From Bdellovibrionales bacterium (GTDB lineage Bacteria > Bdellovibrionota > Bdellovibrionia > Bdellovibrionales > UBA1609), in contig JAHDFM010000020.1 of assembly GCA_020628165.1 (NCBI GenBank), forward strand, positions 1 to 64,000: a stretch of DNA of 64,000 nucleotides, given 5' to 3'. Position 1 is the first letter of the stretch. Every line of letters begins with the position of its first letter. Shown one piece after another: positions 1-64,000 of the stretch. The translations under genes and the position numbers were made by a program. The notes below the pieces were generated by a model. It did no database searches. It was not told the origin of the DNA and was given only the letters and a program-made list of their open reading frames with translations.

Positions 1-30
1 TATCAGTAACTTATAAAAAATAATTTTTCT

Positions 31-45
31 CCGGGCCAATAAATT
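31..45. repeat. Short dispersed repeat CCGGGCCAATAAATT
   Basis: The first ten bases, CCGGGCCAAT, recur exactly at 898-907. The 11-mer GCCAATAAATT recurs at 1108-1118, and in both of those copies it is followed three bases later by CCAAT. A shorter match, GGGCCAATAA, lies at 54741-54750. The copy here sits at the broken 5' edge of the S41 peptidase fragment, so it may mark an old junction. The match is short and could partly be chance. Confidence 0.4.
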
Positions 46-250
46 GTGCCAATCGGAAATTTTAGTACCTGCTTGTATTAGATCTAGTGGTAAAAGCACT
101 ATAGACTTTTTTGAGTACTTCCCAAATGTAACTACAGTAGGTCAAAATACAGCTGGTATGATTCACTTTGGTAACATAGGTTGGATTGAATTACCCTATA
201 CTAAATTAAACAACAGATGCCTACTAAGTACAATAGCTAAGGACAAATAA
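44..250 (+). pseudogene. C-terminal remnant of an S41-family (tail-specific-like) peptidase
   Basis: The 68-residue reading frame contains RSSGKSTIDFFEYFPNV followed by TVGQNTAGM. This resembles the S41 core in which the catalytic Ser of an 'SSGE' segment precedes 'lpNvtlvGenTaG'. No PDZ domain or N-terminal half exists: in this frame a stop lies at 14-16, and the fragment opens with TTG inside the repeat at 31-45. After the conserved part the frame ends in unrelated residues, which suggests a frameshift. I read it as a decayed gene, not a functional peptidase. An intact gene broken only by the window edge is ruled out by the upstream stop. Confidence 0.5.
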
Positions 251-304
251 AAGACGAACTCGCCTTAATAAGTACTCGTCCATACTGCTCAAGCAATACT
301 GAGA

Positions 305-895
305 TTATATCAATAGCTCATTTTTAACTGTTTCAAGATATAAATTATAATCTTTAAAAACTTTAGAAGCTTTATCATTTAATAAGTTACCTGTCTCAAA
401 ATCATCTACGGCATCTTGATATTTTATTCTCCTAATTGAATATCCATCAGCTCCTTTGATTGGAAAAGTTCCATTAGCCATTAATTTTATAAAATCATCT
501 ATTGAGTCCCAAAACACAGAAAAAGAATCATCAATTTTTTTTGAATGATATCTCTTCGTTTTATCTTCATAATTTTTTTTAACTAAATCATGAAAGCTGT
601 AATACTGCTCAGCTTGAAAGACATTATTTAAATCTTGTTCATCAAGTAATAGTTTAATCAAACTATAGTTAGGAGATTTATCTTTTAGCTCTTCAAAATT
701 TTTTATATCTGCTTTTACCTTTGAGTTATTTTTCTCATTCCATCTCCCAGCATAAAACCCAACCCCCGGACCTACTACTAATGCTAGGAGCGGATAAACA
801 TCTTTCAAAAAAGTAACTACATCATTAAATCCCATACAAAAAGTATGTTTTAAATATATTTTATTTACAATCTCAAGACCATATTTCCCGACCAC
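305..895 (-). CDS. Hypothetical protein with one N-terminal membrane segment
   Basis: A 196-residue protein of unknown function. Around residues 33-50 it has a hydrophobic stretch (VYPLLALVVGPGVGFYAG). A charged, Lys/Asp-rich soluble region of about 140 residues follows, predicted mostly helical and presumably cytoplasmic. The GTG start at 895 lies next to a CCGGGCCAAT repeat copy. An internal ATG at 835 would put the membrane segment right at the N-terminus and is a reasonable alternative; neither has a convincing Shine-Dalgarno sequence. I recognise no family. It is isolated, with no operon partner. Confidence 0.6.
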   Translation of the reverse strand: MVGKYGLEIVNKIYLKHTFCMGFNDVVTFLKDVYPLLALVVGPGVGFYAGRWNEKNNSKVKADIKNFEELKDKSPNYSLIKLLLDEQDLNNVFQAEQYYSFHDLVKKNYEDKTKRYHSKKIDDSFSVFWDSIDDFIKLMANGTFPIKGADGYSIRRIKYQDAVDDFETGNLLNDKASKVFKDYNLYLETVKNELLI

Positions 896-897
896 TT

Positions 898-1278
898 CCG
901 GGCCAATCTTGCTACAATTACAGACAAATAAGTATAAAAAAAAGGATATAAGTTTTCACAATAAGCTATTGATATAACAAATCAATACTAAAAAATTACA
1001 TTTGAACACTGAAGCATTGCTTTATCTTTGGGTCCAGTTCAAATTTGGTGTCAGGCACCAGTATTAGATTTAATTTTAGTAATTTACAAAGAGTGCATAA
1101 ACTTTGAGCCAATAAATTAAACCAATGGCACATAAACTAACCTACAAAGTAGTTTGTATCACCTATCTTATAGGTTATTAGTAACTATGATTGAATCACT
1201 TTTCAGAAGTCTAAAACAGGCAAGATTCTGTTTTTAATAAGCTATAGGTATTCTTAACTATTCAACAGGATGAAACTT
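898..1278. other. Gene-free stretch with small repeats
   Basis: This gap between a minus-strand and a plus-strand gene holds the repeat copies at 898-907 and 1108-1118 and the TGGTGTCAGGCACCA palindrome at 1046-1060. I see no RNA gene or further coding sequence. Confidence 0.5.
1046..1060. repeat. Interrupted palindrome TGGTGTCAGGCACCA
   Basis: TGGTG and CACCA arms flank a TCAGG centre, so the element can form a small hairpin. The core GGTGTCAGGCACC is one I associate from memory with small dispersed palindromes in diverse bacterial genomes, sometimes linked to REP-associated (Y1) transposases. Only one copy was noticed here and no transposase is nearby, so mobility is inference. Confidence 0.4.
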
Positions 1279-1911
1279 ATGACAGCAAAGCAAAACAATA
1301 AAATCAAAGCCATAGTTTTTGATGTAGATGGCGTACTTATACATAGCAAAGATTCAAACGGTGATTTCTACTGGAAAAAGACCATCCGTGAAGATCTAGG
1401 AATTAGTAAAGAGCAAACGAAGTTATTTTTCAAAGACTACTGGACAGATGTTGGTGCTGGTAAAATCGACACTCTTGATGCTATTGACCAATTTTTAAAA
1501 TCAATTAGCTCGAAATTAAAGCCTGAAGACTTTTTAAATTACTGGCATGAAAAAGACTCAAATATAAACATAGATACTATAAATTTTGTAAAAGAACTAA
1601 AGGACCTTGGCTTTAAACTTTATATTGGAACCAACCAAGAAAAATATAGAACAAACCACCTTTGGAACAAATTAAGATTTAAAAACTTATTTGATGAAAT
1701 ATTTCCAAGCTACAAAGTTGGCTTTGAAAAGCCTGATATATATTACTTTAAATTCATCGAAGAAAGCCTTAACCTTACAGGAGAGCAAATTATCTTTATA
1801 GATGACACTGAAAAAATAGTAAGTTCAGCTCTTTCTTTGAACTGGAATGCATTTTTACACACAGATGTTACAAAAACTAAAGAATTTGTTTATAATTTAA
1901 TAAAAACATAG
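1279..1911 (+). CDS. HAD-superfamily hydrolase (phosphoglycolate-phosphatase-like)
   Basis: A probable small-molecule phosphatase acting in the cytoplasm. HAD motif I is FDVDGV (nucleophile D15, acid/base D17), motif II is GTNQ, the motif III Lys lies in FEKPD, and motif IV is the acidic IDDTE. The helical insert after motif I is the C1 cap of the beta-phosphoglucomutase/phosphoglycolate phosphatase group. I chose the ATG at 1279 because AGGA ends eight bases before it; an ATG at 1270 overlaps that AGGA. It is followed seven bases later by the lipocalin-like gene, so the two are probably cotranscribed. The substrate cannot be inferred. Confidence 0.8.
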   Translation: MTAKQNNKIKAIVFDVDGVLIHSKDSNGDFYWKKTIREDLGISKEQTKLFFKDYWTDVGAGKIDTLDAIDQFLKSISSKLKPEDFLNYWHEKDSNINIDTINFVKELKDLGFKLYIGTNQEKYRTNHLWNKLRFKNLFDEIFPSYKVGFEKPDIYYFKFIEESLNLTGEQIIFIDDTEKIVSSALSLNWNAFLHTDVTKTKEFVYNLIKT

Positions 1912-1918
1912 GTGCTAG

Positions 1919-2275
1919 TTGATTTATAAAAAACTAATAGGAACATGGAAGTTAAAAAAGTTTTCTAATATAAATAATGGCAAAATCATTGATTGGACTG
2001 GCCCCTGCCACGGGCATTTAATTTATACTGAATATAAGTATGTTTCTGCTTCGATCAATAAATCTACAAATAATTTGTCGAAAGATAGCTTTTACTTCGC
2101 CAAGGTTGCAATCATTAATGAATCAACTGTCACACACACTTTGCTTGAGTCCTCTATAAGCACTAGAATAGGAACAACACATGTTAGAACGATCAATTGG
2201 GACAACAACGATTTAGTCATTAGCGGAAAGGGCCTAACTGGAGACATTCAGTTAACTTGGACACGAGAAAATTAA
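1919..2275 (+). CDS. Lipocalin-like domain protein
   Basis: A small (118 residue) single-domain protein. It opens with the lipocalin-like signature LIGTWKLKKF, followed by GHLIYTEYKYVSA, which matches the 'lvGtWrLvsf ... GyliYtpdGym' pattern of the Lipocalin_5-type family found in many bacteria. There is no signal peptide, so it is probably cytoplasmic. The start is TTG with a weak upstream AGG. It lies between a HAD phosphatase and a GNAT-Nudix fusion, all on one strand with small gaps. Ligand unknown; members of this family have no well-defined enzymatic role. Confidence 0.65.
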   Translation: MIYKKLIGTWKLKKFSNINNGKIIDWTGPCHGHLIYTEYKYVSASINKSTNNLSKDSFYFAKVAIINESTVTHTLLESSISTRIGTTHVRTINWDNNDLVISGKGLTGDIQLTWTREN

Positions 2276-2324
2276 GATAAATATTCATATGAAAATTTGT
2301 AATGAATGGCAGGAGTCTATTGAG

Positions 2325-3266
2325 ATGACATTTAGTAATTATAAGATAAGAGATGCCAACAGTCATGAGGATGATCTTCTGTCTCAATTAGCACTGAGGT
2401 CTAAAGCTATCTGGGGATACGATGATGACTTCATGAAGGCTTGTGAACCTCACATCAAAATTGATAAAGATTATATTAGCAATTGGCCAGTTGTCGTTAT
2501 TGAGATTAACGGTGAAGTCGTTGGATTTTATTCTTTAAAAGTAATCTCTAATGAAAACAGGCTCGACAACTTGTGGATTGAACCAAAATATATTCGAAAA
2601 GGCTTTGGGAAAATTTTGTTCGAAGATGCAGTTCATCGCTCAAAAAAATTAAATTGGAGTTACTTTAGGCTCGCTGGAGAAAAAAAAGCAATCATATTTT
2701 ATGAAAAAATGGGAGCAAAACTTATTGGCCAAATTCCTTCACGCTTAGGCAAAGGGATCACGCTTCCACATATGGAATATAATCTTGTAGAAAATAATGT
2801 CTCTGATGAAGACAAATACTATAAAAGCTTGCCAAAGATCAGAAGTGCTTCTGGTGTGCTCATTAAAAATAATAAAAAATATCTCATTATAAAACCATCC
2901 TACCGCAACTACTGGGAGATCCCAGGTGGAGTTGTTGAACATGGAGAATCTCCACTAGAAGCTGCTATCAGAGAAACTAAAGAAGAAACAAATTTAGATA
3001 TTAAGATTGACTCTCTTGGTATTGTAGACTTCAAATCGGAGGAGGGCTTTAAAGGTGACGCTATCCATTTTATATTTACTGGCTCAATAAAAGAAGATTC
3101 ACCAAAAATTAAACTTCGAGCTGGTGAGATAGAAGACTATAAATTTGCAACTAAAGAAGAAGTTCTAACAATGCTTCACGAGCAAGTTGCGATGAGAGTA
3201 AAAGCTATCCTACAAAACACAAATAGCCTGCCAATTTATTCTGAGTATGGCTTGCCAGCAATATAA
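2325..3266 (+). CDS. GNAT acetyltransferase - Nudix hydrolase fusion
   Basis: Two enzymes in one chain. Residues about 5-150 are a GNAT N-acetyltransferase: a beta-strand core with GEVVGFYSL, LWIEPKYIRKGFGKILF (acetyl-CoA loop, R-x-x-G-x-G-like) and IIFYEKMGAKLIG. Residues about 170-305 are a Nudix hydrolase carrying a near-canonical Nudix box (GGVVEHGE, then RETKEET), with Asn replacing the usual Gly after EET. I chose the ATG at 2325 because AGGAG lies nine bases upstream; the ATG at 2289 has no ribosome-binding site. Each family is common alone. The fusion suggests cleaning and acetylation of one nucleotide-like or antibiotic-like substrate, but that is inference. Confidence 0.8.
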   Translation: MTFSNYKIRDANSHEDDLLSQLALRSKAIWGYDDDFMKACEPHIKIDKDYISNWPVVVIEINGEVVGFYSLKVISNENRLDNLWIEPKYIRKGFGKILFEDAVHRSKKLNWSYFRLAGEKKAIIFYEKMGAKLIGQIPSRLGKGITLPHMEYNLVENNVSDEDKYYKSLPKIRSASGVLIKNNKKYLIIKPSYRNYWEIPGGVVEHGESPLEAAIRETKEETNLDIKIDSLGIVDFKSEEGFKGDAIHFIFTGSIKEDSPKIKLRAGEIEDYKFATKEEVLTMLHEQVAMRVKAILQNTNSLPIYSEYGLPAI

Positions 3267-3325
3267 ATTTAAATAGCTACACAAACCTAAGATTAATAAG
3301 TTACTTTTTTTTGCTAAAGATATTT

Positions 3326-4129
3326 TTAATTATCATTTGGTATGATATAAAAGCCAATCTCGTCGTCACCTTGAGCACCTAAAAATGCTCTTCCAGAATA
3401 AAAATTACCTGGCCCAATACCAAGCTCAACTTGTGGGTCAGATTTACTGTAACCATCAATCAGATTATCAGCTTCATTGAACCCTAACCAAGTGGGTACA
3501 TTGTGTTTACGTAGGTAATCAAAAAGCTGTATAGAAGCGACAACATTAAGATTTGGTGAAATCATCATAACCAAATCATAAGGTGACTCTTCATCTAGAG
3601 ATTTAACCACATCATCAACATATGTTAAGCGGTTATTAAACTCTTGTTCAACTTGACCTATATTTTTTGCGTGAGCAGATAGATTAAATAAATTAGATTG
3701 ATCTCTCTCCAGTTTTTCATCCACATATGACCAATCAGACGCTGCAAACACACCTGTTAAGTTCGATAATCCAATCATAATGTCATCAGGCAAATCTGCT
3801 GCCATTATCTCTATATCTGGACGAGCCATTAATGGAATCAGCCATTCATAAAAATTAACATAAGAGCCAACTATTAAAATTTTTCCCTTATCAGGTATAA
3901 GCAACCTCGACTCAAAAAGCCGAAACATTGTTTCTTCTGGAGATAGGTTTTCATTGCCAAGGTCTTGAAAAAGCTTTTGAACAGATGTTAACTTTAATTC
4001 AGTGGTGATATCACCAATTATTTGATTACAAAAAGAAACTGCTTCTGAATTAGTGTTATTAAAAGTATTTGCATACGCAAATTGGTTCATCATCACCAAA
4101 AATATTATTAAATAGAATTTAGTTTGCAT
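3326..4129 (-). CDS. Exported protein of unknown function
   Basis: A Sec signal peptide is visible: Lys4, the hydrophobic run FYLIIFLVMM, then a probable cleavage after AYA around residue 20. The mature part (about 245 residues) contains a Rossmann-like pattern: a strand KILIVGSYVNFYEWLIPLM, a second strand IEIMAADLP and a later strand YDLVMMISPN. This is reminiscent of a nucleotide- or SAM-binding fold, but no diagnostic motif is present and such folds are unusual after export. Two Cys residues are present, one in the N-terminal half of the mature region. No operon partner. I do not recognise the family. Confidence 0.6.
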   Translation of the reverse strand: MQTKFYLIIFLVMMNQFAYANTFNNTNSEAVSFCNQIIGDITTELKLTSVQKLFQDLGNENLSPEETMFRLFESRLLIPDKGKILIVGSYVNFYEWLIPLMARPDIEIMAADLPDDIMIGLSNLTGVFAASDWSYVDEKLERDQSNLFNLSAHAKNIGQVEQEFNNRLTYVDDVVKSLDEESPYDLVMMISPNLNVVASIQLFDYLRKHNVPTWLGFNEADNLIDGYSKSDPQVELGIGPGNFYSGRAFLGAQGDDEIGFYIIPNDN

Positions 4130-4442
4130 AAATTGTCACTTTTATTAAATAGATAGACAAATTTTTAAGCCCAACTTGTTTACAAAGACTTTGATTACAG
4201 ACATTGCAACTCAAGTGCCATACTGACTAAATTAACACGAACCATGTCACTTCTAGAGAATCAATAAAAAACTCTTCAGCAAACCCATAAAATAGACTCC
4301 CTTTAAAACAAAAAGAAGATAAGTACCACCCTAAGTCCACCAAGAAAAACATAATTAATGTAGGCGCCACCCTGCTACAAAAACATCTAAGCTATCAATA
4401 TTATTATAGTATATTTTATTTGATAAAAAATTATTTTTTCAT
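4130..4442. other. Gene-free intergenic region
   Basis: This is the divergent spacer between an exported-protein gene and the GntR operon. It is AT-rich, with no open reading frame or RNA-like structure that I can support. The regulatory signals of the GntR operon begin at 4443. Confidence 0.4.
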
Positions 4443-4489
4443 TTGACCCAAACTGCTTCTTTGTACTACTACATACTAGCACAAAGAAG
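4443..4489 (+). promoter_or_regulatory. Promoter with 34-bp palindromic GntR/YtrA-type operator
   Basis: A -35 TTGACC (4443-4448) is followed after 18 bases by a possible -10 TACTAC (4467-4472). An imperfect palindrome spans 4456-4489: the outer arms CTTCTTTGT and ACAAAGAAG are perfect, and inner bases CTA/TAG also match. It covers the -10 and runs into the ribosome-binding site (AAGAAGG) of the regulator gene. A YtrA-type repressor bound here would block both transcription and its own leader, so the arrangement points to autorepression. Confidence 0.6.
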
Positions 4490-4494
4490 GTGAC

Positions 4495-4875
4495 ATGAAA
4501 TTAATAGTCGATACAAAAAATATAACCCCTGTTTACAAACAGATTATTGATCAGATTACAGTTGCAATTATTAATGAGGAGCTCAAAGAAGGCGCGCAGC
4601 TTCCGTCTATTCGGCAAATTGCTAAAGATTTAGCTATAAACCCAAACACTGTGGCTAAATCTTTTCAAGGCCTCGAGGCATCACAACTCATTATTTCAGC
4701 GGGACGAAAGGGTTCTTTTATTCATAGCAATGCCATAGAAAACATAAAAGAAATGAATACAGCTCAGCTTCAACAAGTTTTAATTGATGCCATTAATCAG
4801 TGCAGAGATCTCGGCTTCGAAAATCAAAAAATTAAAAAAGTTTTTAATCAATTAATTTCAGGAGAAAAAATATGA
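4495..4875 (+). CDS. GntR-family transcriptional regulator, YtrA subfamily
   Basis: A 126-residue winged-helix repressor. The N-terminal about 70 residues carry the GntR signature: PVYKQIIDQI, LPSIRQIAKDL, NPNTVAKSF and GRKGSFI. The short C-terminal tail (about 50 residues) lacks any ligand-binding FadR or UTRA domain, which defines the YtrA type. Its stop overlaps the next gene's start by four bases (ATGA), so the two are translationally coupled. YtrA regulators usually control neighbouring membrane-transport operons and their own promoter; the 34-bp palindrome immediately upstream fits that. Confidence 0.85.
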   Translation: MKLIVDTKNITPVYKQIIDQITVAIINEELKEGAQLPSIRQIAKDLAINPNTVAKSFQGLEASQLIISAGRKGSFIHSNAIENIKEMNTAQLQQVLIDAINQCRDLGFENQKIKKVFNQLISGEKI

Positions 4876-5699
4876 CAGAACAAGGTGTATTAATTTTTAT
4901 TTATTTAATTCAAGTTATCGTTTTTCAATTTTTTACGACACCACTTATGTCTAAATTAAGTTACAAACAAGCATTGGCTAAAAATAAACAGTGGGTCCTA
5001 GAAAATAATAATATTTTACAAAAATTCCCGCCTCCAAAGTTTAACTTAAGTTACATCGCAGGAATCATACTTCTATTTATACTTGGTTATGGGGCTTATG
5101 TAGGTAACTCTAAGCTATTAAATGCTGTAAATAGTTTTTCAATATTGATCTTGCTTTTTCAGACTTTTGTTATCGACCCTAGGTATTCTAGGGAAATTAA
5201 AAGCTTTATCCCTGAGCCAGCCATCAAGGAAGCAAATTTAGAGCCTCGGTTATTTTCAACTTATCTCAGTGCTACAAAAAGGTACGTATTGACAGCCCTT
5301 GCAATCGTATCAGTGACCTTATGGGGGGCTGTTCTCTTTACTAATAATGTAAGCCTAACAAAGGAGTTGGTTGTAGATTTCAGTTCTTCATTCATTCTTA
5401 TTATTTGCTTTTATTCTGTTCTTGTTTACACAATAAACAGGAGCCCATTAAAAACTTCATTAGAAGCAAGTAAATATTACCGATTATTAGAAATTAAATT
5501 TCTGTATTATTCTTTAATTATATTATTCATGAGAAGTATTTACATGGGATGCATTTACATTTCTGAGTCACTCAACCTTTGGCCATTTCATTCCATTTTA
5601 AATAACTTGTTTTTTACTTTGATTCCATTAATTACATTTGCATGGTTCTGTTTTGATAAAAACATTAAAGAATTAGCTAATGAAAGTTTTGTGAGTTAG
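4872..5699 (+). CDS. Integral membrane protein coupled to the YtrA-type regulator
   Basis: A 275-residue protein with about six predicted membrane segments, including VLIFIYLIQVIVFQFF, YIAGIILLFILGYGAYVG, FSILILLFQTFVI, YVLTALAIVSVTLWGAVLF, FILIICFYSVLVYTI and the C-terminal LFFTLIPLITFAWFCF. No ATP-binding or channel motif is visible and I recognise no family. Unlike the typical ytr locus, there is no ABC ATPase gene beside it, so the regulated function could be this membrane protein alone. It is coupled to the regulator by a four-base overlap. Confidence 0.7.
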   Translation: MTEQGVLIFIYLIQVIVFQFFTTPLMSKLSYKQALAKNKQWVLENNNILQKFPPPKFNLSYIAGIILLFILGYGAYVGNSKLLNAVNSFSILILLFQTFVIDPRYSREIKSFIPEPAIKEANLEPRLFSTYLSATKRYVLTALAIVSVTLWGAVLFTNNVSLTKELVVDFSSSFILIICFYSVLVYTINRSPLKTSLEASKYYRLLEIKFLYYSLIILFMRSIYMGCIYISESLNLWPFHSILNNLFFTLIPLITFAWFCFDKNIKELANESFVS

Positions 5700-5930
5700 T
5701 ATAAAAATGAGCAGTTAACACAAACTAAATCATCGCTGAGGCCAACTCAAGCCTTATACTATTTACCATATTTATAATTATGTTCAGATATAAAGAACGG
5801 AATATTGCGCCCTACCGAACCTGAGCACTTAAAAGCTTTAAAACTATATAGAAATGACCATAAAATTGAATATTTATAATTTTTATGTCATATAAAATTT
5901 ATCTAATTTAATCTTTACGAGAGGTCACAT

Positions 5931-7250
5931 ATGACACTTAAATTTTTACTATTATCTTTATCTATAACTTTACTCAGCTGCGCAACAACACCCACAACCC
6001 TTACAAACAAATACCCTGAATTAAATAACTACCTGTCAGTCATCAGCGAAAAAGAAAAGGCCATGGGAGAACTTCTTTTTCTTGAAGAAGGAAAGGTGGT
6101 CTATAAAAATACGTATGGATTTTTAGATCAAAAGATCAATTCCATTTATAGAGTCGGTTCCATCACAAAAACATACACTGCTGTACTAATAATGAAATTA
6201 GTCGAGTCAGGGCAACTTTCATTAAATACTAAAATAAATATATTTTTTCCCGAAATCCCTAATTCAAATATGATCACAGTCGAACACTTATTAAGACACC
6301 GAAGTGGTCTCGTAAATTTTACCAGCGATGAAATTTATCAAAAAATCTTACCTAATCAACAAACAAGAAAAGATATGATTCAACTTTTCGTAAAACTTGG
6401 AACTGAGTTTAATCCTGATGAAAAATTCAAATACTCAAACACCGGGTACGTCTTACTTAGCTATATTTTAGAAGATATTCATAAACAGAATTTTTCTGAA
6501 GTTCTAAAAAAAGAAATCACACAGCCAAATGGTCTTGCAAATACGTTTCTGTACAAAAAAGAAGCACCACAAGTAAACGAAGTCATCAGTTATCAACTGT
6601 CAGACAAATGGGCCCCTAATACAAACACTCATCAAAACGTTCCGTTAGGGGCTGGTTCTATAGCGTCTACCACCGAAGAATTAAGTCGTTTTTTATGGCT
6701 TTTGTTTAATAACAAATTATTGAGCAAAACATCGACCGACTTGATGAAAACAATAGTAGATGGCTATGGTCTGGGTTTATTTAAAGTGCCGTACAACAAA
6801 AAATTTGGCTTTGGACACACAGGAGGTATCGATGGCTTTAGATCTCAGGCTTTTTATTTTGAAGAAGATAACTTTATTATTGTTAACTTAACAAATGCTC
6901 TTGATTTTCCAGTGAATGACCTACTACTTGCTAGCTTAAACGGTTACTACGGCAATAAAATTAATATACCTGAGTTTCCAGATAAAATTAAATTACCTTC
7001 ACCAATTCTCAAATCTTATGTTGGACTTTACAAAAGTAAAGAACTCCCCCTTGATATAACTATTTCGATAAAAAATGACACACTATTTGCCCAAGGTTCA
7101 GGACAGCCAGCCATTCCGGTAACCCCCATTACTAAAGTTGATTTTATAAACCAAGCTTTTGGCGCTAAGTTTACATTTAATTCAAGCGTCAACGAAATGG
7201 TGTTGAGTCAAGGTGGCAAAAAATTTAACTTCAAAAGAGTTAAGAATTAA
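5931..7250 (+). CDS. Serine hydrolase lipoprotein (beta-lactamase class C / S12 family)
   Basis: A penicillin-binding-protein-like serine hydrolase anchored by a lipobox (LLSC, Cys17). The three S12 motifs are present: S77-I-T-K80 with the catalytic Ser, Y168-S-N170, and H296-T-G298 in the KTG position. An extra C-terminal beta domain (from about residue 345) is typical of esterase/D-aminopeptidase-like members such as EstB and AmpH relatives. It likely acts on peptidoglycan peptides, D-amino acid peptides or esters on the periplasmic face of a membrane. The start has GAGAGG upstream. It heads a stretch of exported proteins but is monocistronic. Confidence 0.85.
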   Translation: MTLKFLLLSLSITLLSCATTPTTLTNKYPELNNYLSVISEKEKAMGELLFLEEGKVVYKNTYGFLDQKINSIYRVGSITKTYTAVLIMKLVESGQLSLNTKINIFFPEIPNSNMITVEHLLRHRSGLVNFTSDEIYQKILPNQQTRKDMIQLFVKLGTEFNPDEKFKYSNTGYVLLSYILEDIHKQNFSEVLKKEITQPNGLANTFLYKKEAPQVNEVISYQLSDKWAPNTNTHQNVPLGAGSIASTTEELSRFLWLLFNNKLLSKTSTDLMKTIVDGYGLGLFKVPYNKKFGFGHTGGIDGFRSQAFYFEEDNFIIVNLTNALDFPVNDLLLASLNGYYGNKINIPEFPDKIKLPSPILKSYVGLYKSKELPLDITISIKNDTLFAQGSGQPAIPVTPITKVDFINQAFGAKFTFNSSVNEMVLSQGGKKFNFKRVKN

Positions 7251-7330
7251 TTTTTATAGATTTATTTAGCCTTGATTAGGCTCTCAGACATTTACTCAGT
7301 TGTAGTATAAATATTTTAGGTGATTACGGT

Positions 7331-8086
7331 TTGGATTATTTAAAAGTGGTTTTATTCGTATTGGTCATTAGCTTTATGTGCGTACCTATTAATACTCTAG
7401 CTGATGAGTCAATCACATTCACACCTCACATAACCATTGAAGCATTAACCAAGAAACAATGGTCCCTTAGCCTTAACAAGTTTCCTGGAGCCAATTTAAA
7501 TACAAGTTTTTTATTGAGCTCCATCTCAATTTCTGTGCATGATCGTTTAGAAATCGGGACAGCTCCTGCGTTTTATTTTGTTGATAACCATAAATACAAC
7601 ATCAACTTAAAGTACAATTTCTATCGAGGTCGCCAGTTTCAATGGGCCCTTGGGTTGTCTCAAGTTAAATATAGATTGGAAGATAATGATTTTCCGAATG
7701 CTGACTTCACCATTAATAACTTAATTCTAGCCGTCAACTATCATCCAAGCTTCCTAAGGTTAAAATTTGGTATCTTTTACGGCGTTGTTTCACAACGTCT
7801 AGAGAAAGTCGACGCTCTCACACAAGCGCTGTCTTACAATTCAAAACGAGAGTTCGGCATTGATATTTCATATCCTTTTAAAAATAACATCGATGTTACT
7901 TTAGGGTTTGGTCGAATCAGAGATTCTGGCGTAAATGCTGATGAACCTGTTAACTTTGGCTTCGGCCCAAGTGTTCGCTTCTATAGAAAAAACAGTTTCT
8001 TCTCAACGCCGACAGCAGGCCTCCACTACACTCCTGAAACAAAAGAATTTCAATATTTACTGTCTTCATCGATTTCGCTGGATTAA
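7331..8086 (+). CDS. Exported beta-rich protein, possible outer-membrane barrel
   Basis: It starts with TTG behind AGGTGA at a good distance. A signal peptide (VVLFVLVISFMCVPINTLA) is probably cleaved before DES. The mature region of about 225 residues alternates polar and hydrophobic residues in strands such as ISISVHDRLEIGTAPAFYF, YNINLKYNFYRG and IDVTLGFGRIRDSG, a pattern common in outer-membrane barrels. It ends in SSSISLD without the classic C-terminal aromatic residue, so a barrel is likely but not certain. No family recognised. It follows the serine hydrolase by about 80 bases. Confidence 0.55.
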   Translation: MDYLKVVLFVLVISFMCVPINTLADESITFTPHITIEALTKKQWSLSLNKFPGANLNTSFLLSSISISVHDRLEIGTAPAFYFVDNHKYNINLKYNFYRGRQFQWALGLSQVKYRLEDNDFPNADFTINNLILAVNYHPSFLRLKFGIFYGVVSQRLEKVDALTQALSYNSKREFGIDISYPFKNNIDVTLGFGRIRDSGVNADEPVNFGFGPSVRFYRKNSFFSTPTAGLHYTPETKEFQYLLSSSISLD

Positions 8087-8205
8087 ACTTTAAATCTTTG
8101 ATGTCTGTGTCTCATGTACGCCTTTGACCTAAAATCTTTTGTCTTTTATTGAAACGTTTTAACAATTTCCCCCTAAATTTTAAAGAGCCTAGTTATAATT
8201 TTTAT

Positions 8206-9828
8206 ATGGGGAAATATGCAAAAAAGCTGATTTTTTTAGTGGGGCTAACTAGTCTATTGCCCTTTTACCAAAACTGTGGCGAGCAGTTTTCATCCTCACA
8301 ATCAAACCCAATTGGAGCCATCATTGAAAGCAGTCCTGTAGGTGGTAGCTCAACAGACAATTCGAATGCACCCATTGCTGAATTTGATGAACCAACTCAA
8401 GAAAACCAAACAATCCAAAATATTTCTTTGAATGACGATTCAATAGTCGTTAGTCAGATGAACCCCAATACAGCTATCATTTCTTGGCAAACTAATGAGT
8501 TGGCAACAGCAGTGTTATATCTTGGAACAGACCCAGCTAACTTAAGTATTCAATTCAATGACGAATCTCAATCTAAAACCAAACACGAAGTCCAGCTCAA
8601 AGAACTGACTCCTTCGTCAACATATTTTTTTAAGGTTTCTGGTCAAACCATGTCTGGGTTCAGCTACAGCTCTAATCAACTTAGCTTTACAACCAAAGAC
8701 ACACCAGTTCAGCCTAACAAAGTGACGACCTTAGATGATTCAAGCATATCTATCACCCTAATAAGTTATAACGAAGTCAAAGTAGAGTGGAGCACCCCAG
8801 TTTACACCAAAGCACATATCAAACACAGCACAGATAAAGATAACATTGTCAAAACACAACAAATTGAAAACAGCTTTGATTACAAAAATCATATTCAATT
8901 CATAAAGGGCCTCGACGCGTCTTCGACTTACTATATTAAAATTTACAGTGAAGCTGAGAACGGTGATATTTATCAGTCCAATGTTCTCAGTTTTGAAACG
9001 GTAAAAAAACCAGAGCCTCAATCTAATTTTGTGCCTTTCAGCCAATTCAGAAAAAACAATAACGACACTGTTCAAGAAGGAAATTGGGATAACATCCATG
9101 GTAGTTCCCCTCCGAAAGCTGGGATATCTTCTTGGCAGAGAGTCACTATCAAGCCTTACGCCACATCAGCCTCTGGTCGCAAACTGCTTCTTGACAGCAG
9201 CATTAAAGAAGCTTGGGCCTCTTATAAGATACAGCTTGGCTCTAATTGGACACCTTCAGACAATGTTAAATTGCCTGGCTTTAGCTCGCATATTAACGAT
9301 GGATGGCAAGGAGTCGCTGGTGGAAATGGTGGCGGCTGGGGTGGCCGTTGTCGATCTTGGTCGGCTAGGAGTGGCATAGTACGACCCGTTCAAGGCCAGT
9401 CATATTCTGGAAAGATGTCTATGTATGTGTATCACAAAGATAGCAAAAACTACTCTGGAAACGCTAAGGCCAGTGATCACCCTTGCTTGAACCCATCCAA
9501 CAACCCTGTGCAAAGCAATAAAAGAGGTTATGGACAAACATTTAATAGCAAAGGTTTTATCAGAGATCAAAAGTGGCACACTGTCACTCATCATATAAGA
9601 TTAAATGAAATCAGCAAATCTAATGGACTTGTAGAGCTCTACCTTGATGGAACCCTCGTCGCGAGAGCTGAAAACATGAGTTTTACTGATAACAACAAAT
9701 ACCACAACATTGCCTTTTGGTTCCAAGTTTATCATGGTGGGAGTGCTGACACGACAGGAACTGCACACGATATTTTCTTTCACAACTTTAACTGGAATGC
9801 TGGTCCTGTTGACCTCACCCAAAAATAA
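8206..9828 (+). CDS. Lipoprotein: two fibronectin-III domains plus polysaccharide-lyase-like (PL14/PL20-type) domain
   Basis: The ATG at 8206 gives a lipoprotein signal peptide ending LLPFYQNC (Cys24); an upstream TTG at 8149 would bury it. A Ser/Pro-rich linker leads to two fibronectin-III-like domains (about residues 73-164 and 171-266, each with the 'L.P.t.Y.fkv' core, as in LTPSSTYFFKV). The C-terminal about 270 residues match the jelly-roll pattern of PL14-type lyases: KLPGFSS, a Gly/Trp-rich WGGRCRSWSARSG, MSMYVYHKD, KWHTVTHHIRLN, GLVELYLDGTLV and a final GG...FHNF. It probably binds or cleaves an acidic polysaccharide at the cell surface. Catalysis is unproven. Confidence 0.7.
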   Translation: MGKYAKKLIFLVGLTSLLPFYQNCGEQFSSSQSNPIGAIIESSPVGGSSTDNSNAPIAEFDEPTQENQTIQNISLNDDSIVVSQMNPNTAIISWQTNELATAVLYLGTDPANLSIQFNDESQSKTKHEVQLKELTPSSTYFFKVSGQTMSGFSYSSNQLSFTTKDTPVQPNKVTTLDDSSISITLISYNEVKVEWSTPVYTKAHIKHSTDKDNIVKTQQIENSFDYKNHIQFIKGLDASSTYYIKIYSEAENGDIYQSNVLSFETVKKPEPQSNFVPFSQFRKNNNDTVQEGNWDNIHGSSPPKAGISSWQRVTIKPYATSASGRKLLLDSSIKEAWASYKIQLGSNWTPSDNVKLPGFSSHINDGWQGVAGGNGGGWGGRCRSWSARSGIVRPVQGQSYSGKMSMYVYHKDSKNYSGNAKASDHPCLNPSNNPVQSNKRGYGQTFNSKGFIRDQKWHTVTHHIRLNEISKSNGLVELYLDGTLVARAENMSFTDNNKYHNIAFWFQVYHGGSADTTGTAHDIFFHNFNWNAGPVDLTQK

Positions 9829-9865
9829 AAACGTTCAAATAAAAGCTGAAGTCATAAATAAATAA

Positions 9866-10399
9866 TTAGGAATCAATATTTACATCGTTTATTGGCAGTT
9901 GAAAACTCACATCAATTGGCTCAGTTCCAACTGGATCATTGATTGATCTTTTAAAAAAAAAACGAATGGCAAGCAATTCACCCTGCCCTTTATAAACATT
10001 TGATAAGTAGCGACCACGAACTGTCTGTTTAAACTCTTCGCTCTTAAATTGACTGGTCAGTGATGGTTTAAAGTCTAAAGAGTAATTATTAATATGTTCT
10101 GTTTCTTGAATGACCAATTGTATTGTCATCATTAAATTGAGTGGTGGTAACTTTTTAAAGGCAATAATAAAACCTGAAGATGAACTATTACAGTATTTCT
10201 CCACAATATCTCCTGAAAGCTCAACTCCCGTAAAGCCAACATAATTATGATCGCCTTGTATAGCTCCCAAAACTCCTTTGTAATCTATAAACTCCTTACC
10301 TATACTCTCATCAACTCGAATTTTAACATGCGCCTGAGACGCTGTAATGGCCTCAACATTCGGCCGCTGGTCGGAGTCTAGAAATCTTTTTATGCTCAC
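9866..10399 (-). CDS. Hypothetical cytoplasmic protein
   Basis: About 177 residues, mostly beta-rich, without signal peptide or membrane segment. I placed the start at the GTG at 10399 because AGGTGA lies five bases upstream; an earlier in-frame GTG at 10408 falls inside that ribosome-binding site. The N-terminal strand with Arg/Lys-rich KRFLDS and several later strands recall PilZ-type beta barrels, which are abundant in Bdellovibrio-like genomes, but the RxxxR and DxSxxG motifs are not visible, so I do not assign it. It lies antisense between two exported-enzyme genes. Confidence 0.5.
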   Translation of the reverse strand: MSIKRFLDSDQRPNVEAITASQAHVKIRVDESIGKEFIDYKGVLGAIQGDHNYVGFTGVELSGDIVEKYCNSSSSGFIIAFKKLPPLNLMMTIQLVIQETEHINNYSLDFKPSLTSQFKSEEFKQTVRGRYLSNVYKGQGELLAIRFFFKRSINDPVGTEPIDVSFQLPINDVNIDS

Positions 10400-10656
10400 T
10401 TTCTTCACCTAATTTATAGTTAATATAAAAGTATTCTATGAATTTACATTTTGTTGCTTTCTTGTAAAGTCCTAGAAACAATATTCAAATTCAAACTAAT
10501 AAAAAACGTAATTATAATACTTTAATAAATAATTTCATAAAAAACCAATGAAGAACTTTCAATAACCCTAATTACTACAAATACATCAGTAAATTGAGTA
10601 ACTTGCCCGAGAGTTTTACTTAAAGCGAGTTGAGCATAACTCTTGGGGTGGGAAAA

Positions 10657-11991
10657 ATGTTAATAAGTAAAAATCCAATTATTACAGTTCTAATAGGACT
10701 TTTAATCTCAGCTTGCAGTGCTGGACAAAACGACAATAACGGTTACTTGCAAGAGTCCTTAGGTCAGGTTCAAGAAGTTTTTAGTCTCAATGCTAAAAGA
10801 ATCCAAGACCAAACTATTGTTCCAAGTAGCAAATTGCATTTGGTCAACCCATATCCAAATATGAATACCTGCGATAAAGATTTTGCTTTAAAAATAGCAA
10901 TCATTGACACTGGTGTTGACTACAACAGTCCGTACCTTGCTCAAAACATATCTTACCAATGCAATGATAATGGTGAACCGATTGGCTTTGGGCTCGATGA
11001 TCTTGGCAAAGACGACTGGGCCTCTCCTTACCTTGTAAGAACTGATCACTTAAACAGAAAATTATCTTCAAAACAAAGACGAGACGGGGTAAAACTTCAA
11101 AACGAATACGAACAGTTTTACAGTGAGCTGACGGACCCTCTGCTTAAAGAGCTCATTTCACCACACCTTTTATATGATACAAGAATAACTCATGGAACAC
11201 AGGTCGCAGCTCTTGCAAGCTATGATGATAACCGCATTGGAATCACTGGCTACAGACCCATCATGGACCCTCACAAGGGGTTTTTGGTGTCGACCCAATC
11301 TGTGTTAGATATGTCAAAACTTGCCATTCAAGATGGAGCAAAAATTATCAATTTGAGTCTGAGCTTTTACCAAGTTGAAGGTGAGTTTCTATACAATCGC
11401 ATTATCAAACAAGCTCAGAAAGACTATTATAAGCTCGTAAAAAATAACCCAGACGTCATATTTGTAGCGGCGACAGGAAATGAGTCTAATGTTTTAAACT
11501 TTTCAAAACCTGTTAAAAGCTTTCCTTGTGGAATTAATTTACCGAATGTAATCTGTGTTGGGTCGATCGACCAATCAACCAATATTTCGAAGTTTTCAAA
11601 CACAACTAAAAATTATAAAAATACAGTTTATGCCCTCGGCGAAGATATAGAAGCCATTGTTCCATCAAAATACTGTTCAGAACTTGCAAATAGCTCTGTA
11701 TTTGATTCACTTCTTCTTGCGAGAAATAAAAATCAATTCTCGATGGACCTGTTTAGCTTCAATCTCACCAGGATCGCTGAGTCTTGCGAAAGTTCTATAA
11801 AAAGAACCAGTGGTACATCTTTTGCGACTCCTCTTGTAAGTAGAAAGGTCGCTCAAATTTGGATCGACCAACCTCATTTAACAAGTGTGGAAGTTGTAGA
11901 GGAACTGTTATTTCAAAGTACACAGCACAATTCTATTAAACATGGTGAAATCAATATCTTTCAGTTTGAAAAAGCAAGCTGGCAAAACTAA
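10657..11991 (+). CDS. Subtilisin-family (S8) serine protease, lipoprotein
   Basis: The ATG at 10657 follows GGGGTGGGA and yields a lipoprotein signal peptide with lipobox ISAC (Cys20). The S8 triad is complete: Asp84 in IIDTGVDY, His179 in THGTQVAAL and Ser388 in TSGTSFATP, with oxyanion Asn275 in ATGNES. The Asp-His spacing is about 95 residues, against about 32 in classical subtilisin, because of a charged insert around residues 95-170. A further insert lies between Asn275 and Ser388. There is no propeptide-inhibitor domain I can recognise. It probably digests proteins at the cell surface or periplasm. Monocistronic. Confidence 0.9.
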   Translation: MLISKNPIITVLIGLLISACSAGQNDNNGYLQESLGQVQEVFSLNAKRIQDQTIVPSSKLHLVNPYPNMNTCDKDFALKIAIIDTGVDYNSPYLAQNISYQCNDNGEPIGFGLDDLGKDDWASPYLVRTDHLNRKLSSKQRRDGVKLQNEYEQFYSELTDPLLKELISPHLLYDTRITHGTQVAALASYDDNRIGITGYRPIMDPHKGFLVSTQSVLDMSKLAIQDGAKIINLSLSFYQVEGEFLYNRIIKQAQKDYYKLVKNNPDVIFVAATGNESNVLNFSKPVKSFPCGINLPNVICVGSIDQSTNISKFSNTTKNYKNTVYALGEDIEAIVPSKYCSELANSSVFDSLLLARNKNQFSMDLFSFNLTRIAESCESSIKRTSGTSFATPLVSRKVAQIWIDQPHLTSVEVVEELLFQSTQHNSIKHGEINIFQFEKASWQN

Positions 11992-12153
11992 GTGCGCAAA
12001 TATATTTTTTAAAGAGCTTCATCTCATCTCTTCAACATATCAATTATATCGAACATTAAGCATAATATTATCGATTTAACAAATACCTAAATTTGACGTT
12101 AATATAACTACATAAGTTATTAAAACAAAGTCATTACTTGGAGGTATATAGAT

Positions 12154-12768
12154 ATGACTAGATTGATAAAAAACACACTCTTCATTATCGGCTCTTTGAG
12201 CTTACTCATGAGCATTCCAGCATTTGCTTATTCTTCTAAGAAAAAGACATCTATCGCCGAACACACTGGAACTCTCCCTGATGGCCCGAAAATAACTAAG
12301 TCTGACATTAAGAAAGCACAAAAAATGTGGGGCGATGCAGTTGTTAGCATTGGTAAAGCCAAAAACCCAAAGAAAGTAGCTCAACAAGCCGCCAAAACAG
12401 CTTATGCCTTTGAGCTCGGCCCAATCATGTTCAAGCCAACCCTAACTAATGGTGACACTACATTTCGACCAGATATGGAAGGAACTCTTTCTTATTTTGT
12501 ATCTGGAAATGCAAAGTATGTCCAAGACAAAGGGTTTGCATTGAAGCCATGGACCAAAGTGAGATTTGCTAACCACAACATTAAAATGTTTGGCAACAAA
12601 GCCATCGCAATGGGCCACTACTTCTTCACGGATAAGGCCACTGGTAAAGAAACCAAAGTTGAGTATACAAAAGGCTACGTTAAAACTAAAGACGGACGCA
12701 TTTTACTCTTCTTACAAGATTCATCACTGCCATACACACCTCAAGATACGAAAGTGTCATCTAACTAA
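12154..12768 (+). CDS. Secreted NTF2-like protein
   Basis: A 204-residue exported protein with a clear signal peptide (FIIGSLSLLMSIPAFA, cleaved before YSS) and a strong ribosome-binding site (GGAGG). The mature part has the shape of an NTF2/SnoaL-like cone: helices with MWGDAVVSIGKA, strands LGPIMFKPTL and GTLSYFVSG, and the C-terminal LLFLQDSSLPY. Homologues are often mislabelled phosphoribosyl-AMP cyclohydrolase; none of that enzyme's metal-binding motifs is present here. Function unknown, perhaps small-ligand binding in the periplasm. It is followed by an intrinsic terminator. Confidence 0.65.
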   Translation: MTRLIKNTLFIIGSLSLLMSIPAFAYSSKKKTSIAEHTGTLPDGPKITKSDIKKAQKMWGDAVVSIGKAKNPKKVAQQAAKTAYAFELGPIMFKPTLTNGDTTFRPDMEGTLSYFVSGNAKYVQDKGFALKPWTKVRFANHNIKMFGNKAIAMGHYFFTDKATGKETKVEYTKGYVKTKDGRILLFLQDSSLPYTPQDTKVSSN

Positions 12769-12778
12769 CCCTACCCTT

Positions 12779-12819
12779 AAGAGGCTACAAAACTTATGTG
12801 AGTGGCCTCTTCCCTTTTT
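12779..12819 (+). terminator. Rho-independent terminator after the NTF2-like gene
   Basis: The seven-base arms AAGAGGC (12779-12785) and GCCTCTT (12805-12811) pair perfectly around a 19-base loop and are followed by CCC and a run of five T. It lies 11 bases after the stop codon. Confidence 0.7.
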
Positions 12820-13024
12820 AGATATTGATTTTTTGTCACAAATATTTTCACTGAATTTAAATGAATCTCATAGTCATATAAAAAGCCCAGCACTCCAGTT
12901 AAGTCACTGGATGAACCAGCTATACACTAAATTATATTTAGGATATTTTTTACAAAATACTCTATTTCAAACACCAAATTGAGCAAAGGGTTTTTAATTC
13001 TGTAAGCAGTGTATGGTCTGCAAA

Positions 13025-14452
13025 TTATTTCAAATAAATATTCCAATCCTTGAAATAAAAAGTTTCGTTTTGTGGTGCTTGCGAGTTGTGTTGAACAAAA
13101 AAGCCAAATCCTCTCGGCTTTACACCGTTCACCTGACGAGTTCGTATGTTCTTAACTTCGCGAACTAACTGACCATCAATGTACAAGTTAAATTGTCCAT
13201 TGAATTTACTAGCAGGATTGTTTTGAATGATTTCTAGTTCAATTTGAGTCCATTTATCACACTTTGGTTTAATAGGACTGACATAAGATTCACCAGAGGC
13301 TCTATCCTTGTCTGGTTTATACGCATAGACAAAGTAACTGTTACTTTTGGCAAGTGGCACTCTCACTGACCAAGCATCATCTAAATTTTTACTACCTCCA
13401 GGTGATCGAGTGGAACCATCTTTTGCGCCCCAAATATGACCAAAACCAATATAGGTTCCAGAACGATTGTTTACTTTTTGCCCGCCAACACACGGGTTGT
13501 ACCACTGCATACTCCATACAGATTGTGCCTCTGGCCCCTGACTGCCTAACTGCATTCCTTTTATATTAGCCCCGAAGGTCTGCCCTTTTGGCAAATAAGA
13601 TTTAACACTTGGGCTCCCGTCTGGTGCCGAACTGAGAGCTAATGCATTTTTATGTTTTGAAACGTTATAAAATACTAAATTTGAACCTCCACTCCATTCA
13701 CCTCTAAAAAATGTCTCTGGATCTTTGCCCATATCATTTTGACTAGGTGTTGCTGACCACTGCTTTCTATAACCTTTGTTGGCCCAAAACTGATCTCTTG
13801 CCGTAATAGTATTTAAAGGTGGTTTAACGACAGGTTGAGGAACTGGATCAATAACCTTTTCTTTTGTAGTGCAAGAAATCACATTACTTTCGGCAAAAAC
13901 ACCCATTTGGTTTTCTGCGATCACTTGAAAGTAATAGGTTGTTTTATCTTGCAATCCTTTCACCATTTGAATGTGAGTTGCATGTTTAAAACTGTATTCA
14001 CCTGGATTTTTTTGATTGAGTGCTGACTCATCGGTTCCAAACTTTAAATAAGATTTAGAATTCTCGGACGTTGTCCAAGTGAATTTACAATCTGATGACG
14101 TCTCATCGAGTAGGTTAATTTGTTTGCTAAATAAAAATGGAGCACTTTCTTGCACCGGTGGAGGTTCAACAGCCATCTCCTCTTCATCTTTAGGCATTTC
14201 AATAACTTCATTCATGTCAGTTGAATTGTCAGGATTTTGAATGTCTTCACGATTGAAATTTTCTGTAGGGCTTTCTGAACTAACAGGGCTTGAATTGTCA
14301 CCGGCAGAGCTGCCACCTTGGTTTGATAGATCTTCAGACTGAATCGACGAGGCTGATTCGAACTGAGCTCCTTCAAAGTCGCTGCTGCAGTTTTGATAAC
14401 TCAGCATAATTAAAACTAAAACTAAAATATAAGGCAATTTTTGGATTTTCAT
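13025..14452 (-). CDS. Lipoprotein: one fibronectin-III domain plus lyase-like jelly-roll domain
   Basis: The signal peptide ends LIMLSYQNC (Cys22). An acidic, Ser/Glu/Pro-rich linker to about residue 100 is followed by one fibronectin-III-like domain (about 103-197, core LQDKTTYYFQVIAEN). A C-terminal domain of about 260 residues has SNSYFVYAYK, KWTQIELEIIQN, GQFNLYIDGQLVREVKN and FYFKDWNIYL. Layout and C-terminal pattern parallel the lipoprotein at 8206-9828, so the two are probably distant paralogues with a PL14/PL20-like concanavalin fold. It likely binds or degrades surface polysaccharide. Catalytic residues cannot be fixed by eye. Monocistronic, convergent with the NTF2-like gene. Confidence 0.65.
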   Translation of the reverse strand: MKIQKLPYILVLVLIMLSYQNCSSDFEGAQFESASSIQSEDLSNQGGSSAGDNSSPVSSESPTENFNREDIQNPDNSTDMNEVIEMPKDEEEMAVEPPPVQESAPFLFSKQINLLDETSSDCKFTWTTSENSKSYLKFGTDESALNQKNPGEYSFKHATHIQMVKGLQDKTTYYFQVIAENQMGVFAESNVISCTTKEKVIDPVPQPVVKPPLNTITARDQFWANKGYRKQWSATPSQNDMGKDPETFFRGEWSGGSNLVFYNVSKHKNALALSSAPDGSPSVKSYLPKGQTFGANIKGMQLGSQGPEAQSVWSMQWYNPCVGGQKVNNRSGTYIGFGHIWGAKDGSTRSPGGSKNLDDAWSVRVPLAKSNSYFVYAYKPDKDRASGESYVSPIKPKCDKWTQIELEIIQNNPASKFNGQFNLYIDGQLVREVKNIRTRQVNGVKPRGFGFFVQHNSQAPQNETFYFKDWNIYLK

Positions 14453-14592
14453 ACATATCCGTCAGTGATAAAAAACTGTTCCGCTTGCTATTATTATACA
14501 TCATCATTAAAGATTAAGAATTTCTAAGTGCATGTGTATCACTTTGACACTCTAAGAGTTTGACAGTTTTTTGACTGTGTTTGTAGTTTGCG

Positions 14593-14645
14593 GTTAGGTC
14601 CTTCGCTGTGCTCAGAATGACGAAGCTGTGCTTATATTGACGATG
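14593..14645. repeat. Dispersed 'AGGTCCTTCGCTGTGCTCAG' repeat copy
   Basis: The element AGGTCCTTCGCTGTGCTCAG continues as AATGACGAAGC. It belongs to the widespread bacterial intergenic repeat whose other strand reads GTCATTCTGAGCGAAGCGAA. Further copies in this window lie at 40330-40451 and 57565-57756. A degraded second half (TTATATTGACG) follows. Always intergenic here. Confidence 0.6.
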
Positions 14646-14727
14646 TTGCGCCAAAGATGTCAGCTCTGCTTTTTATCATCTCAGAGCTACATCCATGATC
14701 ACAGTATTTTTTTAATTCACATTCGTT

Positions 14728-16776
14728 TTATTTTAAGTCGTGGAATGAGTTGTAGTCGATCACCATCTGGCCACTAGGGAGCTGTTGTATGATATCTTTA
14801 AAATACCTATCTTTCACTATGTCTTCCAAATTATAGTTATGTCTTTTATAAATTTTTGATGAGTAAGTTTCATCGTGGCCTGTTAACGTCGCAAGCAGTG
14901 TTAAAAGCTTGCTGTCTTTTTTGAAATCCATCCCGTAGAGTGGAGAGTTTTCATCAATCACATGACTTGCCGACCATGTGAATTTAAAAAATGGAGAATG
15001 ATTGCGAACCAATTCTAAGTTTACAATTTTTCGCAAGTGCTCACCTTCTTTAGATGTGTGATCAACCAATGCTGACAAGGCCATATTTGCATCAATGATG
15101 TTATTACCTCTGACATTGCCAACACGCCAAGTTAATACTTTCTGGCCATCCAGGGTCGTGAATAAAATATTACGGCTAAATAATATTTTGGCGCTTGGTT
15201 TAGACAATTTAGCATAAACAATCCCTGTCATTACCGCCGTTGCAATCAAACCAAAGGCCGCTTCAAGAGTAACAATTACATTGGCATAAGCACTCAATGG
15301 CGTGATAGCTCCGTAGCCTATAGTTGTCATTGTCTGTACACTAAAGAAAAATGCATTTAAAAACTTATTTGTTAAATTCCCTTCTGAAATCGCCATTGGA
15401 TCTAACAAATACAAACTGGCAAAAAATAAATTAGCTAAAAAATAGACGAACGCAAAACCAACAATCACTTGCGTCCAACTGGCCTGCATTAAGAAAAAGT
15501 ATAAATCTTTTTTAAGATCACTCGGCACTCCTTTTTTAAGAGGCTCCATATCTAAAGTGGCTTTTGGTTGAAAGGTCACCTCATTGAGTGGCTGTGCAAG
15601 CTCCTCAATCTCTTTGGCATCAACATCTATCGGAGAAGTAAATATATCAAAAATTATTTGAAACAAACAAATGATCAGACAAAAACTCAAAAAGACATTA
15701 CCCGAAAAATTGTCAGAAATAAGCCCAACTAATATGCAAATGATGCCCGAAAACATCCGAATATTCACACGAATATTATTTTTCATTTCACTGTTGTGGC
15801 GAACAGTGACTAAATCGATAATCGCAGTGGTGATAAAAATGGCTCCCAATGCAAAACTTAATAAGTATGCGTACTTAATATTTTGAATGACTTCACCAAA
15901 GTGAATTGCCTTTTTGATTCCAACACCCATAAATATAATCGCTAATTGCAAAGGAATGTGAGAAAAAAGCCAAATTGGCATCGAAAACTTATGCTTTTTT
16001 AAATGCGAATGGGCGACATCATCAAAGTAAATCCACCAAACTGTGCAAGTAAGCAACAAGGCAAAACTGGCTTGAAGAACTTGCTCGACACCAACTCCAT
16101 ACCCTGACAAATCAGACAACACTTTAACAAATGATTCCCCTAAAACGATGATGGTTAAAAGGCCATATCTTTCAGCCAAATGTTCGTGGTCAAAAGGATA
16201 CTTTTCAGACAACTCTCGTCCTTTTTTGTAGAGGACAGCTCCAAAAATAATTAAACATCCCAAAAAATAAAATACAATCTGATAAGACTTAACGTAATGA
16301 GACATCAGCCAAGCAATACTACTGGCAAAGAAGACACTTCCCCAATACAACGAATAATCACGCCCGTTACTTTCTTGAATGTATGTACGAGCATATAGCA
16401 CAACAATGATTAACTGAGCCACAGAATAGGCACAAACAAATATGAGTGGTGACCCGTTTAAGAAATCACCAATCGTGATAGCCATAGCTCCCACACAAAA
16501 CATTTGAATGAAAACCAAGGTGCGATAAAAAAAATCATCAATATTAACTCGATTGGCATAATAGGTAAACCCAGACCATATCAACCAGAGCGGTACAAAA
16601 ACCAATGAACACTTCATAAATGTTGCCAAGGAAATGTCTTTAGCAAATATATTACCTAGCTGAATAAAGGCTGCCACGTAAATCAAGTCATAAAACAGCT
16701 CCATCCAACTGGCTTTCTTTTCGTGAGCGTGTGATGGAAGATGAAATTTGGGTTTGTGAAAAAATCTATGTTTCAT
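14728..16776 (-). CDS. LtrA-like membrane domain fused to a KirBac-type inward-rectifier potassium channel
   Basis: A 682-residue fusion. Residues about 20-385 form an LtrA (low temperature requirement A) domain with the signature ASWMELFYDLIYVAAF near the N-terminus and about ten membrane segments. After an acidic linker, residues about 415-682 form a complete KirBac channel: a slide helix (DLKKDLYFFLMQASW), two membrane helices around the selectivity filter T485-I-G-Y-G489, and the cytoplasmic immunoglobulin-like IRK domain (RNILFTTLDGQKVLTWRVGN, then SPLYGMD). The LtrA part is a poorly understood family; the channel part should conduct K+. Both halves look intact and in one frame. Monocistronic. 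Confidence 0.88.
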   Translation of the reverse strand: MKHRFFHKPKFHLPSHAHEKKASWMELFYDLIYVAAFIQLGNIFAKDISLATFMKCSLVFVPLWLIWSGFTYYANRVNIDDFFYRTLVFIQMFCVGAMAITIGDFLNGSPLIFVCAYSVAQLIIVVLYARTYIQESNGRDYSLYWGSVFFASSIAWLMSHYVKSYQIVFYFLGCLIIFGAVLYKKGRELSEKYPFDHEHLAERYGLLTIIVLGESFVKVLSDLSGYGVGVEQVLQASFALLLTCTVWWIYFDDVAHSHLKKHKFSMPIWLFSHIPLQLAIIFMGVGIKKAIHFGEVIQNIKYAYLLSFALGAIFITTAIIDLVTVRHNSEMKNNIRVNIRMFSGIICILVGLISDNFSGNVFLSFCLIICLFQIIFDIFTSPIDVDAKEIEELAQPLNEVTFQPKATLDMEPLKKGVPSDLKKDLYFFLMQASWTQVIVGFAFVYFLANLFFASLYLLDPMAISEGNLTNKFLNAFFFSVQTMTTIGYGAITPLSAYANVIVTLEAAFGLIATAVMTGIVYAKLSKPSAKILFSRNILFTTLDGQKVLTWRVGNVRGNNIIDANMALSALVDHTSKEGEHLRKIVNLELVRNHSPFFKFTWSASHVIDENSPLYGMDFKKDSKLLTLLATLTGHDETYSSKIYKRHNYNLEDIVKDRYFKDIIQQLPSGQMVIDYNSFHDLK

Positions 16777-16919
16777 GACTTGCCTACCAAAAGGATGAAT
16801 TCTTATTTTATATTTAAAATTAAAAGATCAACTATGACATGTTGATTACTTCGTCTATGAATGTTTTAACTCCATATAAACACTTGAAGCAAAAAGAATT
16901 TTCAACCAATATTAATTAA

Positions 16920-17480
16920 ATGGTCTCTAAAGCTCATCGTATAAATTTTTATCGCAATCACCAACTTGGTCTCCAGAGAGATGGGACTGTTGTTTTAAAA
17001 TCTTGTTATGACCTGTGGAAGACATGCTACGAGCAAGAATCTAAATTAATTAAAGAATCCATAGGCAGTCGTTCACTTAAATTCCATCATATTGGCAGCA
17101 CCTCTGTTCCAAACCTCCTAGCCAAGCCCATAATTGATATTTTAGGAATTGTTAGTGATTTAAAAGACTTGGACACAAATAAAGAGGCACTTTTAAATTT
17201 AGGCTATAAATACAAAGGTGAGTATGGCATTCAAGGCCGAAGATACTGCACCCTTTATGATGAAAAAGAAGAATTTGGTTTTTTTCACCTGCACTTTTTT
17301 CAAAACAAAAACCCAATTATCGAAGCACATTTACGCTTCAGAGACCTTTTAAAAACTCATCAAAACTTTAAACAACAATATGAAGACTTAAAAAAAGACT
17401 TAGTATTTACGCAAAAACTCAATCGCAGTCATTACACAGCAGCAAAAAGTGAATTGATTCAAAAAATTTTAGAAAGTTAG
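16920..17480 (+). CDS. GrpB family protein (UPF0157, nucleotidyltransferase fold)
   Basis: A 186-residue member of the GrpB/UPF0157 family. The hallmark HIGSTSVPNLLAKPIIDI begins at residue 57, giving the GS...D pattern of a nucleotidyltransferase-like fold. FHLHFF and a C-terminal YTAAKSELIQ region also match the family. The N-terminal about 20 residues upstream of the usual family start are extra. Substrate unknown; relatives are mostly annotated only as GrpB proteins or fused to coenzyme A kinase. There is no strong ribosome-binding site before the ATG. It stands alone. Confidence 0.8.
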   Translation: MVSKAHRINFYRNHQLGLQRDGTVVLKSCYDLWKTCYEQESKLIKESIGSRSLKFHHIGSTSVPNLLAKPIIDILGIVSDLKDLDTNKEALLNLGYKYKGEYGIQGRRYCTLYDEKEEFGFFHLHFFQNKNPIIEAHLRFRDLLKTHQNFKQQYEDLKKDLVFTQKLNRSHYTAAKSELIQKILES

Positions 17481-17570
17481 AATTTTTAAAAAATTAAAGA
17501 CATTGTTAAAGATTGAGCTATTTAGAGACAGTAGTTTTTAGAAATAAAAAATGACTTACTAAATAACACT

Positions 17571-19682
17571 CTAAAGAGCTCCTTCTTTTAAACTATCTAG
17601 ATCAACAGACTCTCCGATGATAGCGACCTCGTCAGTCTCGAGCAAAACAGTTTCCGACGTGGCAACAATAATACTGCCTTCTCTTTCTATCATTGTGATC
17701 AAGCAAGACGGCGGCAAAACAACATCAGCCACTTTTTTACCAGCCTGTTTAAGTAATGATGGAAAACTTTGGACAGAGCCGTGTAAAAAATGGTCGTCAC
17801 GCATTAACACTTCTTTCATTTCTCGTTGTGAAAGGCATTGGAACCAACGCTGCTCAAAGTGCTCACTTTGAGCGACCTCTGCTAAGTGCCCAGCTAAACG
17901 TAAATCAAGCCCCACAGGCTTAAGAGGAGCCATTAAAAATATGATTGTTTTTACTGTGTGATCAGAAGCGTCGACAACATCTTCATCGAGCTCAACCGAC
18001 TGCCCAAACCTCAATACAAATAGCTCTGGTTGTTTTAACGATTTATGCGTTTTATAAGATATATGGACAGAATCACTGATCTGGTGCAAACGAAGTCGTT
18101 TATGTGTGAAAACCTCATCGATGACTTTGGATTTTAAACTATGTGTTTGATCACTATGTTCTCTAAGACAATCTTTTATTTTCTCGAAATTGTATTGCCC
18201 CTCATTTAAATCAATAATGACCGATCTAGCAATCAAAGCTTCGTAAGATAAATTTTCATCTTGAGTTCTTTCATGAATGATCGTCATAAGCTCAAGCTCT
18301 AAGGCGTCATAACGGTGTTTACCGAGCCTTTGATGCACGTGAAAGATCGCACCACGCCTTTCTAGACGGCCATAAGCATAAAACTGATACCACAGCACAC
18401 ACCCAATCACCATCATTCCAGTAAAGGCCACTGCTAAAATGCCCATTTCAATGATCAACCAAAATGAAATCAACACGCCGGCGACTTGCAGCCATGGATA
18501 AAATGGAGCTTTGTAACCTGGTTTATAAGTAGGAATCTTAGATTCTCTCATCACTATAACAGCGACACAAACCAGACCAAACAAAAGAAGCTGAAAGGCA
18601 CTGGCAAGCTTAGCTACCGATGCAACATCAAACAACAACAACACAAAAACCATTGCTAATACAGTTATGGTGATGGCTTTTGTTGGAGTGCCGTGCTTAC
18701 CAATGGCGTTCAGAGACTTAGGTACCAACTTATCTTTAGCCATTGCATAGGGGTAGCGTGAAGCTGACATAATTCCAGCATTGCCAGTTGAAGCAAATGC
18801 GGCCACGGCTGCAACTATTATTAGAATCACACCAAAATCATAGGGCACCCAATCTAAAAAAACCCGCCCAGCATCTGCAATAGGAGTTAAGCTCGCATAC
18901 AGAGCTTGATGATCGAGAACTCTAATTAAAACTACAGTACCTAAAGTGTAGATTACAGTTGCTGTTATCAAAGAAAGTGTCATACCAAGCGGAATGTTCC
19001 GATCGGGGTTTTGCACCTCTTCTGCGACACTAGCAACCTTGGTTAACCCGGCATAAGAAACAAAGACCAAACCTATGGTTGAAATAAAACCAACCAGACC
19101 AGTTTTAAAGAAATCACCGTGTGCTGGCACAGGCTCAAAAGCTTTAGCAAAGCCAGCTGCTTTTAAACCCATCAAAACAAAAGCCACTAAAATCACAACA
19201 AGTGTTGTCACCAAAACTCTTTGTAGCATGGTTGTTTCTTTAGCGCCAAAAACATTCACAAGTCCAAACACAATAGTCAGAGCAACGGCTGTGATGGTGA
19301 TCGGAAGATCAACATACAACCCTAAGTACGCACCAATACCAACCAGAGCAAAGGCACTTTTAAAAACAACAGCGACCCACGAGCCAAGCCCACCGATCGT
19401 GCCCATGAGTGGCCCCATAGCGCGATCTAAAAAGTAATAGGTACCACCTGCTTTAGGCATGGCGGTTGAGAGTTCAGCCATACAGTACATCGCTGGCAGT
19501 ATTAAAAAGCCAGCCAAAAAATAGGCCAACCAAACAGAATTACCAGTGTATGAGGCAGCTATTCCTGGCAAAAGAAACAGCCCAGAACTGAACATAGCCC
19601 CTGTCGATATCGAATAAACATCAAACAGACTTAAATTCTTCTTGAGGGTTTTGTTTTTTGAAAGCAACTTATTTGTAACCAA
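17571..19682 (-). CDS. APC-family amino acid permease with PTS EIIA-like and TrkA-C-like C-terminal domains
   Basis: A 703-residue inner-membrane protein starting at TTG behind GGAG. Residues about 20-430 form a 12-helix APC transporter, with the family's helix-1 segment ISTGAMFSSGLFLLPGIAA and FISTIGLVFVSYAGLTKVASVAEE. The cytoplasmic tail continues with a region resembling PTS EIIA type 2 (about 450-620, including IIFLMAPLKPVGLDLRLAGH). It ends in an RCK_C/TrkA-C-like segment (LPPSCLITMIEREGSIIVATSETVLLET split over about 40 residues). Such tails usually sense a ligand or phosphorylation state. It is probably amino acid or polyamine uptake under regulatory control; substrate unknown. Monocistronic. 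Confidence 0.85.
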   Translation of the reverse strand: MVTNKLLSKNKTLKKNLSLFDVYSISTGAMFSSGLFLLPGIAASYTGNSVWLAYFLAGFLILPAMYCMAELSTAMPKAGGTYYFLDRAMGPLMGTIGGLGSWVAVVFKSAFALVGIGAYLGLYVDLPITITAVALTIVFGLVNVFGAKETTMLQRVLVTTLVVILVAFVLMGLKAAGFAKAFEPVPAHGDFFKTGLVGFISTIGLVFVSYAGLTKVASVAEEVQNPDRNIPLGMTLSLITATVIYTLGTVVLIRVLDHQALYASLTPIADAGRVFLDWVPYDFGVILIIVAAVAAFASTGNAGIMSASRYPYAMAKDKLVPKSLNAIGKHGTPTKAITITVLAMVFVLLLFDVASVAKLASAFQLLLFGLVCVAVIVMRESKIPTYKPGYKAPFYPWLQVAGVLISFWLIIEMGILAVAFTGMMVIGCVLWYQFYAYGRLERRGAIFHVHQRLGKHRYDALELELMTIIHERTQDENLSYEALIARSVIIDLNEGQYNFEKIKDCLREHSDQTHSLKSKVIDEVFTHKRLRLHQISDSVHISYKTHKSLKQPELFVLRFGQSVELDEDVVDASDHTVKTIIFLMAPLKPVGLDLRLAGHLAEVAQSEHFEQRWFQCLSQREMKEVLMRDDHFLHGSVQSFPSLLKQAGKKVADVVLPPSCLITMIEREGSIIVATSETVLLETDEVAIIGESVDLDSLKEGAL

Positions 19683-20208
19683 CTGCCTCTCCGCTTGAAT
19701 GACTCATCTCAAAATAAGTGTTTCATTTTTGGTAATTTAGCTTAACTGGTTCAGTGCATTGAACACAGTCTTTTATGTATTAATTAATAGCAATTATTAT
19801 GACTTAGACTCCGTGAGAGATCAATCAAACATATCAATAATGGGAGACGATGCACTATTAAAGATGCAATTATTTTAGAACAATCTACATAGTTGTAAAT
19901 GAATTACAAAAAATAACTGTGATTATAGCCACATGCCACCTAAATTATAACTGTCTGTTTAACATTATATGAGTGTCACACCCACATACCGAATAAGCCT
20001 CAAACCACTTCTTTTTTTTCATAAATCACCTTTAACTTCACCTGTGTGAACTCGCTCTCTTTAGAAATCAGCAGAGCGTTGCCACCAAAAATAGTTCGAT
20101 ATAATCAAAGTATTAATTCATTATTATCTATTTTTGTTAACTCACATTATGGTCGATAATATAAAATATTTGCATGATTGGTCATATAACTTGTAACTGA
20201 GGTAATTG
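19683..20208. other. Long divergent intergenic region
   Basis: About 525 bases between the APC permease and a small hypothetical gene. It is AT-rich and has several TATAAT-like hexamers (for example in CGATATAATC near 20100) that could serve either direction. I see no open reading frame with coding character, no repeat copy and no RNA-like structure I can defend. Confidence 0.4.
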
Positions 20209-20682
20209 ATGAGCCCTATCAGTCAAATGACATTAAAAAACTACAACACACCAAACTCACTCACCAACCAATATGGGGAGTACCACCGCATACCACAGTG
20301 GATGAACAATATCATACAAGACAAACAGCAAAAAAATCCATCAGCCCAACTCATCGAGTACAATGATTTGATCACAATTGAATTAGAGCTAGTTGAAAAA
20401 TTGTCTGAAATCAATACATCCTACTCAAATAATTGGATCACTATAACAATGTACAATGAAGCAACACCAGAGAACACGACCTTGTTGGAATATCGACTCC
20501 CTTATAACTGTGACAACAACTCTTTGCGCATGAGTTACTCACCAAATAATGGTCGTCTGAAGATTTATTTAGAAAAAATACACATTCCATATTTCAATGT
20601 TTCTAAGGATTTTAACTGGTCTAAAATTTTTAGTTTTATGACAGTTAAAAATTCTGGAAACAATGACCCAAAAGCGTCATAG
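20209..20682 (+). CDS. Hypothetical small protein
   Basis: A 157-residue protein without signal peptide or membrane segment. The ATG at 20209 follows GAGGT at a suitable distance; a TTG codon just before it is unlikely to be used. The sequence is polar, Asn-rich and mixed alpha/beta, with ITIELELVEKLSEIN, then NWITITMYN and LKIYLEKIHIPYFNVS. I recognise no family or motif. It converges with the LysR gene 20 bases downstream. Confidence 0.55.
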   Translation: MSPISQMTLKNYNTPNSLTNQYGEYHRIPQWMNNIIQDKQQKNPSAQLIEYNDLITIELELVEKLSEINTSYSNNWITITMYNEATPENTTLLEYRLPYNCDNNSLRMSYSPNNGRLKIYLEKIHIPYFNVSKDFNWSKIFSFMTVKNSGNNDPKAS

Positions 20683-20704
20683 GAGTTCTTTTTATTTAAA
20701 TAAG

Positions 20705-21592
20705 TTATTTCTTTAATTTAAATTTGTTTTTAATTTCAAAAATAAAGTCATCTTTAATGAATTTTTGTGTCGAGATCAGGTAGAACTCCTGATAAACTCC
20801 TTTAAGGCTACCAATTTTAAATAACTTTTTATCTTTGATCATTTGCTTTACAGCGAACTCTGGCTCAGCAATCACACCTAAACTTTCAACGGCTAAAATC
20901 TTCTGGATAGATGTATCTTGAGTTTCAGCAATCAAATCCATGGTTATATTTTTTTTGTTCAGATAGTGCTCTAAGTCATGGCGCAACTTACTGTGAATCG
21001 TCGGTAAAATGATTGGTTGGTTATTTAAAGAGTTAGGAAAGTCTTTCTTTAAATGCTTAAACTTTTCAGTGCCATAAACATTAACGGGACGTTTACCAAT
21101 TGAATGACTAAAAATAGTTTTTTCACTTGTTTGAAGCAAATGATGATCCGACAGAATGATGTCAATGGCATGCGATGCGAGCTCACGATAAAGCTCATCA
21201 CCCGTCCCTTCAATGATGGTAAAATGACAATCTTTAGCCTTAATTGTCTCCTGTATAAGCTGGGTGACTAAATGCTTTGGAGCACTATTAATAGCTCCAA
21301 TTTTCAAGTGAGGCTTTGTTAAAAAGGTGTTTTGCTTTAAAACCTCTTGGAGCTCCCCGCCCAATTCAAAAATTTCGTTTGCATACTTGAGAGTTACTTT
21401 CCCAGCATCTGTCAAATACAGTCGCCTATTTTTACGTTCAAAGAGCTGGTGCCCTACTGAATGCTCGAGAGACTTTAACTGAGCACTGAGGGCTGGCTGG
21501 CCAACTAAAAGCTTTTTTGAAGCCTTAGAAATGCTTCCTTCAGTTGCAATTGTTTGAAAGTATTTAAGATGATGATAATTGAACCATGTCAT
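20705..21592 (-). CDS. LysR-family transcriptional regulator, NhaR-like
   Basis: A 295-residue LysR activator. The N-terminal helix-turn-helix reads FNYHHLKYFQTIATEGSISK, ASKKL, QPALSAQLKSLE, LFERKNRRLYLTDAG, ending with YANEIFELGGEL. This is closer to NhaR, the Na+-responsive activator of nhaA, than to generic LysR proteins. A type-2 periplasmic-binding-like effector domain follows. It is divergent from the iron ABC operon across 253 bases, so it may control that operon. A nhaA gene lies 39 kb away in this window; regulation in trans is possible but not shown. Confidence 0.8.
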   Translation of the reverse strand: MTWFNYHHLKYFQTIATEGSISKASKKLLVGQPALSAQLKSLEHSVGHQLFERKNRRLYLTDAGKVTLKYANEIFELGGELQEVLKQNTFLTKPHLKIGAINSAPKHLVTQLIQETIKAKDCHFTIIEGTGDELYRELASHAIDIILSDHHLLQTSEKTIFSHSIGKRPVNVYGTEKFKHLKKDFPNSLNNQPIILPTIHSKLRHDLEHYLNKKNITMDLIAETQDTSIQKILAVESLGVIAEPEFAVKQMIKDKKLFKIGSLKGVYQEFYLISTQKFIKDDFIFEIKNKFKLKK

Positions 21593-21845
21593 GATTAGGC
21601 GCCCCTTTACAGTCTACATATACTAGAGGCAACCCAATCTATAATGCAATATATAAAAGTAAGATTCTGCACATATACATTGAGCGAAGTCAGTACTTCA
21701 ACACATCAAAGGAAAAAAACTGACATTTTTCCAATTTTCTAAGTTTTGAAACTGAACTTTGACATTAAATCTCAAATAACTTTCATTTATAGCTATTCAT
21801 CTCTTTGCTTTTGCATTCAAACGGAGGCTTTGATAACTACAGATT

Positions 21846-22235
21846 ATGAATTATACAAAACTAGCTGTACTATTTGTTTTTATTTTATCTAACGTTGTCG
21901 CATGGGCCCATGGAAGCATAGAAATCATTGAGTGTCACAATAATGACAACACCTTGGTTTTAAACGGACAAGCTCTCAATAAACAAAATGACTTTTCATT
22001 TAAGCTCAAAAAAAACAACAAAGAGATGTGGACGTCCGCCAAAAAAACCTTAAAACTTAAAGACACTGTTGAAAACAAACAACTCATAGAAAACATTTTG
22101 GTGAGTGATAAAAAGTTTTCAATCGAAATTAAAATTTTTGAGATACCATCAAGAGAAATTCGAAATGGATCAGGATCACTTAAAATTCCACATTTAAAAA
22201 TCAACCAACAAATGACTTGTTACGCCGTTTATTAA
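21846..22235 (+). CDS. Exported small protein heading the iron ABC operon
   Basis: A 129-residue protein with a signal peptide (LAVLFVFILSNVVAWA, cleaved near AHG). The mature part is Lys/Asn-rich and beta-rich, with two Cys residues (Cys33 and one near the C-terminus, MTCYAVY) that could form a disulphide. No family recognised. It lies 19 bases before the ferric-iron binding-protein gene and is presumably cotranscribed, which suggests a periplasmic accessory role in metal uptake. The upstream region has a perfect -35 TTGACA at 21759-21764. A GGAGG lies about 20 bases before the ATG, which is farther than normal. Confidence 0.6.
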   Translation: MNYTKLAVLFVFILSNVVAWAHGSIEIIECHNNDNTLVLNGQALNKQNDFSFKLKKNNKEMWTSAKKTLKLKDTVENKQLIENILVSDKKFSIEIKIFEIPSREIRNGSGSLKIPHLKINQQMTCYAVY

Positions 22236-22254
22236 TAACCAGAAAGGCTTATTC

Positions 22255-23280
22255 ATGATTTATAAATTATTGATTTTTATTTTATCTCTAACTCTTCTTC
22301 CAGCATGCACTCAAAAAAACAATGAAGTCAAAGACGACACTTTGTTCGTTTACTCCGCTCGCAAAGAACATCTCATAAAACCACTTTTTGAAAAGTTCAC
22401 CAGTCAAACTGGGATTCAAGTGAAATATGTGACTGACAAAGCCGGAGCTTTACTGCAAAAACTTAAAGCTGAGGATGAAAACTCCCCAGCTGATATTTTA
22501 ATGACCGTTGACGCTGGTAATTTGTGGAAGGCCGCTGACTCCCAATTATTTGAAGCCGCCAACTCAAGAGTGCTTTCAAAAAACATTCCGCCTCATTTAA
22601 AAGATAGTAACAATTTATGGTTTGGTCTGTCTGTCCGATCTAGAACAATAATTTATAACAGTGAAAAGGTAGATGCTTCTAACCTCTCCACGTATAAAGA
22701 CTTAGGGTCTCCCAAGTGGAAAAAAAGACTTTGCCTAAGAACGGCCAAGAAAGTCTATAACCAATCCATGGTGGCTATGTTCATTGAACAATATGGAATA
22801 GCTGAAACTGAAGAATTCCTAAAAAGCTGGGTCAGTAATTTAGCCGCACCTGTCTTCTCTAGTGACACAGCTATTATTGAGGCCATTGATGCCGGCCAAT
22901 GCGATGTTGGCATTGTTAACAGTTACTATTTAGGTCGTTATATTAAAAAAAATAGTGCGAGCAAAGTGAAGGTTTTTTGGCCCAATCAAAAGAGCTCCGC
23001 CAACAAACTTGGAGTTCATGTCAATATATCAGGCGCTGGTATCTTAAAAAGCTCTAAAAACAAAAAAAAGGCACTCGCATTATTAGAGTGGCTATCAAGC
23101 AAAGAGGCACAGACTCAATATGCACAACTTAACTATGAGTATCCTGTTCTAAGCGGAGTTCCACTAGATGCAATTGTGTCTAACTGGGGTGAGTTTAAAC
23201 AAAATACACTCAACATGAGCTTGGCAGGTAAAAACCAAGGACAAGCCATTAAATTGATGGACCGAGCTGGCTATAAATAA
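22255..23280 (+). CDS. fbpA: Ferric-iron ABC transporter substrate-binding lipoprotein (FbpA/FutA type)
   Basis: A 341-residue type-2 periplasmic-binding protein anchored by lipobox LLPAC. The start of the mature chain, DTLFVYSARKEHLIKPLFEKF, and GIQVKYVTDKAGALLQKL match the Fe3+ binding FbpA/FutA/SfuA family. The NSYYLGRYIKK segment supplies the paired tyrosines that coordinate iron in these proteins. It captures ferric iron in the periplasm for the permease encoded four bases downstream. The second gene of a four-gene operon. Symbol by family; thiamine or other anion binding is less likely given the tyrosines. Confidence 0.85.
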   Translation: MIYKLLIFILSLTLLPACTQKNNEVKDDTLFVYSARKEHLIKPLFEKFTSQTGIQVKYVTDKAGALLQKLKAEDENSPADILMTVDAGNLWKAADSQLFEAANSRVLSKNIPPHLKDSNNLWFGLSVRSRTIIYNSEKVDASNLSTYKDLGSPKWKKRLCLRTAKKVYNQSMVAMFIEQYGIAETEEFLKSWVSNLAAPVFSSDTAIIEAIDAGQCDVGIVNSYYLGRYIKKNSASKVKVFWPNQKSSANKLGVHVNISGAGILKSSKNKKKALALLEWLSSKEAQTQYAQLNYEYPVLSGVPLDAIVSNWGEFKQNTLNMSLAGKNQGQAIKLMDRAGYK

Positions 23281-23283
23281 ACA

Positions 23284-24876
23284 ATGACTTTTACAAAGTA
23301 TTTTAGTGTCGCAATCTCTTTACTAGTTATTGTTCCTATCTTTTTTTTGATCTTTGAAAGTCTCCTCATTGAAAGTGATGTACTTGCCCATATCATTAAA
23401 TATGAACTGACTGCAAACCTTAGAAACACCTTTGCTTTGACCATTTCTGTTTGCGCACTTTCTGCTGTGATCGGTGTTTACTTTGCCTGGATCACAACTC
23501 GCTACAACTTTTATGGCAAAACCCTGTTTGAAAAAACACTGATTCTTCCCATGGCTATCCCTGCCTATGTCTATGCGTTTATATATGTTGGCCTACTAGA
23601 TTACTCAGGTTCTTTTCAGTCTTGGCTCAGGCCACTCATGTCTTATGACGACAACTTAATTCATATTCGCTCATTGCCAGGGCTTATTCTAATTTTAACC
23701 TTTTCTTTATACCCGTATGTTTATTTGATCACCAAGAGTGCGTTTAAAAGCATCAGTCAAAATCAATTTGATTGCTCTAGAAGCCTTGGCCTTTCAAGCA
23801 GACAAACTTTTTTCAAGCTTTGTCTTCGATCCATAAAACCATGGCTGAGTGGAGCCCTTCTGCTTGTAGCCATGGAGTGCATGGCTGATTTTGGAGCCGC
23901 TGCTATTTTTGGCATCGATGTTTTCACCACATCTATTTATAAGTCATGGTTTGGTTTTCACTCCATTGCCAGCGCCTCATTTTTATCGCTGTTTCTAATA
24001 GCGACCGCTTTATTACTGGTCTTTATCAAGAGTCAATTTGATGGCCATAATCTCACCGCTTATAAAACAGAAGTCAATAACGAACCACTCTCCTGCCTTA
24101 CAGTGACAAGGTCGAAAAACATGTGTTTATTTTTGCTGAGTCTTATATTTACAATTTTAACGTTCATAATCCCAGCTCTGCAGTTGATTATCTGGGCTCT
24201 AGAAATTGACAACATCAGCTACATTTATAATTTCTTAAAATATAGTTTTAACACCATTTTACTTTCTTTTTTAGGTGCTCTTGCTTGTGCTCTCACTACA
24301 TTTTTTCTGATTTCAGGCAAGAGGCTTTATTTCAAGAAATCAAACCTCATTCTTAAACTGCAAGACTGGACATTACCCATTGGCTATGCTTTGCCAGGTG
24401 CAGTTCTTGCTGTTTGCATTTTCCTATTCATGACTTTTTTAAAAGATTTGACAGGCCTTACGCTTGCAACAAGCTCCTTAGTCACGCTCACCTTGGCCTA
24501 TCTTATTCGCTTTATAGCTGTTAGTTATAATAAAATTAACAATGACAACAAACGCATTCCGAAAAGTTACGATGAAGTGGCCCAAACTCTTGGCCTGACT
24601 GGTTTAAGCCAGATATATCGCTTGCATCTGCCTTTGTTAAAAAAATCTTTTCTTGTCGGATTTATTTTAACATTTATTGATATTTGCAAAGAGATGCCGT
24701 TGACTCTGATGACTCGCCCTTATGGCTGGGACACCCTTGCCATAAAAATTTATGAATACACCTCGGAAGGCGAATGGGAGCTTGCTAGCCTTCCTGCCAT
24801 AGCCATCGTAGTTATTGGCTTGATCCCAATAGTTATGTTAAGTAAATCATCAGGAGCACACAATGAGCTATCTTGA
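23284..24876 (+). CDS. fbpB: Ferric-iron ABC transporter permease (two fused permease halves)
   Basis: A 530-residue inner-membrane permease with about 12 membrane segments, made of two BPD-type permease domains. Each half shows an EAA-like loop: FDCSRSLGLSSRQTFFKLCL in the first and DEVAQTLGLTGLSQIYRLHL in the second, the contact sites for the ATPase. This two-domain layout is standard for FbpB/SfuB-type iron permeases. It starts four bases after the binding-protein gene and overlaps the ATPase gene by 14 bases, so it is tightly coupled. Confidence 0.88.
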   Translation: MTFTKYFSVAISLLVIVPIFFLIFESLLIESDVLAHIIKYELTANLRNTFALTISVCALSAVIGVYFAWITTRYNFYGKTLFEKTLILPMAIPAYVYAFIYVGLLDYSGSFQSWLRPLMSYDDNLIHIRSLPGLILILTFSLYPYVYLITKSAFKSISQNQFDCSRSLGLSSRQTFFKLCLRSIKPWLSGALLLVAMECMADFGAAAIFGIDVFTTSIYKSWFGFHSIASASFLSLFLIATALLLVFIKSQFDGHNLTAYKTEVNNEPLSCLTVTRSKNMCLFLLSLIFTILTFIIPALQLIIWALEIDNISYIYNFLKYSFNTILLSFLGALACALTTFFLISGKRLYFKKSNLILKLQDWTLPIGYALPGAVLAVCIFLFMTFLKDLTGLTLATSSLVTLTLAYLIRFIAVSYNKINNDNKRIPKSYDEVAQTLGLTGLSQIYRLHLPLLKKSFLVGFILTFIDICKEMPLTLMTRPYGWDTLAIKIYEYTSEGEWELASLPAIAIVVIGLIPIVMLSKSSGAHNELS

Positions 24877-25540
24877 GATTAAAAAATTGCAACATTCTTA
24901 TCCAAAATCAGAAGAACCCACTTTTTCCAACATCAGCCTAACTCTAGATAAAAACTCAACCCTAGCAATCATAGGCCCCAGTGGTGAAGGCAAATCGACC
25001 TTACTTCGCTGCATCGCAGGTTTTGAAAACATTCAAGATGGCAGCATTCAACTTGGCGAAAACTACCTCTGTAAATCTACAAATTCATCTTTAAGTACAA
25101 ACCTGCCACCCGAGCAGAGAAACATAGGAATTGTGCCACAAAACTCTTGCCTTTTTCCTCATTTAACAATTTCTGAAAACATAGCTTTTGGATTGTTCAA
25201 ACTCAACAAAAGTGAACGTGAAACGCGCGTCAATGAGTTGATCGAGGTCATGCAACTGACAAAATGTCGTAACTCCTACGCCCATGAGACTTCGGGTGGA
25301 CAACAACAAAGAGCAGCGTTGGCACGCGCATTGGCTCCAAAACCTAAGTTGCTCCTGTTAGATGAACCTTTTGCCAATTTAGACAATGAGCTTAAAACTC
25401 ATTTGCATGACTTCCTAAACACTGCTCTAAAACAAGAAGGCATTACAACCATTATGGTCACTCACAGTCAACGCGACGTAGAAAAATTAGCCAAGCATAT
25501 TGTCGAACTGAAAGATAAAAAAATGAATATCCTTAAGTGA
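24863..25540 (+). CDS. fbpC: Ferric-iron ABC transporter ATP-binding protein
   Basis: A 225-residue ABC ATPase: Walker A GPSGEGKSTLL, Q-loop VPQNSCLF, signature TSGGQQQRAALARALA, Walker B LLLLDEPFANLD and switch His in VTHSQRD. It powers the permease encoded just upstream. It ends after the nucleotide-binding domain, so the C-terminal regulatory domain present in many FbpC proteins (about 350 residues) is absent. It is the last gene of the operon and converges with the Zur-like gene. Confidence 0.9.
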   Translation: MSYLEIKKLQHSYPKSEEPTFSNISLTLDKNSTLAIIGPSGEGKSTLLRCIAGFENIQDGSIQLGENYLCKSTNSSLSTNLPPEQRNIGIVPQNSCLFPHLTISENIAFGLFKLNKSERETRVNELIEVMQLTKCRNSYAHETSGGQQQRAALARALAPKPKLLLLDEPFANLDNELKTHLHDFLNTALKQEGITTIMVTHSQRDVEKLAKHIVELKDKKMNILK

Positions 25541-25595
25541 TGTATATTAATTCACAATGGAAAATATTTTTTTAAACTACAGCCTTACAGTTTTT

Positions 25596-26087
25596 TTATG
25601 CCGAACAGTTTGAACACTGACCAAAAAACATCAATTTATGAGTGATATTGACATAACCCATTTTTTTGATTTGTCTTTCTTGCCCCTGAACTAAACACAT
25701 ATCTACAGGCTCTACTTTTTTACAATCTGTGCACATAATGTGGTGGTGATGATGCTGTTGATGCTGTGAAGGTAAATATTCATATCTGACAGCCCCATCT
25801 AAAAAATCGACAGACTGGACGAAAGCCATAGTGTTACATAATTGTAAAAATCTATAAATTGTCGCAAGATCAACAGAGTCATCAGTCATAGTAAGCATTA
25901 TGTCTTCAGCACTAAATGGTCTTTGCATTTCAATCACAGCCTTAACCAAAGAGTGCCTCTGCTTGGTCACTCGATAACCATTTTCTTTTAAAATTTTTAA
26001 GACAGCCTCTTCCTCTACGTACACATCGTGATGCTGGCACTTGTGCGACTGAGTAGATTCTTTTTTACTTAATGATTTTCTCTTCAT
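25596..26087 (-). CDS. zur: Fur-family metalloregulator, probably Zur
   Basis: A 163-residue Fur-family repressor. The winged helix is visible at GYRVTKQRHSLVKAVIEM and DLATIYRFLQLCN. Metal ligands include a His-rich QHQQHHHHHIMC segment and two CxxC pairs (CTDC and CSNC) for the structural zinc. The N-terminal tail is also His/Cys-containing (HKCQHHD). It is the last gene of the zinc locus and overlaps the permease gene by 23 bases, which supports a zinc-sensing role over iron sensing. It probably represses the operon through the palindrome at 31009-31029. Confidence 0.8.
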   Translation of the reverse strand: MKRKSLSKKESTQSHKCQHHDVYVEEEAVLKILKENGYRVTKQRHSLVKAVIEMQRPFSAEDIMLTMTDDSVDLATIYRFLQLCNTMAFVQSVDFLDGAVRYEYLPSQHQQHHHHHIMCTDCKKVEPVDMCLVQGQERQIKKMGYVNITHKLMFFGQCSNCSA

Positions 26088-26958
26088 ACTTCAAACCTTT
26101 GAATGAGCTAATTTTTTTATGACCTTGCTGTAAAAATATAATTGATAACAAACTACTAATTAAAACTAAACCAACTGAAACACAGGGTACAGTTGGTAAA
26201 TTGCCATGCCAAAAAGAAAACAAAAGCCCCAACAAACACCCGAGTGAAGAACAAACAGCCAATGCCAACTTTAAACTTTTAAAGCGAAGACTTGGTTGAC
26301 TAAGAATTATCACAGGAAAAAACAAACAAGAAAGAGTGAACAACAAACCCATCATCTGAACAGATACGGTGATTAAAAATAAATAAACAAAGATAAAAGA
26401 CATTTGTAATTTTTTTTGACTAGAATTTAAAACTAAGACATCAAAAGTGACTTTCTCAAATGACATGGCCGACAAACTGTTCCAAAATCGCCAAACAAAC
26501 GCAATCACTAAAATAGATATAATTCCAATAGAATAAGAGTCAGTATTAGAAATGAGGGCAAGATCTCCAAAAAAGGCAGCCAACATATGTGACTCCACGT
26601 TAGGAGCTAGTGAAATTATTAGATAAGTGAGAGCCATCAATAAAGAAAATAAAGCCAAGTAATGTGTGTTCTTAGCTATCCACTTTTTAGCAATCACACA
26701 CTCGCACAGCCAATAAACAAATAATGAAATTAAAAACCCAAAAAGAATGGGAATGACAGTTCCTAAATGTAAGTCGTGCAAAACCGTCTGCTGAATCAAT
26801 AAACCAAAAAACACACCAAAAGATGCCGACTGACTCACCACTAAACTTTGAACGGCCTCATTGCGAGCAGCGAGTTGACTCCCTACGAGAGCCAGGGCCA
26901 CCGCAGCTATAGAACCAAATAAAGCCGTCCACTTATAAATCAGGAAAATTTCTAACAC
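26065..26958 (-). CDS. znuB: Zinc/manganese ABC transporter permease (ZnuB-like)
   Basis: A 297-residue ABC-3 family permease with eight or nine membrane helices. The family N-terminal pattern ALVGSQLAARNEAVQSLVVSQ, then ASFGVFF, is clear, and the late segment MMGLLFTLSCLFFPV corresponds to the conserved core. It overlaps the ATPase gene by seven bases and the regulator gene by 23, so translation is coupled. Zinc is favoured over manganese because the operon also encodes a Zur-like regulator and a His-rich exported protein. Confidence 0.82.
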   Translation of the reverse strand: MLEIFLIYKWTALFGSIAAVALALVGSQLAARNEAVQSLVVSQSASFGVFFGLLIQQTVLHDLHLGTVIPILFGFLISLFVYWLCECVIAKKWIAKNTHYLALFSLLMALTYLIISLAPNVESHMLAAFFGDLALISNTDSYSIGIISILVIAFVWRFWNSLSAMSFEKVTFDVLVLNSSQKKLQMSFIFVYLFLITVSVQMMGLLFTLSCLFFPVIILSQPSLRFKSLKLALAVCSSLGCLLGLLFSFWHGNLPTVPCVSVGLVLISSLLSIIFLQQGHKKISSFKGLKYEEKIIK

Positions 26959-27551
26959 CCGTCCTCCTTTCCAAGCTTTATGATTTGGCTAGGAAGCTGA
27001 GCACTTAACAGACTGTCATGTGAGTTTAAAATGACAGACTTTTTATCGAACAAATGTTTTTTGATGATGCCATCTAAGTTTTTTTTGCTATCCTCATCAA
27101 GATGATTGTAAGGTTCATCGAGGATCAATAATTTATTTTCTTTAAGCACGGCCCTTGAAAGTAAGGCTTTTTGTCGCTCACCACCACTGGCGGTGTTCCA
27201 ACTAAGGTTCAAAGCCTCCTCAGTTAAAAACCCCAACGACAGAATCTCCTGGTCACTCACTGCCACTTTGGTATTGATCACTTCTCTCAGTGTGAATGGA
27301 AACAAAAACTGGAGATTTCCCATTTGTGGCAACAGAGAAACATCACTGAGTTGAATATTTAAATGGATTTCACCAGAGTAATATTGGTAACTGCCCACTA
27401 ACGCTTTTAGTAACGTCGATTTTCCTGAGCCATTGCAACCTTGCACATGGAGCAATTGACCTGGGTTTAGATCAAAGTGAAGATTTTTAAAAAGAACTCG
27501 ATGAGTGGGAGTCTTTAAAGTAAGGTCTTTGGCAGTAACAATCGAAGTCAT
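26952..27551 (-). CDS. znuC: Zinc ABC transporter ATP-binding protein (ZnuC-like, short)
   Basis: A 199-residue ABC ATPase: Walker A GCNGSGKSTLL, Q-loop LPQMG, signature TASGGERQKALLSRAVL, Walker B LLILDEPYNHLD and switch His in NSHDS. It is shorter than Escherichia coli ZnuC (about 250 residues) because it stops right after the nucleotide-binding domain. It sits four bases after the binding-protein gene and overlaps the permease gene. It supplies energy for zinc uptake. Confidence 0.82.
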   Translation of the reverse strand: MTSIVTAKDLTLKTPTHRVLFKNLHFDLNPGQLLHVQGCNGSGKSTLLKALVGSYQYYSGEIHLNIQLSDVSLLPQMGNLQFLFPFTLREVINTKVAVSDQEILSLGFLTEEALNLSWNTASGGERQKALLSRAVLKENKLLILDEPYNHLDEDSKKNLDGIIKKHLFDKKSVILNSHDSLLSAQLPSQIIKLGKEDGC

Positions 27552-27554
27552 AGG

Positions 27555-28475
27555 TTATAAATCTAAACTTTCTATGATGGCATCAGCAAGAACATGTTGC
27601 ACTTTACTGATGTTATCATACTTGGCTTTGTTTTTTTGCACCATCGTTGGCAATTTTTGGTAAGCAACTCCACTGATTTCAGAGAACTTTTTCAAATGTT
27701 TTTCGGGAGCGTAATAAGATCCCATCGCTAATTTCACGCCTTGTTTTTTAGCCTTCAACGAAACTTCGGCGATGCGTTTAGCTGATGGAGGAACACCTGG
27801 TAGTTTTTCAATTGCTTGAGTTGATTTTAAATTGTACTCATCAAAAAAGTAAGTGAACTCTTTGTGATATTCGATAACTATATTTTTTGTTTGTGAAAGG
27901 GTCGATGCCTTTTCTAGCTTCTGCTTGATCTCACTTTTTAAGGTCATCATTTTCTGACTGAACTTCTGTTGATTGGTTTTAAAAAAATTGGTCAGACTAG
28001 GGTCTTCATTGATCAGGTGAGCTAAGATCGTTTCTGACACTTTGATCAAAGATGTTGGGCTTAAGTTGTAGTGAGGGTTACCTGCCGGGTGCACATCTCC
28101 CATCGAGCGATCTACTTTGAAGTTGGGTTTTTCAAGCGCATTGATGCGACTGCCAGCAATGCAGTGACCTTGACCTCCCAGTTGCACTTTAGCATTGCCA
28201 GACTTTTCTAAGACTTTAGGAATCCAGCCTACTTCAAGATCTAAACCAATCATACAAACAATGTCGGCGCGAGCCACTTTTTTAATAAAGCTGGGAGTGG
28301 CATCTAAAAAGTGAGGGTCTTCAGTGCCTTCAAGCATAGAAGTCACCTTGACTTTATCACCACCAACACTCGCAACCACTTCGGCCAAGTCTGGCAAAGT
28401 GGTCACCACTTTGATCTTAGCAAATGAGACGTTTGAAAAAATAAACAGACTTATGAGAAGTAAAGATTTAATCAT
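27555..28475 (-). CDS. znuA: Zinc ABC transporter periplasmic binding protein (ZnuA-like)
   Basis: A cluster A-I (TroA/ZnuA-type) metal-binding protein. I chose the ATG at 28475, nine bases after AGGTG, in place of a GTG at 28487 that overlaps the ribosome-binding site. A signal peptide (LLLISLFIFSNVSFA) precedes KIKVVTTLPDLAEVV. Candidate metal ligands are His55 (EDPHF), His129/His135 (VHPAGNPH) and His204 (EYHKEF), with an acidic residue near the C-terminus. The His-rich loop of classical ZnuA is missing. A separate His-rich exported protein encoded in the same operon may take that role. Confidence 0.82.
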   Translation of the reverse strand: MIKSLLLISLFIFSNVSFAKIKVVTTLPDLAEVVASVGGDKVKVTSMLEGTEDPHFLDATPSFIKKVARADIVCMIGLDLEVGWIPKVLEKSGNAKVQLGGQGHCIAGSRINALEKPNFKVDRSMGDVHPAGNPHYNLSPTSLIKVSETILAHLINEDPSLTNFFKTNQQKFSQKMMTLKSEIKQKLEKASTLSQTKNIVIEYHKEFTYFFDEYNLKSTQAIEKLPGVPPSAKRIAEVSLKAKKQGVKLAMGSYYAPEKHLKKFSEISGVAYQKLPTMVQKNKAKYDNISKVQHVLADAIIESLDL

Positions 28476-28504
28476 CTTTATTAACACCTTTTATTAGATT
28501 GAAT

Positions 28505-29590
28505 TTAAAAGTCATGAGCCGGGTGCTCACCGAGTATTAAAACAAATTGCAGTTGTAGTTGACGATCTTTGACATCAGAAACACCTTCTAAAGTGTTCAC
28601 TTCGTGAGAGTAAGCTAAACGAACTTTGGCAAATTCACTGGATGTATAAGTCAAAGTAGGGACCACAGCATACGTGAGCTGATCTCTATCTTGCCAAACA
28701 GTATCAAACTTTCGATTTAAATGAGAGAACGCATCTAGCCGTAAACCATAGCTCCATTGAGGGTTATGACCATATTGGGTGTAGACATAAAAACCTGCTT
28801 CATAAACATTATTAACACCAGGAGTCTTCTCCGATTGATAGTAGGCCTCTGACTGCACCAACCAACGCAAAGTTTTACCCACTCTTTTTTTGTAAGTGAC
28901 ATCTAAACCAAGAAGTTCGGTTTTTGTTTCATTACCATCAATGCGGCCCAGGTAAGAGGCCCCTAGAAGCAATCCACTAGTTGTACCAAAAGAAAAGTAC
29001 GTCGTTGGGTGGATGTAGTGAACTGGATACTTAGGTCGCCCCACATCTTCGTGACAGTGACCATAACAATAACCGTTGGTGACACCCAATGTGATATCAA
29101 AGAAATGATCGGTTGGTAGCATCCATGTGTACTCTATGCCGGTGTCAGCAGCTCCTTCAGCTTCAATGCCACCACGGCCTGGGTTGAAAAACTCTCTGTG
29201 CACAACTGGAGCTGTTAAAAACGGCCAGTCGTGCTGATGAAACTGATTGAGTCGTCCGACGTTTAAAAAAAACTTACCCACTCGAAAGCGAGACTGCGGA
29301 ATGAGCTTTGATGATGAAACAAAGCCCTCATGAAGTTCAAAAACAAACTCTCCGTTTTCATCGTGACCAGCAATGTTTAAGTTGGCATCAAAGGTGGGGT
29401 CGAGCGGTCCGAAGAACATTACTTCTGCCGCGCGAACACGTAGTTTGTTGTCATCAGAAGAGTCAAGCGCTGTTAAATTAACTAAATCAACGGCCGCTGA
29501 AATTTTGATATCCTGAAACAAACTGACATCAGCAAATGCTTGTGAACAAAAAGTAGCAATAATAACAGATATAATAAAAAATGCTTTCAT
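28505..29590 (-). CDS. Outer-membrane barrel protein of the zinc locus
   Basis: About 361 residues from the ATG at 29590; the frame is open upstream but overlaps the preceding gene. A signal peptide (FFIISVIIATFCSQAFA) is followed by alternating beta strands through to LQLQFVLILG, consistent with a 16-strand-like barrel. A conserved patch, LNQFHQHDWPF, and a GYCYGHCHED loop are rich in His and Cys and could bind zinc at the surface. The first patch recalls outer-membrane proteins annotated as zinc-regulated receptors. No TonB box was found. It probably lets zinc or a zinc complex cross the outer membrane. Seven bases separate it from the preceding lipoprotein gene. Confidence 0.65.
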   Translation of the reverse strand: MKAFFIISVIIATFCSQAFADVSLFQDIKISAAVDLVNLTALDSSDDNKLRVRAAEVMFFGPLDPTFDANLNIAGHDENGEFVFELHEGFVSSSKLIPQSRFRVGKFFLNVGRLNQFHQHDWPFLTAPVVHREFFNPGRGGIEAEGAADTGIEYTWMLPTDHFFDITLGVTNGYCYGHCHEDVGRPKYPVHYIHPTTYFSFGTTSGLLLGASYLGRIDGNETKTELLGLDVTYKKRVGKTLRWLVQSEAYYQSEKTPGVNNVYEAGFYVYTQYGHNPQWSYGLRLDAFSHLNRKFDTVWQDRDQLTYAVVPTLTYTSSEFAKVRLAYSHEVNTLEGVSDVKDRQLQLQFVLILGEHPAHDF

Positions 29591-29597
29591 AATTGAA

Positions 29598-30239
29598 TCA
29601 ATGGTCGTCTTTTGGTGGACCTTTACTAACGGACAAGAGTTTACTATCTGAAACACGAATGCCCCAATCTTTACCGAACCCTCGTCCGCCAAGGGTTCCA
29701 TCTAGAATTGCATTATCAGAATCAACGAGATGATCCCAAGCAATAATATGAGCGCTTGCACCATGATTATTATGCACATCGAACATCAATGAAATTGACT
29801 GGTCAGCTTTTATACCTACAAAAAAGTCTGAAATATCTATTACATTGCCACTAGTTTCGATGGTCACTTGTAAATCTGATGTAGCTCCAACTCGCTTGAA
29901 TGTCATTTCAATACCTCTAGTTAGGTCTTGCCGAGAGTTTGCTATAAACACCAATTGTCCATCAGCCGCTAACTCAAAATTGAGAATATAATTGTTATTA
30001 GTTTCAATACCATCCAGAGTATCGGCAAAACGAAAGGAGCCCTCCCCTTCTATCGTATTATCTGGATTTAGTGTAAGACCAGATGGATCACCCACAGTTA
30101 AAATTCCATAACCACCTATTGAATGGTCGAATGAACTGCCAGCTGCAGCATCAGCGTCGGGATTATACCCACCACCGCAGGCGACAAGTGATCCTGCAAG
30201 AAATATTAATACCAATGACTTAAAATAATTATATCTCAT
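29598..30239 (-). CDS. Lipoprotein of the zinc locus
   Basis: A 213-residue lipoprotein: the ATG at 30239 follows AGAGG, and the lipobox LVACGGG is clear. The mature region is beta-rich, with Asp/Gly-containing strands (IEGEGSFRFAD, LVFIANSR, DISDFFVGIK) and His residues in NNHGASAHIIAWDH. No family recognised. It lies between the His-rich protein and barrel genes in the same operon, so it is likely a periplasmic or outer-membrane partner in zinc binding or transfer. Confidence 0.65.
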   Translation of the reverse strand: MRYNYFKSLVLIFLAGSLVACGGGYNPDADAAAGSSFDHSIGGYGILTVGDPSGLTLNPDNTIEGEGSFRFADTLDGIETNNNYILNFELAADGQLVFIANSRQDLTRGIEMTFKRVGATSDLQVTIETSGNVIDISDFFVGIKADQSISLMFDVHNNHGASAHIIAWDHLVDSDNAILDGTLGGRGFGKDWGIRVSDSKLLSVSKGPPKDDH

Positions 30240-30262
30240 CAATGCCTCTTATTTTTAAAAGA

Positions 30263-30958
30263 TTATTTAGGTTCCCCAGGAAGTCGACCACCTAACCTTT
30301 GATGGCAATCGATATGGTTACCATGATAGTGACATTCAAAAAGGGCCGATTCATTGATTCGAACTCCCATATAATTTAAAGGACCTAAAAGAAGTTGCCA
30401 AAGTTTTATAGTTTCAATATTGGGTAACGATTCTTCTTTAATTTTGTGCTCAAAAATGTAAGCAAGTGCTTGTTCCATTTCTTCAATTGTAAAAAGGTTT
30501 GATTTGTGCTGACCTTTTAAGAGGTTCTTACTATCTACATATTCACAATTTTCTTTATCAAGGTCACAAGAGTAATTGGACTTCACAAGAGATTTCCCTT
30601 CATTAGCTATATTATAAACACTTGCTGAGTCCGAATTTTTGTCTGTGTAAAACCCAACTATGTTTTCAGAACCATTGTTCTCTTCAGCGAACTGCTCCAT
30701 AGCTATGATTCCAGATAATGCCGCTGGGACGTGAGCAATTTCATCATGATCGTGATCATCGTCGTGTCCGTGATCATCATCATGCTCATTATCTCCGTGG
30801 TCCCCCTCGTGTCCATCATCGTGATCGTGCTCATGCTCGCCATCTTTGTGCTCATGTTCGTGTTCATGTCCATGCCCATCATCATGACCGTGGCCAGTGC
30901 CTGCAAAAGACACTCCTGTGAATAATATAAAAATTAACATTAGTAATGCTTTGATCAT
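30263..30958 (-). CDS. His/Asp-rich exported metal-binding protein
   Basis: The ATG at 30958 follows GAGAGGG and begins a signal peptide (ALLMLIFILFTGVSFA). Immediately after cleavage comes a low-complexity run of about 60 residues made of alternating His, Asp, Glu and Gly, which must bind zinc or similar metals with high capacity. A conserved C-terminal domain of about 150 residues follows, with Cys residues in YSCDLDKENCEY and a terminal LFECHYHGNHIDCHQR. Probably a periplasmic zinc scavenger or chaperone that feeds ZnuA. First gene of the seven-gene zinc operon, behind the putative Zur box. Confidence 0.8.
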   Translation of the reverse strand: MIKALLMLIFILFTGVSFAGTGHGHDDGHGHEHEHEHKDGEHEHDHDDGHEGDHGDNEHDDDHGHDDDHDHDEIAHVPAALSGIIAMEQFAEENNGSENIVGFYTDKNSDSASVYNIANEGKSLVKSNYSCDLDKENCEYVDSKNLLKGQHKSNLFTIEEMEQALAYIFEHKIKEESLPNIETIKLWQLLLGPLNYMGVRINESALFECHYHGNHIDCHQRLGGRLPGEPK

Positions 30959-31008
30959 GTTTAATTCCCTCTCGATTAAATAGTTAAATACCTTAAGAAA
31001 ACTATCAC

Positions 31009-31029
31009 TATTGCAAATCGTTCGCAATA
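31009..31029. promoter_or_regulatory. Putative Zur operator upstream of the zinc operon
   Basis: A 21-base palindrome with arms TATTGC (31009-31014) and GCAATA (31024-31029); eight of ten base pairs match around the centre at 31019. It lies about 50 bases upstream of the His-rich protein gene. On the minus strand a TTGCGA within it could be a -35 hexamer, with a weak TAGTTT 17 bases on. A Fur-family dimer bound here would block the promoter. Confidence 0.55.
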
Positions 31030-31242
31030 AGAATATGTTTTCGTAAACTTTATTTTGTAAATAAGATAATGAAAACAATAATTCAGGCACATATCTCTAA
31101 GGCATTAAAAGTACTTTTACTTTTTCAAAATAAAAAATCAGATTTTACTAAAAATACTATCCTTTTTAGAAGATGGTAGATACTTCAAAGACTCATTCTT
31201 AACTTGGATTTGTAAAATTATGGCTGTAATAATTAGCAGAAA

Positions 31243-32025
31243 ATGAGCAAACCTAGCCAAGCTACTTTAATTCACTATCCAACAAGTCCATTCCATCGAG
31301 TCCTGAACGCCATGAGATGGTCGCTCTATTTTTTAAATACGTTTTGGTTTTTTGCTGTTATACCAATTTTTTTAAGGTTCTCACTGGCTATGAGCTTTCA
31401 AAAAGTCTGGGGCCTTGCAAGGTTTTGGGCTTATTTGTCTCTCAAAATTTTTGGTATAAAAATCAACTTGATCAAAAAAAATTCAACAAAAATTAAACCG
31501 GATGGCCAATATATTTTTATTTCAAATCACCGTTCGTTTTTAGATCATTTTTTAATGCAAGTGAGTTTTAAAAACCCAACTCATTATGTGGCTAAAAAAG
31601 AATTTGCCAATTACAAGCTTCTCGATATGGGAGGCAAGGCTTATGAGTTTATACCAGCTGATAAAAATAAATTATCAGCTGAAAACAAAGAAAAAATGAA
31701 GGCGTACATCTTACGCAAAGAAAGTCTTGCCATATTTATTGAAGGCACACGCAACTCTAAAAAAAACTTACTACCGTTCAATCGCGGGGCTTTTCGTCTT
31801 TCGGCTAAATACAATATTCCCATTGTCCCCCTTTTCATTTATGGAACTCACGACAAAATGAGCAAGCACGACCATCTTTTAAACATTAAAACTGGTACAG
31901 CCACACTCATTGTCGATGAGCCTATCCAATTCGAAGCTGCGAACCTTGAACATCAGATTTCTGAATTTGAAATTGAATACCGAAAGAAGCACAGTGAAAA
32001 CATGATCAAATACGAAAACATCTAA
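31243..32025 (+). CDS. PlsC-type lysophospholipid acyltransferase
   Basis: A 260-residue membrane-associated acyltransferase. The catalytic NHxxxxD motif is N95-HRSFL-D101, and a second block reads IEGTRNSKKNLLPF, the substrate-binding 'EGTR' motif. N-terminal hydrophobic segments around residues 28-60 anchor it to the membrane. It most likely acylates lysophosphatidic acid or another lyso-lipid. It stands 183 bases before the lipid-type operon on the same strand and could belong to it functionally. A second homologue lies inside that operon at 36702-37433. Confidence 0.85.
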   Translation: MSKPSQATLIHYPTSPFHRVLNAMRWSLYFLNTFWFFAVIPIFLRFSLAMSFQKVWGLARFWAYLSLKIFGIKINLIKKNSTKIKPDGQYIFISNHRSFLDHFLMQVSFKNPTHYVAKKEFANYKLLDMGGKAYEFIPADKNKLSAENKEKMKAYILRKESLAIFIEGTRNSKKNLLPFNRGAFRLSAKYNIPIVPLFIYGTHDKMSKHDHLLNIKTGTATLIVDEPIQFEAANLEHQISEFEIEYRKKHSENMIKYENI

Positions 32026-32208
32026 TCTATCAAATCACTCACTTAAAAAAACCACCAGCCTCAAAACTGCCTGTAATTATTATAATAAGATTTTTGTTTT
32101 AAAAATGGGTTGATTCAGTAAAAATTTTACATCAAACCAACCATAAAATGCTTGTTTTCTATACATAATTAAGGGGCTAGAGTAATCTCATAAAAAGGAC
32201 ACAAACCA

Positions 32209-32718
32209 TTGTACGAACATTTTTTACTTCTTTATATTCCAATTATATTGTCTGTTGCCCTTCACATGTTGATCGTCAAGCATGACTTACTATCATGTCT
32301 AAAAACACCTATTAACGAGATCGCTTTTGGTAAAAACAAAACATGGAGAGGTTTACTCGTTGTTTCTACTCTCAACGCCTTATTTTATGTATCTCTGTCT
32401 CAATGGCTTGGTAAAACGCCACTGCTTACTCAAGCTTTTATCGGGGCCACCCTAGGCGCAACTTACATTATTTTTGAGCTGCCCAATTCCTTTTTAAAGC
32501 GACGTCTCAATATTGCCCCTGGCAGTCATAGTGAGACTCACAGAGCTCTTCATATGGTGCTAGATCGTTGTGATTCAACTTTAGGTGTGAGCTTAGTTTA
32601 TGTTTGTCTGATGAATTTAACATTTACACAGTGGTTTATTTTCTTTTTCATTGGTTTTCTTTTACACACCTCACTGAGTTTTCTATCTTACAACATAGGC
32701 TTGACTAAACAGTTATGA
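32209..32718 (+). CDS. CarS-like CDP-archaeol synthase family protein
   Basis: A 169-residue membrane protein with about five helices, starting at TTG behind AGGA. It shows the CarS (DUF46) motifs: GKNKTWRG, GATLGATYIIFELPNSF, KRRLNIAPG and LDRCDS. In archaea CarS transfers CMP from CTP to the phosphate of unsaturated archaetidic acid. Bacterial homologues presumably activate a related phospholipid or lipid phosphate. It opens a gapless operon and overlaps the phosphotransferase gene by four bases, which suggests activation of a lipid phosphate made there. Substrate unknown. No geranylgeranylglyceryl-phosphate synthase is in the window, so true archaeal lipids are unlikely. Confidence 0.75.
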   Translation: MYEHFLLLYIPIILSVALHMLIVKHDLLSCLKTPINEIAFGKNKTWRGLLVVSTLNALFYVSLSQWLGKTPLLTQAFIGATLGATYIIFELPNSFLKRRLNIAPGSHSETHRALHMVLDRCDSTLGVSLVYVCLMNLTFTQWFIFFFIGFLLHTSLSFLSYNIGLTKQL

Positions 32719-35141
32719 CGTACTCAGTACCACTCCATAAGAATCTACCAGCTGAGCTATTTGGCAATAAAGCAAACAGTTTGCATCGACTGATAAAGTG
32801 CAATGTCAACGTTCCTAATGGTTTTGCAATTGGCAAACAAGCATTGATTGATCACAACAACAATCAACTTTCAATTGATCAATTCCATACCGAATTAAAG
32901 CATCAATTAAAGCAACTCTCTTCAAAATATCTCATGGTACGTAGCTCTGCCATTGGAGAAGATGGTCAAGAAACTTCTTTTGCAGGTCAGCTTGATTCGT
33001 TCAAAGTAAATAACGAACTGTCTGCTGTTTTGAAAGGCTTGTACGACTGTTGGGAGTCGTTAGCTAATTCTCGACTGAAAACATATGAGCACCAATCCAA
33101 GACACCCATCACTGAAATGGGAGTTATTGTCCAAGAGATGATCGAACCTGAATATGCTGGTGTTTTGTTCACTTCTTCTCCCGCAGACAAAAACAAGACA
33201 TTGATTGAATACGTTTCAGGTCATGGAGAGTCATTGGTTCAAGGAGAAGTGACACCACAATCCATTCATTTCACAGACCTCGATGCACTGACAGATAAAT
33301 ACCCTTTTGATGTTCAAAAACTCTTAAGGGACTCAAACAAAATATTAAAAGCAAACAACAACCAAGCACAAGACATTGAGTGGGCTTTTAAAAATAAAAA
33401 ATTCTACTTTGTTCAATCTAGAGATATCACTGCAAATAATGAATTGCAAAACTGGTCCAACAGCAATCTTAACGAAAACTACCCTAATAAAATCACCCCA
33501 CTGCTTTACTCAATAGCTAAAGACTCCTACTTTCATTACTATAAAAATCTTGCTATCTCATTTGCCATTACAGCGAAGCACAGTTCTCATCTGACTCATT
33601 CTTTGCGCGGAACTGTAGGCCTGTGGGGTCAAAAAATCTATTACAACATCAGTGCCATTCACAATGTTATTGCTCAAACACCATTGCCAAAATTTTTGAG
33701 ATCTTCATTCAATGATTTCATAGGTTATCAAAAAAACATAAGTGGTCAGAGCGCTTCACAAAATACTTTTAGATCACTCAAGTTTTTTTACAAGCTGTTG
33801 TTTAACTATTTGTTCTTGGGTTTTAAAATAAAAAGGTTTGAAAAACGGGTTCAGTCTTTCGCTGACAACTATCATGACAAGTCCACTCTTCCACATTTAC
33901 ACAGAGGGTTTCACGAGTTCTTTGACATTCGTTTTTACAGCTGGCTTGGCCCCTCGTTAGCAGACACATATGCCATGTTATTTCATGGAAGCCTTGGTGC
34001 TGTCTTAAAAAATATTGAGTCTAAAAAGTATAAAGGCTTACAAAATAAACTTATCCAAGCAATCCCTGGTTTAATCAGCAACCAGCCTTTGAAAGATTTG
34101 TGGCAAATACACACTGAAATCAACGATAACATTCAAAACCAAAACCTCTTTGCACTGCCTCGCGGAGTTATTTATGAACAGCTGCAGAAAGATCAAAAAT
34201 ATCTACAACTGAACTCTCTTATAAGTCGTTATTTAACGAAGTGGGGGTATCGCTGTTCTGGTGAACTTAACTTTTTATCAGAAAATTATATCGAAAAGCC
34301 ACTGAGTTTGATCAAGCTGATAAAAAATTACAACAAAAGCAACCCTAATGACCCTAATCTCATTATAAAAGACAAATACAAAGAAAAAAGAGTCGTCTAC
34401 AGGCAAGTTCAAAAGACCGTTATAAAAAAGATGTGGTACAACCCCGTCAAAATTATTTTTAATTTGTTGATTTTAAATCTTGTGATGAACAAAACAGAAA
34501 GTGCCATTGCTTACCGTGAAAGAGCACGCCTAAAACAAGCTCAACTTTACTACGCTTTTAAAACCATTTGTCAAAAAATTGAAGATCAGCTCATTGCTAA
34601 AAACGTTCTACAACAAAAAAAAGATCTCTTCTTTTTGAATCACCAAGAAATCACTCGACTTCTCTCAGGGGAAGAAATCAGTTCTACTGATCTGCAAAAA
34701 ATCATACAAGACAGAAAAAAACAATTTGAACAAGCTAAAGACTACCCAAATGACTTCAAAACTCGACAATTTGATTTTACACCAAAAGTAATCACAGAAA
34801 AAGGTAATAACTCGAGCTCTGACAATACACTCACCGGACTTCCTGCTTGTGGAGGAGACGTCACTGGAAGAATTGTAATCTTAGAGACAGTCCATGAAAT
34901 ATCTAAACTTAAAGAGGGAGATATTTTAGTGACCAAACAAACAGATCCTGGTTGGATATGTGCATTCCCTCTGATTTCTGGTTTGATTGTTGAAAATGGA
35001 GGCATGCTCTCACACGGAGCTATTGTAGCCAGAGAATTTGGCATTCCTGCTGTTGTCGGTGTCACAGATGCGACTCAGATTCTCAAAGATCAACAAAAAG
35101 TGCGTGTAGATGGTGATTTAGGGGAAGTGGTATGCCTTTAA
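32715..35141 (+). CDS. PEP-synthase-like phosphotransferase (ATP-grasp plus swivelling His domain)
   Basis: An 808-residue protein. Residues about 5-240 are the pyruvate-phosphate-dikinase-type ATP-grasp domain (GNKANSLHRL, YLMVRSSAIGEDG, GVLFTSSPA, FVQSRDI). Residues about 715-805 are the swivelling phosphohistidine domain with NGGMLSHGAIVAREFGIPAV, catalytic His767. The C-terminal PEP-binding TIM barrel of PpsA is absent; a Lys-rich, mostly helical middle region of about 470 residues takes its place. This layout matches rifampicin-phosphotransferase-type enzymes, which use ATP to phosphorylate an alcohol. In this operon a lipid or prenyl alcohol is a plausible acceptor (inference). Confidence 0.8.
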   Translation: MTYSVPLHKNLPAELFGNKANSLHRLIKCNVNVPNGFAIGKQALIDHNNNQLSIDQFHTELKHQLKQLSSKYLMVRSSAIGEDGQETSFAGQLDSFKVNNELSAVLKGLYDCWESLANSRLKTYEHQSKTPITEMGVIVQEMIEPEYAGVLFTSSPADKNKTLIEYVSGHGESLVQGEVTPQSIHFTDLDALTDKYPFDVQKLLRDSNKILKANNNQAQDIEWAFKNKKFYFVQSRDITANNELQNWSNSNLNENYPNKITPLLYSIAKDSYFHYYKNLAISFAITAKHSSHLTHSLRGTVGLWGQKIYYNISAIHNVIAQTPLPKFLRSSFNDFIGYQKNISGQSASQNTFRSLKFFYKLLFNYLFLGFKIKRFEKRVQSFADNYHDKSTLPHLHRGFHEFFDIRFYSWLGPSLADTYAMLFHGSLGAVLKNIESKKYKGLQNKLIQAIPGLISNQPLKDLWQIHTEINDNIQNQNLFALPRGVIYEQLQKDQKYLQLNSLISRYLTKWGYRCSGELNFLSENYIEKPLSLIKLIKNYNKSNPNDPNLIIKDKYKEKRVVYRQVQKTVIKKMWYNPVKIIFNLLILNLVMNKTESAIAYRERARLKQAQLYYAFKTICQKIEDQLIAKNVLQQKKDLFFLNHQEITRLLSGEEISSTDLQKIIQDRKKQFEQAKDYPNDFKTRQFDFTPKVITEKGNNSSSDNTLTGLPACGGDVTGRIVILETVHEISKLKEGDILVTKQTDPGWICAFPLISGLIVENGGMLSHGAIVAREFGIPAVVGVTDATQILKDQQKVRVDGDLGEVVCL

Positions 35142-35764
35142 TGAATGAACTCATTTCCTATACCAAACAACGCTTTGCCATTTGGCCATGGTTTGTTTTG
35201 AGTTTTTATTTTTTATTGCTCAGCTCTGTAAGCCTTGAGGGCTTAAACTTAACCTTGTATATTTTCACCCTCCTTTTTTTATTTTCATTTCGATTGCTCG
35301 ATGATCTTATGTGTCGGCAAAATGACCTTCACAATTTACGAAAAAGCCCTTTTCAATTTAAGAACATTCCCATTATGTTCACCTTCAGTTGTCTTGCCTT
35401 TGCTGTAAGTTGTGTTTCCATTTATTGGTTCACGCAAAGCTGGAGGCTTGCCTTTATCCTATTGAACCTTTACACATTTTCTATACTTCTTTATTGGGTA
35501 TTAAAAAATAGTTCTTTGATCAACCTTATTTCAATCCTTAAATACCCTGTTCTCATTTATATTTTAGGCGAAGTGAACTTGAATGAATTCAATTTTATTT
35601 TATCAATGATTGTTTTTTCGTTATTTTTATTTTTTGAAGTTTTAGAAGAATACTTTTTTAAAATTTATAAAAAGAGTTTTTACATACTACTTTTAAGTTT
35701 ATTGGTACTCAACTTTCAGCAAGGAGCGTTGCTATTAATATTGAAAAAATGTACGCACAACTAA
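35132..35764 (+). CDS. UbiA-like membrane protein, degenerate or short
   Basis: A 210-residue protein with about six membrane helices. The segment FRLLDDLMCRQNDLHNLRKS lies after the second helix. It resembles the first Asp-rich motif of a bacterial UbiA prenyltransferase subgroup ('R.fDE.KD...D...rP'), but several catalytic positions are changed and the second Asp motif of a full UbiA (about 290 residues) is not evident. It may be a shortened relative with altered chemistry. It overlaps both neighbours, by 10 and 16 bases. UbiA membership is a suggestion. Confidence 0.55.
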   Translation: MPLMNELISYTKQRFAIWPWFVLSFYFLLLSSVSLEGLNLTLYIFTLLFLFSFRLLDDLMCRQNDLHNLRKSPFQFKNIPIMFTFSCLAFAVSCVSIYWFTQSWRLAFILLNLYTFSILLYWVLKNSSLINLISILKYPVLIYILGEVNLNEFNFILSMIVFSLFLFFEVLEEYFFKIYKKSFYILLLSLLVLNFQQGALLLILKKCTHN

Positions 35765-36702
35765 ACAACCCCAAACACTATAAGTTTGAAACTGTGAGCT
35801 GCTATAACTGTGGTTCAACTAAAACCTCTCACTTTCTTGTTGGTGAAGAGGATCTCACCGGAAAAGAGGGCTATTTTAATTTTGAAAAGTGTAGTGACTG
35901 CGGCTTGGTTTATCAAAACCCTCGAGTTCACATGGACCAAATTAAAGATTTTTATGACAATGAATACATTGCCCACAGAAAAAAGAAAAACTGGGGATTG
36001 CTAACCCCTCTTTACAATCGAGCTATGAATAAACATGATCGCTCTAAAGATAGTATTGTTTCAAAATATGTAGATTTAAACGAAAAAAGCCAAGTGCTCG
36101 ATGTTGGCTGTGCTGTTGGTACTTTTTTACTGCACTTACATAAAAAGTATGGGTCACACATCAGTGGAGTTGACTTTAAAAGTGACCTTTCATTCCCCAA
36201 CTTTGACAAAATCGATTTTCATTGTGGTCTTTTTTATGAGCAAAACTTACCGAAAAATAATTTTGACCTCATAACAATGTGGCACTTTCTTGAACATTGT
36301 TATGACCCTGTAAAAACCTTAAACAAATCAGCAGAGCTGATCAGTGACTCCGGCAAAGTTATCATTGAAGTGCCGCGATTGGACTCAGTGACTTATAAGA
36401 TGTTCAAAGACAAGTGGCCAGGAGTGCAGGCTCCTCAGCACACAGTGATGTTTGACAAAAAGTCGTTGTTTGAAATGATTGAAAAATCAGGGCTGAAAGT
36501 TGTTGATTACCTTCCATATGGAGCTTTCCCGTCCTACTTTTATATTTTTACTGGTATTTACTTCAAAATATTTGGCAAAGGACTGAATTTAGAAAACACA
36601 GTGATCCCTTATTTCTTAGGTCAACTTTTACTTAGCCCTGTTTTACTTTTTGAAAAAAAGCTCAACCTATCTATGCAAACTGTGGTTTGTGAGAAAGCTT
36701 GA
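35749..36702 (+). CDS. Class I SAM-dependent methyltransferase with N-terminal zinc ribbon
   Basis: A 317-residue protein. Residues 18-51 carry two CxxC pairs (C18/C21 and C48/C51), a zinc-ribbon-like module common in methyltransferases of surface-glycan and natural-product loci. The Rossmann methyltransferase follows, with SAM motif I VLDVGCAVGTFLLHL and post-motif FDLITMWHFLEHCYDP. A hydrophobic C-terminal part (YFLGQLLLSPVLLF) suggests membrane association. It probably methylates the lipid intermediate of this operon. It overlaps the UbiA-like gene by 16 bases, and its stop shares one base with the next start. Confidence 0.8.
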   Translation: MYAQLNNPKHYKFETVSCYNCGSTKTSHFLVGEEDLTGKEGYFNFEKCSDCGLVYQNPRVHMDQIKDFYDNEYIAHRKKKNWGLLTPLYNRAMNKHDRSKDSIVSKYVDLNEKSQVLDVGCAVGTFLLHLHKKYGSHISGVDFKSDLSFPNFDKIDFHCGLFYEQNLPKNNFDLITMWHFLEHCYDPVKTLNKSAELISDSGKVIIEVPRLDSVTYKMFKDKWPGVQAPQHTVMFDKKSLFEMIEKSGLKVVDYLPYGAFPSYFYIFTGIYFKIFGKGLNLENTVIPYFLGQLLLSPVLLFEKKLNLSMQTVVCEKA

Positions 36703-37433
36703 TGAAGCATGCGTTGATGATTTATCGCTGTTTGGTCATGTACACAGGCATGACTCTTATTGGTTGTGTGGCCAGCACCCTCTATCTTTTGTCATTGGGG
36801 CGATTACGTCGCTTTAACTTTGAAGTTTTAGCTCCACCTTTTTTTCGGATTATGCTCTATTTAATGGGCATAAAATTAACAGTCAAAAATACAAAAAATG
36901 ACTCTCGTCCTGGTTTATACTTTTTCAATCACAATTCTTATTTAGACCTGATCATTCTACCAGCCCTAGGCTTGATGAACACTCGCCTCATCACTTCAAC
37001 TCGCACAAAAAAGTATCTACCGTTGAGGCTCTGTCATTTTGGATTTGGCTCATTGTATCTCCCCTACAAAGATCAGAAAAAAGAGCGCCTACAAGCTTTT
37101 AAAAACATAGCTCAACGTATGGTCGAGGAAAAATTCAGTGTGATTTGTTCGCCTGAAGGAGTTCACACCTTTCGTCATAAAATTAGTCCTTTCAACAAAG
37201 GGGTTTTTCACCTAGCAACAGTGACTGAATTCCCAATCTACCCACTTTTTATCCATATTCCAAAAAAATCAAATCCTCTTGAAGGTTTTTACTACCAGTC
37301 TGGTAACGTATTTGTGACTCATATGAACACAATAGATACTGATTCATGGTGCCTTGAGACATTGAGTAATAATAAAAAAAACGTGCGCAACTTATATATT
37401 GAGACCTATGAGGAGCAAACAGCCAATGCTTAA
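36702..37433 (+). CDS. PlsC-type acyltransferase within the lipid operon
   Basis: A 243-residue membrane-bound 1-acylglycerol-phosphate acyltransferase-like enzyme. The NHxxxxD motif is in FFNHNSYLDL (His77, Asp82), and the second motif SPEGVHTFRHK replaces the usual PEGTR with PEGVH. N-terminal hydrophobic segments anchor it. The ATG at 36702 sits in TGATG with the previous stop; a TTG one codon earlier is less likely. Its altered PEGVH motif may reflect an unusual acyl acceptor. It should add an acyl chain to the operon's product. Confidence 0.82.
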   Translation: MKHALMIYRCLVMYTGMTLIGCVASTLYLLSLGRLRRFNFEVLAPPFFRIMLYLMGIKLTVKNTKNDSRPGLYFFNHNSYLDLIILPALGLMNTRLITSTRTKKYLPLRLCHFGFGSLYLPYKDQKKERLQAFKNIAQRMVEEKFSVICSPEGVHTFRHKISPFNKGVFHLATVTEFPIYPLFIHIPKKSNPLEGFYYQSGNVFVTHMNTIDTDSWCLETLSNNKKNVRNLYIETYEEQTANA

Positions 37434-37872
37434 AACCACTCTGATTGCTCTCACCAATTTAAACCGATCCATCAAAAAAGATCTGATGACAGCAGCAACA
37501 GAGAGCTCTTTTATTGTGCTGCCTTGGCACCTCGACCTGAACGGTCATGTCAATAACGCCACTTATTTAAACTTTGCTAACAAAGCACGTATTGAGTTTC
37601 TTGCTAAGCATGGCCTACTCAAAATTTTGATTAAAAATAAGGTTCAGTCTGTAATTTACAAGAATGAAGTTTTATATAAAAAACCTCTGAATCTGTTCGA
37701 CACCTTTCAAGTCACAACAACTTTAGTGAGTTTACAAAAAAATGAAGTGTTGATTAAGCACCAGTTTAGCAAAAAAAACATTGCTGTGGCCACCTGTGAA
37801 AGTCATTGCAAACTTTTAAGCTCAAATAATAATATACAGATAGATAGTCTTGTTGGAATTTTAAAACAATGA
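37426..37872 (+). CDS. Hotdog-fold acyl-CoA thioesterase (4HBT-like)
   Basis: A thioesterase-like protein of about 148 residues. The signature is FIVLPWHLDLNGHVNNATYL followed by ARIEFL, in which the Asp and the HVNN region match the 4-hydroxybenzoyl-CoA thioesterase/THEM6 group. I chose the ATG at 37426 because AGGAG lies ten bases upstream; TTG 37399 and ATG 37408 are alternatives. It overlaps the acyltransferase gene by eight bases and the desaturase gene by four. It may release a specific fatty acid for the GH3-type synthetase encoded two genes later (inference). Confidence 0.75.
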   Translation: MLKTTLIALTNLNRSIKKDLMTAATESSFIVLPWHLDLNGHVNNATYLNFANKARIEFLAKHGLLKILIKNKVQSVIYKNEVLYKKPLNLFDTFQVTTTLVSLQKNEVLIKHQFSKKNIAVATCESHCKLLSSNNNIQIDSLVGILKQ

Positions 37873-38771
37873 AAAAAAGTAATCTAACTGCGCTTATTCA
37901 TTTAACCACTCCGGTCACTTTTTTAGGTGTCTATCTTTTCACATACAGCTTGGGAGGTTTGTACTACTTTGCAAGCCAAATTAGTTTAGCACTTTTCTTG
38001 TGCCAATGTTTTATTTTACTTCATGAATTTGGCCACGACTCCTTTTTTAAAACACCAGTGCTCAATAAGTTTTTTGGCTACATTGTGTCTTTGTTGGTGT
38101 TCATTCCATTCTATAACTGGGAAAAAGTACATAGTCTCCATCACAAGTGGACCGGCTGGAGAGACATTGACCCCACTACAGAAAACACCAGAGCTCATTT
38201 ATACAGTTCTCAACAACAGAATATCATCAATTTTTGCTGGAACTACTTTATCCCCTTATTCACCTTAGGCTACCGCTTTGGTATTTATTGGCATCGACAA
38301 AAGTTACAAAAACACCTGAGCCCAAAGCAATTTAAAAAAGCTCAAGTTCATATTTTTGTGTACGCACTCTTTTACTTATCTATTTTGATCTTTTTTTATG
38401 ATTTCATATTGCTGAACCTTGTTGGTCTTTTGCTTAGCTTTGCATTCACTGACATTATCACTTTAAGCCAACACGCCCACATAGAAATGAACAGCGGCAA
38501 CACTGGCCTCGAAAAACCCCTCAAACCCATTCAACAAGCGAAGTTGTCACGAAGCCTAGTTTTTCCAAAATTTTTCGCTCAGTATTTTCTGTTAAATATC
38601 AACTTACATGAAGCTCACCACCAATACCCCGGAGTTCCCTGTTACCACCTAGCAAGCATGAAATCTGTGAGTTCAAACAGTTATCCATTTCTACCTTGGT
38701 TAAAAACAGTTAAAAAAATGAAAGGATTTGATTTTATTTTTAAATCATCTGCAACAAGAGACAACTTTTAA
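37869..38771 (+). CDS. Membrane fatty acid desaturase/hydroxylase-like di-iron enzyme
   Basis: A 300-residue integral membrane protein with all three His boxes of the PF00487-type family: H52-EFG-H56-D, H88-SL-H91-H92 and H247-EA-H250-H251, plus an extra QHAH at 201-204. The third box HEAHHQYPG and the loop after box two (KWTGWRDIDP) resemble bacterial acyl-lipid desaturases and carotenoid hydroxylase/ketolase relatives. It should introduce a double bond or hydroxyl into the acyl chain of the product. Its start overlaps the thioesterase stop (ATGA). Whether it desaturates or hydroxylates cannot be told from sequence alone. Confidence 0.82.
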   Translation: MKKSNLTALIHLTTPVTFLGVYLFTYSLGGLYYFASQISLALFLCQCFILLHEFGHDSFFKTPVLNKFFGYIVSLLVFIPFYNWEKVHSLHHKWTGWRDIDPTTENTRAHLYSSQQQNIINFCWNYFIPLFTLGYRFGIYWHRQKLQKHLSPKQFKKAQVHIFVYALFYLSILIFFYDFILLNLVGLLLSFAFTDIITLSQHAHIEMNSGNTGLEKPLKPIQQAKLSRSLVFPKFFAQYFLLNINLHEAHHQYPGVPCYHLASMKSVSSNSYPFLPWLKTVKKMKGFDFIFKSSATRDNF

Positions 38772-38782
38772 AAGGTGATATT

Positions 38783-40327
38783 ATGAATTTTCTAAGAACT
38801 GGAGTTAACAAAGCCTTTTCTAAATACACGCGCCATCATATAAAAAAAACTCGCACACAGCCCATCGAATGCCAAGACCATGTCTTTAAGAACATATTAA
38901 AACAAAGTCAAAAAAGCTTATTTGGTAGCAACCATTTAAAAAATGTTAGAACCATCTCTGAGTATCAACAAGCCTTAAAAGCCAACTCCTATGAAGACTA
39001 CAATGAGTACATGAACAAAATCATGCTTGGTGAAAACAATATTCTCTGGCCCGGCAAACCTAAAATAATTACAGTTTCATCAGGCACTACCAGTGGTCGT
39101 AAGTATATCCCCATTTACAAACCCTTATTGAATTCCCACTATTCAACCAGCCTCCTCTCTGGTTTTAATTACAGCCTAGAGACTGGTGATTTTGATATTC
39201 TTGATGGCAGTTTATTTTACCTCACTGGCTTACAGAATTTTTCCATCAAAGGAGGGGTGCCATACGGCCACCTTGGAGCGCTGGCTCGCAATAAATTTCC
39301 TAAATTTTTATTGCCAGGAATGTACCCTCCAAAAAATTTAAAACACCAAGACAACTGGGACGACAAGGTCCAAAAAATAATTGAGCACATTGTTGACCAT
39401 CCGATCACTTTGTTTGCTGGCACTCCACCCTGGCAAGTGGACTTTCTACAAAAATTTAAAGATGTTCACGGCAAAAAGTTTGGCGATCAGTTCAAAGACT
39501 TTAAACTTTTTATACACAGTGGTTGTTCTTTTGATCCATACCGCCAAAGTGTTTTTGATCTCATTGGAGACACCCCTGGTTACGCCACCATGGAAAACTT
39601 ACCTGCATCGGAAGCCTTCATTGCCTTTCAAGATACTTGGGGAAGCAACAAAAAAGAACCTCGCGACATGTTGTTGAACCTTAACTCTAACATTTTCTTT
39701 GAATTCATTCCTGTGGAAAACAACCAGCTTGTTAACGACAAAAGGTTAACTGTTAGAGATTTAGAAGTGGGCCAGGAATACGCTTTACTTATAAGTGTGT
39801 TGGGTGGTTTTTTAAGCTACCATCTTGGTGACAATGTTATTGTTACTAATTTAAACCCTGTACGCATTAAATTTAGTGGGCGCTCTCGTTTCAATGTCAA
39901 TTACATTGGCGAGCATATGGATTACCAAACTATTTTAAAAGTTTTTTTGCAGCTTAAAGAAGACTTTAAAATTGAAGATTTCTCTTTACTGCCAAGCTAC
40001 GTGCAAGGTTTAAAAAAAAATGTGCAGTACCACTGGTACTTCACAACATCTGATAAAACTTTACCTCACCAAATTCAGCAGGTTGAACAAAAGCTTCGTA
40101 CACTTTGTGTTGAGGCCAATGCTTTTTATAAGGCCATCGACAACTCAAGACTTTTACTCCCCCCTAAAGTGCATTTCATTCAACCGGGCTCATTGCGTGG
40201 TTTTATAAAAAATAAATCATCTGTCGGACAGAACAAAGTGATCAATGTCCTGCAAAAAGAAGATCAGCAAATAGAATTCAAACAGTATTTGAAAACCAAT
40301 GATTTTCACTTAATGTCATCGATTTAG
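38783..40327 (+). CDS. GH3-family acyl-adenylating amide/ester synthetase
   Basis: A 514-residue member of the GH3 (auxin-responsive promoter) branch of adenylate-forming enzymes. The ATP/AMP-binding motif SSGTTSGRKYIP spans residues 99-110. YATMENLPASEAFIAF and YHLGDNVIVTN match later GH3 motifs. Plant GH3 enzymes join amino acids to carboxylic-acid hormones; bacterial homologues are largely uncharacterised but often sit in lipid loci. Here it could activate a fatty acid, perhaps the thioesterase product, and transfer it to an amine or alcohol. AAGGTG precedes the start. Last gene of the operon. Confidence 0.85.
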   Translation: MNFLRTGVNKAFSKYTRHHIKKTRTQPIECQDHVFKNILKQSQKSLFGSNHLKNVRTISEYQQALKANSYEDYNEYMNKIMLGENNILWPGKPKIITVSSGTTSGRKYIPIYKPLLNSHYSTSLLSGFNYSLETGDFDILDGSLFYLTGLQNFSIKGGVPYGHLGALARNKFPKFLLPGMYPPKNLKHQDNWDDKVQKIIEHIVDHPITLFAGTPPWQVDFLQKFKDVHGKKFGDQFKDFKLFIHSGCSFDPYRQSVFDLIGDTPGYATMENLPASEAFIAFQDTWGSNKKEPRDMLLNLNSNIFFEFIPVENNQLVNDKRLTVRDLEVGQEYALLISVLGGFLSYHLGDNVIVTNLNPVRIKFSGRSRFNVNYIGEHMDYQTILKVFLQLKEDFKIEDFSLLPSYVQGLKKNVQYHWYFTTSDKTLPHQIQQVEQKLRTLCVEANAFYKAIDNSRLLLPPKVHFIQPGSLRGFIKNKSSVGQNKVINVLQKEDQQIEFKQYLKTNDFHLMSSI

Positions 40328-40329
40328 AC

Positions 40330-40451
40330 GAGCTCTGTCATATTGAACGAAACACCGTCAATTTGAGCAAGCTCTGTCATCCTGAGCGCAGCGAAGGACC
40401 TATAGCACAATTTGGCACAATGAGTATGGTCTTTCGCTGCGCTTATGGTGG
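40330..40451. repeat. Cluster of 'GTCATCCTGAGCGCAGCGAA' repeats
   Basis: A degraded direct copy (GAGCTCTGTCATATTGAACG, from 40330) is followed by the best copy, CTCTGTCATCCTGAGCGCAG from about 40372 continuing to GACCTAT. A degenerate inverted copy, GGTCTTTCGCTGCGCTTATG, starts at 40429. The latter two can pair into a hairpin. Same element as at 14593-14645 and 57565-57756. Confidence 0.6.
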
Positions 40452-40624
40452 CGTGTAAAATGGACCTAAAAACGTGTGGTTATAACTCTCTTTTTAAAAA
40501 CCTCACTTAAATTGCCACATTAACTTGCTAAAAATTAACCAAAACCCGACGATCACGCATCATATCGGCGGTTGCATAATAGCACGCACTCGTTAAACTC
40601 TTTAAAAATCATAAAGGAGGCTCT

Positions 40625-43600
40625 ATGATATCCAAATATTTATCTCAACCAACTGTATCCAAAAATAACATTGCATTTATTTCTGAAGATGACCTTTGGC
40701 TCGTCGAAAAAGATGGCGGCAATGCCACTCGTCTTACCAACACAACGGGTGTTTGCTCTCAACCCATGTTTTCACCTGACGGCACTAAGATTGCTTACTC
40801 TAGCCTCGATGAGGGTCACAAAGAAGTCTTTATCCTTGATTTAAGTAATTTTGAAACAGAGCGCCTCACTTACTTAGCAAGCAACACCTATGTGACTCAT
40901 TGGGTTTCAAATGAAAAGTTGATCATTAACACCATAGCTTACAACCCACATATGTGTGGTGAAATGTTTAAGATTTCTGTCACAGGTGGACAGCCTGAGC
41001 CTTTCAACTTAGGCCCATGCACTCACTTCAGCCAAAACGAACAAGGGCAAGTTGTGATCGAAAGAAACTCTCGTCGTGCCGACCTTTCCTGGTGGAAACG
41101 CTATCGCGGTGGAACAGCTGGTAAACTATGGACCTCGACGTCTTTAACCGGCGAATACCAACAAATCCTTAAAGACCTCGACAGTAACTTTTCAAGACCC
41201 TTGTTCATTGGAGATAAAATCTATTTCTTATCTGATCACGAAAACATTGCAAATATTTATAGTTGCAATATCAATGGCAGCCAGATTGAAAGAGTTACTA
41301 ACTTTGAAGTTTACTACTGCCGCAACTTACAGAGCAATGGCCAAGAGTTGTGTTTTCAAAACGGGGCTCAACTCTACACAGTCAACCTTTCAGACAATAC
41401 AGTTAAAAAACTAGAGGTGACATTTACCAATAGCACGGCAAAAACCCATCGCAAGCTTGTGCCTGCCGATGAGCGTTTTACATATCACTCTGTCCATCCA
41501 AACGGAGAGCACATTGCGATGACCTCACGCGGTCATAATCTATATAGAGGGGTTTGGGACGGACCAACCCAACAAATCCCGCAAGATCCAACCACTCGTT
41601 CACTACATGTTGACTGGGCTAAGAATAACTTGATCCGCACCCGAGACCTTGGCACTAAATATATATTTGAACTCTATAACTATGAAACTGAAACCGTTGA
41701 GACAACCTTTGATCAATTTGATTTTGGTCGTATTATAAATATCAAAGCAGCCCCTAGTGGTAAATACGTGGCCTTCACCAATCACCGCAATGAAATAGGC
41801 ATTCTCAACTTAACAAATTCTGAAACTACAATCATTGATCAAGCCAAAAGTACTTTTATCAAGTACATGAATTGGTCTCCTGATAGTAAGTTCCTAGCTT
41901 ACGAAGCCTCTCATAAGGTTGGAGACTACAATTTTCAAATCTTAGTTCATAGTTTATCAGAGAAAAAAACTTACCCAGTGACCAATAATGAGTTTAAAAA
42001 CTTCTCACCGAGCTTTAGCCCTGATGGAAAGTATTTATGGTTCATCTCTAATTGTTTTCTGAACCCTTACTACGACAATGTTAACTTTGATATGTCTTTC
42101 AGAAAAACATCTAAAATTTGTGGCGTCACTTTAGCAAAAGAAACTTTGTCACCACTTTTTAAATCACCAAAATTTGAAGCAGCTGACCCATCAAAAAATG
42201 AAACAAAAAACAAAGACCAAGAAGTGACGGTTGCTATCGATTTTGAAAACATTCAGCACAGAGTATTTAGTTTACCAGTGCCTGAGTTTTCCGGTGTGAA
42301 ACTAGAAGCCACTGAAAAAAAGGTTTACTGGCAAAGTTACAATGATGACGGAGCACTCAATATGAGCTGGGACATGCAGCAAACAGACAAATGCTCTCTC
42401 AACGCATTTACATTTGAAGACCAAAAAACAGAGACATACCCTGAACAGGTCGGAAACTTCAATTTGTATGGCAAAAGCATAAGTTTAATGCAAAAAAAGC
42501 AGCTTCGAATTCTTTCTTGTGAAAGCAAGTTAGAGATTCCAAAAGAAAAAGGTTTTAATAAAGCAAGCGGTCTTGTCGATTTGAAGAAGTCAAAAGTGAT
42601 GATTCAACCAAAACAAGAGTGGAAACAGATGTTCTTTGAAATGTGGAACTTACAGAAAGACTACTTTTGGCGCTCTGACATGTCACAGATCAATTGGTCC
42701 AATGTGCTAGAGATGTATTCGCCACTTCTTGAAAAGATCAACACACGCAGTGAATTCAGTGACCTATGTTGGGAAGTGCAAGGAGAGCTTGGCACGTCAC
42801 ACGCTTACGAATCTGGTGGAGATTATGAGCCGACAAAATCTTTTCATCTTGGCTTATTTGGATGTGACCTAAAGTTTAATGAAAAGCAAGGTGGGTATGA
42901 AATCACCAACATCATCAAAGCCGACACCTGGAACGAGAAAGAGTGCTCACCACTTATGGCTCCGGGTTTAAACATTTCTGAAGGTGATTTTATCACCAAG
43001 GTCAACAACACATCTGTCTCTGCCACTCAAACTCCCACTCGTTTAACTCTTGCTTCTGGAATTGATTTTTGCAACCTGACTGTTAAAGATAAAAACAGTA
43101 AAAAAGAACGAACAGTTATAGTTAAGCCTTATGCCACTGAGGTGAGCTCTAGGTATCGTGAATGGGTGAATAAAAACCGAGAGTACGTGCATGCTAAGTC
43201 TGGTGGCAAAGTTGGCTATGTTCACATTCCAAACATGGTGGGACAGGGCTTTTCAGAGTTTCATAGACTCTTCATACCCGACGTCAACAAAGAAGCCCTC
43301 GTTGTTGACGTACGTTACAATCGTGGCGGGCATGTTTCACCACTATTAATTGAAAAACTCGCTCGCACAAAGCACGGTGTTTGTGAATCAAGATGGTTTG
43401 GTACAACCAGTGTTCCCGCTGAAACACCAAAAGGTCCATTAGTTTGTATCACCAATGAATTTGCTGGGTCTGACGGAGATATTTTCAGTCACACTTTTAA
43501 GCTTAAAAACTTAGGTCCGTTGATCGGCAAAAGAACTTGGGGTGGCGTAATTGGTATCTACCCAAGAAACACTCTAGTAGATGGTGGCATGACCACTCAA

Positions 43601-43816
43601 CCGGAGTTCTCGTACTGGTTTAAAGACACTGGCTGGAGTGTTGAAAACTATGGTACAGATCCAACCATTGATGTGGATTACTCACCGAATGATTATATGA
43701 ACGGCATTGATCCACAATTGGATCGTGGAATTGAGGAAGCTATGAGTGCTCTTGATGAAAAAGGCACATTCAAACCTGAGATTGGCCCACGCCCTAATTT
43801 AAGTACACAGCAATAA
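40625..43816 (+). CDS. Tricorn-like protease (S41 family) with beta-propeller and PDZ domains
   Basis: A 1063-residue cytosolic peptidase behind AAAGGAGG, without signal peptide. The N-terminal about 500 residues are PD40/WD40-like propeller repeats (FSPDGTKIAYSS, WSPDSKFLAYEA, FSPDGKYLWFIS). A helical C1 region, a PDZ domain (SEGDFITKVNN) and the S41 core follow. The tricorn tetrad is complete: Ser725-His726 (LGTSHAYE), nucleophile Ser949 (FAGSDGDIFSH) and Glu1007 (SVENYG). Tricorn proteases degrade peptides released by ATP-dependent proteases. Length matches the family. Monocistronic, with a terminator after it. Confidence 0.9.
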   Translation: MISKYLSQPTVSKNNIAFISEDDLWLVEKDGGNATRLTNTTGVCSQPMFSPDGTKIAYSSLDEGHKEVFILDLSNFETERLTYLASNTYVTHWVSNEKLIINTIAYNPHMCGEMFKISVTGGQPEPFNLGPCTHFSQNEQGQVVIERNSRRADLSWWKRYRGGTAGKLWTSTSLTGEYQQILKDLDSNFSRPLFIGDKIYFLSDHENIANIYSCNINGSQIERVTNFEVYYCRNLQSNGQELCFQNGAQLYTVNLSDNTVKKLEVTFTNSTAKTHRKLVPADERFTYHSVHPNGEHIAMTSRGHNLYRGVWDGPTQQIPQDPTTRSLHVDWAKNNLIRTRDLGTKYIFELYNYETETVETTFDQFDFGRIINIKAAPSGKYVAFTNHRNEIGILNLTNSETTIIDQAKSTFIKYMNWSPDSKFLAYEASHKVGDYNFQILVHSLSEKKTYPVTNNEFKNFSPSFSPDGKYLWFISNCFLNPYYDNVNFDMSFRKTSKICGVTLAKETLSPLFKSPKFEAADPSKNETKNKDQEVTVAIDFENIQHRVFSLPVPEFSGVKLEATEKKVYWQSYNDDGALNMSWDMQQTDKCSLNAFTFEDQKTETYPEQVGNFNLYGKSISLMQKKQLRILSCESKLEIPKEKGFNKASGLVDLKKSKVMIQPKQEWKQMFFEMWNLQKDYFWRSDMSQINWSNVLEMYSPLLEKINTRSEFSDLCWEVQGELGTSHAYESGGDYEPTKSFHLGLFGCDLKFNEKQGGYEITNIIKADTWNEKECSPLMAPGLNISEGDFITKVNNTSVSATQTPTRLTLASGIDFCNLTVKDKNSKKERTVIVKPYATEVSSRYREWVNKNREYVHAKSGGKVGYVHIPNMVGQGFSEFHRLFIPDVNKEALVVDVRYNRGGHVSPLLIEKLARTKHGVCESRWFGTTSVPAETPKGPLVCITNEFAGSDGDIFSHTFKLKNLGPLIGKRTWGGVIGIYPRNTLVDGGMTTQPEFSYWFKDTGWSVENYGTDPTIDVDYSPNDYMNGIDPQLDRGIEEAMSALDEKGTFKPEIGPRPNLSTQQ

Positions 43817-43842
43817 TTTCAAAAAGAATAGTCACAAAATAT

Positions 43843-43880
43843 AAAACCCTCTTTTGATAATTTTAAGAAAGAGGGTTTTT
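43843..43880. terminator. Intrinsic terminator after the tricorn-like gene, probably bidirectional
   Basis: AAACCCTCTTT pairs with AAAGAGGGTTT around a short AT-rich loop and is followed by T5 on the plus strand. The run of A before the stem gives T on the minus strand, so it may also serve the convergent hypothetical gene at 43985-44455. Confidence 0.85.
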
Positions 43881-43984
43881 ATATAAAAACATAACTTATG
43901 ACAGGTTTTAACTTTCAAAACTTGTTATCGATTTTTATTTAATGGCATTTCATCGCTACATCGAATTACAATCTTTAAAATCAA

Positions 43985-44455
43985 TCAATCGACTTTAACA
44001 TTAATATACATTGGATCAGCAAAGTGCTGTGCCGTATTTGTCACCTTAACAATTTTTGTGGTCCAATACTCTCCATCAAGAGAGGTCATCATAATGTCGG
44101 CTGTGAAGTGAGCTCGAGTTTTTAAACTCACTTCCTCGGTGATATTGTTAGCCTGTTCACTATCAGTGTAGGTTTCGTTTTGAATATAAGATATTTGAAA
44201 GGACCCTTGCACCTGCCGACCCGGAATAATGGACTTTGTTTTGAAATTTGAAAATTGCAAATCAATTGGACCTTCATTCACTGAATTGATGAAGGCTGTT
44301 AAATATTGTTGAGCGGGTTTTAAAAATTGCACGCGCTTAAGCTCATTTTGCTTTTGCACCTCTGTGATGTTTTGCCATCCAAGATAACCAATAAAACCGA
44401 TCATTATTGCTGATATTAACTTAACCATATATTTATTGTATGAAGAATTTGGCAT
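43985..44455 (-). CDS. Hypothetical membrane-anchored protein
   Basis: A 156-residue protein with one N-terminal membrane segment (LISAIMIGFIGYLGW, around residues 13-28) and a soluble domain of about 125 residues, probably in the periplasm. The soluble part is beta-rich (LQFSNFKTKSI, VQGSFQISYIQN, VSLKTRAHFTADIMM) and ends in MYINVKVD. No family recognised. An internal Met at residue 10 is a possible start. It lies between two convergent or divergent housekeeping genes with no operon partner. Confidence 0.6.
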   Translation of the reverse strand: MPNSSYNKYMVKLISAIMIGFIGYLGWQNITEVQKQNELKRVQFLKPAQQYLTAFINSVNEGPIDLQFSNFKTKSIIPGRQVQGSFQISYIQNETYTDSEQANNITEEVSLKTRAHFTADIMMTSLDGEYWTTKIVKVTNTAQHFADPMYINVKVD

Positions 44456-44673
44456 TTGTTAAGCGCTTTTCCTAGAAACTGAACCAATTTTGTTCATTCA
44501 ACAAGCATTTCAACTGATGACTCCGTAAAAAACCCTATTTTTGCTAGATCTTTGAACAGTCTGTTGAACGAAAATTATTTAAATGACTTTGTCTTTTATC
44601 TTTACTCTCACTGTTTTTCTATGATCTTATTATCAGCTGTGGTCTTTACTCACAGGTCATAAAGGAGCTATGC

Positions 44674-45723
44674 ATGAGTTTAATTTTTCAATGGCAAGAT
44701 ATCAAAACAAGATCTAAAGGACTCACATTTAATGACGTTCTTATCATCCCAGCCAAGTCGCAAGTGCGCTCGCGCAAAGACCCAAAACTAACAACCGCAC
44801 TGACCAATGAAATCAATATTGAGCGCCCCTTCATCAGTGCCAACATGGACACCGTAACCGAATGGGAAATGGCAAACTCCATGCACACACTTGGGGGCTT
44901 TGGCATCATTCACCGCTTTATGACTGTAGGAGAACAGGTGGAACAGGTGAAAAAATTAAAAGAGCTCGGCCATGAAAACGTGGGAACAAGCATTGGGGTC
45001 AATAACGAGTACCAAGCGCGCGCCAACGCTGTTATTGAAGCTGGCGCCAACGTAATCACTGTCGATATTGCCCATGGGCACTCTATATCCATGATGGAAA
45101 CCATGGAGTGGCTAAAGCAAACTCACCCTCACATACAAATCATAGCCGGCAACACAGCGACCCCTGAAGGAACTAAAGATCTTATCAATGCTGGTGCCAA
45201 CGCCATTAAGGTTGGTATTGGCCCGGGGTCTATGTGCACTACCCGTGTGATCACGGGCTGTGGTGTGCCACAACTCACAGCTGTGGCTTTATGCAGTGAA
45301 GAGGCACAAAAGCACGGTGTGCCAGTGATTGCAGACGGTGGTATTCGTACTTCAGGAGATATCGTAAAAGCCCTCTCTGCAGGGGCTAGCACGGTGATGC
45401 TTGGATCTATACTTTCTGGAACCATTGAAGCTCCCGGCGAAATTAGAAATGGTAAAAAGCAATACCGAGGAATGGCTTCAAAGTCGGCGCAAGTTTCATG
45501 GCGTGGTGGCATGGCCGAAGGCATGGCAGCTGAAGGTGAATCCACCTATGTGGCCATCAAAGGACATGTGAAAGATGTTATCAATGAATTGTCAGGAGGC
45601 CTTCGCAGTGGCATGAGCTACATCAACGCAGAGAGCCTCATTGAGATGGGAGAAAAGGCTCGCTTTATGGAAATGAGCCCACAAGGGTACTCAGAGTCCG
45701 TTGCTCACGGCCTGCACATTTAG
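44674..45723 (+). CDS. guaC: GMP reductase / CBS-less IMP dehydrogenase family enzyme
   Basis: A 349-residue TIM-barrel enzyme of the IMPDH/GMPR family: [29 protein letters not shown], catalytic-loop [11 protein letters not shown] (Cys188) and [20 protein letters not shown]. It lacks the CBS pair of typical IMPDH (about 490 residues), and its flap reads [17 protein letters not shown], closer to GMP reductase (GMP to IMP plus ammonia, using NADPH) than to the Arg-Tyr flap of IMPDH. Some residues are IMPDH-like (GTIEAPGEI), so the symbol is a best guess. AGGAG precedes the start. Monocistronic. Confidence 0.8.
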
Positions 45724-45938
45724 ACACCACTAACTAGACCATAGAATAGATTTTTATTTGCAAATACCTGTTTGATTATGTCTAGTTCATACATCTTAAT
45801 GACTTAATGTTTCGCATCAGTTTATGAGTTTATTGCCTTATGAATAAGGCTTTGCCAAGGTCGTGGGTTTTTCATAACGTAGTTACAGGCCATAAGGTTA
45901 TCTCCTCCAAAAAGACCGTATTGCTATCTTAAGTTTTT

Positions 45939-45972
45939 AAACCGACTTTATTTTTAAAGTCGGTTTTTTTTT
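45939..45972 (+). terminator. Rho-independent terminator
   Basis: AAACCGACTTTA (45939-45950) and TAAAGTCGGTTT (45955-45966) form a 12-bp perfect stem with a four-base loop. The second arm runs into a continuous T tract that follows the stem. It ends transcription arriving from the GMP reductase gene. Confidence 0.85.
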
Positions 45973-46028
45973 GCTTGTTTCATAGGAAGGTTTGTTTTCT
46001 ATCAGCAGAGGCACTATACTTGAAAGCC

Positions 46029-46832
46029 ATGAGTTCTGCACCGATCGGAGTATTTGATTCGGGATTAGGCGGATTAACAGTTCTAAAAGAACTGGCACAA
46101 CGACTGCCCAATGAGCACTTTGTCTACCTCGGAGACACGGCAAGGCTCCCCTATGGATCAAAATCAATCAATACCATTTACAAATACGCAGAACAAAACA
46201 TTGAGTTTTTGTTAAAGCACGATGTGAAGGCTGTTGTGGCCGCCTGCAACTCAGCGTCTAGTGCCTTGTTAAGTTTCACAGGCAAAGACTTTTCTGTCCC
46301 TGTGATTAACGTGATCGAGCCCGCTTCACAATCAGCCTTAACAACAACAATAACTAACAACATTGCAGTGCTCGGGACTAGAGCAACGGTTCAACAAAAT
46401 GTCTACGAACAGGTGATCACTAAAAACAATCCAAAAGTAAACGTTCATTCTATGGCCTGTCCACTGTTTGTGCCTTTTATAGAAGAAGGGTTGATTGAAG
46501 ACCCTCTTATGAATTTAGTGATTCATAGGTATTTAAGTCCTCTGCTTGCCACCAGTATGGACACCTTAATTTTAGGCTGCACTCACTACCCACTGGTTAA
46601 AAAACAAATTCAAAAAGTGATTGGTAGTTATGTACAAGTTATAGACTCAGCCCCAGCTGTTGCCGACATTCTTCTGCACAAAATGGGCTCAGGCTCACTC
46701 ATTGCCAACACTGAGGCAGAACCGCAAAAGATTGATCTGTGCATCACTGACATCAATAGCCGTTTTGAAGAAGTAGCCACTCGTTTTTTAAAACCCTTGT
46801 CGATTGGTAGTTTAACAGCGACTCAACTTTAA
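46029..46832 (+). CDS. murI: Glutamate racemase
   Basis: It converts L-glutamate to D-glutamate for peptidoglycan. About 267 residues from the ATG at 46029; the frame extends upstream to 45975 but begins there inside the terminator. Family motifs are complete: GVFDSGLGGLTVLKEL, YLGDTARLPYGSKS, the catalytic Cys pair in AACNSASS and LGCTHYPLV. The gene is monocistronic, immediately after the terminator of the preceding gene. Its ribosome-binding site is weak (GAAAG). Confidence 0.92.
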   Translation: MSSAPIGVFDSGLGGLTVLKELAQRLPNEHFVYLGDTARLPYGSKSINTIYKYAEQNIEFLLKHDVKAVVAACNSASSALLSFTGKDFSVPVINVIEPASQSALTTTITNNIAVLGTRATVQQNVYEQVITKNNPKVNVHSMACPLFVPFIEEGLIEDPLMNLVIHRYLSPLLATSMDTLILGCTHYPLVKKQIQKVIGSYVQVIDSAPAVADILLHKMGSGSLIANTEAEPQKIDLCITDINSRFEEVATRFLKPLSIGSLTATQL

Positions 46833-46929
46833 CGCACCCATCAGCAATAATTTAGAACTTATTTATCATCAACCCCAATAAGGCTCAGTAATTATTGAAC
46901 GTATATTGTTATAATAAATAATTTGAAGT

Positions 46930-48957
46930 CTAAAAGTTATATCCAGAAAAATCTAATAAGTTACTGTTTTTTTTAACGACTGTATTTATGTATTCTCTCA
47001 AGTTGTGCCCTAGGCGTTTAAATTCACTTAAAAGCTCTGAGTCAGAATTCTCCATGTAATAATTTAAAAAATCATCAGTGAGAAGCTCATCAAATGTTTT
47101 GTTTGGTGCAACCAAAAATTGCAATGCCAGTTCTAAAACTGAATCATTCAACTGCTCATTGAAATTTCTCGTTAAATCATCCTGGGAATCAGCAACATTA
47201 CCTTGCTCCTCCTTATAAGAATCACTTTCTGATTCAACCCCACTCTCTTCACCCTCATAATTGCTAATATAAACGGATTCTGGATCTGCATCGTCTACTA
47301 CAATCATGCCAATATCATTGAATTTGTTATTATATCTAGCATCATTGACTCTATCAAAAGCAACGCCACCTCTAGATAAAACATTAATACGTTCTTGTTC
47401 TTCAGCCCTTACAACTTGAAATTCATGAGCTAGAACAGAGTAATCTACGGACCCTCTTAACCTAACTTCGTCCGGATTAAAACCAGAATCTGACAGAAAC
47501 TTATCAATTCCTCCCTTATAATGAACCTTTATAAAGTTATATAAATTTTTAGTGTTTTTAAAAATTCTGTATCCGTTTTTATGTTTCTCCCCAAGAGCAA
47601 ACTCTTGATATGTCATTTGTTTATTTTGACTGCTAAAATTATCTAAGTATTCATTCATTAAGGGGCTCAATCGAAACCTTGTAGAGCTTAATTCTTTTAA
47701 ATTAAAACTATATTTATGCAAATCTTGAAAAAATTTTTTTGCAAAAGAAATCTTATACTGGATATACTGCCTATAGCTATCTGTTCGCAAATCATCTAAA
47801 TATATTCCGGCATTTTCAAGGTGTTCTTTCCAAGTTAAAAAACTGGCTTCAATGTTTAAAAATGAATAAAGGCTACTTGGTGAGCTTCCTAACTTTTTAA
47901 AGACTCGCAAGTACCTTTTTAATCTCGAATTATTTCTTTGAAAACTGACCGAGCTGTACATTGATATATCAGCCCCTTCATTTTTTAAAAATCTAAAAAA
48001 TTGATAAATTAACTGTATTTTCTCATCTATTCTTTTTCTTTCAGCAAGTCGTCTTTCTTCTTTTAAATTAATGCCAGCATTTTCTAAATGTTTTTCCCAT
48101 GACTCATCTTTATAATGTGTGTTTAAAAAAGTGTATATGAAAGAAGGAATATCTCCTAACTTTTTATACTTTTTCATGTAAGCCTTAATTTTCTTATGGT
48201 TATGTTGATAATTCATTGTACTATACATATCAACATGAGCACTCTGAGCTTTCAAATACCTAAAAAAACCATATATATCTGCAAGGTTTTTTTCATTTTT
48301 TAGAGCAAGACTTTCTACCCTTACTTTCTCTAAATTGACTCCACTTTTTATGATGTGCTCTTCCCAAGTCAGTTCTTTTGCCTTTCTAATCAAAAAAGTA
48401 TAAATGACAGAGGGTTTATCTCCTAATTTTTCAAAAGTTTTCAAAAATGCAATGAGCTGAGGGTCATTACTTTTATAATTAACAGTTTCAAACAGAGAGA
48501 TATCTACTTTTGATTGTTCTAAAAATCTAAAAAATTCGTAAATTAAATCTAACTTTTCCTGTTTTTCTTTTTCTTCACTTTCCTTTTTAAGTTTATCTAA
48601 ATCAACACCACTCAGCTTGATATGTTCTTGCCATGTCTTTTTTTTTGCTTCTTTATTTTTATCTAAAAAACTTGAAATTAATGACGGCTTATCGCCAAGC
48701 TTTTTAAAAGCTTTGAGATGTCTTACCAATTCAGCATTATTAGTTCTAAATTGACTATTTCTGAATAGTTTAACACTTACTTTTTTTGACTCTAAATACC
48801 TGAATAATTCATAAATTAAACTTAATTTTTCTTCGGCCGAAAGCTCTGTTGGTATATGACTACTGCAACTAATTTTCTCACTACGCTTTCTTGGTGATGC
48901 ATTTACATCAACACTTACAATTAAAAGTGTCGTTATTAAAAAAGTTATGATTATCAT
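46930..48957 (-). CDS. Exported protein with five tandem about-90-residue helical repeats
   Basis: A 675-residue protein with a signal peptide (IIITFLITTLLIVSVDVNA). Residues about 44-122, 134-212, 222-300, 312-390 and a diverged fifth at 402-500 repeat the plan 'LIYxFFRFLxxxxxDISxF', 'FxKLGDxPSxIYTFL', 'TWEEHLxxxGINL'. Linkers are Lys/Glu-rich coiled helices. The core (LG-x-x-PS plus W-x-x-H-L-x-x-x-G) recalls homing-endonuclease-associated HNH_repeat units, which bind nucleic acid, although this protein is exported. The C-terminal about 170 residues are acidic and low-complexity, then helical. No enzyme motif. Function unknown. Monocistronic. Confidence 0.7.
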   Translation of the reverse strand: MIIITFLITTLLIVSVDVNASPRKRSEKISCSSHIPTELSAEEKLSLIYELFRYLESKKVSVKLFRNSQFRTNNAELVRHLKAFKKLGDKPSLISSFLDKNKEAKKKTWQEHIKLSGVDLDKLKKESEEKEKQEKLDLIYEFFRFLEQSKVDISLFETVNYKSNDPQLIAFLKTFEKLGDKPSVIYTFLIRKAKELTWEEHIIKSGVNLEKVRVESLALKNEKNLADIYGFFRYLKAQSAHVDMYSTMNYQHNHKKIKAYMKKYKKLGDIPSFIYTFLNTHYKDESWEKHLENAGINLKEERRLAERKRIDEKIQLIYQFFRFLKNEGADISMYSSVSFQRNNSRLKRYLRVFKKLGSSPSSLYSFLNIEASFLTWKEHLENAGIYLDDLRTDSYRQYIQYKISFAKKFFQDLHKYSFNLKELSSTRFRLSPLMNEYLDNFSSQNKQMTYQEFALGEKHKNGYRIFKNTKNLYNFIKVHYKGGIDKFLSDSGFNPDEVRLRGSVDYSVLAHEFQVVRAEEQERINVLSRGGVAFDRVNDARYNNKFNDIGMIVVDDADPESVYISNYEGEESGVESESDSYKEEQGNVADSQDDLTRNFNEQLNDSVLELALQFLVAPNKTFDELLTDDFLNYYMENSDSELLSEFKRLGHNLREYINTVVKKNSNLLDFSGYNF

Positions 48958-49271
48958 TGAGCATTCCCATAAAAAATTTAGTATTTACAAATATATAGAG
49001 CAAAAAACTTGCCAAGTTATGGTAAAAATTCCGAGATAACTAAACTCTCAAAATCAATTATAAATTTTCTTTACCTAAGAATCGTCTAAAATACTGCTAA
49101 CGACACCTTCGAAATAACCTACTATTTTATGTGAATTATTTTCAAGATGATGGCCAAAACCTGAACATTTTTGTATTACTTTTTTACTTTTAAAAGGCCT
49201 AAAAGTGCAGATTATCAAGTTTTATCAGTGGTATGTATATTGCTAATTAGTAAATATAAAGGACTGTTTTT
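48958..49271. other. Divergent intergenic region
   Basis: AT-rich spacer between the repeat-protein gene and two small secreted-protein genes. It must hold promoters for both directions, but I see no well-formed pair of hexamers, operator palindrome or repeat copy that I can defend. Confidence 0.35.
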
Positions 49272-49559
49272 GTGAATAAATTTTTAATAATTAAACTAAT
49301 TTTGCTTATATCTATGTCAGCGCTCCAAGTGAGTGCGAAGTCAATCACACCACCAGATGAGTGCGATCAGTATTATGACAAAGCTCAAAGAATCACATGT
49401 TGCACAAACAAGAAAAGCTTGAACCCCCCAAAAAGCGCAACTATGTTCAATAAAAAAGATGGTCTAGGAATGCATTGTTACTCAGAAGATCTTTTTGAGA
49501 AAATGCGCAAAGAAATTGAAAATATGGAAGAGTCTCGACAACAGGGCGCACCCCTCTAA
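49272..49559 (+). CDS. Small secreted Cys-containing protein
   Basis: A 95-residue protein starting at GTG behind AGGA. The signal peptide (IIKLILLISMSALQVSA) is cleaved before KSI. The mature part holds four Cys residues (ECDQYYD, TCCTNKK and GMHCYSE), enough for two disulphides in the periplasm. A charged helix closes the chain. No family recognised. It is followed 18 bases later by another small secreted protein, so the two probably form a bicistronic unit. Confidence 0.6.
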   Translation: MNKFLIIKLILLISMSALQVSAKSITPPDECDQYYDKAQRITCCTNKKSLNPPKSATMFNKKDGLGMHCYSEDLFEKMRKEIENMEESRQQGAPL

Positions 49560-49577
49560 ATTGAACAAGGAAATCAT

Positions 49578-49853
49578 ATGAAATTTTTAATGAATGCACT
49601 CGTTTTATTTTTGGCACTCTTTTACTTCAACACTTCTTTGGCTTATGTCAATGATGAGATTTCTGATGTTGATTCTTCAACCGAAATTTTTAGTGAAAGT
49701 GATTATGAGCTGACGAGCACTGATTTTAGCAGAACTCCAATAAGTGAGTACTTATTCAATTGCCTTTATGTGACCCCTCTAAGTAACGATAAGTCGAAAA
49801 ATTTTGATCTCTGTTTACAAGCATACTCTGTTCTCAAAAAAACAACAAAGTGA
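49578..49853 (+). CDS. Small secreted acidic protein
   Basis: A 91-residue protein with AAGGA before its ATG and a signal peptide (LMNALVLFLALFYFNTSLA). The mature region is short and acidic (DEISDVDSSTEIFSESDYE), then has two Cys residues in LFNCLYVT and DLCLQAY that may form one disulphide. No family recognised. Cotranscribed with the preceding secreted protein by position. Confidence 0.6.
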   Translation: MKFLMNALVLFLALFYFNTSLAYVNDEISDVDSSTEIFSESDYELTSTDFSRTPISEYLFNCLYVTPLSNDKSKNFDLCLQAYSVLKKTTK

Positions 49854-49930
49854 TTTATTCTATTTTTTCACTTTCTTATACTATGAAGTCATTTTTAAAA
49901 TTGAAACTTCCCTGAAACACCTAGGGTTTA

Positions 49931-51166
49931 CTAATTAACTTTATGAACTTGATTACTAGACACAACAAACTCACCCATCATCTCATGCTGGTTGTAATTG
50001 CTAGCCATCACCGCACCGTAAGCGCCGGCATCTAGAATAGCTAACCAGTCATCCTGTTTTAACTCTTTCAGTAAACGGTCGCTCCCCAACACATCTGAAG
50101 ACTCACAAATAGGCCCAACAACATCGTAAAGAACATCTTTTCCGTCTGTGTTTTCAATCACTGGAACTATATTATGAGTGGCGCTGTATAAACATGGGCG
50201 CATTAAATGGTGCATGCCTGTATTAAGAATAGCAAAGTTTTTATAGTTGTTATTTTTAATGTACTCCACCCGGCCCAACAAAGCACCAAAGCGAGCCACT
50301 AACACTCGCCCTGGTTCGCAAATTAATGTGCCGGGAAAGTTTTGAGTCTTGGCCTTTACCAGCGCACAGTACTCATCTATGAGCGATAAGTCTGTTGTTT
50401 CATCGATGGTGTTGTAGTTGATTCCTAAGCCACCACCTATGTCTAAAGATTGTAAGTTCCACAGTGGGTTTTGCTCTAATGTTTTATATACGTTGATCGT
50501 TTTTTCAATGGCATCAGCAAAACTCTGTGTGTCTTTAATTTGTGAGCCAATATGGATGCTCATGCCTTGCAAGTTGAGCTGGTCTTTATAATCACTCACA
50601 ACCAGATCAATTTTACCGGCGTCACTGAAGTCTAAACCAAACTTATTTTCTCTAAAGCCTGTTGTAATATAAGGGTGAGTTTCAGGGTTCACATCTGGGT
50701 TAAAACGAATGCCAATAGGAGCAACCACACCAAGCTTTTTAGAGATTTGAGCGATGCGCTCTAGCTCCGGCAGACTCTCAACATTGATTTGATAAATACC
50801 TAACTTTAAGCACTCGGTGATTTCTTTTACAGACTTACCAACGCCAGAAAAAATAATATCGCTTGCAAGAAAGTGATTCTCCATAGCAAGCTTTACTTCC
50901 CCCAAGGAGACCACATCCACATGTGCGCCTAATGATTTTAATTTTTGTAAAATGAGAGGGTGCGAATTGGCCTTCATGGCATAGTGAACGCGTAAATCCT
51001 GACTGGCTTTTTTCAAACCCTTTGCAAAGTAATCGAAGCGAGATTCAATGCCATCGAGGTCATAAAGATAAAACGGCTCTTCCTGATTTTTACATATGTC
51101 AGAGACTGAATAGCTCAGTTCTTTGTTAGCAATTACCAGTTGATTATCAATGATTGAAAATGCCAT
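49931..51166 (-). CDS. lysA: Diaminopimelate decarboxylase
   Basis: Decarboxylates meso-diaminopimelate to lysine using pyridoxal phosphate. The 411-residue length is typical. The PLP Lys lies in VHYAMKANSHP; the phosphate-binding and substrate motifs SLDIGGGLGINY, CEPGRVLVARFG and GPICESSDVLG are intact. It lies 15 bases after lysC on the same strand, so lysC-lysA form an operon covering the first and last steps of lysine synthesis. dapD is divergent, 2 kb away. Confidence 0.93.
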   Translation of the reverse strand: MAFSIIDNQLVIANKELSYSVSDICKNQEEPFYLYDLDGIESRFDYFAKGLKKASQDLRVHYAMKANSHPLILQKLKSLGAHVDVVSLGEVKLAMENHFLASDIIFSGVGKSVKEITECLKLGIYQINVESLPELERIAQISKKLGVVAPIGIRFNPDVNPETHPYITTGFRENKFGLDFSDAGKIDLVVSDYKDQLNLQGMSIHIGSQIKDTQSFADAIEKTINVYKTLEQNPLWNLQSLDIGGGLGINYNTIDETTDLSLIDEYCALVKAKTQNFPGTLICEPGRVLVARFGALLGRVEYIKNNNYKNFAILNTGMHHLMRPCLYSATHNIVPVIENTDGKDVLYDVVGPICESSDVLGSDRLLKELKQDDWLAILDAGAYGAVMASNYNQHEMMGEFVVSSNQVHKVN

Positions 51167-51181
51167 AACACCTGCTTTTAT

Positions 51182-52414
51182 TTAATTTGTGGCATCTAAG
51201 CCAAACTCAGTGTGTAAACTTGTTGCCGCGAGCTGCAAATGCGCCTTATCAACAATGGCACTCACCTTTATATCTGACGTTGTTACTAACTCAACATCGA
51301 TGCCATTGTCGCTAAGCACTTTGAAAAAACGATAAGCCACCCCAGAGTAGTTGCGCATGCCCACTCCGATAATAGAGATTTTAGCTTTATCTTGTAAAAC
51401 AGACACCCCAAGCTCCCCACCATAATTTTTTTCAAGCACATCTTTAGCCACCTCTAACTCAGACATGGGCAAAGAAAAGGCAAGTCTCTGCCCCTCTTCG
51501 TTGTAGGACTGGGTGATGATATCAATAACTACATTGTTCTCAGAAAGTTTAGAAAACAAATCGGCTATGAATTTTGTTCCCTTGGGAACTGGAAATAACT
51601 TTATCACAGCGGTTAATGGTTCATGAGTGACTGCAGAAACAACGGGGTTCTCCATGTTTTTCTCCTCAGGCAAGATCCAAGTGCCTTCTCTGGTTTCAAA
51701 TGTAGAGCGTAAATGAATTTTAATTTTGTATTTGGCAGCTAGCTCCACACAACGAAAGTGCAAAACTTTAGAACCCAGTGAAGCCATTTCCATCATCTCA
51801 TCGTAATTGAGTGTGGGGATTTCTTTTGCTTTTGGAATGAGTCTTGGGTCCGCAGTGAAAACGGCTGGCACATCTGTATAAATTTCACAAGAATCTGCTT
51901 GAATGGAGGCCGCCAGAGCAACCGCTGTGGTGTCAGAGCCCCCTCTTCCAAGAGTTGTAATTTTATTGGAAGAATCCACTCCTTGAAAGCCAGCCACGAT
52001 AGGGATCATTTGGTTATTAACCAGACCGAGTAATTTTTCGCTGTTAATATTGAGGATTCTTGCCTGAGAGTGAAGCGAATCTGTGTTAATACCTAATTGG
52101 TAAGCAAGCAAAGGAGCTGCTTTCAATCCCCTTTTTTCAAGAGCGATGGCCAACAAAGAGATCGATACTTGCTCTCCAGATGCGAGCAGCATATCGTAGG
52201 CTTCTCCGCGATATCTGGGGTCAACTTGGTGAGCCATTGAGACCAAGCGATTGGTTTCACCACTCATTGCTGATGCAACCAAGATGGGTCTTTGCCCTTT
52301 TTGCACGTCTTGATAGATTCTTTCAGCTACCTTTTCAATTCTTTCAACGGAACCGACGGAGGTTCCACCAAACTTCTTGACCACAATGCGAGAATGGGTT
52401 TTTATCTCTTCCAT
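51182..52414 (-). CDS. lysC: Aspartate kinase
   Basis: Phosphorylates aspartate, the first step to lysine, DAP, threonine and methionine. The kinase domain begins IVVKKFGGTSVGSVERIEK and contains TTLGRGGSDTTAVALAASI and CEIYTDVPAVFTADPRLI. Two C-terminal ACT domains (about residues 270-405) suggest feedback control by lysine and/or threonine. I take the ATG at 52414; a GTG at 52426 adds four residues and neither has a clear ribosome-binding site. First gene of the lysC-lysA operon, divergent from the M14 gene across about 20-30 bases, so the promoters overlap. Confidence 0.93.
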   Translation of the reverse strand: MEEIKTHSRIVVKKFGGTSVGSVERIEKVAERIYQDVQKGQRPILVASAMSGETNRLVSMAHQVDPRYRGEAYDMLLASGEQVSISLLAIALEKRGLKAAPLLAYQLGINTDSLHSQARILNINSEKLLGLVNNQMIPIVAGFQGVDSSNKITTLGRGGSDTTAVALAASIQADSCEIYTDVPAVFTADPRLIPKAKEIPTLNYDEMMEMASLGSKVLHFRCVELAAKYKIKIHLRSTFETREGTWILPEEKNMENPVVSAVTHEPLTAVIKLFPVPKGTKFIADLFSKLSENNVVIDIITQSYNEEGQRLAFSLPMSELEVAKDVLEKNYGGELGVSVLQDKAKISIIGVGMRNYSGVAYRFFKVLSDNGIDVELVTTSDIKVSAIVDKAHLQLAATSLHTEFGLDATN

Positions 52415-52445
52415 AGCAGAACACACTACACTATGAGGTTGTCTT

Positions 52446-53105
52446 TTGAAAAGTTTTATCTTCGCAAAAAGCGTGAATAATCTTCCAATTATGGCTCACC
52501 AATTTGGCGAAACTGGCCCTGAAGTTCTTATCTTGGGCGGCGTTCACGGCGATGAGTGGGAAGGTGTTTTTGCTGCCAAAGCACTCCTTGGCAGTTTTTT
52601 ACAAAAATACGATTACAATTTAAAAATAACCTTGGTGCCGGAATTTAACGTGGATGGCGTGGTAAAAAAACAAAGAAAAAATGCCAACTCCGTCGACCTT
52701 AACCGCAACCTTCCTTCTAACGATTGGACCGCCAATGTAGCCAAAGAAAAATATCATCCAGGCAATGAGCCTTGCAGCGAACCTGAAAACAAAGGCTTGG
52801 TTAAATGGCTTCAAGAGCACCAACCAAAAATGATTTTCAGCCTCCACTCATGGAAGCCTGTGCTTAATACCAATGGTGATTGTCAACCAGAGGCCGAAGC
52901 ACTCGCTAAGCACACCAATTATGAAATTGTGGAGTCTATTGGCTACCCGACACCGGGGTGTCTAGGTACTTACTGTGGGCTTGAAAACAACATGCCCACA
53001 CTCACATATGAAATAGAACGAAACATTGATGAAAAACTCATTAATGAAATTCATATCCCCGCCATTTTAGCAGCCCTAAAAACAACCGAAAGTCGATTCA
53101 ACTAA
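52446..53105 (+). CDS. M14-family zinc metallopeptidase, MpaA/AstE-like
   Basis: A 219-residue cytoplasmic zinc enzyme starting at TTG; an ATG at codon 16 would cut into the fold. The zinc ligands are His34 and Glu37 in GGVHGDEWEG and His134 in FSLHSW. VDLNRNLP supplies the substrate Arg region, and the catalytic Glu is in LTYEIER. Relatives include the murein-peptide amidase MpaA, which frees DAP from peptidoglycan peptides, and succinylglutamate desuccinylase AstE. It lies 17 bases before dapD and beside lysC/lysA, so a role in DAP recycling or removal of a succinyl group from DAP is attractive but unproven. Confidence 0.78.
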   Translation: MKSFIFAKSVNNLPIMAHQFGETGPEVLILGGVHGDEWEGVFAAKALLGSFLQKYDYNLKITLVPEFNVDGVVKKQRKNANSVDLNRNLPSNDWTANVAKEKYHPGNEPCSEPENKGLVKWLQEHQPKMIFSLHSWKPVLNTNGDCQPEAEALAKHTNYEIVESIGYPTPGCLGTYCGLENNMPTLTYEIERNIDEKLINEIHIPAILAALKTTESRFN

Positions 53106-53122
53106 ATAAAAAGGAATAAACT

Positions 53123-53950
53123 ATGTCTGAGCACGCTCAATTACAAAATAAAATCACAGAACTTTTCTCTACTGATGGTGTTGACCTCAACGCCCCAGAA
53201 AACCAAGAAGCTATCCACTCAGTTATTAATTTGCTTGATAAAGGTGAGTTGCGAGTGTGCGAAAAAGTGAACAATGAGTGGCAAGTGAACTCTTGGGTGA
53301 AACAAGCCATCTTACTTTTCTTTAGAACTGCAAAGTTAGGCCCGGTTAAATGTGAAGATTTAAGCTTCTATGACAAGGTTCCATTAAAACAGTGGGATGG
53401 CTCTGAGGGTGTTCGTGTTGTGCCTCATGCTCTAGCCAGAAAAGGGTCTTTCATTGCAAAAGGGACGATTTTAATGCCTTCTTATGTTAATATTGGAGCC
53501 TTCGTCGATAGTGGTAGTATGGTTGACACTTGGGCCACTGTTGGCTCTTGTGCCCAAGTTGGTAAAAACGTTCACCTGTCTGGTGGTGTTGGTCTTGGAG
53601 GCGTATTAGAGCCCTTACAAGCAACCCCAGTGATTGTTGAAGACAATTGTTTTATCGGAAGTCGTTGTATCATTGTTGAGGGTGCGATCATCGAAGAAGG
53701 CGCAGTGATTGGAGCTGGTGTGACGATCACGGCGAGCACAAAAATCATTGATGTCACAGAAAGCAAACCAACTATCTACAAAGGACGCGTTCCGAAAAAC
53801 TCTGTGGTCATTCCTGGAACGATCAATAAAAATTTTGCAGCTGGTGAGTTCGGAGTTCCAGCAGCTCTTATTATTGGCAAGCGCAGTGAGAGCACTGATA
53901 AGAAAACATCGCTCAATAGTGCCTTGCGTGAGTTTGAAGTTTCAGTTTAA
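53123..53950 (+). CDS. dapD: 2,3,4,5-tetrahydropyridine-2,6-dicarboxylate N-succinyltransferase
   Basis: Transfers succinyl from succinyl-CoA to tetrahydrodipicolinate in the succinylase branch of DAP synthesis. The 275-residue length equals the family. The left-handed beta-helix repeats are clear in PSYVNIGAFVDSGSMVDTWA, then GKNVHLSGGVGLGGVLEPLQ and IVEGAIIEEGAVIGAGV. The start follows AAGGAA. It is cotranscribed with the upstream M14 peptidase gene. Its partner dapE is not in the window. Confidence 0.95.
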   Translation: MSEHAQLQNKITELFSTDGVDLNAPENQEAIHSVINLLDKGELRVCEKVNNEWQVNSWVKQAILLFFRTAKLGPVKCEDLSFYDKVPLKQWDGSEGVRVVPHALARKGSFIAKGTILMPSYVNIGAFVDSGSMVDTWATVGSCAQVGKNVHLSGGVGLGGVLEPLQATPVIVEDNCFIGSRCIIVEGAIIEEGAVIGAGVTITASTKIIDVTESKPTIYKGRVPKNSVVIPGTINKNFAAGEFGVPAALIIGKRSESTDKKTSLNSALREFEVSV

Positions 53951-53974
53951 AACGTCGTTAAGTTTTCTTAAAAA

Positions 53975-54352
53975 CTATGAATGGAAGGTTTTTTTATAAA
54001 CCTTCCATTCCAAATAAACCATTGCCAGTACAATGATTTTTTCAACTATGAAATATACTAGTCCTAGTGGTTTTATAGTTGCTGTATAAACGTATATCAC
54101 AGACAGAGACAGAACACAGTAAATTGAATTTCCAATCATGATGGCCAGCAACGAAGACAACCTCTCTAAATCTGCAGAACGCAAAAAATAAAGCCCCAAC
54201 AAATAAAGTAAGAAAGCATAAATAGCTAGTCCATATAAAATGACTTTCGGCAATCCAATAAAAGCAATATAGTGCGGCAAAATAAATGCAAGTAAAATGA
54301 AGCTAATTAAAGCCCCAAAATTATCAATACGAAGGATTTGTTGCACGCTCAT
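53975..54352 (-). CDS. Small membrane protein with four helices
   Basis: A 125-residue protein with four predicted membrane helices: LISFILLAFILPHYIAFIG, VILYGLAIYAFLLYLLGLYF, LLAIMIGNSIYCVLSLSVIYV and LVYFIVEKIIVLAMVYLEW. The N-terminal RIDNFGALISF followed by a GLPK loop matches a small uncharacterised membrane family seen in many bacteria. Function unknown. It converges with dapD, and its 3' end encodes one arm of the inverted repeat at 53979-54010. Confidence 0.6.
   Translation of the reverse strand: MSVQQILRIDNFGALISFILLAFILPHYIAFIGLPKVILYGLAIYAFLLYLLGLYFLRSADLERLSSLLAIMIGNSIYCVLSLSVIYVYTATIKPLGLVYFIVEKIIVLAMVYLEWKVYKKTFHS
53979..54010. repeat. Perfect 13-bp inverted repeat at the dapD 3' side
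   Basis: GAATGGAAGGTTT (53979-53991) and AAACCTTCCATTC (53998-54010) pair fully around a six-base loop, 28 bases after the dapD stop. No T run follows on the plus strand, so it is at best an atypical terminator or a 3'-end stabilising hairpin. It lies inside the last codons of the convergent membrane-protein gene. Confidence 0.6.
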
Positions 54353-54393
54353 TATATCAAATTTTTATGATTGGTGGGTTTCAAAATATTTCA

Positions 54394-54600
54394 TTACTCA
54401 CATTTACAACGACAAAAATTATTTTTTTTATAGCAGAGATACTTTCCAACTTTAGACTCAATTTGACCTTCTTCGTCTTCAAGAGTTAAAACACAACTTG
54501 TACCATGATCAGGACTGCACTTAGATAGCTTAGAGGACTTACTTGTTTTAGCACACCCTACACAGACAATTGTTGAGAAAATTAAAACAAATAACTTCAT
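54394..54600 (-). CDS. Small Cys-rich lipoprotein
   Basis: A 68-residue protein with a lipoprotein signal peptide (LFVLIFSTIVCVGC, lipid Cys16). The mature 50 residues contain six further Cys (in KCSPDHGTSC, YLCYKK and FCRCKCE) and are Lys-rich, suggesting a compact disulphide-bonded surface peptide. No family recognised. It is divergent from the secreted protein at 54991 and follows the small membrane-protein gene by about 40 bases in reading order. Confidence 0.65.
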   Translation of the reverse strand: MKLFVLIFSTIVCVGCAKTSKSSKLSKCSPDHGTSCVLTLEDEEGQIESKVGKYLCYKKNNFCRCKCE

Positions 54601-54990
54601 GCATTCAGATTAACTCTTGTGATCATAAATTACAAATACGACTGTTAGCTTAGCTAGTGTATAGATACTTTTAACACTTATCTGAAACTCATTGTTTTGT
54701 TCGTTCCTATGAGCAAGTGGTTTCTTAGGAGCTTTGTTAAGGGCCAATAAGTCTCAACACACACCCATTCAACCAAGACTCCTGTCTGGCTCTCCACTCA
54801 ATTATTTTTTCACAGTCTCGTTTATCTGTTTTCAAGAGTTTTTCTTTAAAGACTTCTCACATGGGCTTCTGGCCAGCACTTTGTCGCGTCTGGAAAAATT
54901 TGGATCATTATGTGAAAAATTAACTGGATGAAGCTCTAGATAATGACAGGCAACTTAACTCAGTTTGATGTGTTTACCGATATACTAACA
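54601..54990. other. Divergent intergenic region with a partial repeat
   Basis: It contains the GGGCCAATAA partial repeat match at 54741-54750. A 65-codon reading frame (54734-54931) has no signal peptide, family motif or ribosome-binding site and is not called. No RNA gene seen. Confidence 0.4.
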
Positions 54991-55611
54991 ATGAAAGTTA
55001 TTGTTTTAATTGTGTCCATATTTTTATCACAGCAGGTTTTGGCAAATTTTGAGCCTTTTGTTCCTGCGTGGGCGCAAAAATGCGAAACAAAACTAACTAA
55101 TAAAAACATGCTGTATGAAGTTTACCACGATTGTATGGACATTTGCATGCTCAAGTCACCCATGCACAGAAAACTCATCACCAAAAAAAGACAAAAAATC
55201 TGCACCAATTTCACAGCTCGCTATCTGAACCGTCAAGTCAATCAAGGGTCTTTAGATCAAAGAGTTAATATCGGCACAAAATTCTGTGGTGACCAACGCA
55301 TCCACCGCACAGGCGGACATTGGTTGTACATTTCAAGGCAGTGCAAAAGGATCATTTGCGATTATAACACTCAAAAACAAGCTGAAAAACACCCTTTGTG
55401 TAAAAAGCTCAATCAATACTTAAACAACGGACAAATTGTAGAGGTCTACCAACCCCTCACACCGTCAGATAAACAAAGAAGAGGCACAGTGCCGAACACT
55501 CTCCTTAAAGAGGGCGAAAAAAGTAGCCTCGAAGATGAGGTCGAAAAAGCAGCTCAAGAGGCCCCAGCAGTGAGTGAAACTTCAGATGTGGAAGTATCAA
55601 CCCCTAAATAA
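54991..55611 (+). CDS. Secreted Cys-rich protein of unknown function
   Basis: The ATG at 54991 begins a good signal peptide (VIVLIVSIFLSQQVLA, cleaved before NFE); the frame is open 48 bases further upstream, but that would bury the signal. The mature part (about 188 residues) holds at least nine Cys residues, clustered in CETKL, DCMDICML, ICTNF, KFCGDQ, RQCKRIICDY and LCKKL, and many basic residues. The C-terminal 40 residues are acidic and Ala/Glu-rich. Probably a disulphide-stabilised periplasmic or surface protein. No family recognised. Confidence 0.65.
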   Translation: MKVIVLIVSIFLSQQVLANFEPFVPAWAQKCETKLTNKNMLYEVYHDCMDICMLKSPMHRKLITKKRQKICTNFTARYLNRQVNQGSLDQRVNIGTKFCGDQRIHRTGGHWLYISRQCKRIICDYNTQKQAEKHPLCKKLNQYLNNGQIVEVYQPLTPSDKQRRGTVPNTLLKEGEKSSLEDEVEKAAQEAPAVSETSDVEVSTPK

Positions 55612-55659
55612 TTGAAACAAAAAAACTCATCACTCAGCAAAGAAGTCTAAACCACATTT

Positions 55660-55730
55660 ATGCACCATTTCGCAAAAAGGTACGGACCACCTTAATGCAG
55701 TGTTTCGCAGAAAAGTGCGGACCACCTTTT
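55660..55730. repeat. Two tandem 35-bp imperfect repeats
   Basis: Unit one is 55660-55694 and unit two 55695-55730. Both share TTTCGCA, an AAA-rich stretch and CGGACCACCTT. They lie between a secreted-protein gene and the Lol-type permease gene, which converge. The last bases of unit two plus GTGTGG after it can form a small hairpin (CCAC/GTGG). Confidence 0.6.
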
Positions 55731-55740
55731 TGTGTGGGGT

Positions 55741-56919
55741 TTAGGTTTTTATGCTTTGGCTTGGTTTTAGTTTTGAATAAACTTGGGCTGGTATGTAGCT
55801 AGCGAGTAAAGTTATCACTATTGAGGCGATAAGAATTAGCCCTAACTGATGTGGCTTTACATCCACCGGGACGGTGCAGTCGTAGTAAATTTCTGGCAGA
55901 ATGCATGGTTTATAGATCTTTAGAAATAAAGCCAAGAGGCTTCCTATTAAAAAACCAGATACGATCCCAATAAATGAAAGATAGGCGCCAATTCTTATGA
56001 ATAAATTGCGAGTTCTTCGTCGAGACAAACCCATGGTCATAAAAATGCCCCACTCACTTTTTTTCTGATTGATCAAAAGAATTAATACCGTCGCTACAGA
56101 AAAACTTGTGATCACCGCCCCTAAACTCAAGAAGGTCGTCATGGTTATTTTTTCGAGTTTCAAAGCCATGGTTAAAGCCGCATTTCGATCTTCCCACGTT
56201 TCAACATTAAAACCACCTGCAACCAATTTTTTTTTGTATTTACTGGCATTAAATGGGTCAAACAATTGCACCTCTGTTTGTGCGACAAAACTGCGCGACA
56301 ATGAGGCTGCTTTGATTGACTTGTCTTTGTCGTAAATAAGTACGTTTTGATCTAAGTTTTCTACTTGTGTGGTGAAGGTGTCTTTGACAGTCATTTTATC
56401 GTAAATAAAATCTTCGGCACCGGCACCAATGAGCGCGTCCGGCGGGATGACTACAATCTCTTCACCTGTTAAAACTCCAAGGGCTCTTGCTAAGTCCACT
56501 CCAAGCAAAACTTCATTTTCTCCGAGCTCACTTATTTTTTTTGAGCTGCCTTTCAATCCTGACAAAAACTCATTCACCGCCACTGAGCTCATGCCTTTGG
56601 CAATGGCTCCGCCAAAATTGTCTTCATAAGTTTTTACAATCACATCGTGTATAGTCACGTTTTGAATAGAATGAACAGGGAACGACATTAAACTTTCAGG
56701 AATCAGTTCTTTTTTGTCGTCGTGGACGATCACCAAATCTGGCTCGGCGATCACTATGTTATTTAACATACTGTTGTTAAAACCATTCATCACTGAAACA
56801 ATGAGAATGAGAGCTGCTATCGAAATAGTGATAGCAACCACAGTGATCCAAGACATTGTTCGCACAAAAGATCCTGCTCGACTAGATAGCATAAAGCGCC
56901 AGACAATATCCTTAACCAT
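55741..56919 (-). CDS. LolC/LolE-type lipoprotein-releasing ABC transporter permease
   Basis: A 392-residue inner-membrane protein of the MacB/FtsX/LolCE type: an N-terminal helix (WITVVAITISIAALILIVSVM, then NGFNNSML, the LolC/E signature), a periplasmic domain of about 200 residues, and three C-terminal helices (FLSLGAVITSFSVATVLILLI, AYLSFIGIVSGFLIGSLLALF, LGLILIASIVITLLASYIPA). It works with a LolD ATPase, not encoded nearby, to extract lipoproteins from the inner membrane for transfer to LolA. LolC versus LolE cannot be decided. It follows a hypothetical gene by 38 bases on the same strand. Confidence 0.85.
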   Translation of the reverse strand: MVKDIVWRFMLSSRAGSFVRTMSWITVVAITISIAALILIVSVMNGFNNSMLNNIVIAEPDLVIVHDDKKELIPESLMSFPVHSIQNVTIHDVIVKTYEDNFGGAIAKGMSSVAVNEFLSGLKGSSKKISELGENEVLLGVDLARALGVLTGEEIVVIPPDALIGAGAEDFIYDKMTVKDTFTTQVENLDQNVLIYDKDKSIKAASLSRSFVAQTEVQLFDPFNASKYKKKLVAGGFNVETWEDRNAALTMALKLEKITMTTFLSLGAVITSFSVATVLILLINQKKSEWGIFMTMGLSRRRTRNLFIRIGAYLSFIGIVSGFLIGSLLALFLKIYKPCILPEIYYDCTVPVDVKPHQLGLILIASIVITLLASYIPAQVYSKLKPSQSIKT

Positions 56920-56957
56920 TTGGCCATGGTACTAAAAAACCAGGCGGAATCCTAGAG

Positions 56958-57437
56958 TCAATTTTTCTTTTTTTTGCTAAATAAGTGACGAAAAATAAGT
57001 TTAAAAGACTGAAATCGTGAGAGTTTCGGGTTGTTATTGAAGTTCTGTAAAATTGAAACTTTTTCTGGCAACTCCTGACAACACTCAAGCACCTCAATGG
57101 CTTGGTTGAGGCTGTGTTTCATCAAAATATCATCATAAATCACTTTGACTGACCAGGACTTGCTGTTCATTTTAGACTTTACGTCCTCAACAATCCCAGT
57201 TTTCACTCCTTGAATGTGGTTCCACTCAACCACAAGCCCTAAAAAAGAAAACTGCTGACGTATAACCATGTCACTTTTCTTATCCAACCAAATTTGTAAA
57301 TCAACAAATGGAGAGCGATACCACTTAACTAAAAGCATCGATGTCGGGGTATCGACAATATCAGATGAGACTTCAGCAAAGCCTTTTACAAGTGCTTGTG
57401 GAGAATATATGAGCCTTTCATGGTTGGTGACTGCCAT
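56958..57437 (-). CDS. Hypothetical cytoplasmic protein upstream of the Lol permease
   Basis: About 159 residues with no signal peptide or membrane helix. The N-terminal half is beta-rich (SMLLVKWYRSPFVDLQIWLD, VIRQQFSFLGLVVEWNH, GVKTGIVEDV). It ends in a helical tail with FKLIFRHLFSKKKK. The strand pattern could be a PilZ-like or other small barrel, but no RxxxR motif is present. The ATG at 57437 is preferred over a TTG two codons earlier; neither has a clear ribosome-binding site. Probably cotranscribed with the Lol permease gene. Confidence 0.55.
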   Translation of the reverse strand: MAVTNHERLIYSPQALVKGFAEVSSDIVDTPTSMLLVKWYRSPFVDLQIWLDKKSDMVIRQQFSFLGLVVEWNHIQGVKTGIVEDVKSKMNSKSWSVKVIYDDILMKHSLNQAIEVLECCQELPEKVSILQNFNNNPKLSRFQSFKLIFRHLFSKKKKN

Positions 57438-57564
57438 TAACAACTTATCGGCTAATCAAGAACAAAACACAAACTTTAAATATTATGTTTCATATTAATG
57501 AGTGATACCAAACAAAAGTCCAACCCTAAAGCCAGTAAAACCAAGTTATGTTTAGGGCAATTAA

Positions 57565-57756
57565 GTCATTCTGAGCGAAACGAAGAACCTCAGTGAAAAA
57601 TCCGTTTCTTATGAGGTCTTTTCAAGAAACTCAAGCTTTAACTTCAACCAAGACTAGGTGAACCTCAGTATTTCATCAGATGTTTAATTATTTGATCTCT
57701 TTGCTTATCTTTGTTTTGTGGTTTTTGATGAGGTCCTTCGCTTTGCTCAGGATGAC
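57565..57756. repeat. Inverted pair of 'GTCATTCTGAGCGAAACGAA' repeats
   Basis: One copy (57565-57595) begins GTCATTCTGAGCGAAACGAA. Its inverse, AGGTCCTTCGCTTTGCTCAG continuing GATGAC, lies at 57731-57756. GAACCTCAGT also recurs at about 57587 and 57660. The two arms can pair across about 135 bases. They fill the gap between genes on opposite strands (57438-57820); I see nothing else there. Confidence 0.6.
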
Positions 57757-57820
57757 TGGGATTTTGTTTTGGTGAATTATCGCCATATACTTTTATGTTT
57801 AATTTTGTTTAAATAAAGAT

Positions 57821-58072
57821 ATGGGAAAAAATAAAAAAGCACCTTTACTTGACCTTCATGGACTCAGCATTGATCAAGTTTACGATGCAATTGATCGTTT
57901 CCTACGAAAGCACCAAAACACCAAAACTGTTCACATAATGACTGGCAAAGGCAAAGGACTGGTCAAAAAAGAAACGGAACAGTATTTAAAACAAGCCGGT
58001 TACCCTTTTAAACCGCTTAGGCTGGAAAATGGCAAGATCAACCCAGGTGTTCTCGTCGTCTTTAATGATTAA
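57821..58072 (+). CDS. Small Smr-domain protein
   Basis: An 83-residue stand-alone Smr (small MutS-related) domain. The LDLHG motif (residues 10-14) and the IMTGKGKG loop (about residues 42-49) are both present, followed by KPLRLENGKINPGVLVVF. Smr domains bind nucleic acid and many act as endonucleases on DNA junctions or RNA, including stalled-ribosome mRNA in other organisms. The length corresponds to the bare domain with no MutS2 partner. No strong ribosome-binding site, which may mean a weakly translated or leaderless message. Monocistronic. Confidence 0.85.
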   Translation: MGKNKKAPLLDLHGLSIDQVYDAIDRFLRKHQNTKTVHIMTGKGKGLVKKETEQYLKQAGYPFKPLRLENGKINPGVLVVFND

Positions 58073-58217
58073 TACAAGTAAGGTAGTCACTCTCATTTCT
58101 TTGTAAAATAAATCATATGCTTAGCTACAGTTGAAAGTGCCTTGCAAATTCACCCATTCAATATATTATAGTCTTTGCATTAAAAAGATTCTGGCAAACT
58201 TCAACCTAAAGGCAATT

Positions 58218-58739
58218 ATGGACAAGATTATGTGGATCGACCTAGAAATGACTGGGTTGGATGTAGATAAAGAAGTTATTATTGAAGTTGCCGTGATCAT
58301 CACAGATAAAAACTTAACACCTCAAGACCAGTACCACGCTGTGGTTAAACAACCTCAACACTACATCGACAATATGGATGACTGGAACACAAGACATCAT
58401 ACTAAATCAGGTTTAGTGAGTAAAATTCCAAACGGACTCCCACCAGAGCAAGTCGAGAAAGACCTCATGGCACTCATTGAAAAGCATTTCCCCAATGAAA
58501 TGCCAATCATTGCTGGTAACTCCATTTCTCAAGACAGAACTTTTATAAATAAATATTTTAAAAATTTTGCCAACAAACTTCACTACCGCATGCTTGATGT
58601 ATCCTCTTGGAAACTTATTTTTAGATTCATTCACAATAAGAAGTTTGAAAAATCAGAGACGCACAAAGCAATGGATGACATCAAAGAATCCATAGCAGAA
58701 ATGAAATATTACTTGAGTTTCATTGACCTCAACAAATAG
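58218..58739 (+). CDS. orn: Oligoribonuclease
   Basis: A 3'-5' exonuclease that degrades RNA dinucleotides, including pGpG from c-di-GMP turnover. The ATG at 58218 follows AAAGG and gives 173 residues, close to the family norm; the frame is open 87 bases upstream without support. DEDDh motifs: D and E in WIDLEMTGLD, D in SISQDRTFINKY, and H/D in ETHKAMDDIKESI. DVSSWK is also typical of Orn. It is followed 18 bases later by a HAD phosphatase on the same strand, so the two may be cotranscribed. Confidence 0.93.
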   Translation: MDKIMWIDLEMTGLDVDKEVIIEVAVIITDKNLTPQDQYHAVVKQPQHYIDNMDDWNTRHHTKSGLVSKIPNGLPPEQVEKDLMALIEKHFPNEMPIIAGNSISQDRTFINKYFKNFANKLHYRMLDVSSWKLIFRFIHNKKFEKSETHKAMDDIKESIAEMKYYLSFIDLNK

Positions 58740-58757
58740 CTTCTATCTAATAGAGTT

Positions 58758-59585
58758 ATGAAAGTTTTTATCACAGATCTTGATGGCACTCTTCTCAACA
58801 ATAATTCTCAACTATCTAACCAACAGGTCGATACGATCAACGAACTCATAAAAAGCCACCACTTTACCATAGCCACAGGTCGATCTCTTATTTCCGTTCG
58901 AAGTATTTTAAAAGACATCCAATTCAAACTGCCTGTCATCACCAACAATGGAGCTATCATTGCAAACATCAATGACAGCAAACCACTATTGATCAATACC
59001 CTATCAAAAACAGAAACACTTGCAGCTCTTGATCGACTTAAAAACTTAAACCTTGAATATTTCGTGCAAACTTTCTGTCATGTGACTCACAATTACAAAG
59101 TGTATATTCAAGCGGTGACCACCCCAGGTTCGCAGTGGTACCTTGAGCAAAGAAAAAAATATCAAGACAGACATATCATCATGGAGCCCTACTCCATCAA
59201 AGAAAGTGAGACCCCTCTACAAATCGTCATTGTTGATAAAACTCAGAAATTGCAAAATCTGCTCGGACCATTAAAAAATCAAGGACCACAGCTCAGCTAC
59301 TTTCTACTAGACAACCCTTGGCTCCCAGAAAATAGCTGGCTCGATATTTCAGGCACCAATGCCAACAAAGGTTATGCCTGTGAATGGCTCTGTCAAAAAA
59401 TTGGCCTCACTAAAAATGATCTTTACGTGTTTGGAGATGGGGCTAACGATGAAAGTATGTTTCAGTCAGCGCACAAATCATACGCCATCAGCCCTCATTA
59501 TAATGAGCTTGAAAAATACTGCGAGCAAGTCCTACCTCACAATGATGGCCGATCCGTCCTCAACAAAATACAGCAACTCATATAG
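58758..59585 (+). CDS. Cof-type HAD-IIB phosphatase
   Basis: A 275-residue sugar-phosphate or flavin-type phosphatase of the Cof/YidA group. Motif I is FITDLDGTLLN, motif II lies in TIATGRS, the motif III Lys is in NANKGYACEWL, and motif IV is VFGDGANDESMF. The C2B cap sits between motifs II and III. Cytoplasmic, Mg-dependent. The true substrate cannot be told from sequence; relatives hydrolyse sugar phosphates and pyridoxal phosphate. It follows orn by 18 bases. Confidence 0.88.
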   Translation: MKVFITDLDGTLLNNNSQLSNQQVDTINELIKSHHFTIATGRSLISVRSILKDIQFKLPVITNNGAIIANINDSKPLLINTLSKTETLAALDRLKNLNLEYFVQTFCHVTHNYKVYIQAVTTPGSQWYLEQRKKYQDRHIIMEPYSIKESETPLQIVIVDKTQKLQNLLGPLKNQGPQLSYFLLDNPWLPENSWLDISGTNANKGYACEWLCQKIGLTKNDLYVFGDGANDESMFQSAHKSYAISPHYNELEKYCEQVLPHNDGRSVLNKIQQLI

Positions 59586-59599
59586 AGCCAAGCCATTTT

Positions 59600-59935
59600 T
59601 CAATCTGTGCAGGCGATCACCAGTGTGTGCCTTGTTGATTTTGTTTCAACACACAGGCTATCATCAACTAACTCTTCACCACTAACGGCACCCACTAAAG
59701 ACAACGGCAGGGATAAGAGACAAGCTGAACTGACCTCACTCATCTCACCTGAACTTGAAGAGTTCACAACATAATTCCCATTACAAATGTCTTTAGCTTT
59801 ATCTACACAATTACGAATATACTCACACTCTATCTGGCTCTGAGTTGGAGAAATTAGCGAAACAGAAGCAGAGTTCATATTTGCACACGCCTGAGTCATT
59901 AACCCAATCAATATAATAACAAAACATCGGTTCAT
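59600..59935 (-). CDS. Small lipoprotein with several Cys residues
   Basis: About 111 residues from the ATG at 59935, which lies nine bases after GGGGGG; earlier in-frame ATG codons overlap that ribosome-binding site. The lipobox is LMTQAC (Cys16). The mature part holds at least five more Cys (IECEYIRNC, DICNGN, SACLLS, CVETK, IACTD) and a hydrophobic patch (LLSLPLSLVGAVSG). No family recognised. It converges with the Cof-type phosphatase gene. A palindrome at 59960-59984 lies just upstream. Confidence 0.6.
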   Translation of the reverse strand: MNRCFVIILIGLMTQACANMNSASVSLISPTQSQIECEYIRNCVDKAKDICNGNYVVNSSSSGEMSEVSSACLLSLPLSLVGAVSGEELVDDSLCVETKSTRHTLVIACTD

Positions 59936-60356
59936 AAAAAACATACCCCCCATTTTTAGTAGGTAACTTTTAAAAGAGTACCTAACTTACCGACGACGAA
60001 AAAGAGAGATATAGAACACTCAACACAAACTTAACATTCAAAACAAAAAGTTAACACCGCTTAAACAATTCTAAACTTAGTTGTTATTTCAAGAAAAAGT
60101 TAAAAAACTTTAAGTGCATTCCATGGCATTCAATAACGTTTCAAATTAGTAACTTTTATAGTGCCATTTGCTTACCTAACCTTAGTCTCGAAAAAATAGC
60201 TGGCAAATACCTAGTATGATTAACTTTTTATTATTCGATTTAATCAATGTATTTAATAATTATTATATATTTGTTCAATATATAATTTTCGCTAATATGG
60301 AACTGTATCTTTCAACTTGCAATTTAACTATTGCATATAAATAGAGGATTAAGGAA
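59936..60356. other. Divergent intergenic region upstream of nhaA
   Basis: It is strongly AT-rich between the small lipoprotein and nhaA. A palindrome (59960-59984) and the nhaA ribosome-binding site (TTAAGGAA before 60357) are the only signals that I can support. NhaR-like operators were looked for but no clear match was seen. Confidence 0.4.
59960..59984. promoter_or_regulatory. Palindrome TAGGTA-N13-TACCTA upstream of the small lipoprotein gene
   Basis: The outer hexamers TAGGTA (59960-59965) and TACCTA (59979-59984) pair perfectly, and the centre TTTTAAAA is also self-complementary. It is 25 bases before the lipoprotein ATG, so it may be an operator or a hairpin in the leader. Confidence 0.4.
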
Positions 60357-61598
60357 ATGCAGAACTCAAGCGTCATGTTAGCAGAAAAAGGAAACTCTTT
60401 TACTTCAATAAAGCAGTTTTTTTCCAACTTTAATGCTGATGTTGCGGCTGGTGTTTTATTGTTTTTATCTGCAGCGGCAGCTCTTTTGTTTTCAAACAGT
60501 GATCAGCTGAGTCAGTTTTACACGGCACTCATTAGCTATCCAATACAAATCAGTTCGAGCTTTTTGTCACTTGATAAAAATTTATTACTTTTTGTGAATG
60601 ATGGACTCATGGCTATCTTTTTTTTCTATGTTGGTCTTGAAATCAAACGTGAATTCGTCGTTGGTGATCTGTCTAGCACAAAAAAAGCGGCATTTTCTGT
60701 GTTTGCAGCCATTGGTGGCATGCTTTTTCCTGCTCTACTGTATGTCGCTTTTAACTCGGGAAGTGCCTCCATCAGTGGCTGGGGCATCCCCATGGCCACC
60801 GACATTGCATTTGCTCTTGGAATATTAGCTCTTCTTGGCAAGCGTGTGCCTGCAAGCTTAAAAGCCTTTTTACTTGCACTTGCTATTGTTGATGACTTAG
60901 GGGCCATACTGGTGATTGCCCTCTTCTATACGGCAAATATTAATTTTATGGCGCTCGTTGTAGCTTTTTCAGTTCTTGCCTTACTAATGACCTTGAATCG
61001 ATTTAAGTTATCAAATAAAGCCGTTGGTATTTCCCTTGGCCTTGTTGTTTGGTTTGCATTCTTAAAGTCAGGCGTACATGCCACAATTGCGGGAGTGTTG
61101 CTGGCTATGATCACACCACTTGTCATTAGCAATAAAAAGAGTCTAGCAACTAACTTTGATGGCCTCATTCATAACATGCACCCATGGATATCTTTTGCCA
61201 TATTGCCTTTGTTTGCTTTTTTTAATGCTGGCATTGACTTCCGCACCATTGATGTCACAAGCGCACTGAATTCTCCTATCACTTATGGAATTGTCCTAGG
61301 GCTACTTGTAGGAAAACCATTAGGAGTGTTTTTAATGTCCTACATAAGCCATAAACTAAAAATTGCAACTAAGCCAGATGACATATCCTGGATGCAAGTG
61401 CTTGGAGTGGGTGTTGTCTCTGCCATTGGCTTTACCATGTCTTTATTCATCGCAAGCTTAGCATTTAACTCAGAGATGGACTTTTCTCTGTCTAAGGTCG
61501 CAATTTATATTGCATCGATCTTAGCGATGATCATTGGGTTCCTGCTGCTCTACTTTTCTTGCAGCAGCAGGAACCCCGAGATCACTAACAATCAGTAA
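60357..61598 (+). CDS. nhaA: Na+/H+ antiporter NhaA
   Basis: It exports sodium in exchange for protons. At 413 residues it is about 25 longer than Escherichia coli NhaA. Family motifs: NDGLMAIFFFYVGLEIKREF, GWGIPMATDIAFALGILALL, GKRVPASLKAFLLALAIVDD with the essential Asp pair D179-D180, and GVHATIAGVLLAM. It starts at ATG behind TTAAGGAA. The last 20 codons contain a perfect 14-bp inverted repeat. A NhaR-like regulator is encoded 39 kb away at 20705-21592. It is probably followed by the two small genes downstream. Confidence 0.95.
   Translation: MQNSSVMLAEKGNSFTSIKQFFSNFNADVAAGVLLFLSAAAALLFSNSDQLSQFYTALISYPIQISSSFLSLDKNLLLFVNDGLMAIFFFYVGLEIKREFVVGDLSSTKKAAFSVFAAIGGMLFPALLYVAFNSGSASISGWGIPMATDIAFALGILALLGKRVPASLKAFLLALAIVDDLGAILVIALFYTANINFMALVVAFSVLALLMTLNRFKLSNKAVGISLGLVVWFAFLKSGVHATIAGVLLAMITPLVISNKKSLATNFDGLIHNMHPWISFAILPLFAFFNAGIDFRTIDVTSALNSPITYGIVLGLLVGKPLGVFLMSYISHKLKIATKPDDISWMQVLGVGVVSAIGFTMSLFIASLAFNSEMDFSLSKVAIYIASILAMIIGFLLLYFSCSSRNPEITNNQ
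61536..61576. repeat. Perfect 14-bp inverted repeat inside the 3' end of nhaA
   Basis: GGGTTCCTGCTGCT (61536-61549) pairs with AGCAGCAGGAACCC (61563-61576) around a 13-base loop. It is GC-rich within an AT-rich gene, encodes the C-terminal residues FLLLYF to SSRNP, and ends 22 bases before the stop. No T run follows, so a standard terminator is unlikely. Confidence 0.75.
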
Positions 61599-61643
61599 TA
61601 TATGTTTAATAACTTTAACCCAACCAACAAAAGGAGAATGTCT

Positions 61644-62015
61644 ATGAAAAACGCCAACTTCATCTATAACTATGAACTGTCATCACGCGGCTTAGAAAAA
61701 CCTCAAAAATTTAAAAAGCACGCCGACATCGTTGCCTTTGATATCTTAAAAAAACAAGATCAACATATCGACTTCAAACTTCACGTCTCCCCCGTAGCCA
61801 AAGACAAACAATTATTTAAAATGGTGATGAGCTCAAACTACGACGGGCAAAACGTCGTCTTAAAAGAGACTGGAAAAAATGTTCACTCTCTTCTCAGACG
61901 GATGAAAAGAAAGTTTATCAAAACGTGCCGAAAAATTAAAAACCACAAACAACGCAGAAGAAAAAGAGTTCAGTCATTAAGAAACTTTAACTTTAACCTT
62001 GAGAACATGACTTAG
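61644..62015 (+). CDS. Small basic protein, possibly a divergent ribosome-hibernation-factor relative
   Basis: About 123 residues. I prefer the ATG at 61644, seven bases after AAGGAG; an ATG at 61638 lies too close. It is mixed alpha/beta, with HIDFKLHVSPVAK then NVVLKETGKNVHSLLRRMKRK and a very basic tail (KNHKQRRRKR). The order strand-strand-helix with a Lys/Arg-rich end resembles the HPF/RaiA N-terminal domain, but similarity is weak. The basic tail suggests RNA or ribosome binding. It lies between nhaA and another small gene, on the same strand. Confidence 0.55.
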   Translation: MKNANFIYNYELSSRGLEKPQKFKKHADIVAFDILKKQDQHIDFKLHVSPVAKDKQLFKMVMSSNYDGQNVVLKETGKNVHSLLRRMKRKFIKTCRKIKNHKQRRRKRVQSLRNFNFNLENMT

Positions 62016-62034
62016 CACTAACAGGAGGACAAAC

Positions 62035-62373
62035 ATGTTACTAAAAAATAATAAAAAAACTATTCGTGGAGTGCTCATCGCTGATTACCGAAGAGTGCAA
62101 GAAGATCATAAAATATTTTTATTCACAGGCAACCGTCGCATTGAGATCGCCGGAACATACAATCGCCTCAAAAAACTCATTGAACATGGTGGCGAATTCC
62201 TTTCCATTGACGGACATTGGTTGTCTAGCCATGTTTTCTTAATCACAGATCATCTCATTGTAAGTGACGACGTGCTGCTCAACGGAGACATTGAAAACTG
62301 TTACGATCAAATGTTTTTACAAGAGCAGATCAAAGAAAACGGTCTACTTAAATACGACGACATTAGCGCATAG
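62035..62373 (+). CDS. Hypothetical small protein
   Basis: A 112-residue cytoplasmic protein with an excellent ribosome-binding site (AGGAGG). It is beta-rich at first (TIRGVLIADYRRV, KIFLFTGNRRIEIAG), then has a mixed region with GGEFLSIDGHW. No family or catalytic motif recognised. It follows the small basic protein by 19 bases, so the two are likely cotranscribed. A terminator lies 22 bases after its stop. Confidence 0.6.
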   Translation: MLLKNNKKTIRGVLIADYRRVQEDHKIFLFTGNRRIEIAGTYNRLKKLIEHGGEFLSIDGHWLSSHVFLITDHLIVSDDVLLNGDIENCYDQMFLQEQIKENGLLKYDDISA

Positions 62374-62395
62374 TTGCCATTTCTCCTATATAAAA

Positions 62396-62430
62396 AAAAG
62401 CCTGACATGAATTTATCAGTCAGGCTTTTC
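62396..62430. terminator. Bidirectional intrinsic terminator
   Basis: AAAAGCCTGAC (62396-62406) pairs with GTCAGGCTTTT (62419-62429) around a 12-base loop. T runs are present on both strands, so it can end transcription from the small hypothetical gene and from ahcY, which converge here. Confidence 0.85.
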
Positions 62431-62456
62431 TAATTTAAATCTCGTTTAAATATAGC

Positions 62457-63818
62457 TTAGTATCTGTAATGCTCTGGCTTGTATGGACCTTGTTGGCTTA
62501 AACCTAGGTATTTCGCCTGCTCGTCCGTTAACTCAGTTAATTCAACACCAATTTTTCCAAGGTGAAGTTTTGCAACTTTCTCATCGAGCTCTTTAGGCAA
62601 GACATAAACACCAACATCTTGATATTTACCTCTATTTTCCCAAAGGTCTAATTGAGCCATCACCTGGTTAGTGAATGAGTTACTCATCACAAAGCTTGGG
62701 TGACCAGTCGCACAGCCTAAGTTCACTAAACGCCCTTTAGCAAGTACGATAATCTCACGACCATCATCAAACTTATGAATATCAACCTGTGGCTTCACTT
62801 CACGCATTTCTGTGTTGTCATTCAGCCATGCCATATCAATTTCATTGTCAAAGTGTCCAATGTTACAAACGATGCTACCACTTTTCATCTTTGTGAAGTG
62901 CTCTTTAGTAACAATATCAACACAACCTGTGGCTGTAACAAAAATGTCAGCAGTTTTTGTCGCTGTTTCCATTGTTACAACTTCGTAACCTTCCATCGCA
63001 GCCTGCAAAGCACAGATTGGATCAATTTCAGTGATCAGTACGCGACAGCCATAAGAACGCAAAGAAGCAGCACTTCCCTTACCGACATCACCAAAACCAG
63101 CAACGACAGCTACCTTTCCAGCCAACATCACATCTGTGGCACGTTTAATTCCGTCAGCTAAAGACTCTCTGCAACCATATAAGTTATCAAATTTTGATTT
63201 AGTCACTGAATCGTTCACATTAATGGCAGGTACTTTTAATTTACCTTCCTTGTGTAGCTTCACTAAGTTATGAATTCCTGTTGTTGTTTCTTCAGACAAA
63301 CCAATGATGTTTTCCATTTCCTTAGCAAAGCGCTCTTCGTGCATCATATTAGTTAAGTCACCACCATCATCAAGAATTAAGTTGTAACCTTGCTCACCCC
63401 AACCTGTGATCGTTTGCTCAATGCACCAGTTGAACTCTTCCTCTGTCTCACCTTTCCAAGCAAAAACAGGAACACCTGTTGCTGCCACAGCAACTGCTGC
63501 GTGATCTTGAGTTGAGTAAATATTACAAGAACTCCAACGAACCTCAGCACCAAGATGTGTGAGTGTTTCAATGAGCACTGCTGTTTGAATTGTCATGTGC
63601 AAGCAACCTGCTATGCGAGCACCTTTAAGGGGCTCAGTGTCTCCGTATTCAGCTCTCAGAGCCATCAGACCTGGCATTTCTGCTTCTGCGATTTTTATTT
63701 CTTCTCGTCCCCACTTCGCCAATCTTTGAAACTCAGCCGGGTTCTCCATGGCTTCTTTACAAACCATAAAGTCAACTTTCTTGTCCTTTTGTACATTTGC
63801 CGTTGTCATTGTTTCCAT
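62457..63818 (-). CDS. ahcY: Adenosylhomocysteinase
   Basis: Reversibly hydrolyses S-adenosylhomocysteine to adenosine and homocysteine, relieving inhibition of methyltransferases. The 453-residue length is typical. Motifs: [32 protein letters not shown], substrate region [23 protein letters not shown]-binding [15 protein letters not shown], and the C-terminal [22 protein letters not shown] lies just before the start. It lies downstream of the methionine aminopeptidase gene on the same strand with a gap of about 16 bases, so both may be one transcript. Confidence 0.96.
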
Positions 63819-63834
63819 AAACCTCTCTCTTTGG

Positions 63835-64000
63835 TTAATCTTCTAACAAGGTCAATACCTCATAAGAAGTGTCGGTAATAAGTATTGTGTGTTCATACTG
63901 AGCTGACAAGCTTTTATCATGTGTTTCGTAGTATTTTATATCTGAACCATCAATTGAAAATTCAACTATTTTGTCAGAATTTTGGTTGATCATAGGCTCA
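63835..64000 (-). CDS. map: Methionine aminopeptidase, C-terminal end (partial)
   Basis: An open frame enters from the right edge of the window and stops at 63835-63837. The translated end reads [11 protein letters not shown], then a gap-like region, then [20 protein letters not shown]. This matches the end of type I methionine aminopeptidase, which removes the initiator Met from nascent proteins. The last two metal-ligand Glu residues are visible in 'EPMIN' and 'QYEHT'. The upstream part lies outside the window. The C-terminus LLED follows the usual 'EVLT'. Confidence 0.85.

Follow-up and report, generated by a model that had tools for sequence, protein, structure and literature searches.

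Nine plus-strand genes at positions 31243 to 40327 of the window (the 64,000-nucleotide stretch of a Bdellovibrionales contig analyzed here) raise two questions: whether they form a conserved lipid-biosynthesis operon, as originally predicted, and what such an operon could make. All of the predicted ORFs are present on this strand, and eight of them (32209 to 40327) overlap or sit 11 bp apart. Counted with the stop codon, the overlaps are 4 bp between the genes for a CarS-like cytidylyltransferase (CarS) and a PEP-synthase-like dikinase (PPS), 10 bp between PPS and a UbiA-like gene, 16 bp between the latter and a methyltransferase gene (MT), 4 bp between MT and plsC, and 4 bp between a thioesterase (TE) and a desaturase gene (DES). 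PlsC and TE overlap by ~8 bp with an ATG start at 37426, or by 35 bp if TE starts at TTG 37399; the 11-bp gap separates DES from a GH3 gene. Profile searches of each member confirmed the predicted families for both PlsC proteins, CarS, PPDK_N/PEP-utilizers without the barrel, methyltransferase, 4HBT, FA_desaturase, and GH3. Promoter matches were no more frequent than in shuffled sequences; terminator-like sites outnumbered those in shuffles.

The gene set is a real conserved unit, with co-occurrence far beyond chance. The arrangement CarS-PPS-UbiA-MT-PlsC-(TE)-desaturase was found in 31 loci, window included, on the same strand and mostly in the same order, spanning the six phyla Bdellovibrionota, Bacteroidota, Planctomycetota, Acidobacteriota, Gammaproteobacteria, and Myxococcota. 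These loci were collected via PPS alone and partner genes were counted afterwards: UbiA accompanied 28/31, MT 27/31, CarS 25/31, DES 24/31, and PlsC 24/31, and several missing partners correspond to contig ends. A separate search with MT, positive in 10 of 369 Bdellovibrionota genomes, recovered the set again, both new loci carrying PPS, CarS, UbiA, and DES. The prediction of a coherent operon whose genes are kept together was thereby borne out. PPS proteins of the clusters form a single clade (100/99), and distances among operon proteins correlate (0.51 to 0.87). For PPS, CarS, UbiA, and MT alike, one Planctomycetota locus (L060) and one Pseudobdellovibrio locus (L043) group with the same foreign relatives, a pattern that suggests transfer as one unit; in an empty-site comparison, the downstream flanking gene had no anchor in genus mates. 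As the original prediction anticipated, the open-licence literature that was searched yielded no pathway made up in this way. Culturable carriers in public records include Aestuariivivens sediminis and A. insulae and, for sister types, Desulfobulbus rhabdoformis and Undibacterium pigrum.

At the upstream edge, PlsC0 (31243 to 32025; Pfam Acyltransferase, 80 bits; canonical NHRSFLD and FIEGTR motifs) lies 183 bp before CarS, a gap indicating that it is not tightly coupled, and no counterpart was detected in eight relatives at 1e-20 in a search without positive control. PlsC0, predicted to belong to the set, is probably a neighbor rather than a member of the conserved core. Within the core, MT (35749 to 36702; PF13489, 72.6 bits), a SAM methyltransferase with an N-terminal zinc ribbon (C18/C21/C48/C51), is the most conserved protein, with 52 to 70% identity between phyla. 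The second acyltransferase, PlsC (36699 to 37433; Pfam, 44 bits), carries NHNSYLD and, as predicted, PEGVH in place of PEGTR. EGVH is found in many Bdellovibrionota and Bacteroidota copies and EGTR or EGxR elsewhere, and HX4D is kept in all copies examined. Judged from these alignments, PEGVH is a subclade trait, and with HX4D intact there is no ground for reading it as the mark of a changed reaction. TE (37426 to 37872; ORF open from TTG 37399), a hotdog (4HBT/YbgC-like) thioesterase with a 4HBT family match, is present only in some Bdellovibrionota copies, while DES (37869 to 38771; PF00487, 95.5 bits), of the membrane fatty-acid desaturase/hydroxylase family, has three His boxes (HEFGH, HSLHH, and HEAHH) that recur across copies.

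CarS (32209 to 32718) scored 22.1 bits on PF01864, just above the cut-off of 22, and 39 bits on the NCBIfam equivalog PRK04032, which requires 148. PF01864 was matched by 22 of 25 orthologues, and the motifs FGxNKT, ELPNSxxKR, PG, and DxxDS are strongly conserved in 25 copies, including the cytidylyltransferase motif SxxKR...PG...DxxDS that characterizes the family. An AF2 model (pLDDT 94.5) showed the five-helix CarS fold, with archaeal CarS (5guf) as the top Foldseek match (prob 1.00, TM 0.64/0.68, E 0.027). The predicted assignment as a CTP-dependent enzyme is thus well supported by motif, family, and modeled fold, and cytidylyl transfer is its predicted activity. Since the genome that holds the window encodes its own CdsA and CDP-alcohol transferases, CarS is additional to them. 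A dedicated PssA-like gene in some copies (Planctomycetota/Gammaproteobacteria) makes it more likely that CarS acts on an assembled lipid phosphate. We consider a CDP-activated lipid quite probable as a product of the operon.

PPS (32715 to 35141) has the domain order of rifampin phosphotransferases (RPH): an ATP-grasp domain (PPDK_N), a substrate domain, and a C-terminal phospho-His domain (PEP-utilizers), with the PEP barrel absent. The RPH residues R117, R666, E667, K670, and His are kept as R76, R601, E602, R605, and H767, and the last four of these are at least 90% conserved across 31 PPS copies. Domain search and residue comparison therefore agree with the prediction of an ATP phosphotransferase lacking the PEP barrel. 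On the NCBIfam rifamycin phosphotransferase model, PPS reached 251 bits against a cut-off of 999; by these comparisons its architecture is related to that of the rifampin enzyme, but it is not a rifampin enzyme.

The UbiA-like gene (35132 to 35764) encodes a short membrane protein of 210 aa that had no family match of its own in a Pfam search, and its assignment comes through relatives. PF01040 was matched by 3 of 28 orthologues (best, 2.3e-6), and hhalign to the UbiA proteins of the clusters gave 94.9%. The profile of the latter had DGGGP synthase (6m31, 9.2e-6) as its best PDB match, followed by chlorophyll synthase. RLxDDLxxxxxD is invariant among orthologues, its DDLxxxxxD being a candidate for the first Asp-rich motif; with the DGGGP synthase motifs as reference (PMC9385802), an FEVLEE-type sequence occupies the position of the last. 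The AF2 model (pLDDT 88.6) has ~8 to 9 helices, some short, and Foldseek returned nothing from the PDB at E of ≤0.001, the weak matches (E of 0.4 and above) being isoprenoid synthases and a membrane PRTase. The predicted kinship with UbiA thus stands as a distant one, via orthologues and cluster UbiA proteins, and does not extend to a Pfam match of the protein itself or to the last Asp-rich motif.

Most other copies of the operon carry an acyl-thioester reductase and an alcohol kinase, neither of which is found in the window copy. The two are fused, either as HMGR-APH (HMG-CoA-reductase-like) or as (FAAL)-ACP-TR-APH, FAAL-ACP-TR loading occurring in the Planctomycetota/Gammaproteobacteria branch of type I loci; the APH domains retain the active-site motifs HND and DWE. 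With a separate alcohol kinase in most copies, PPS could instead carry out a second phosphorylation or act as a ligase. In one locus (L061), HMGR, CdsA (102 bits), and a phytol-kinase-like protein replace HMGR-APH and CarS, and a VTE5/DUF92-like protein is present in sister clusters. The best scores of sister-cluster PssA-like genes are on archaetidylserine synthase models and stay below cut-off; PSD and BtaA-like genes are further partners. At least 13 of the 22 cluster genomes encode IspG of the MEP pathway, and in these the cluster HMGR is not a housekeeping isoprenoid supply; an insensitive HMG-CoA synthase search missed that enzyme even in genomes without IspG. Its catalytic E, K, D, and H are kept and the HMG-binding Ser is replaced, but the same Ser is replaced in a stand-alone HMGR, so active-site residues are not decisive for its substrate.

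Considering these partners together, we favor, at somewhat less than even confidence, an operon for an unusual membrane phospholipid that is assembled alongside the standard one; we infer all substrates, the ether linkage, and the sequence of reactions. An acyl thioester would be reduced to a long-chain alcohol by the HMG-CoA-reductase-like domain or by FAAL-ACP-thioester reductase, and the alcohol would be phosphorylated by APH or the phytol-kinase-like kinase. PPS would add the next phosphate via phospho-His767, or the first where the kinase is absent. The UbiA-like protein would then attach this activated chain to an acceptor of the glycerol-phosphate type; ether formation by this route is a tentative proposal. 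PlsC would add an acyl chain, CarS would form the CDP-lipid, and a CDP-alcohol transferase would supply the head group, a dedicated PssA-like enzyme in Planctomycetota/Gammaproteobacteria and a housekeeping one elsewhere. MT and the desaturase may tailor the product, and in copies that have GH3 this enzyme may attach an amino acid through an amide. Several observations weigh against this explanation, among them the shortness of the window's UbiA-like protein, its lack of a family or close PDB match, and its replaced last Asp-rich motif. UbiA enzymes normally take allylic diphosphates, so that a saturated chain would be unusual, and HMG-CoA reductase normally accepts HMG-CoA alone. CarS or PlsC is absent from some copies (L050, L059, and L061; CdsA replaces CarS in the last). 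A reductase-kinase gene is missing from the window copy, a search of its genome for HMGR-APH found none, and the sole HMGR there lies in an ordinary mevalonate gene set; in this genome the reduction step must be supplied from elsewhere.

The order originally proposed is unlikely: PPS would phosphorylate a free alcohol, CarS would turn that alcohol phosphate itself into a CDP-alcohol, and the UbiA-like protein would pass the alcohol or head group on to a lipid without any ether. It would suit the window genome, with no HMGR-APH and no other alcohol kinase near the operon, and RPH-type enzymes do phosphorylate free hydroxyls by a described mechanism (PMC4844700). However, this simple order overlooks the kinase already fused to the reductase in most other copies and the PssA-like gene in some. 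The known substrates of CarS/CdsA enzymes are dialkyl or diacyl glycerol phosphates (PMC9385802), L061 uses CdsA, and sister-cluster PlsC and PssA-like genes fit a glycerophospholipid. Less probable again is a ligase role for PPS like that of PigC (prodigiosin), joining an aldehyde from the reductases to a nucleophile (e.g., as a vinyl ether or small natural product) toward a secondary metabolite or plasmalogen-like lipid. PPS scored 222 bits on PigC and 219 on RedH, both below cut-off, the first gene of type III clusters (Undibacterium, Endobugula) is PigE-like (321 bits; cut-off, 850), and TR and acyl-ACP-reductase-like domains can yield aldehydes. Yet the highest score of PPS was on generic PEP synthase (371 bits), its nearest solved relatives are rifampin phosphotransferases, the PigE-like gene is missing from type I, and the alcohol kinase-reductase fusion of type I fits alcohols rather than aldehydes.

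A very unlikely reading centers on GH3 (38783 to 40327; PF03321 and GH3_M/GH3_C), an acyl-adenylating enzyme that would, like OlsH, couple a fatty acid to an amino acid such as ornithine, with PlsC adding the second chain and the remaining genes modifying the product. GH3 is related to OlsH, a characterized lyso-ornithine lipid synthetase (PMC12493201), and PlsC has weak OlsA-like scores, but the 221 bits of GH3 on the OlsH model (NF052613) lie far below the cut-off of 620, and an amide pathway needs no CarS, PPS, or UbiA. GH3 adjoins only 2 of the 33 loci in the type I set, the window and L141, where the gene has 34% identity to the window GH3 and lies on the opposite strand. GH3 is accessory and outside the conserved core, and we rejected it both as a core member, which had been predicted, and as key to the operon. 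Equally doubtful is isoprenoid or quinone salvage of the plant type, where phytol is phosphorylated twice and then used by a UbiA enzyme; no membrane phospholipid would be formed. The phytol-kinase-like protein, second kinase, and UbiA match tocopherol salvage logic, with chlorophyll synthase the second-best match of the cluster UbiA, but the accompanying PlsC, CarS, PssA-like, PSD, and BtaA-like genes indicate complete lipids that bear a head group, and FAAL-ACP-TR loading in one branch of type I is of the fatty-acid type.

Extended to all clusters, the preferred membrane-phospholipid explanation would describe an unrecognized modular bacterial ether-lipid route in many phyla, possible but on balance improbable, in which reduction, two phosphorylations (kinase plus RPH-type dikinase), and UbiA attachment feed head-group modules (CarS with or without PssA; CarS-PssA-PSD; or a BtaA-like homoserine transferase) to give phospholipids or betaine-type lipids, independently mirroring archaeal UbiA-CarS-archaetidylserine logic. 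If true, at least six phyla would share, by transfer, a further route to unusual bacterial lipids beside the PlsA-type, Ger-type, and archaeal-like ones; RPH-type dikinases, long regarded as antibiotic-resistance enzymes, would gain a lipid role; lipidome lipids without known genes would be explained in part; and a bacterial pathway built on archaeal-type enzymes would enter the lipid-divide question.

Among known systems, plant phytol salvage by VTE5/VTE6 and a UbiA enzyme phosphorylates an alcohol twice before UbiA acts. The operon resembles it in this succession and in the VTE5/DUF92-like protein of sister clusters, but the dikinase that would act as second kinase belongs to a different superfamily, and the acceptor is probably not aromatic. 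PPS shares with RPH dikinases the domain order, the C-terminal swivelling His, and equivalents of R117, R666, E667, and K670, but its substrate domain has low identity and it sits in a lipid operon of many phyla. The OlsH/OlsI ornithine lipid pathway of Planctomycetes (PMC12493201) has an OlsH-group GH3 enzyme in common with the window, where, however, GH3 scores under the OlsH cut-off and lies outside the core, and the operon has no OlsI alpha/beta hydrolase of the planctomycete type. PlsA and Ger (glycerol ester reductases) make bacterial ether lipids by reducing existing esters (PMC13274423); the product class would be the same if the ether reading is right, but no PlsA or Ger gene is among the recurrent genes. 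Candidatus Cloacimonetes, proposed makers of archaeal lipids, have GGGPS and lack CarS (PMC7852524), the reverse of the present operon. The archaeal ether phospholipid branch, with the ether-forming UbiA-type enzyme DGGGP synthase, CarS, and archaetidylserine synthase/decarboxylase (PMC9385802), shares a UbiA-superfamily-like protein and the CarS fold, with PssA-like and PSD genes lying beside them in sister clusters. In contrast to that branch, the recurrent genes include neither GGGP synthase nor G1P dehydrogenase and have a reductase-kinase-dikinase front end, and the operon adds a bacterial PlsC, a desaturase, and a methyltransferase to a short, divergent UbiA.

The operon occupies the forward strand of the window, within a 3.19-Mb Bdellovibrionota genome, and its eight genes were found as originally predicted: CarS-like (32209-32718), PPS-like (32715-35141; ATP-grasp and C-terminal phospho-His domains without the PEP barrel), UbiA-like (35132-35764), methyltransferase (MT; 35749-36702), PlsC (36699-37433), hotdog thioesterase (TE; open from 37399, likelier start 37426, end 37872), desaturase (DES; 37869-38771), and GH3 (38783-40327). 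Consecutive genes overlap by 4 to 16 bp or are separated by an 11-bp gap, and a further PlsC gene, PlsC0 (31243-32025, forward strand), lies 183 bp upstream. Pfam and NCBIfam both support the predicted families, except for the UbiA-like protein, which matched neither. Divergently upstream (26952-31090, reverse strand) is a gene run for an ABC ATPase of metal type, a ZnuA-like binding protein, and a secreted protein rich in His and Asp (HDHDDGH runs); judged by eye, it is probably a zinc-uptake locus. Downstream (40625-43816, forward strand) is a 1,063-aa tricorn-like protein of WD/PDZ/protease appearance; among eight genomes examined, one had a relative (36%).

A three-sequence PPS alignment, run against 84,980 species represented by one genome each, yielded 80 loci, 30 of which, together with the window, make up type I, the operon type of the window. 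Among these 31 loci, PPS is accompanied by UbiA (28), MT (27), CarS (25), DES (24), and PlsC (24), with rare exceptions on the same strand and mostly in the same order. The gene set is kept together across six phyla (Bdellovibrionota, Bacteroidota, Planctomycetota, Acidobacteriota, Gammaproteobacteria, and Myxococcota). It was also recovered independently of PPS: an MT profile detected MT in 10 of 369 Bdellovibrionota genomes, and both newly seen loci hold CarS, PPS, UbiA, and DES. Distribution is patchy, with the operon in two of four sampled genus members, window genome included. Carriers available in culture include Aestuariivivens sediminis and A. insulae. In one genus mate (L036 4434-4459; G111:C80), an in-frame TGA splits an otherwise intact MT, reflecting either a sequencing error or a pseudogene. 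Type I formed a single clade in the PPS tree (support, 100/99), within which a planctomycetotal copy (L060) nests in Bdellovibrionota and a Pseudobdellovibrio copy (L043) nests in Bacteroidota. Since the nearest relatives of CarS, UbiA, and MT at both loci are of the same kind as those of PPS, the operon may have been transferred as one unit.

The GH3 gene did not hold up as part of the conserved core. It adjoins type I operons only in the window and L141, where the copy is convergently transcribed and 34% identical, and is best seen as a putative accessory. The window protein falls in the OlsH group (221 bits versus a cutoff of 620); in Singulisphaera, OlsH produces lyso-ornithine lipid (PMC12493201). 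A second GH3 gene in the same genome (G000:C4, ~181 to 188 kb; L119 6276-12464) lies in an oxygenase cluster with a cytochrome P450, a hexapeptide acyltransferase, a Rieske oxygenase, and a desaturase, and this may be another cluster for acyl-amides or oxidised lipids. In Bacteriovorax (L050), members of these P450 and hexapeptide families likewise adjoin PPS.

The CarS motif FGxNKT...ELPNSxxKR...PG...DxxDS is present in 25 copies, and the only clear Foldseek match to the CarS model (pLDDT, 94.5) is archaeal CarS (5guf). Aligned to rifampin phosphotransferase (RPH; 5fbs/5hv2), PPS residues R76, R601, E602, and R605 correspond to RPH R117, R666, E667, and K670, and H767 is the catalytic His; conservation across type I is 90% or higher for all of them. 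PlsC retains HX4D, PEGVH being a trait of a subclade. All three His boxes are present in DES, and the four Cys and the SAM motif are retained in MT. The UbiA-like family aligns with the longer sister-type UbiA over the first 80 residues only (hhalign, 94.9%), and the sister-type profile best matches the archaeal, ether-forming DGGGP synthase 6m31 (E, 9e-6). Given this partial alignment, the retention in the window protein of the first but not the last Asp-rich motif, and the weak PDB matches of its model, the UbiA-like call is plausible but unproven.

Most type I copies carry a further module that is absent from the window. In Bdellovibrionota and Bacteroidota, this is a ~775-aa HMG-CoA reductase (HMGR)-APH kinase fusion directly upstream of CarS; in Planctomycetota, Gammaproteobacteria, and Acidobacteriota, FAAL, ACP, a thioester reductase, and the same APH domain lie downstream of PlsC. 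APH catalytic motifs are intact. One locus (L061) lacks HMGR-APH and CarS, and its operon continues with HMGR, CdsA (PF01148, 102 bits), and a phytol/dolichol-kinase-like protein. Such swaps by nonhomologous or distant enzymes of known activity offer the best hint of function: the reductase would convert an acyl thioester to an alcohol, APH would act as the alcohol kinase, and CarS would carry out CTP-dependent activation of a lipid phosphate. For the window copy, alcohol formation and the first phosphorylation would have to come from elsewhere in the cell. A PssA-like CDP-alcohol phosphatidyltransferase occurs in five copies; in four it shares the strand of the operon, and in the fifth (L057) it is encoded on the other strand. 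Of the 22 genomes whose cluster includes HMGR, 13 have IspG, so ordinary isoprenoid synthesis in those 13 does not require the cluster enzyme.

The remaining PPS loci include two more types. Type II (Desulfobulbus, Geobacteraceae, Verrucomicrobiota, Planctomycetota, Melainabacteria, and Cyanobacteria) combines HMGR or radical SAM, UbiA, PPS, a DUF3419 protein, GNAT, and AMP-ligase, and most copies also encode a phytol-kinase-like protein, recognised by eye from its motifs and matching DUF92 in one case. DUF3419 is the BtaA family, of betaine-lipid head-group transfer. The combination HMGR-UbiA-PPS-DUF3419-phytol-kinase-like-GNAT-AMP ligase recurs in many phyla at L065 to L109 (e.g., L080 5155-14977, L085, and L095); cyanobacterial copies have a radical SAM protein and two proteins without known identity in place of HMGR. 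These clusters, too, are apparently undescribed. The kinase-like member (~443 aa; L080 13649-14977 and relatives) is a membrane protein with phytol/dolichol-kinase motifs and no Pfam match, and L061 has a 239-aa short form (17059-17778). Type III (Undibacterium, Massilia, and Endobugula; L110 1927-16668, L111, L113, and L082) comprises a PigE-like aminotransferase, PPS, CarS, an archaetidylserine-synthase-like PssA, PSD, a second PPS, and UbiA. The recurrence of PPS and UbiA with three different head-group modules across types I to III suggests that the pair makes the hydrophobic core.

The window genome encodes an ordinary mevalonate set (IDI-2, class II HMGR, and three GHMP-type kinase/decarboxylase genes; G000:C36, 7.1 to 12.1 kb; L124 5125-10150), CdsA, and two CDP-alcohol transferases; a search of this genome for IspG found none. 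With this background, the operon would supplement normal lipid synthesis rather than replace it.

Searching the open literature turned up no pathway of like composition, and as far as could be checked, the pathway is undescribed and built from known enzyme kinds. We infer the substrates of every enzyme step, and this, together with the two steps absent from the window copy, is the chief weakness of the proposed pathway. It is conceivable, if somewhat doubtful, that these clusters represent an unrecognised modular bacterial ether-lipid route mirroring archaeal UbiA-CarS-archaetidylserine logic. The sole related proposal found, that "Ca. Cloacimonetes" make archaeal lipids, involves GGGPS and DGGGPS but no CarS (PMC7852524). 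The chief reason for proposing an ether lipid is that the operon and its sister clusters parallel archaeal lipid assembly, which proceeds through a UbiA enzyme, CarS, a serine-head transferase, and a decarboxylase (PMC9385802).
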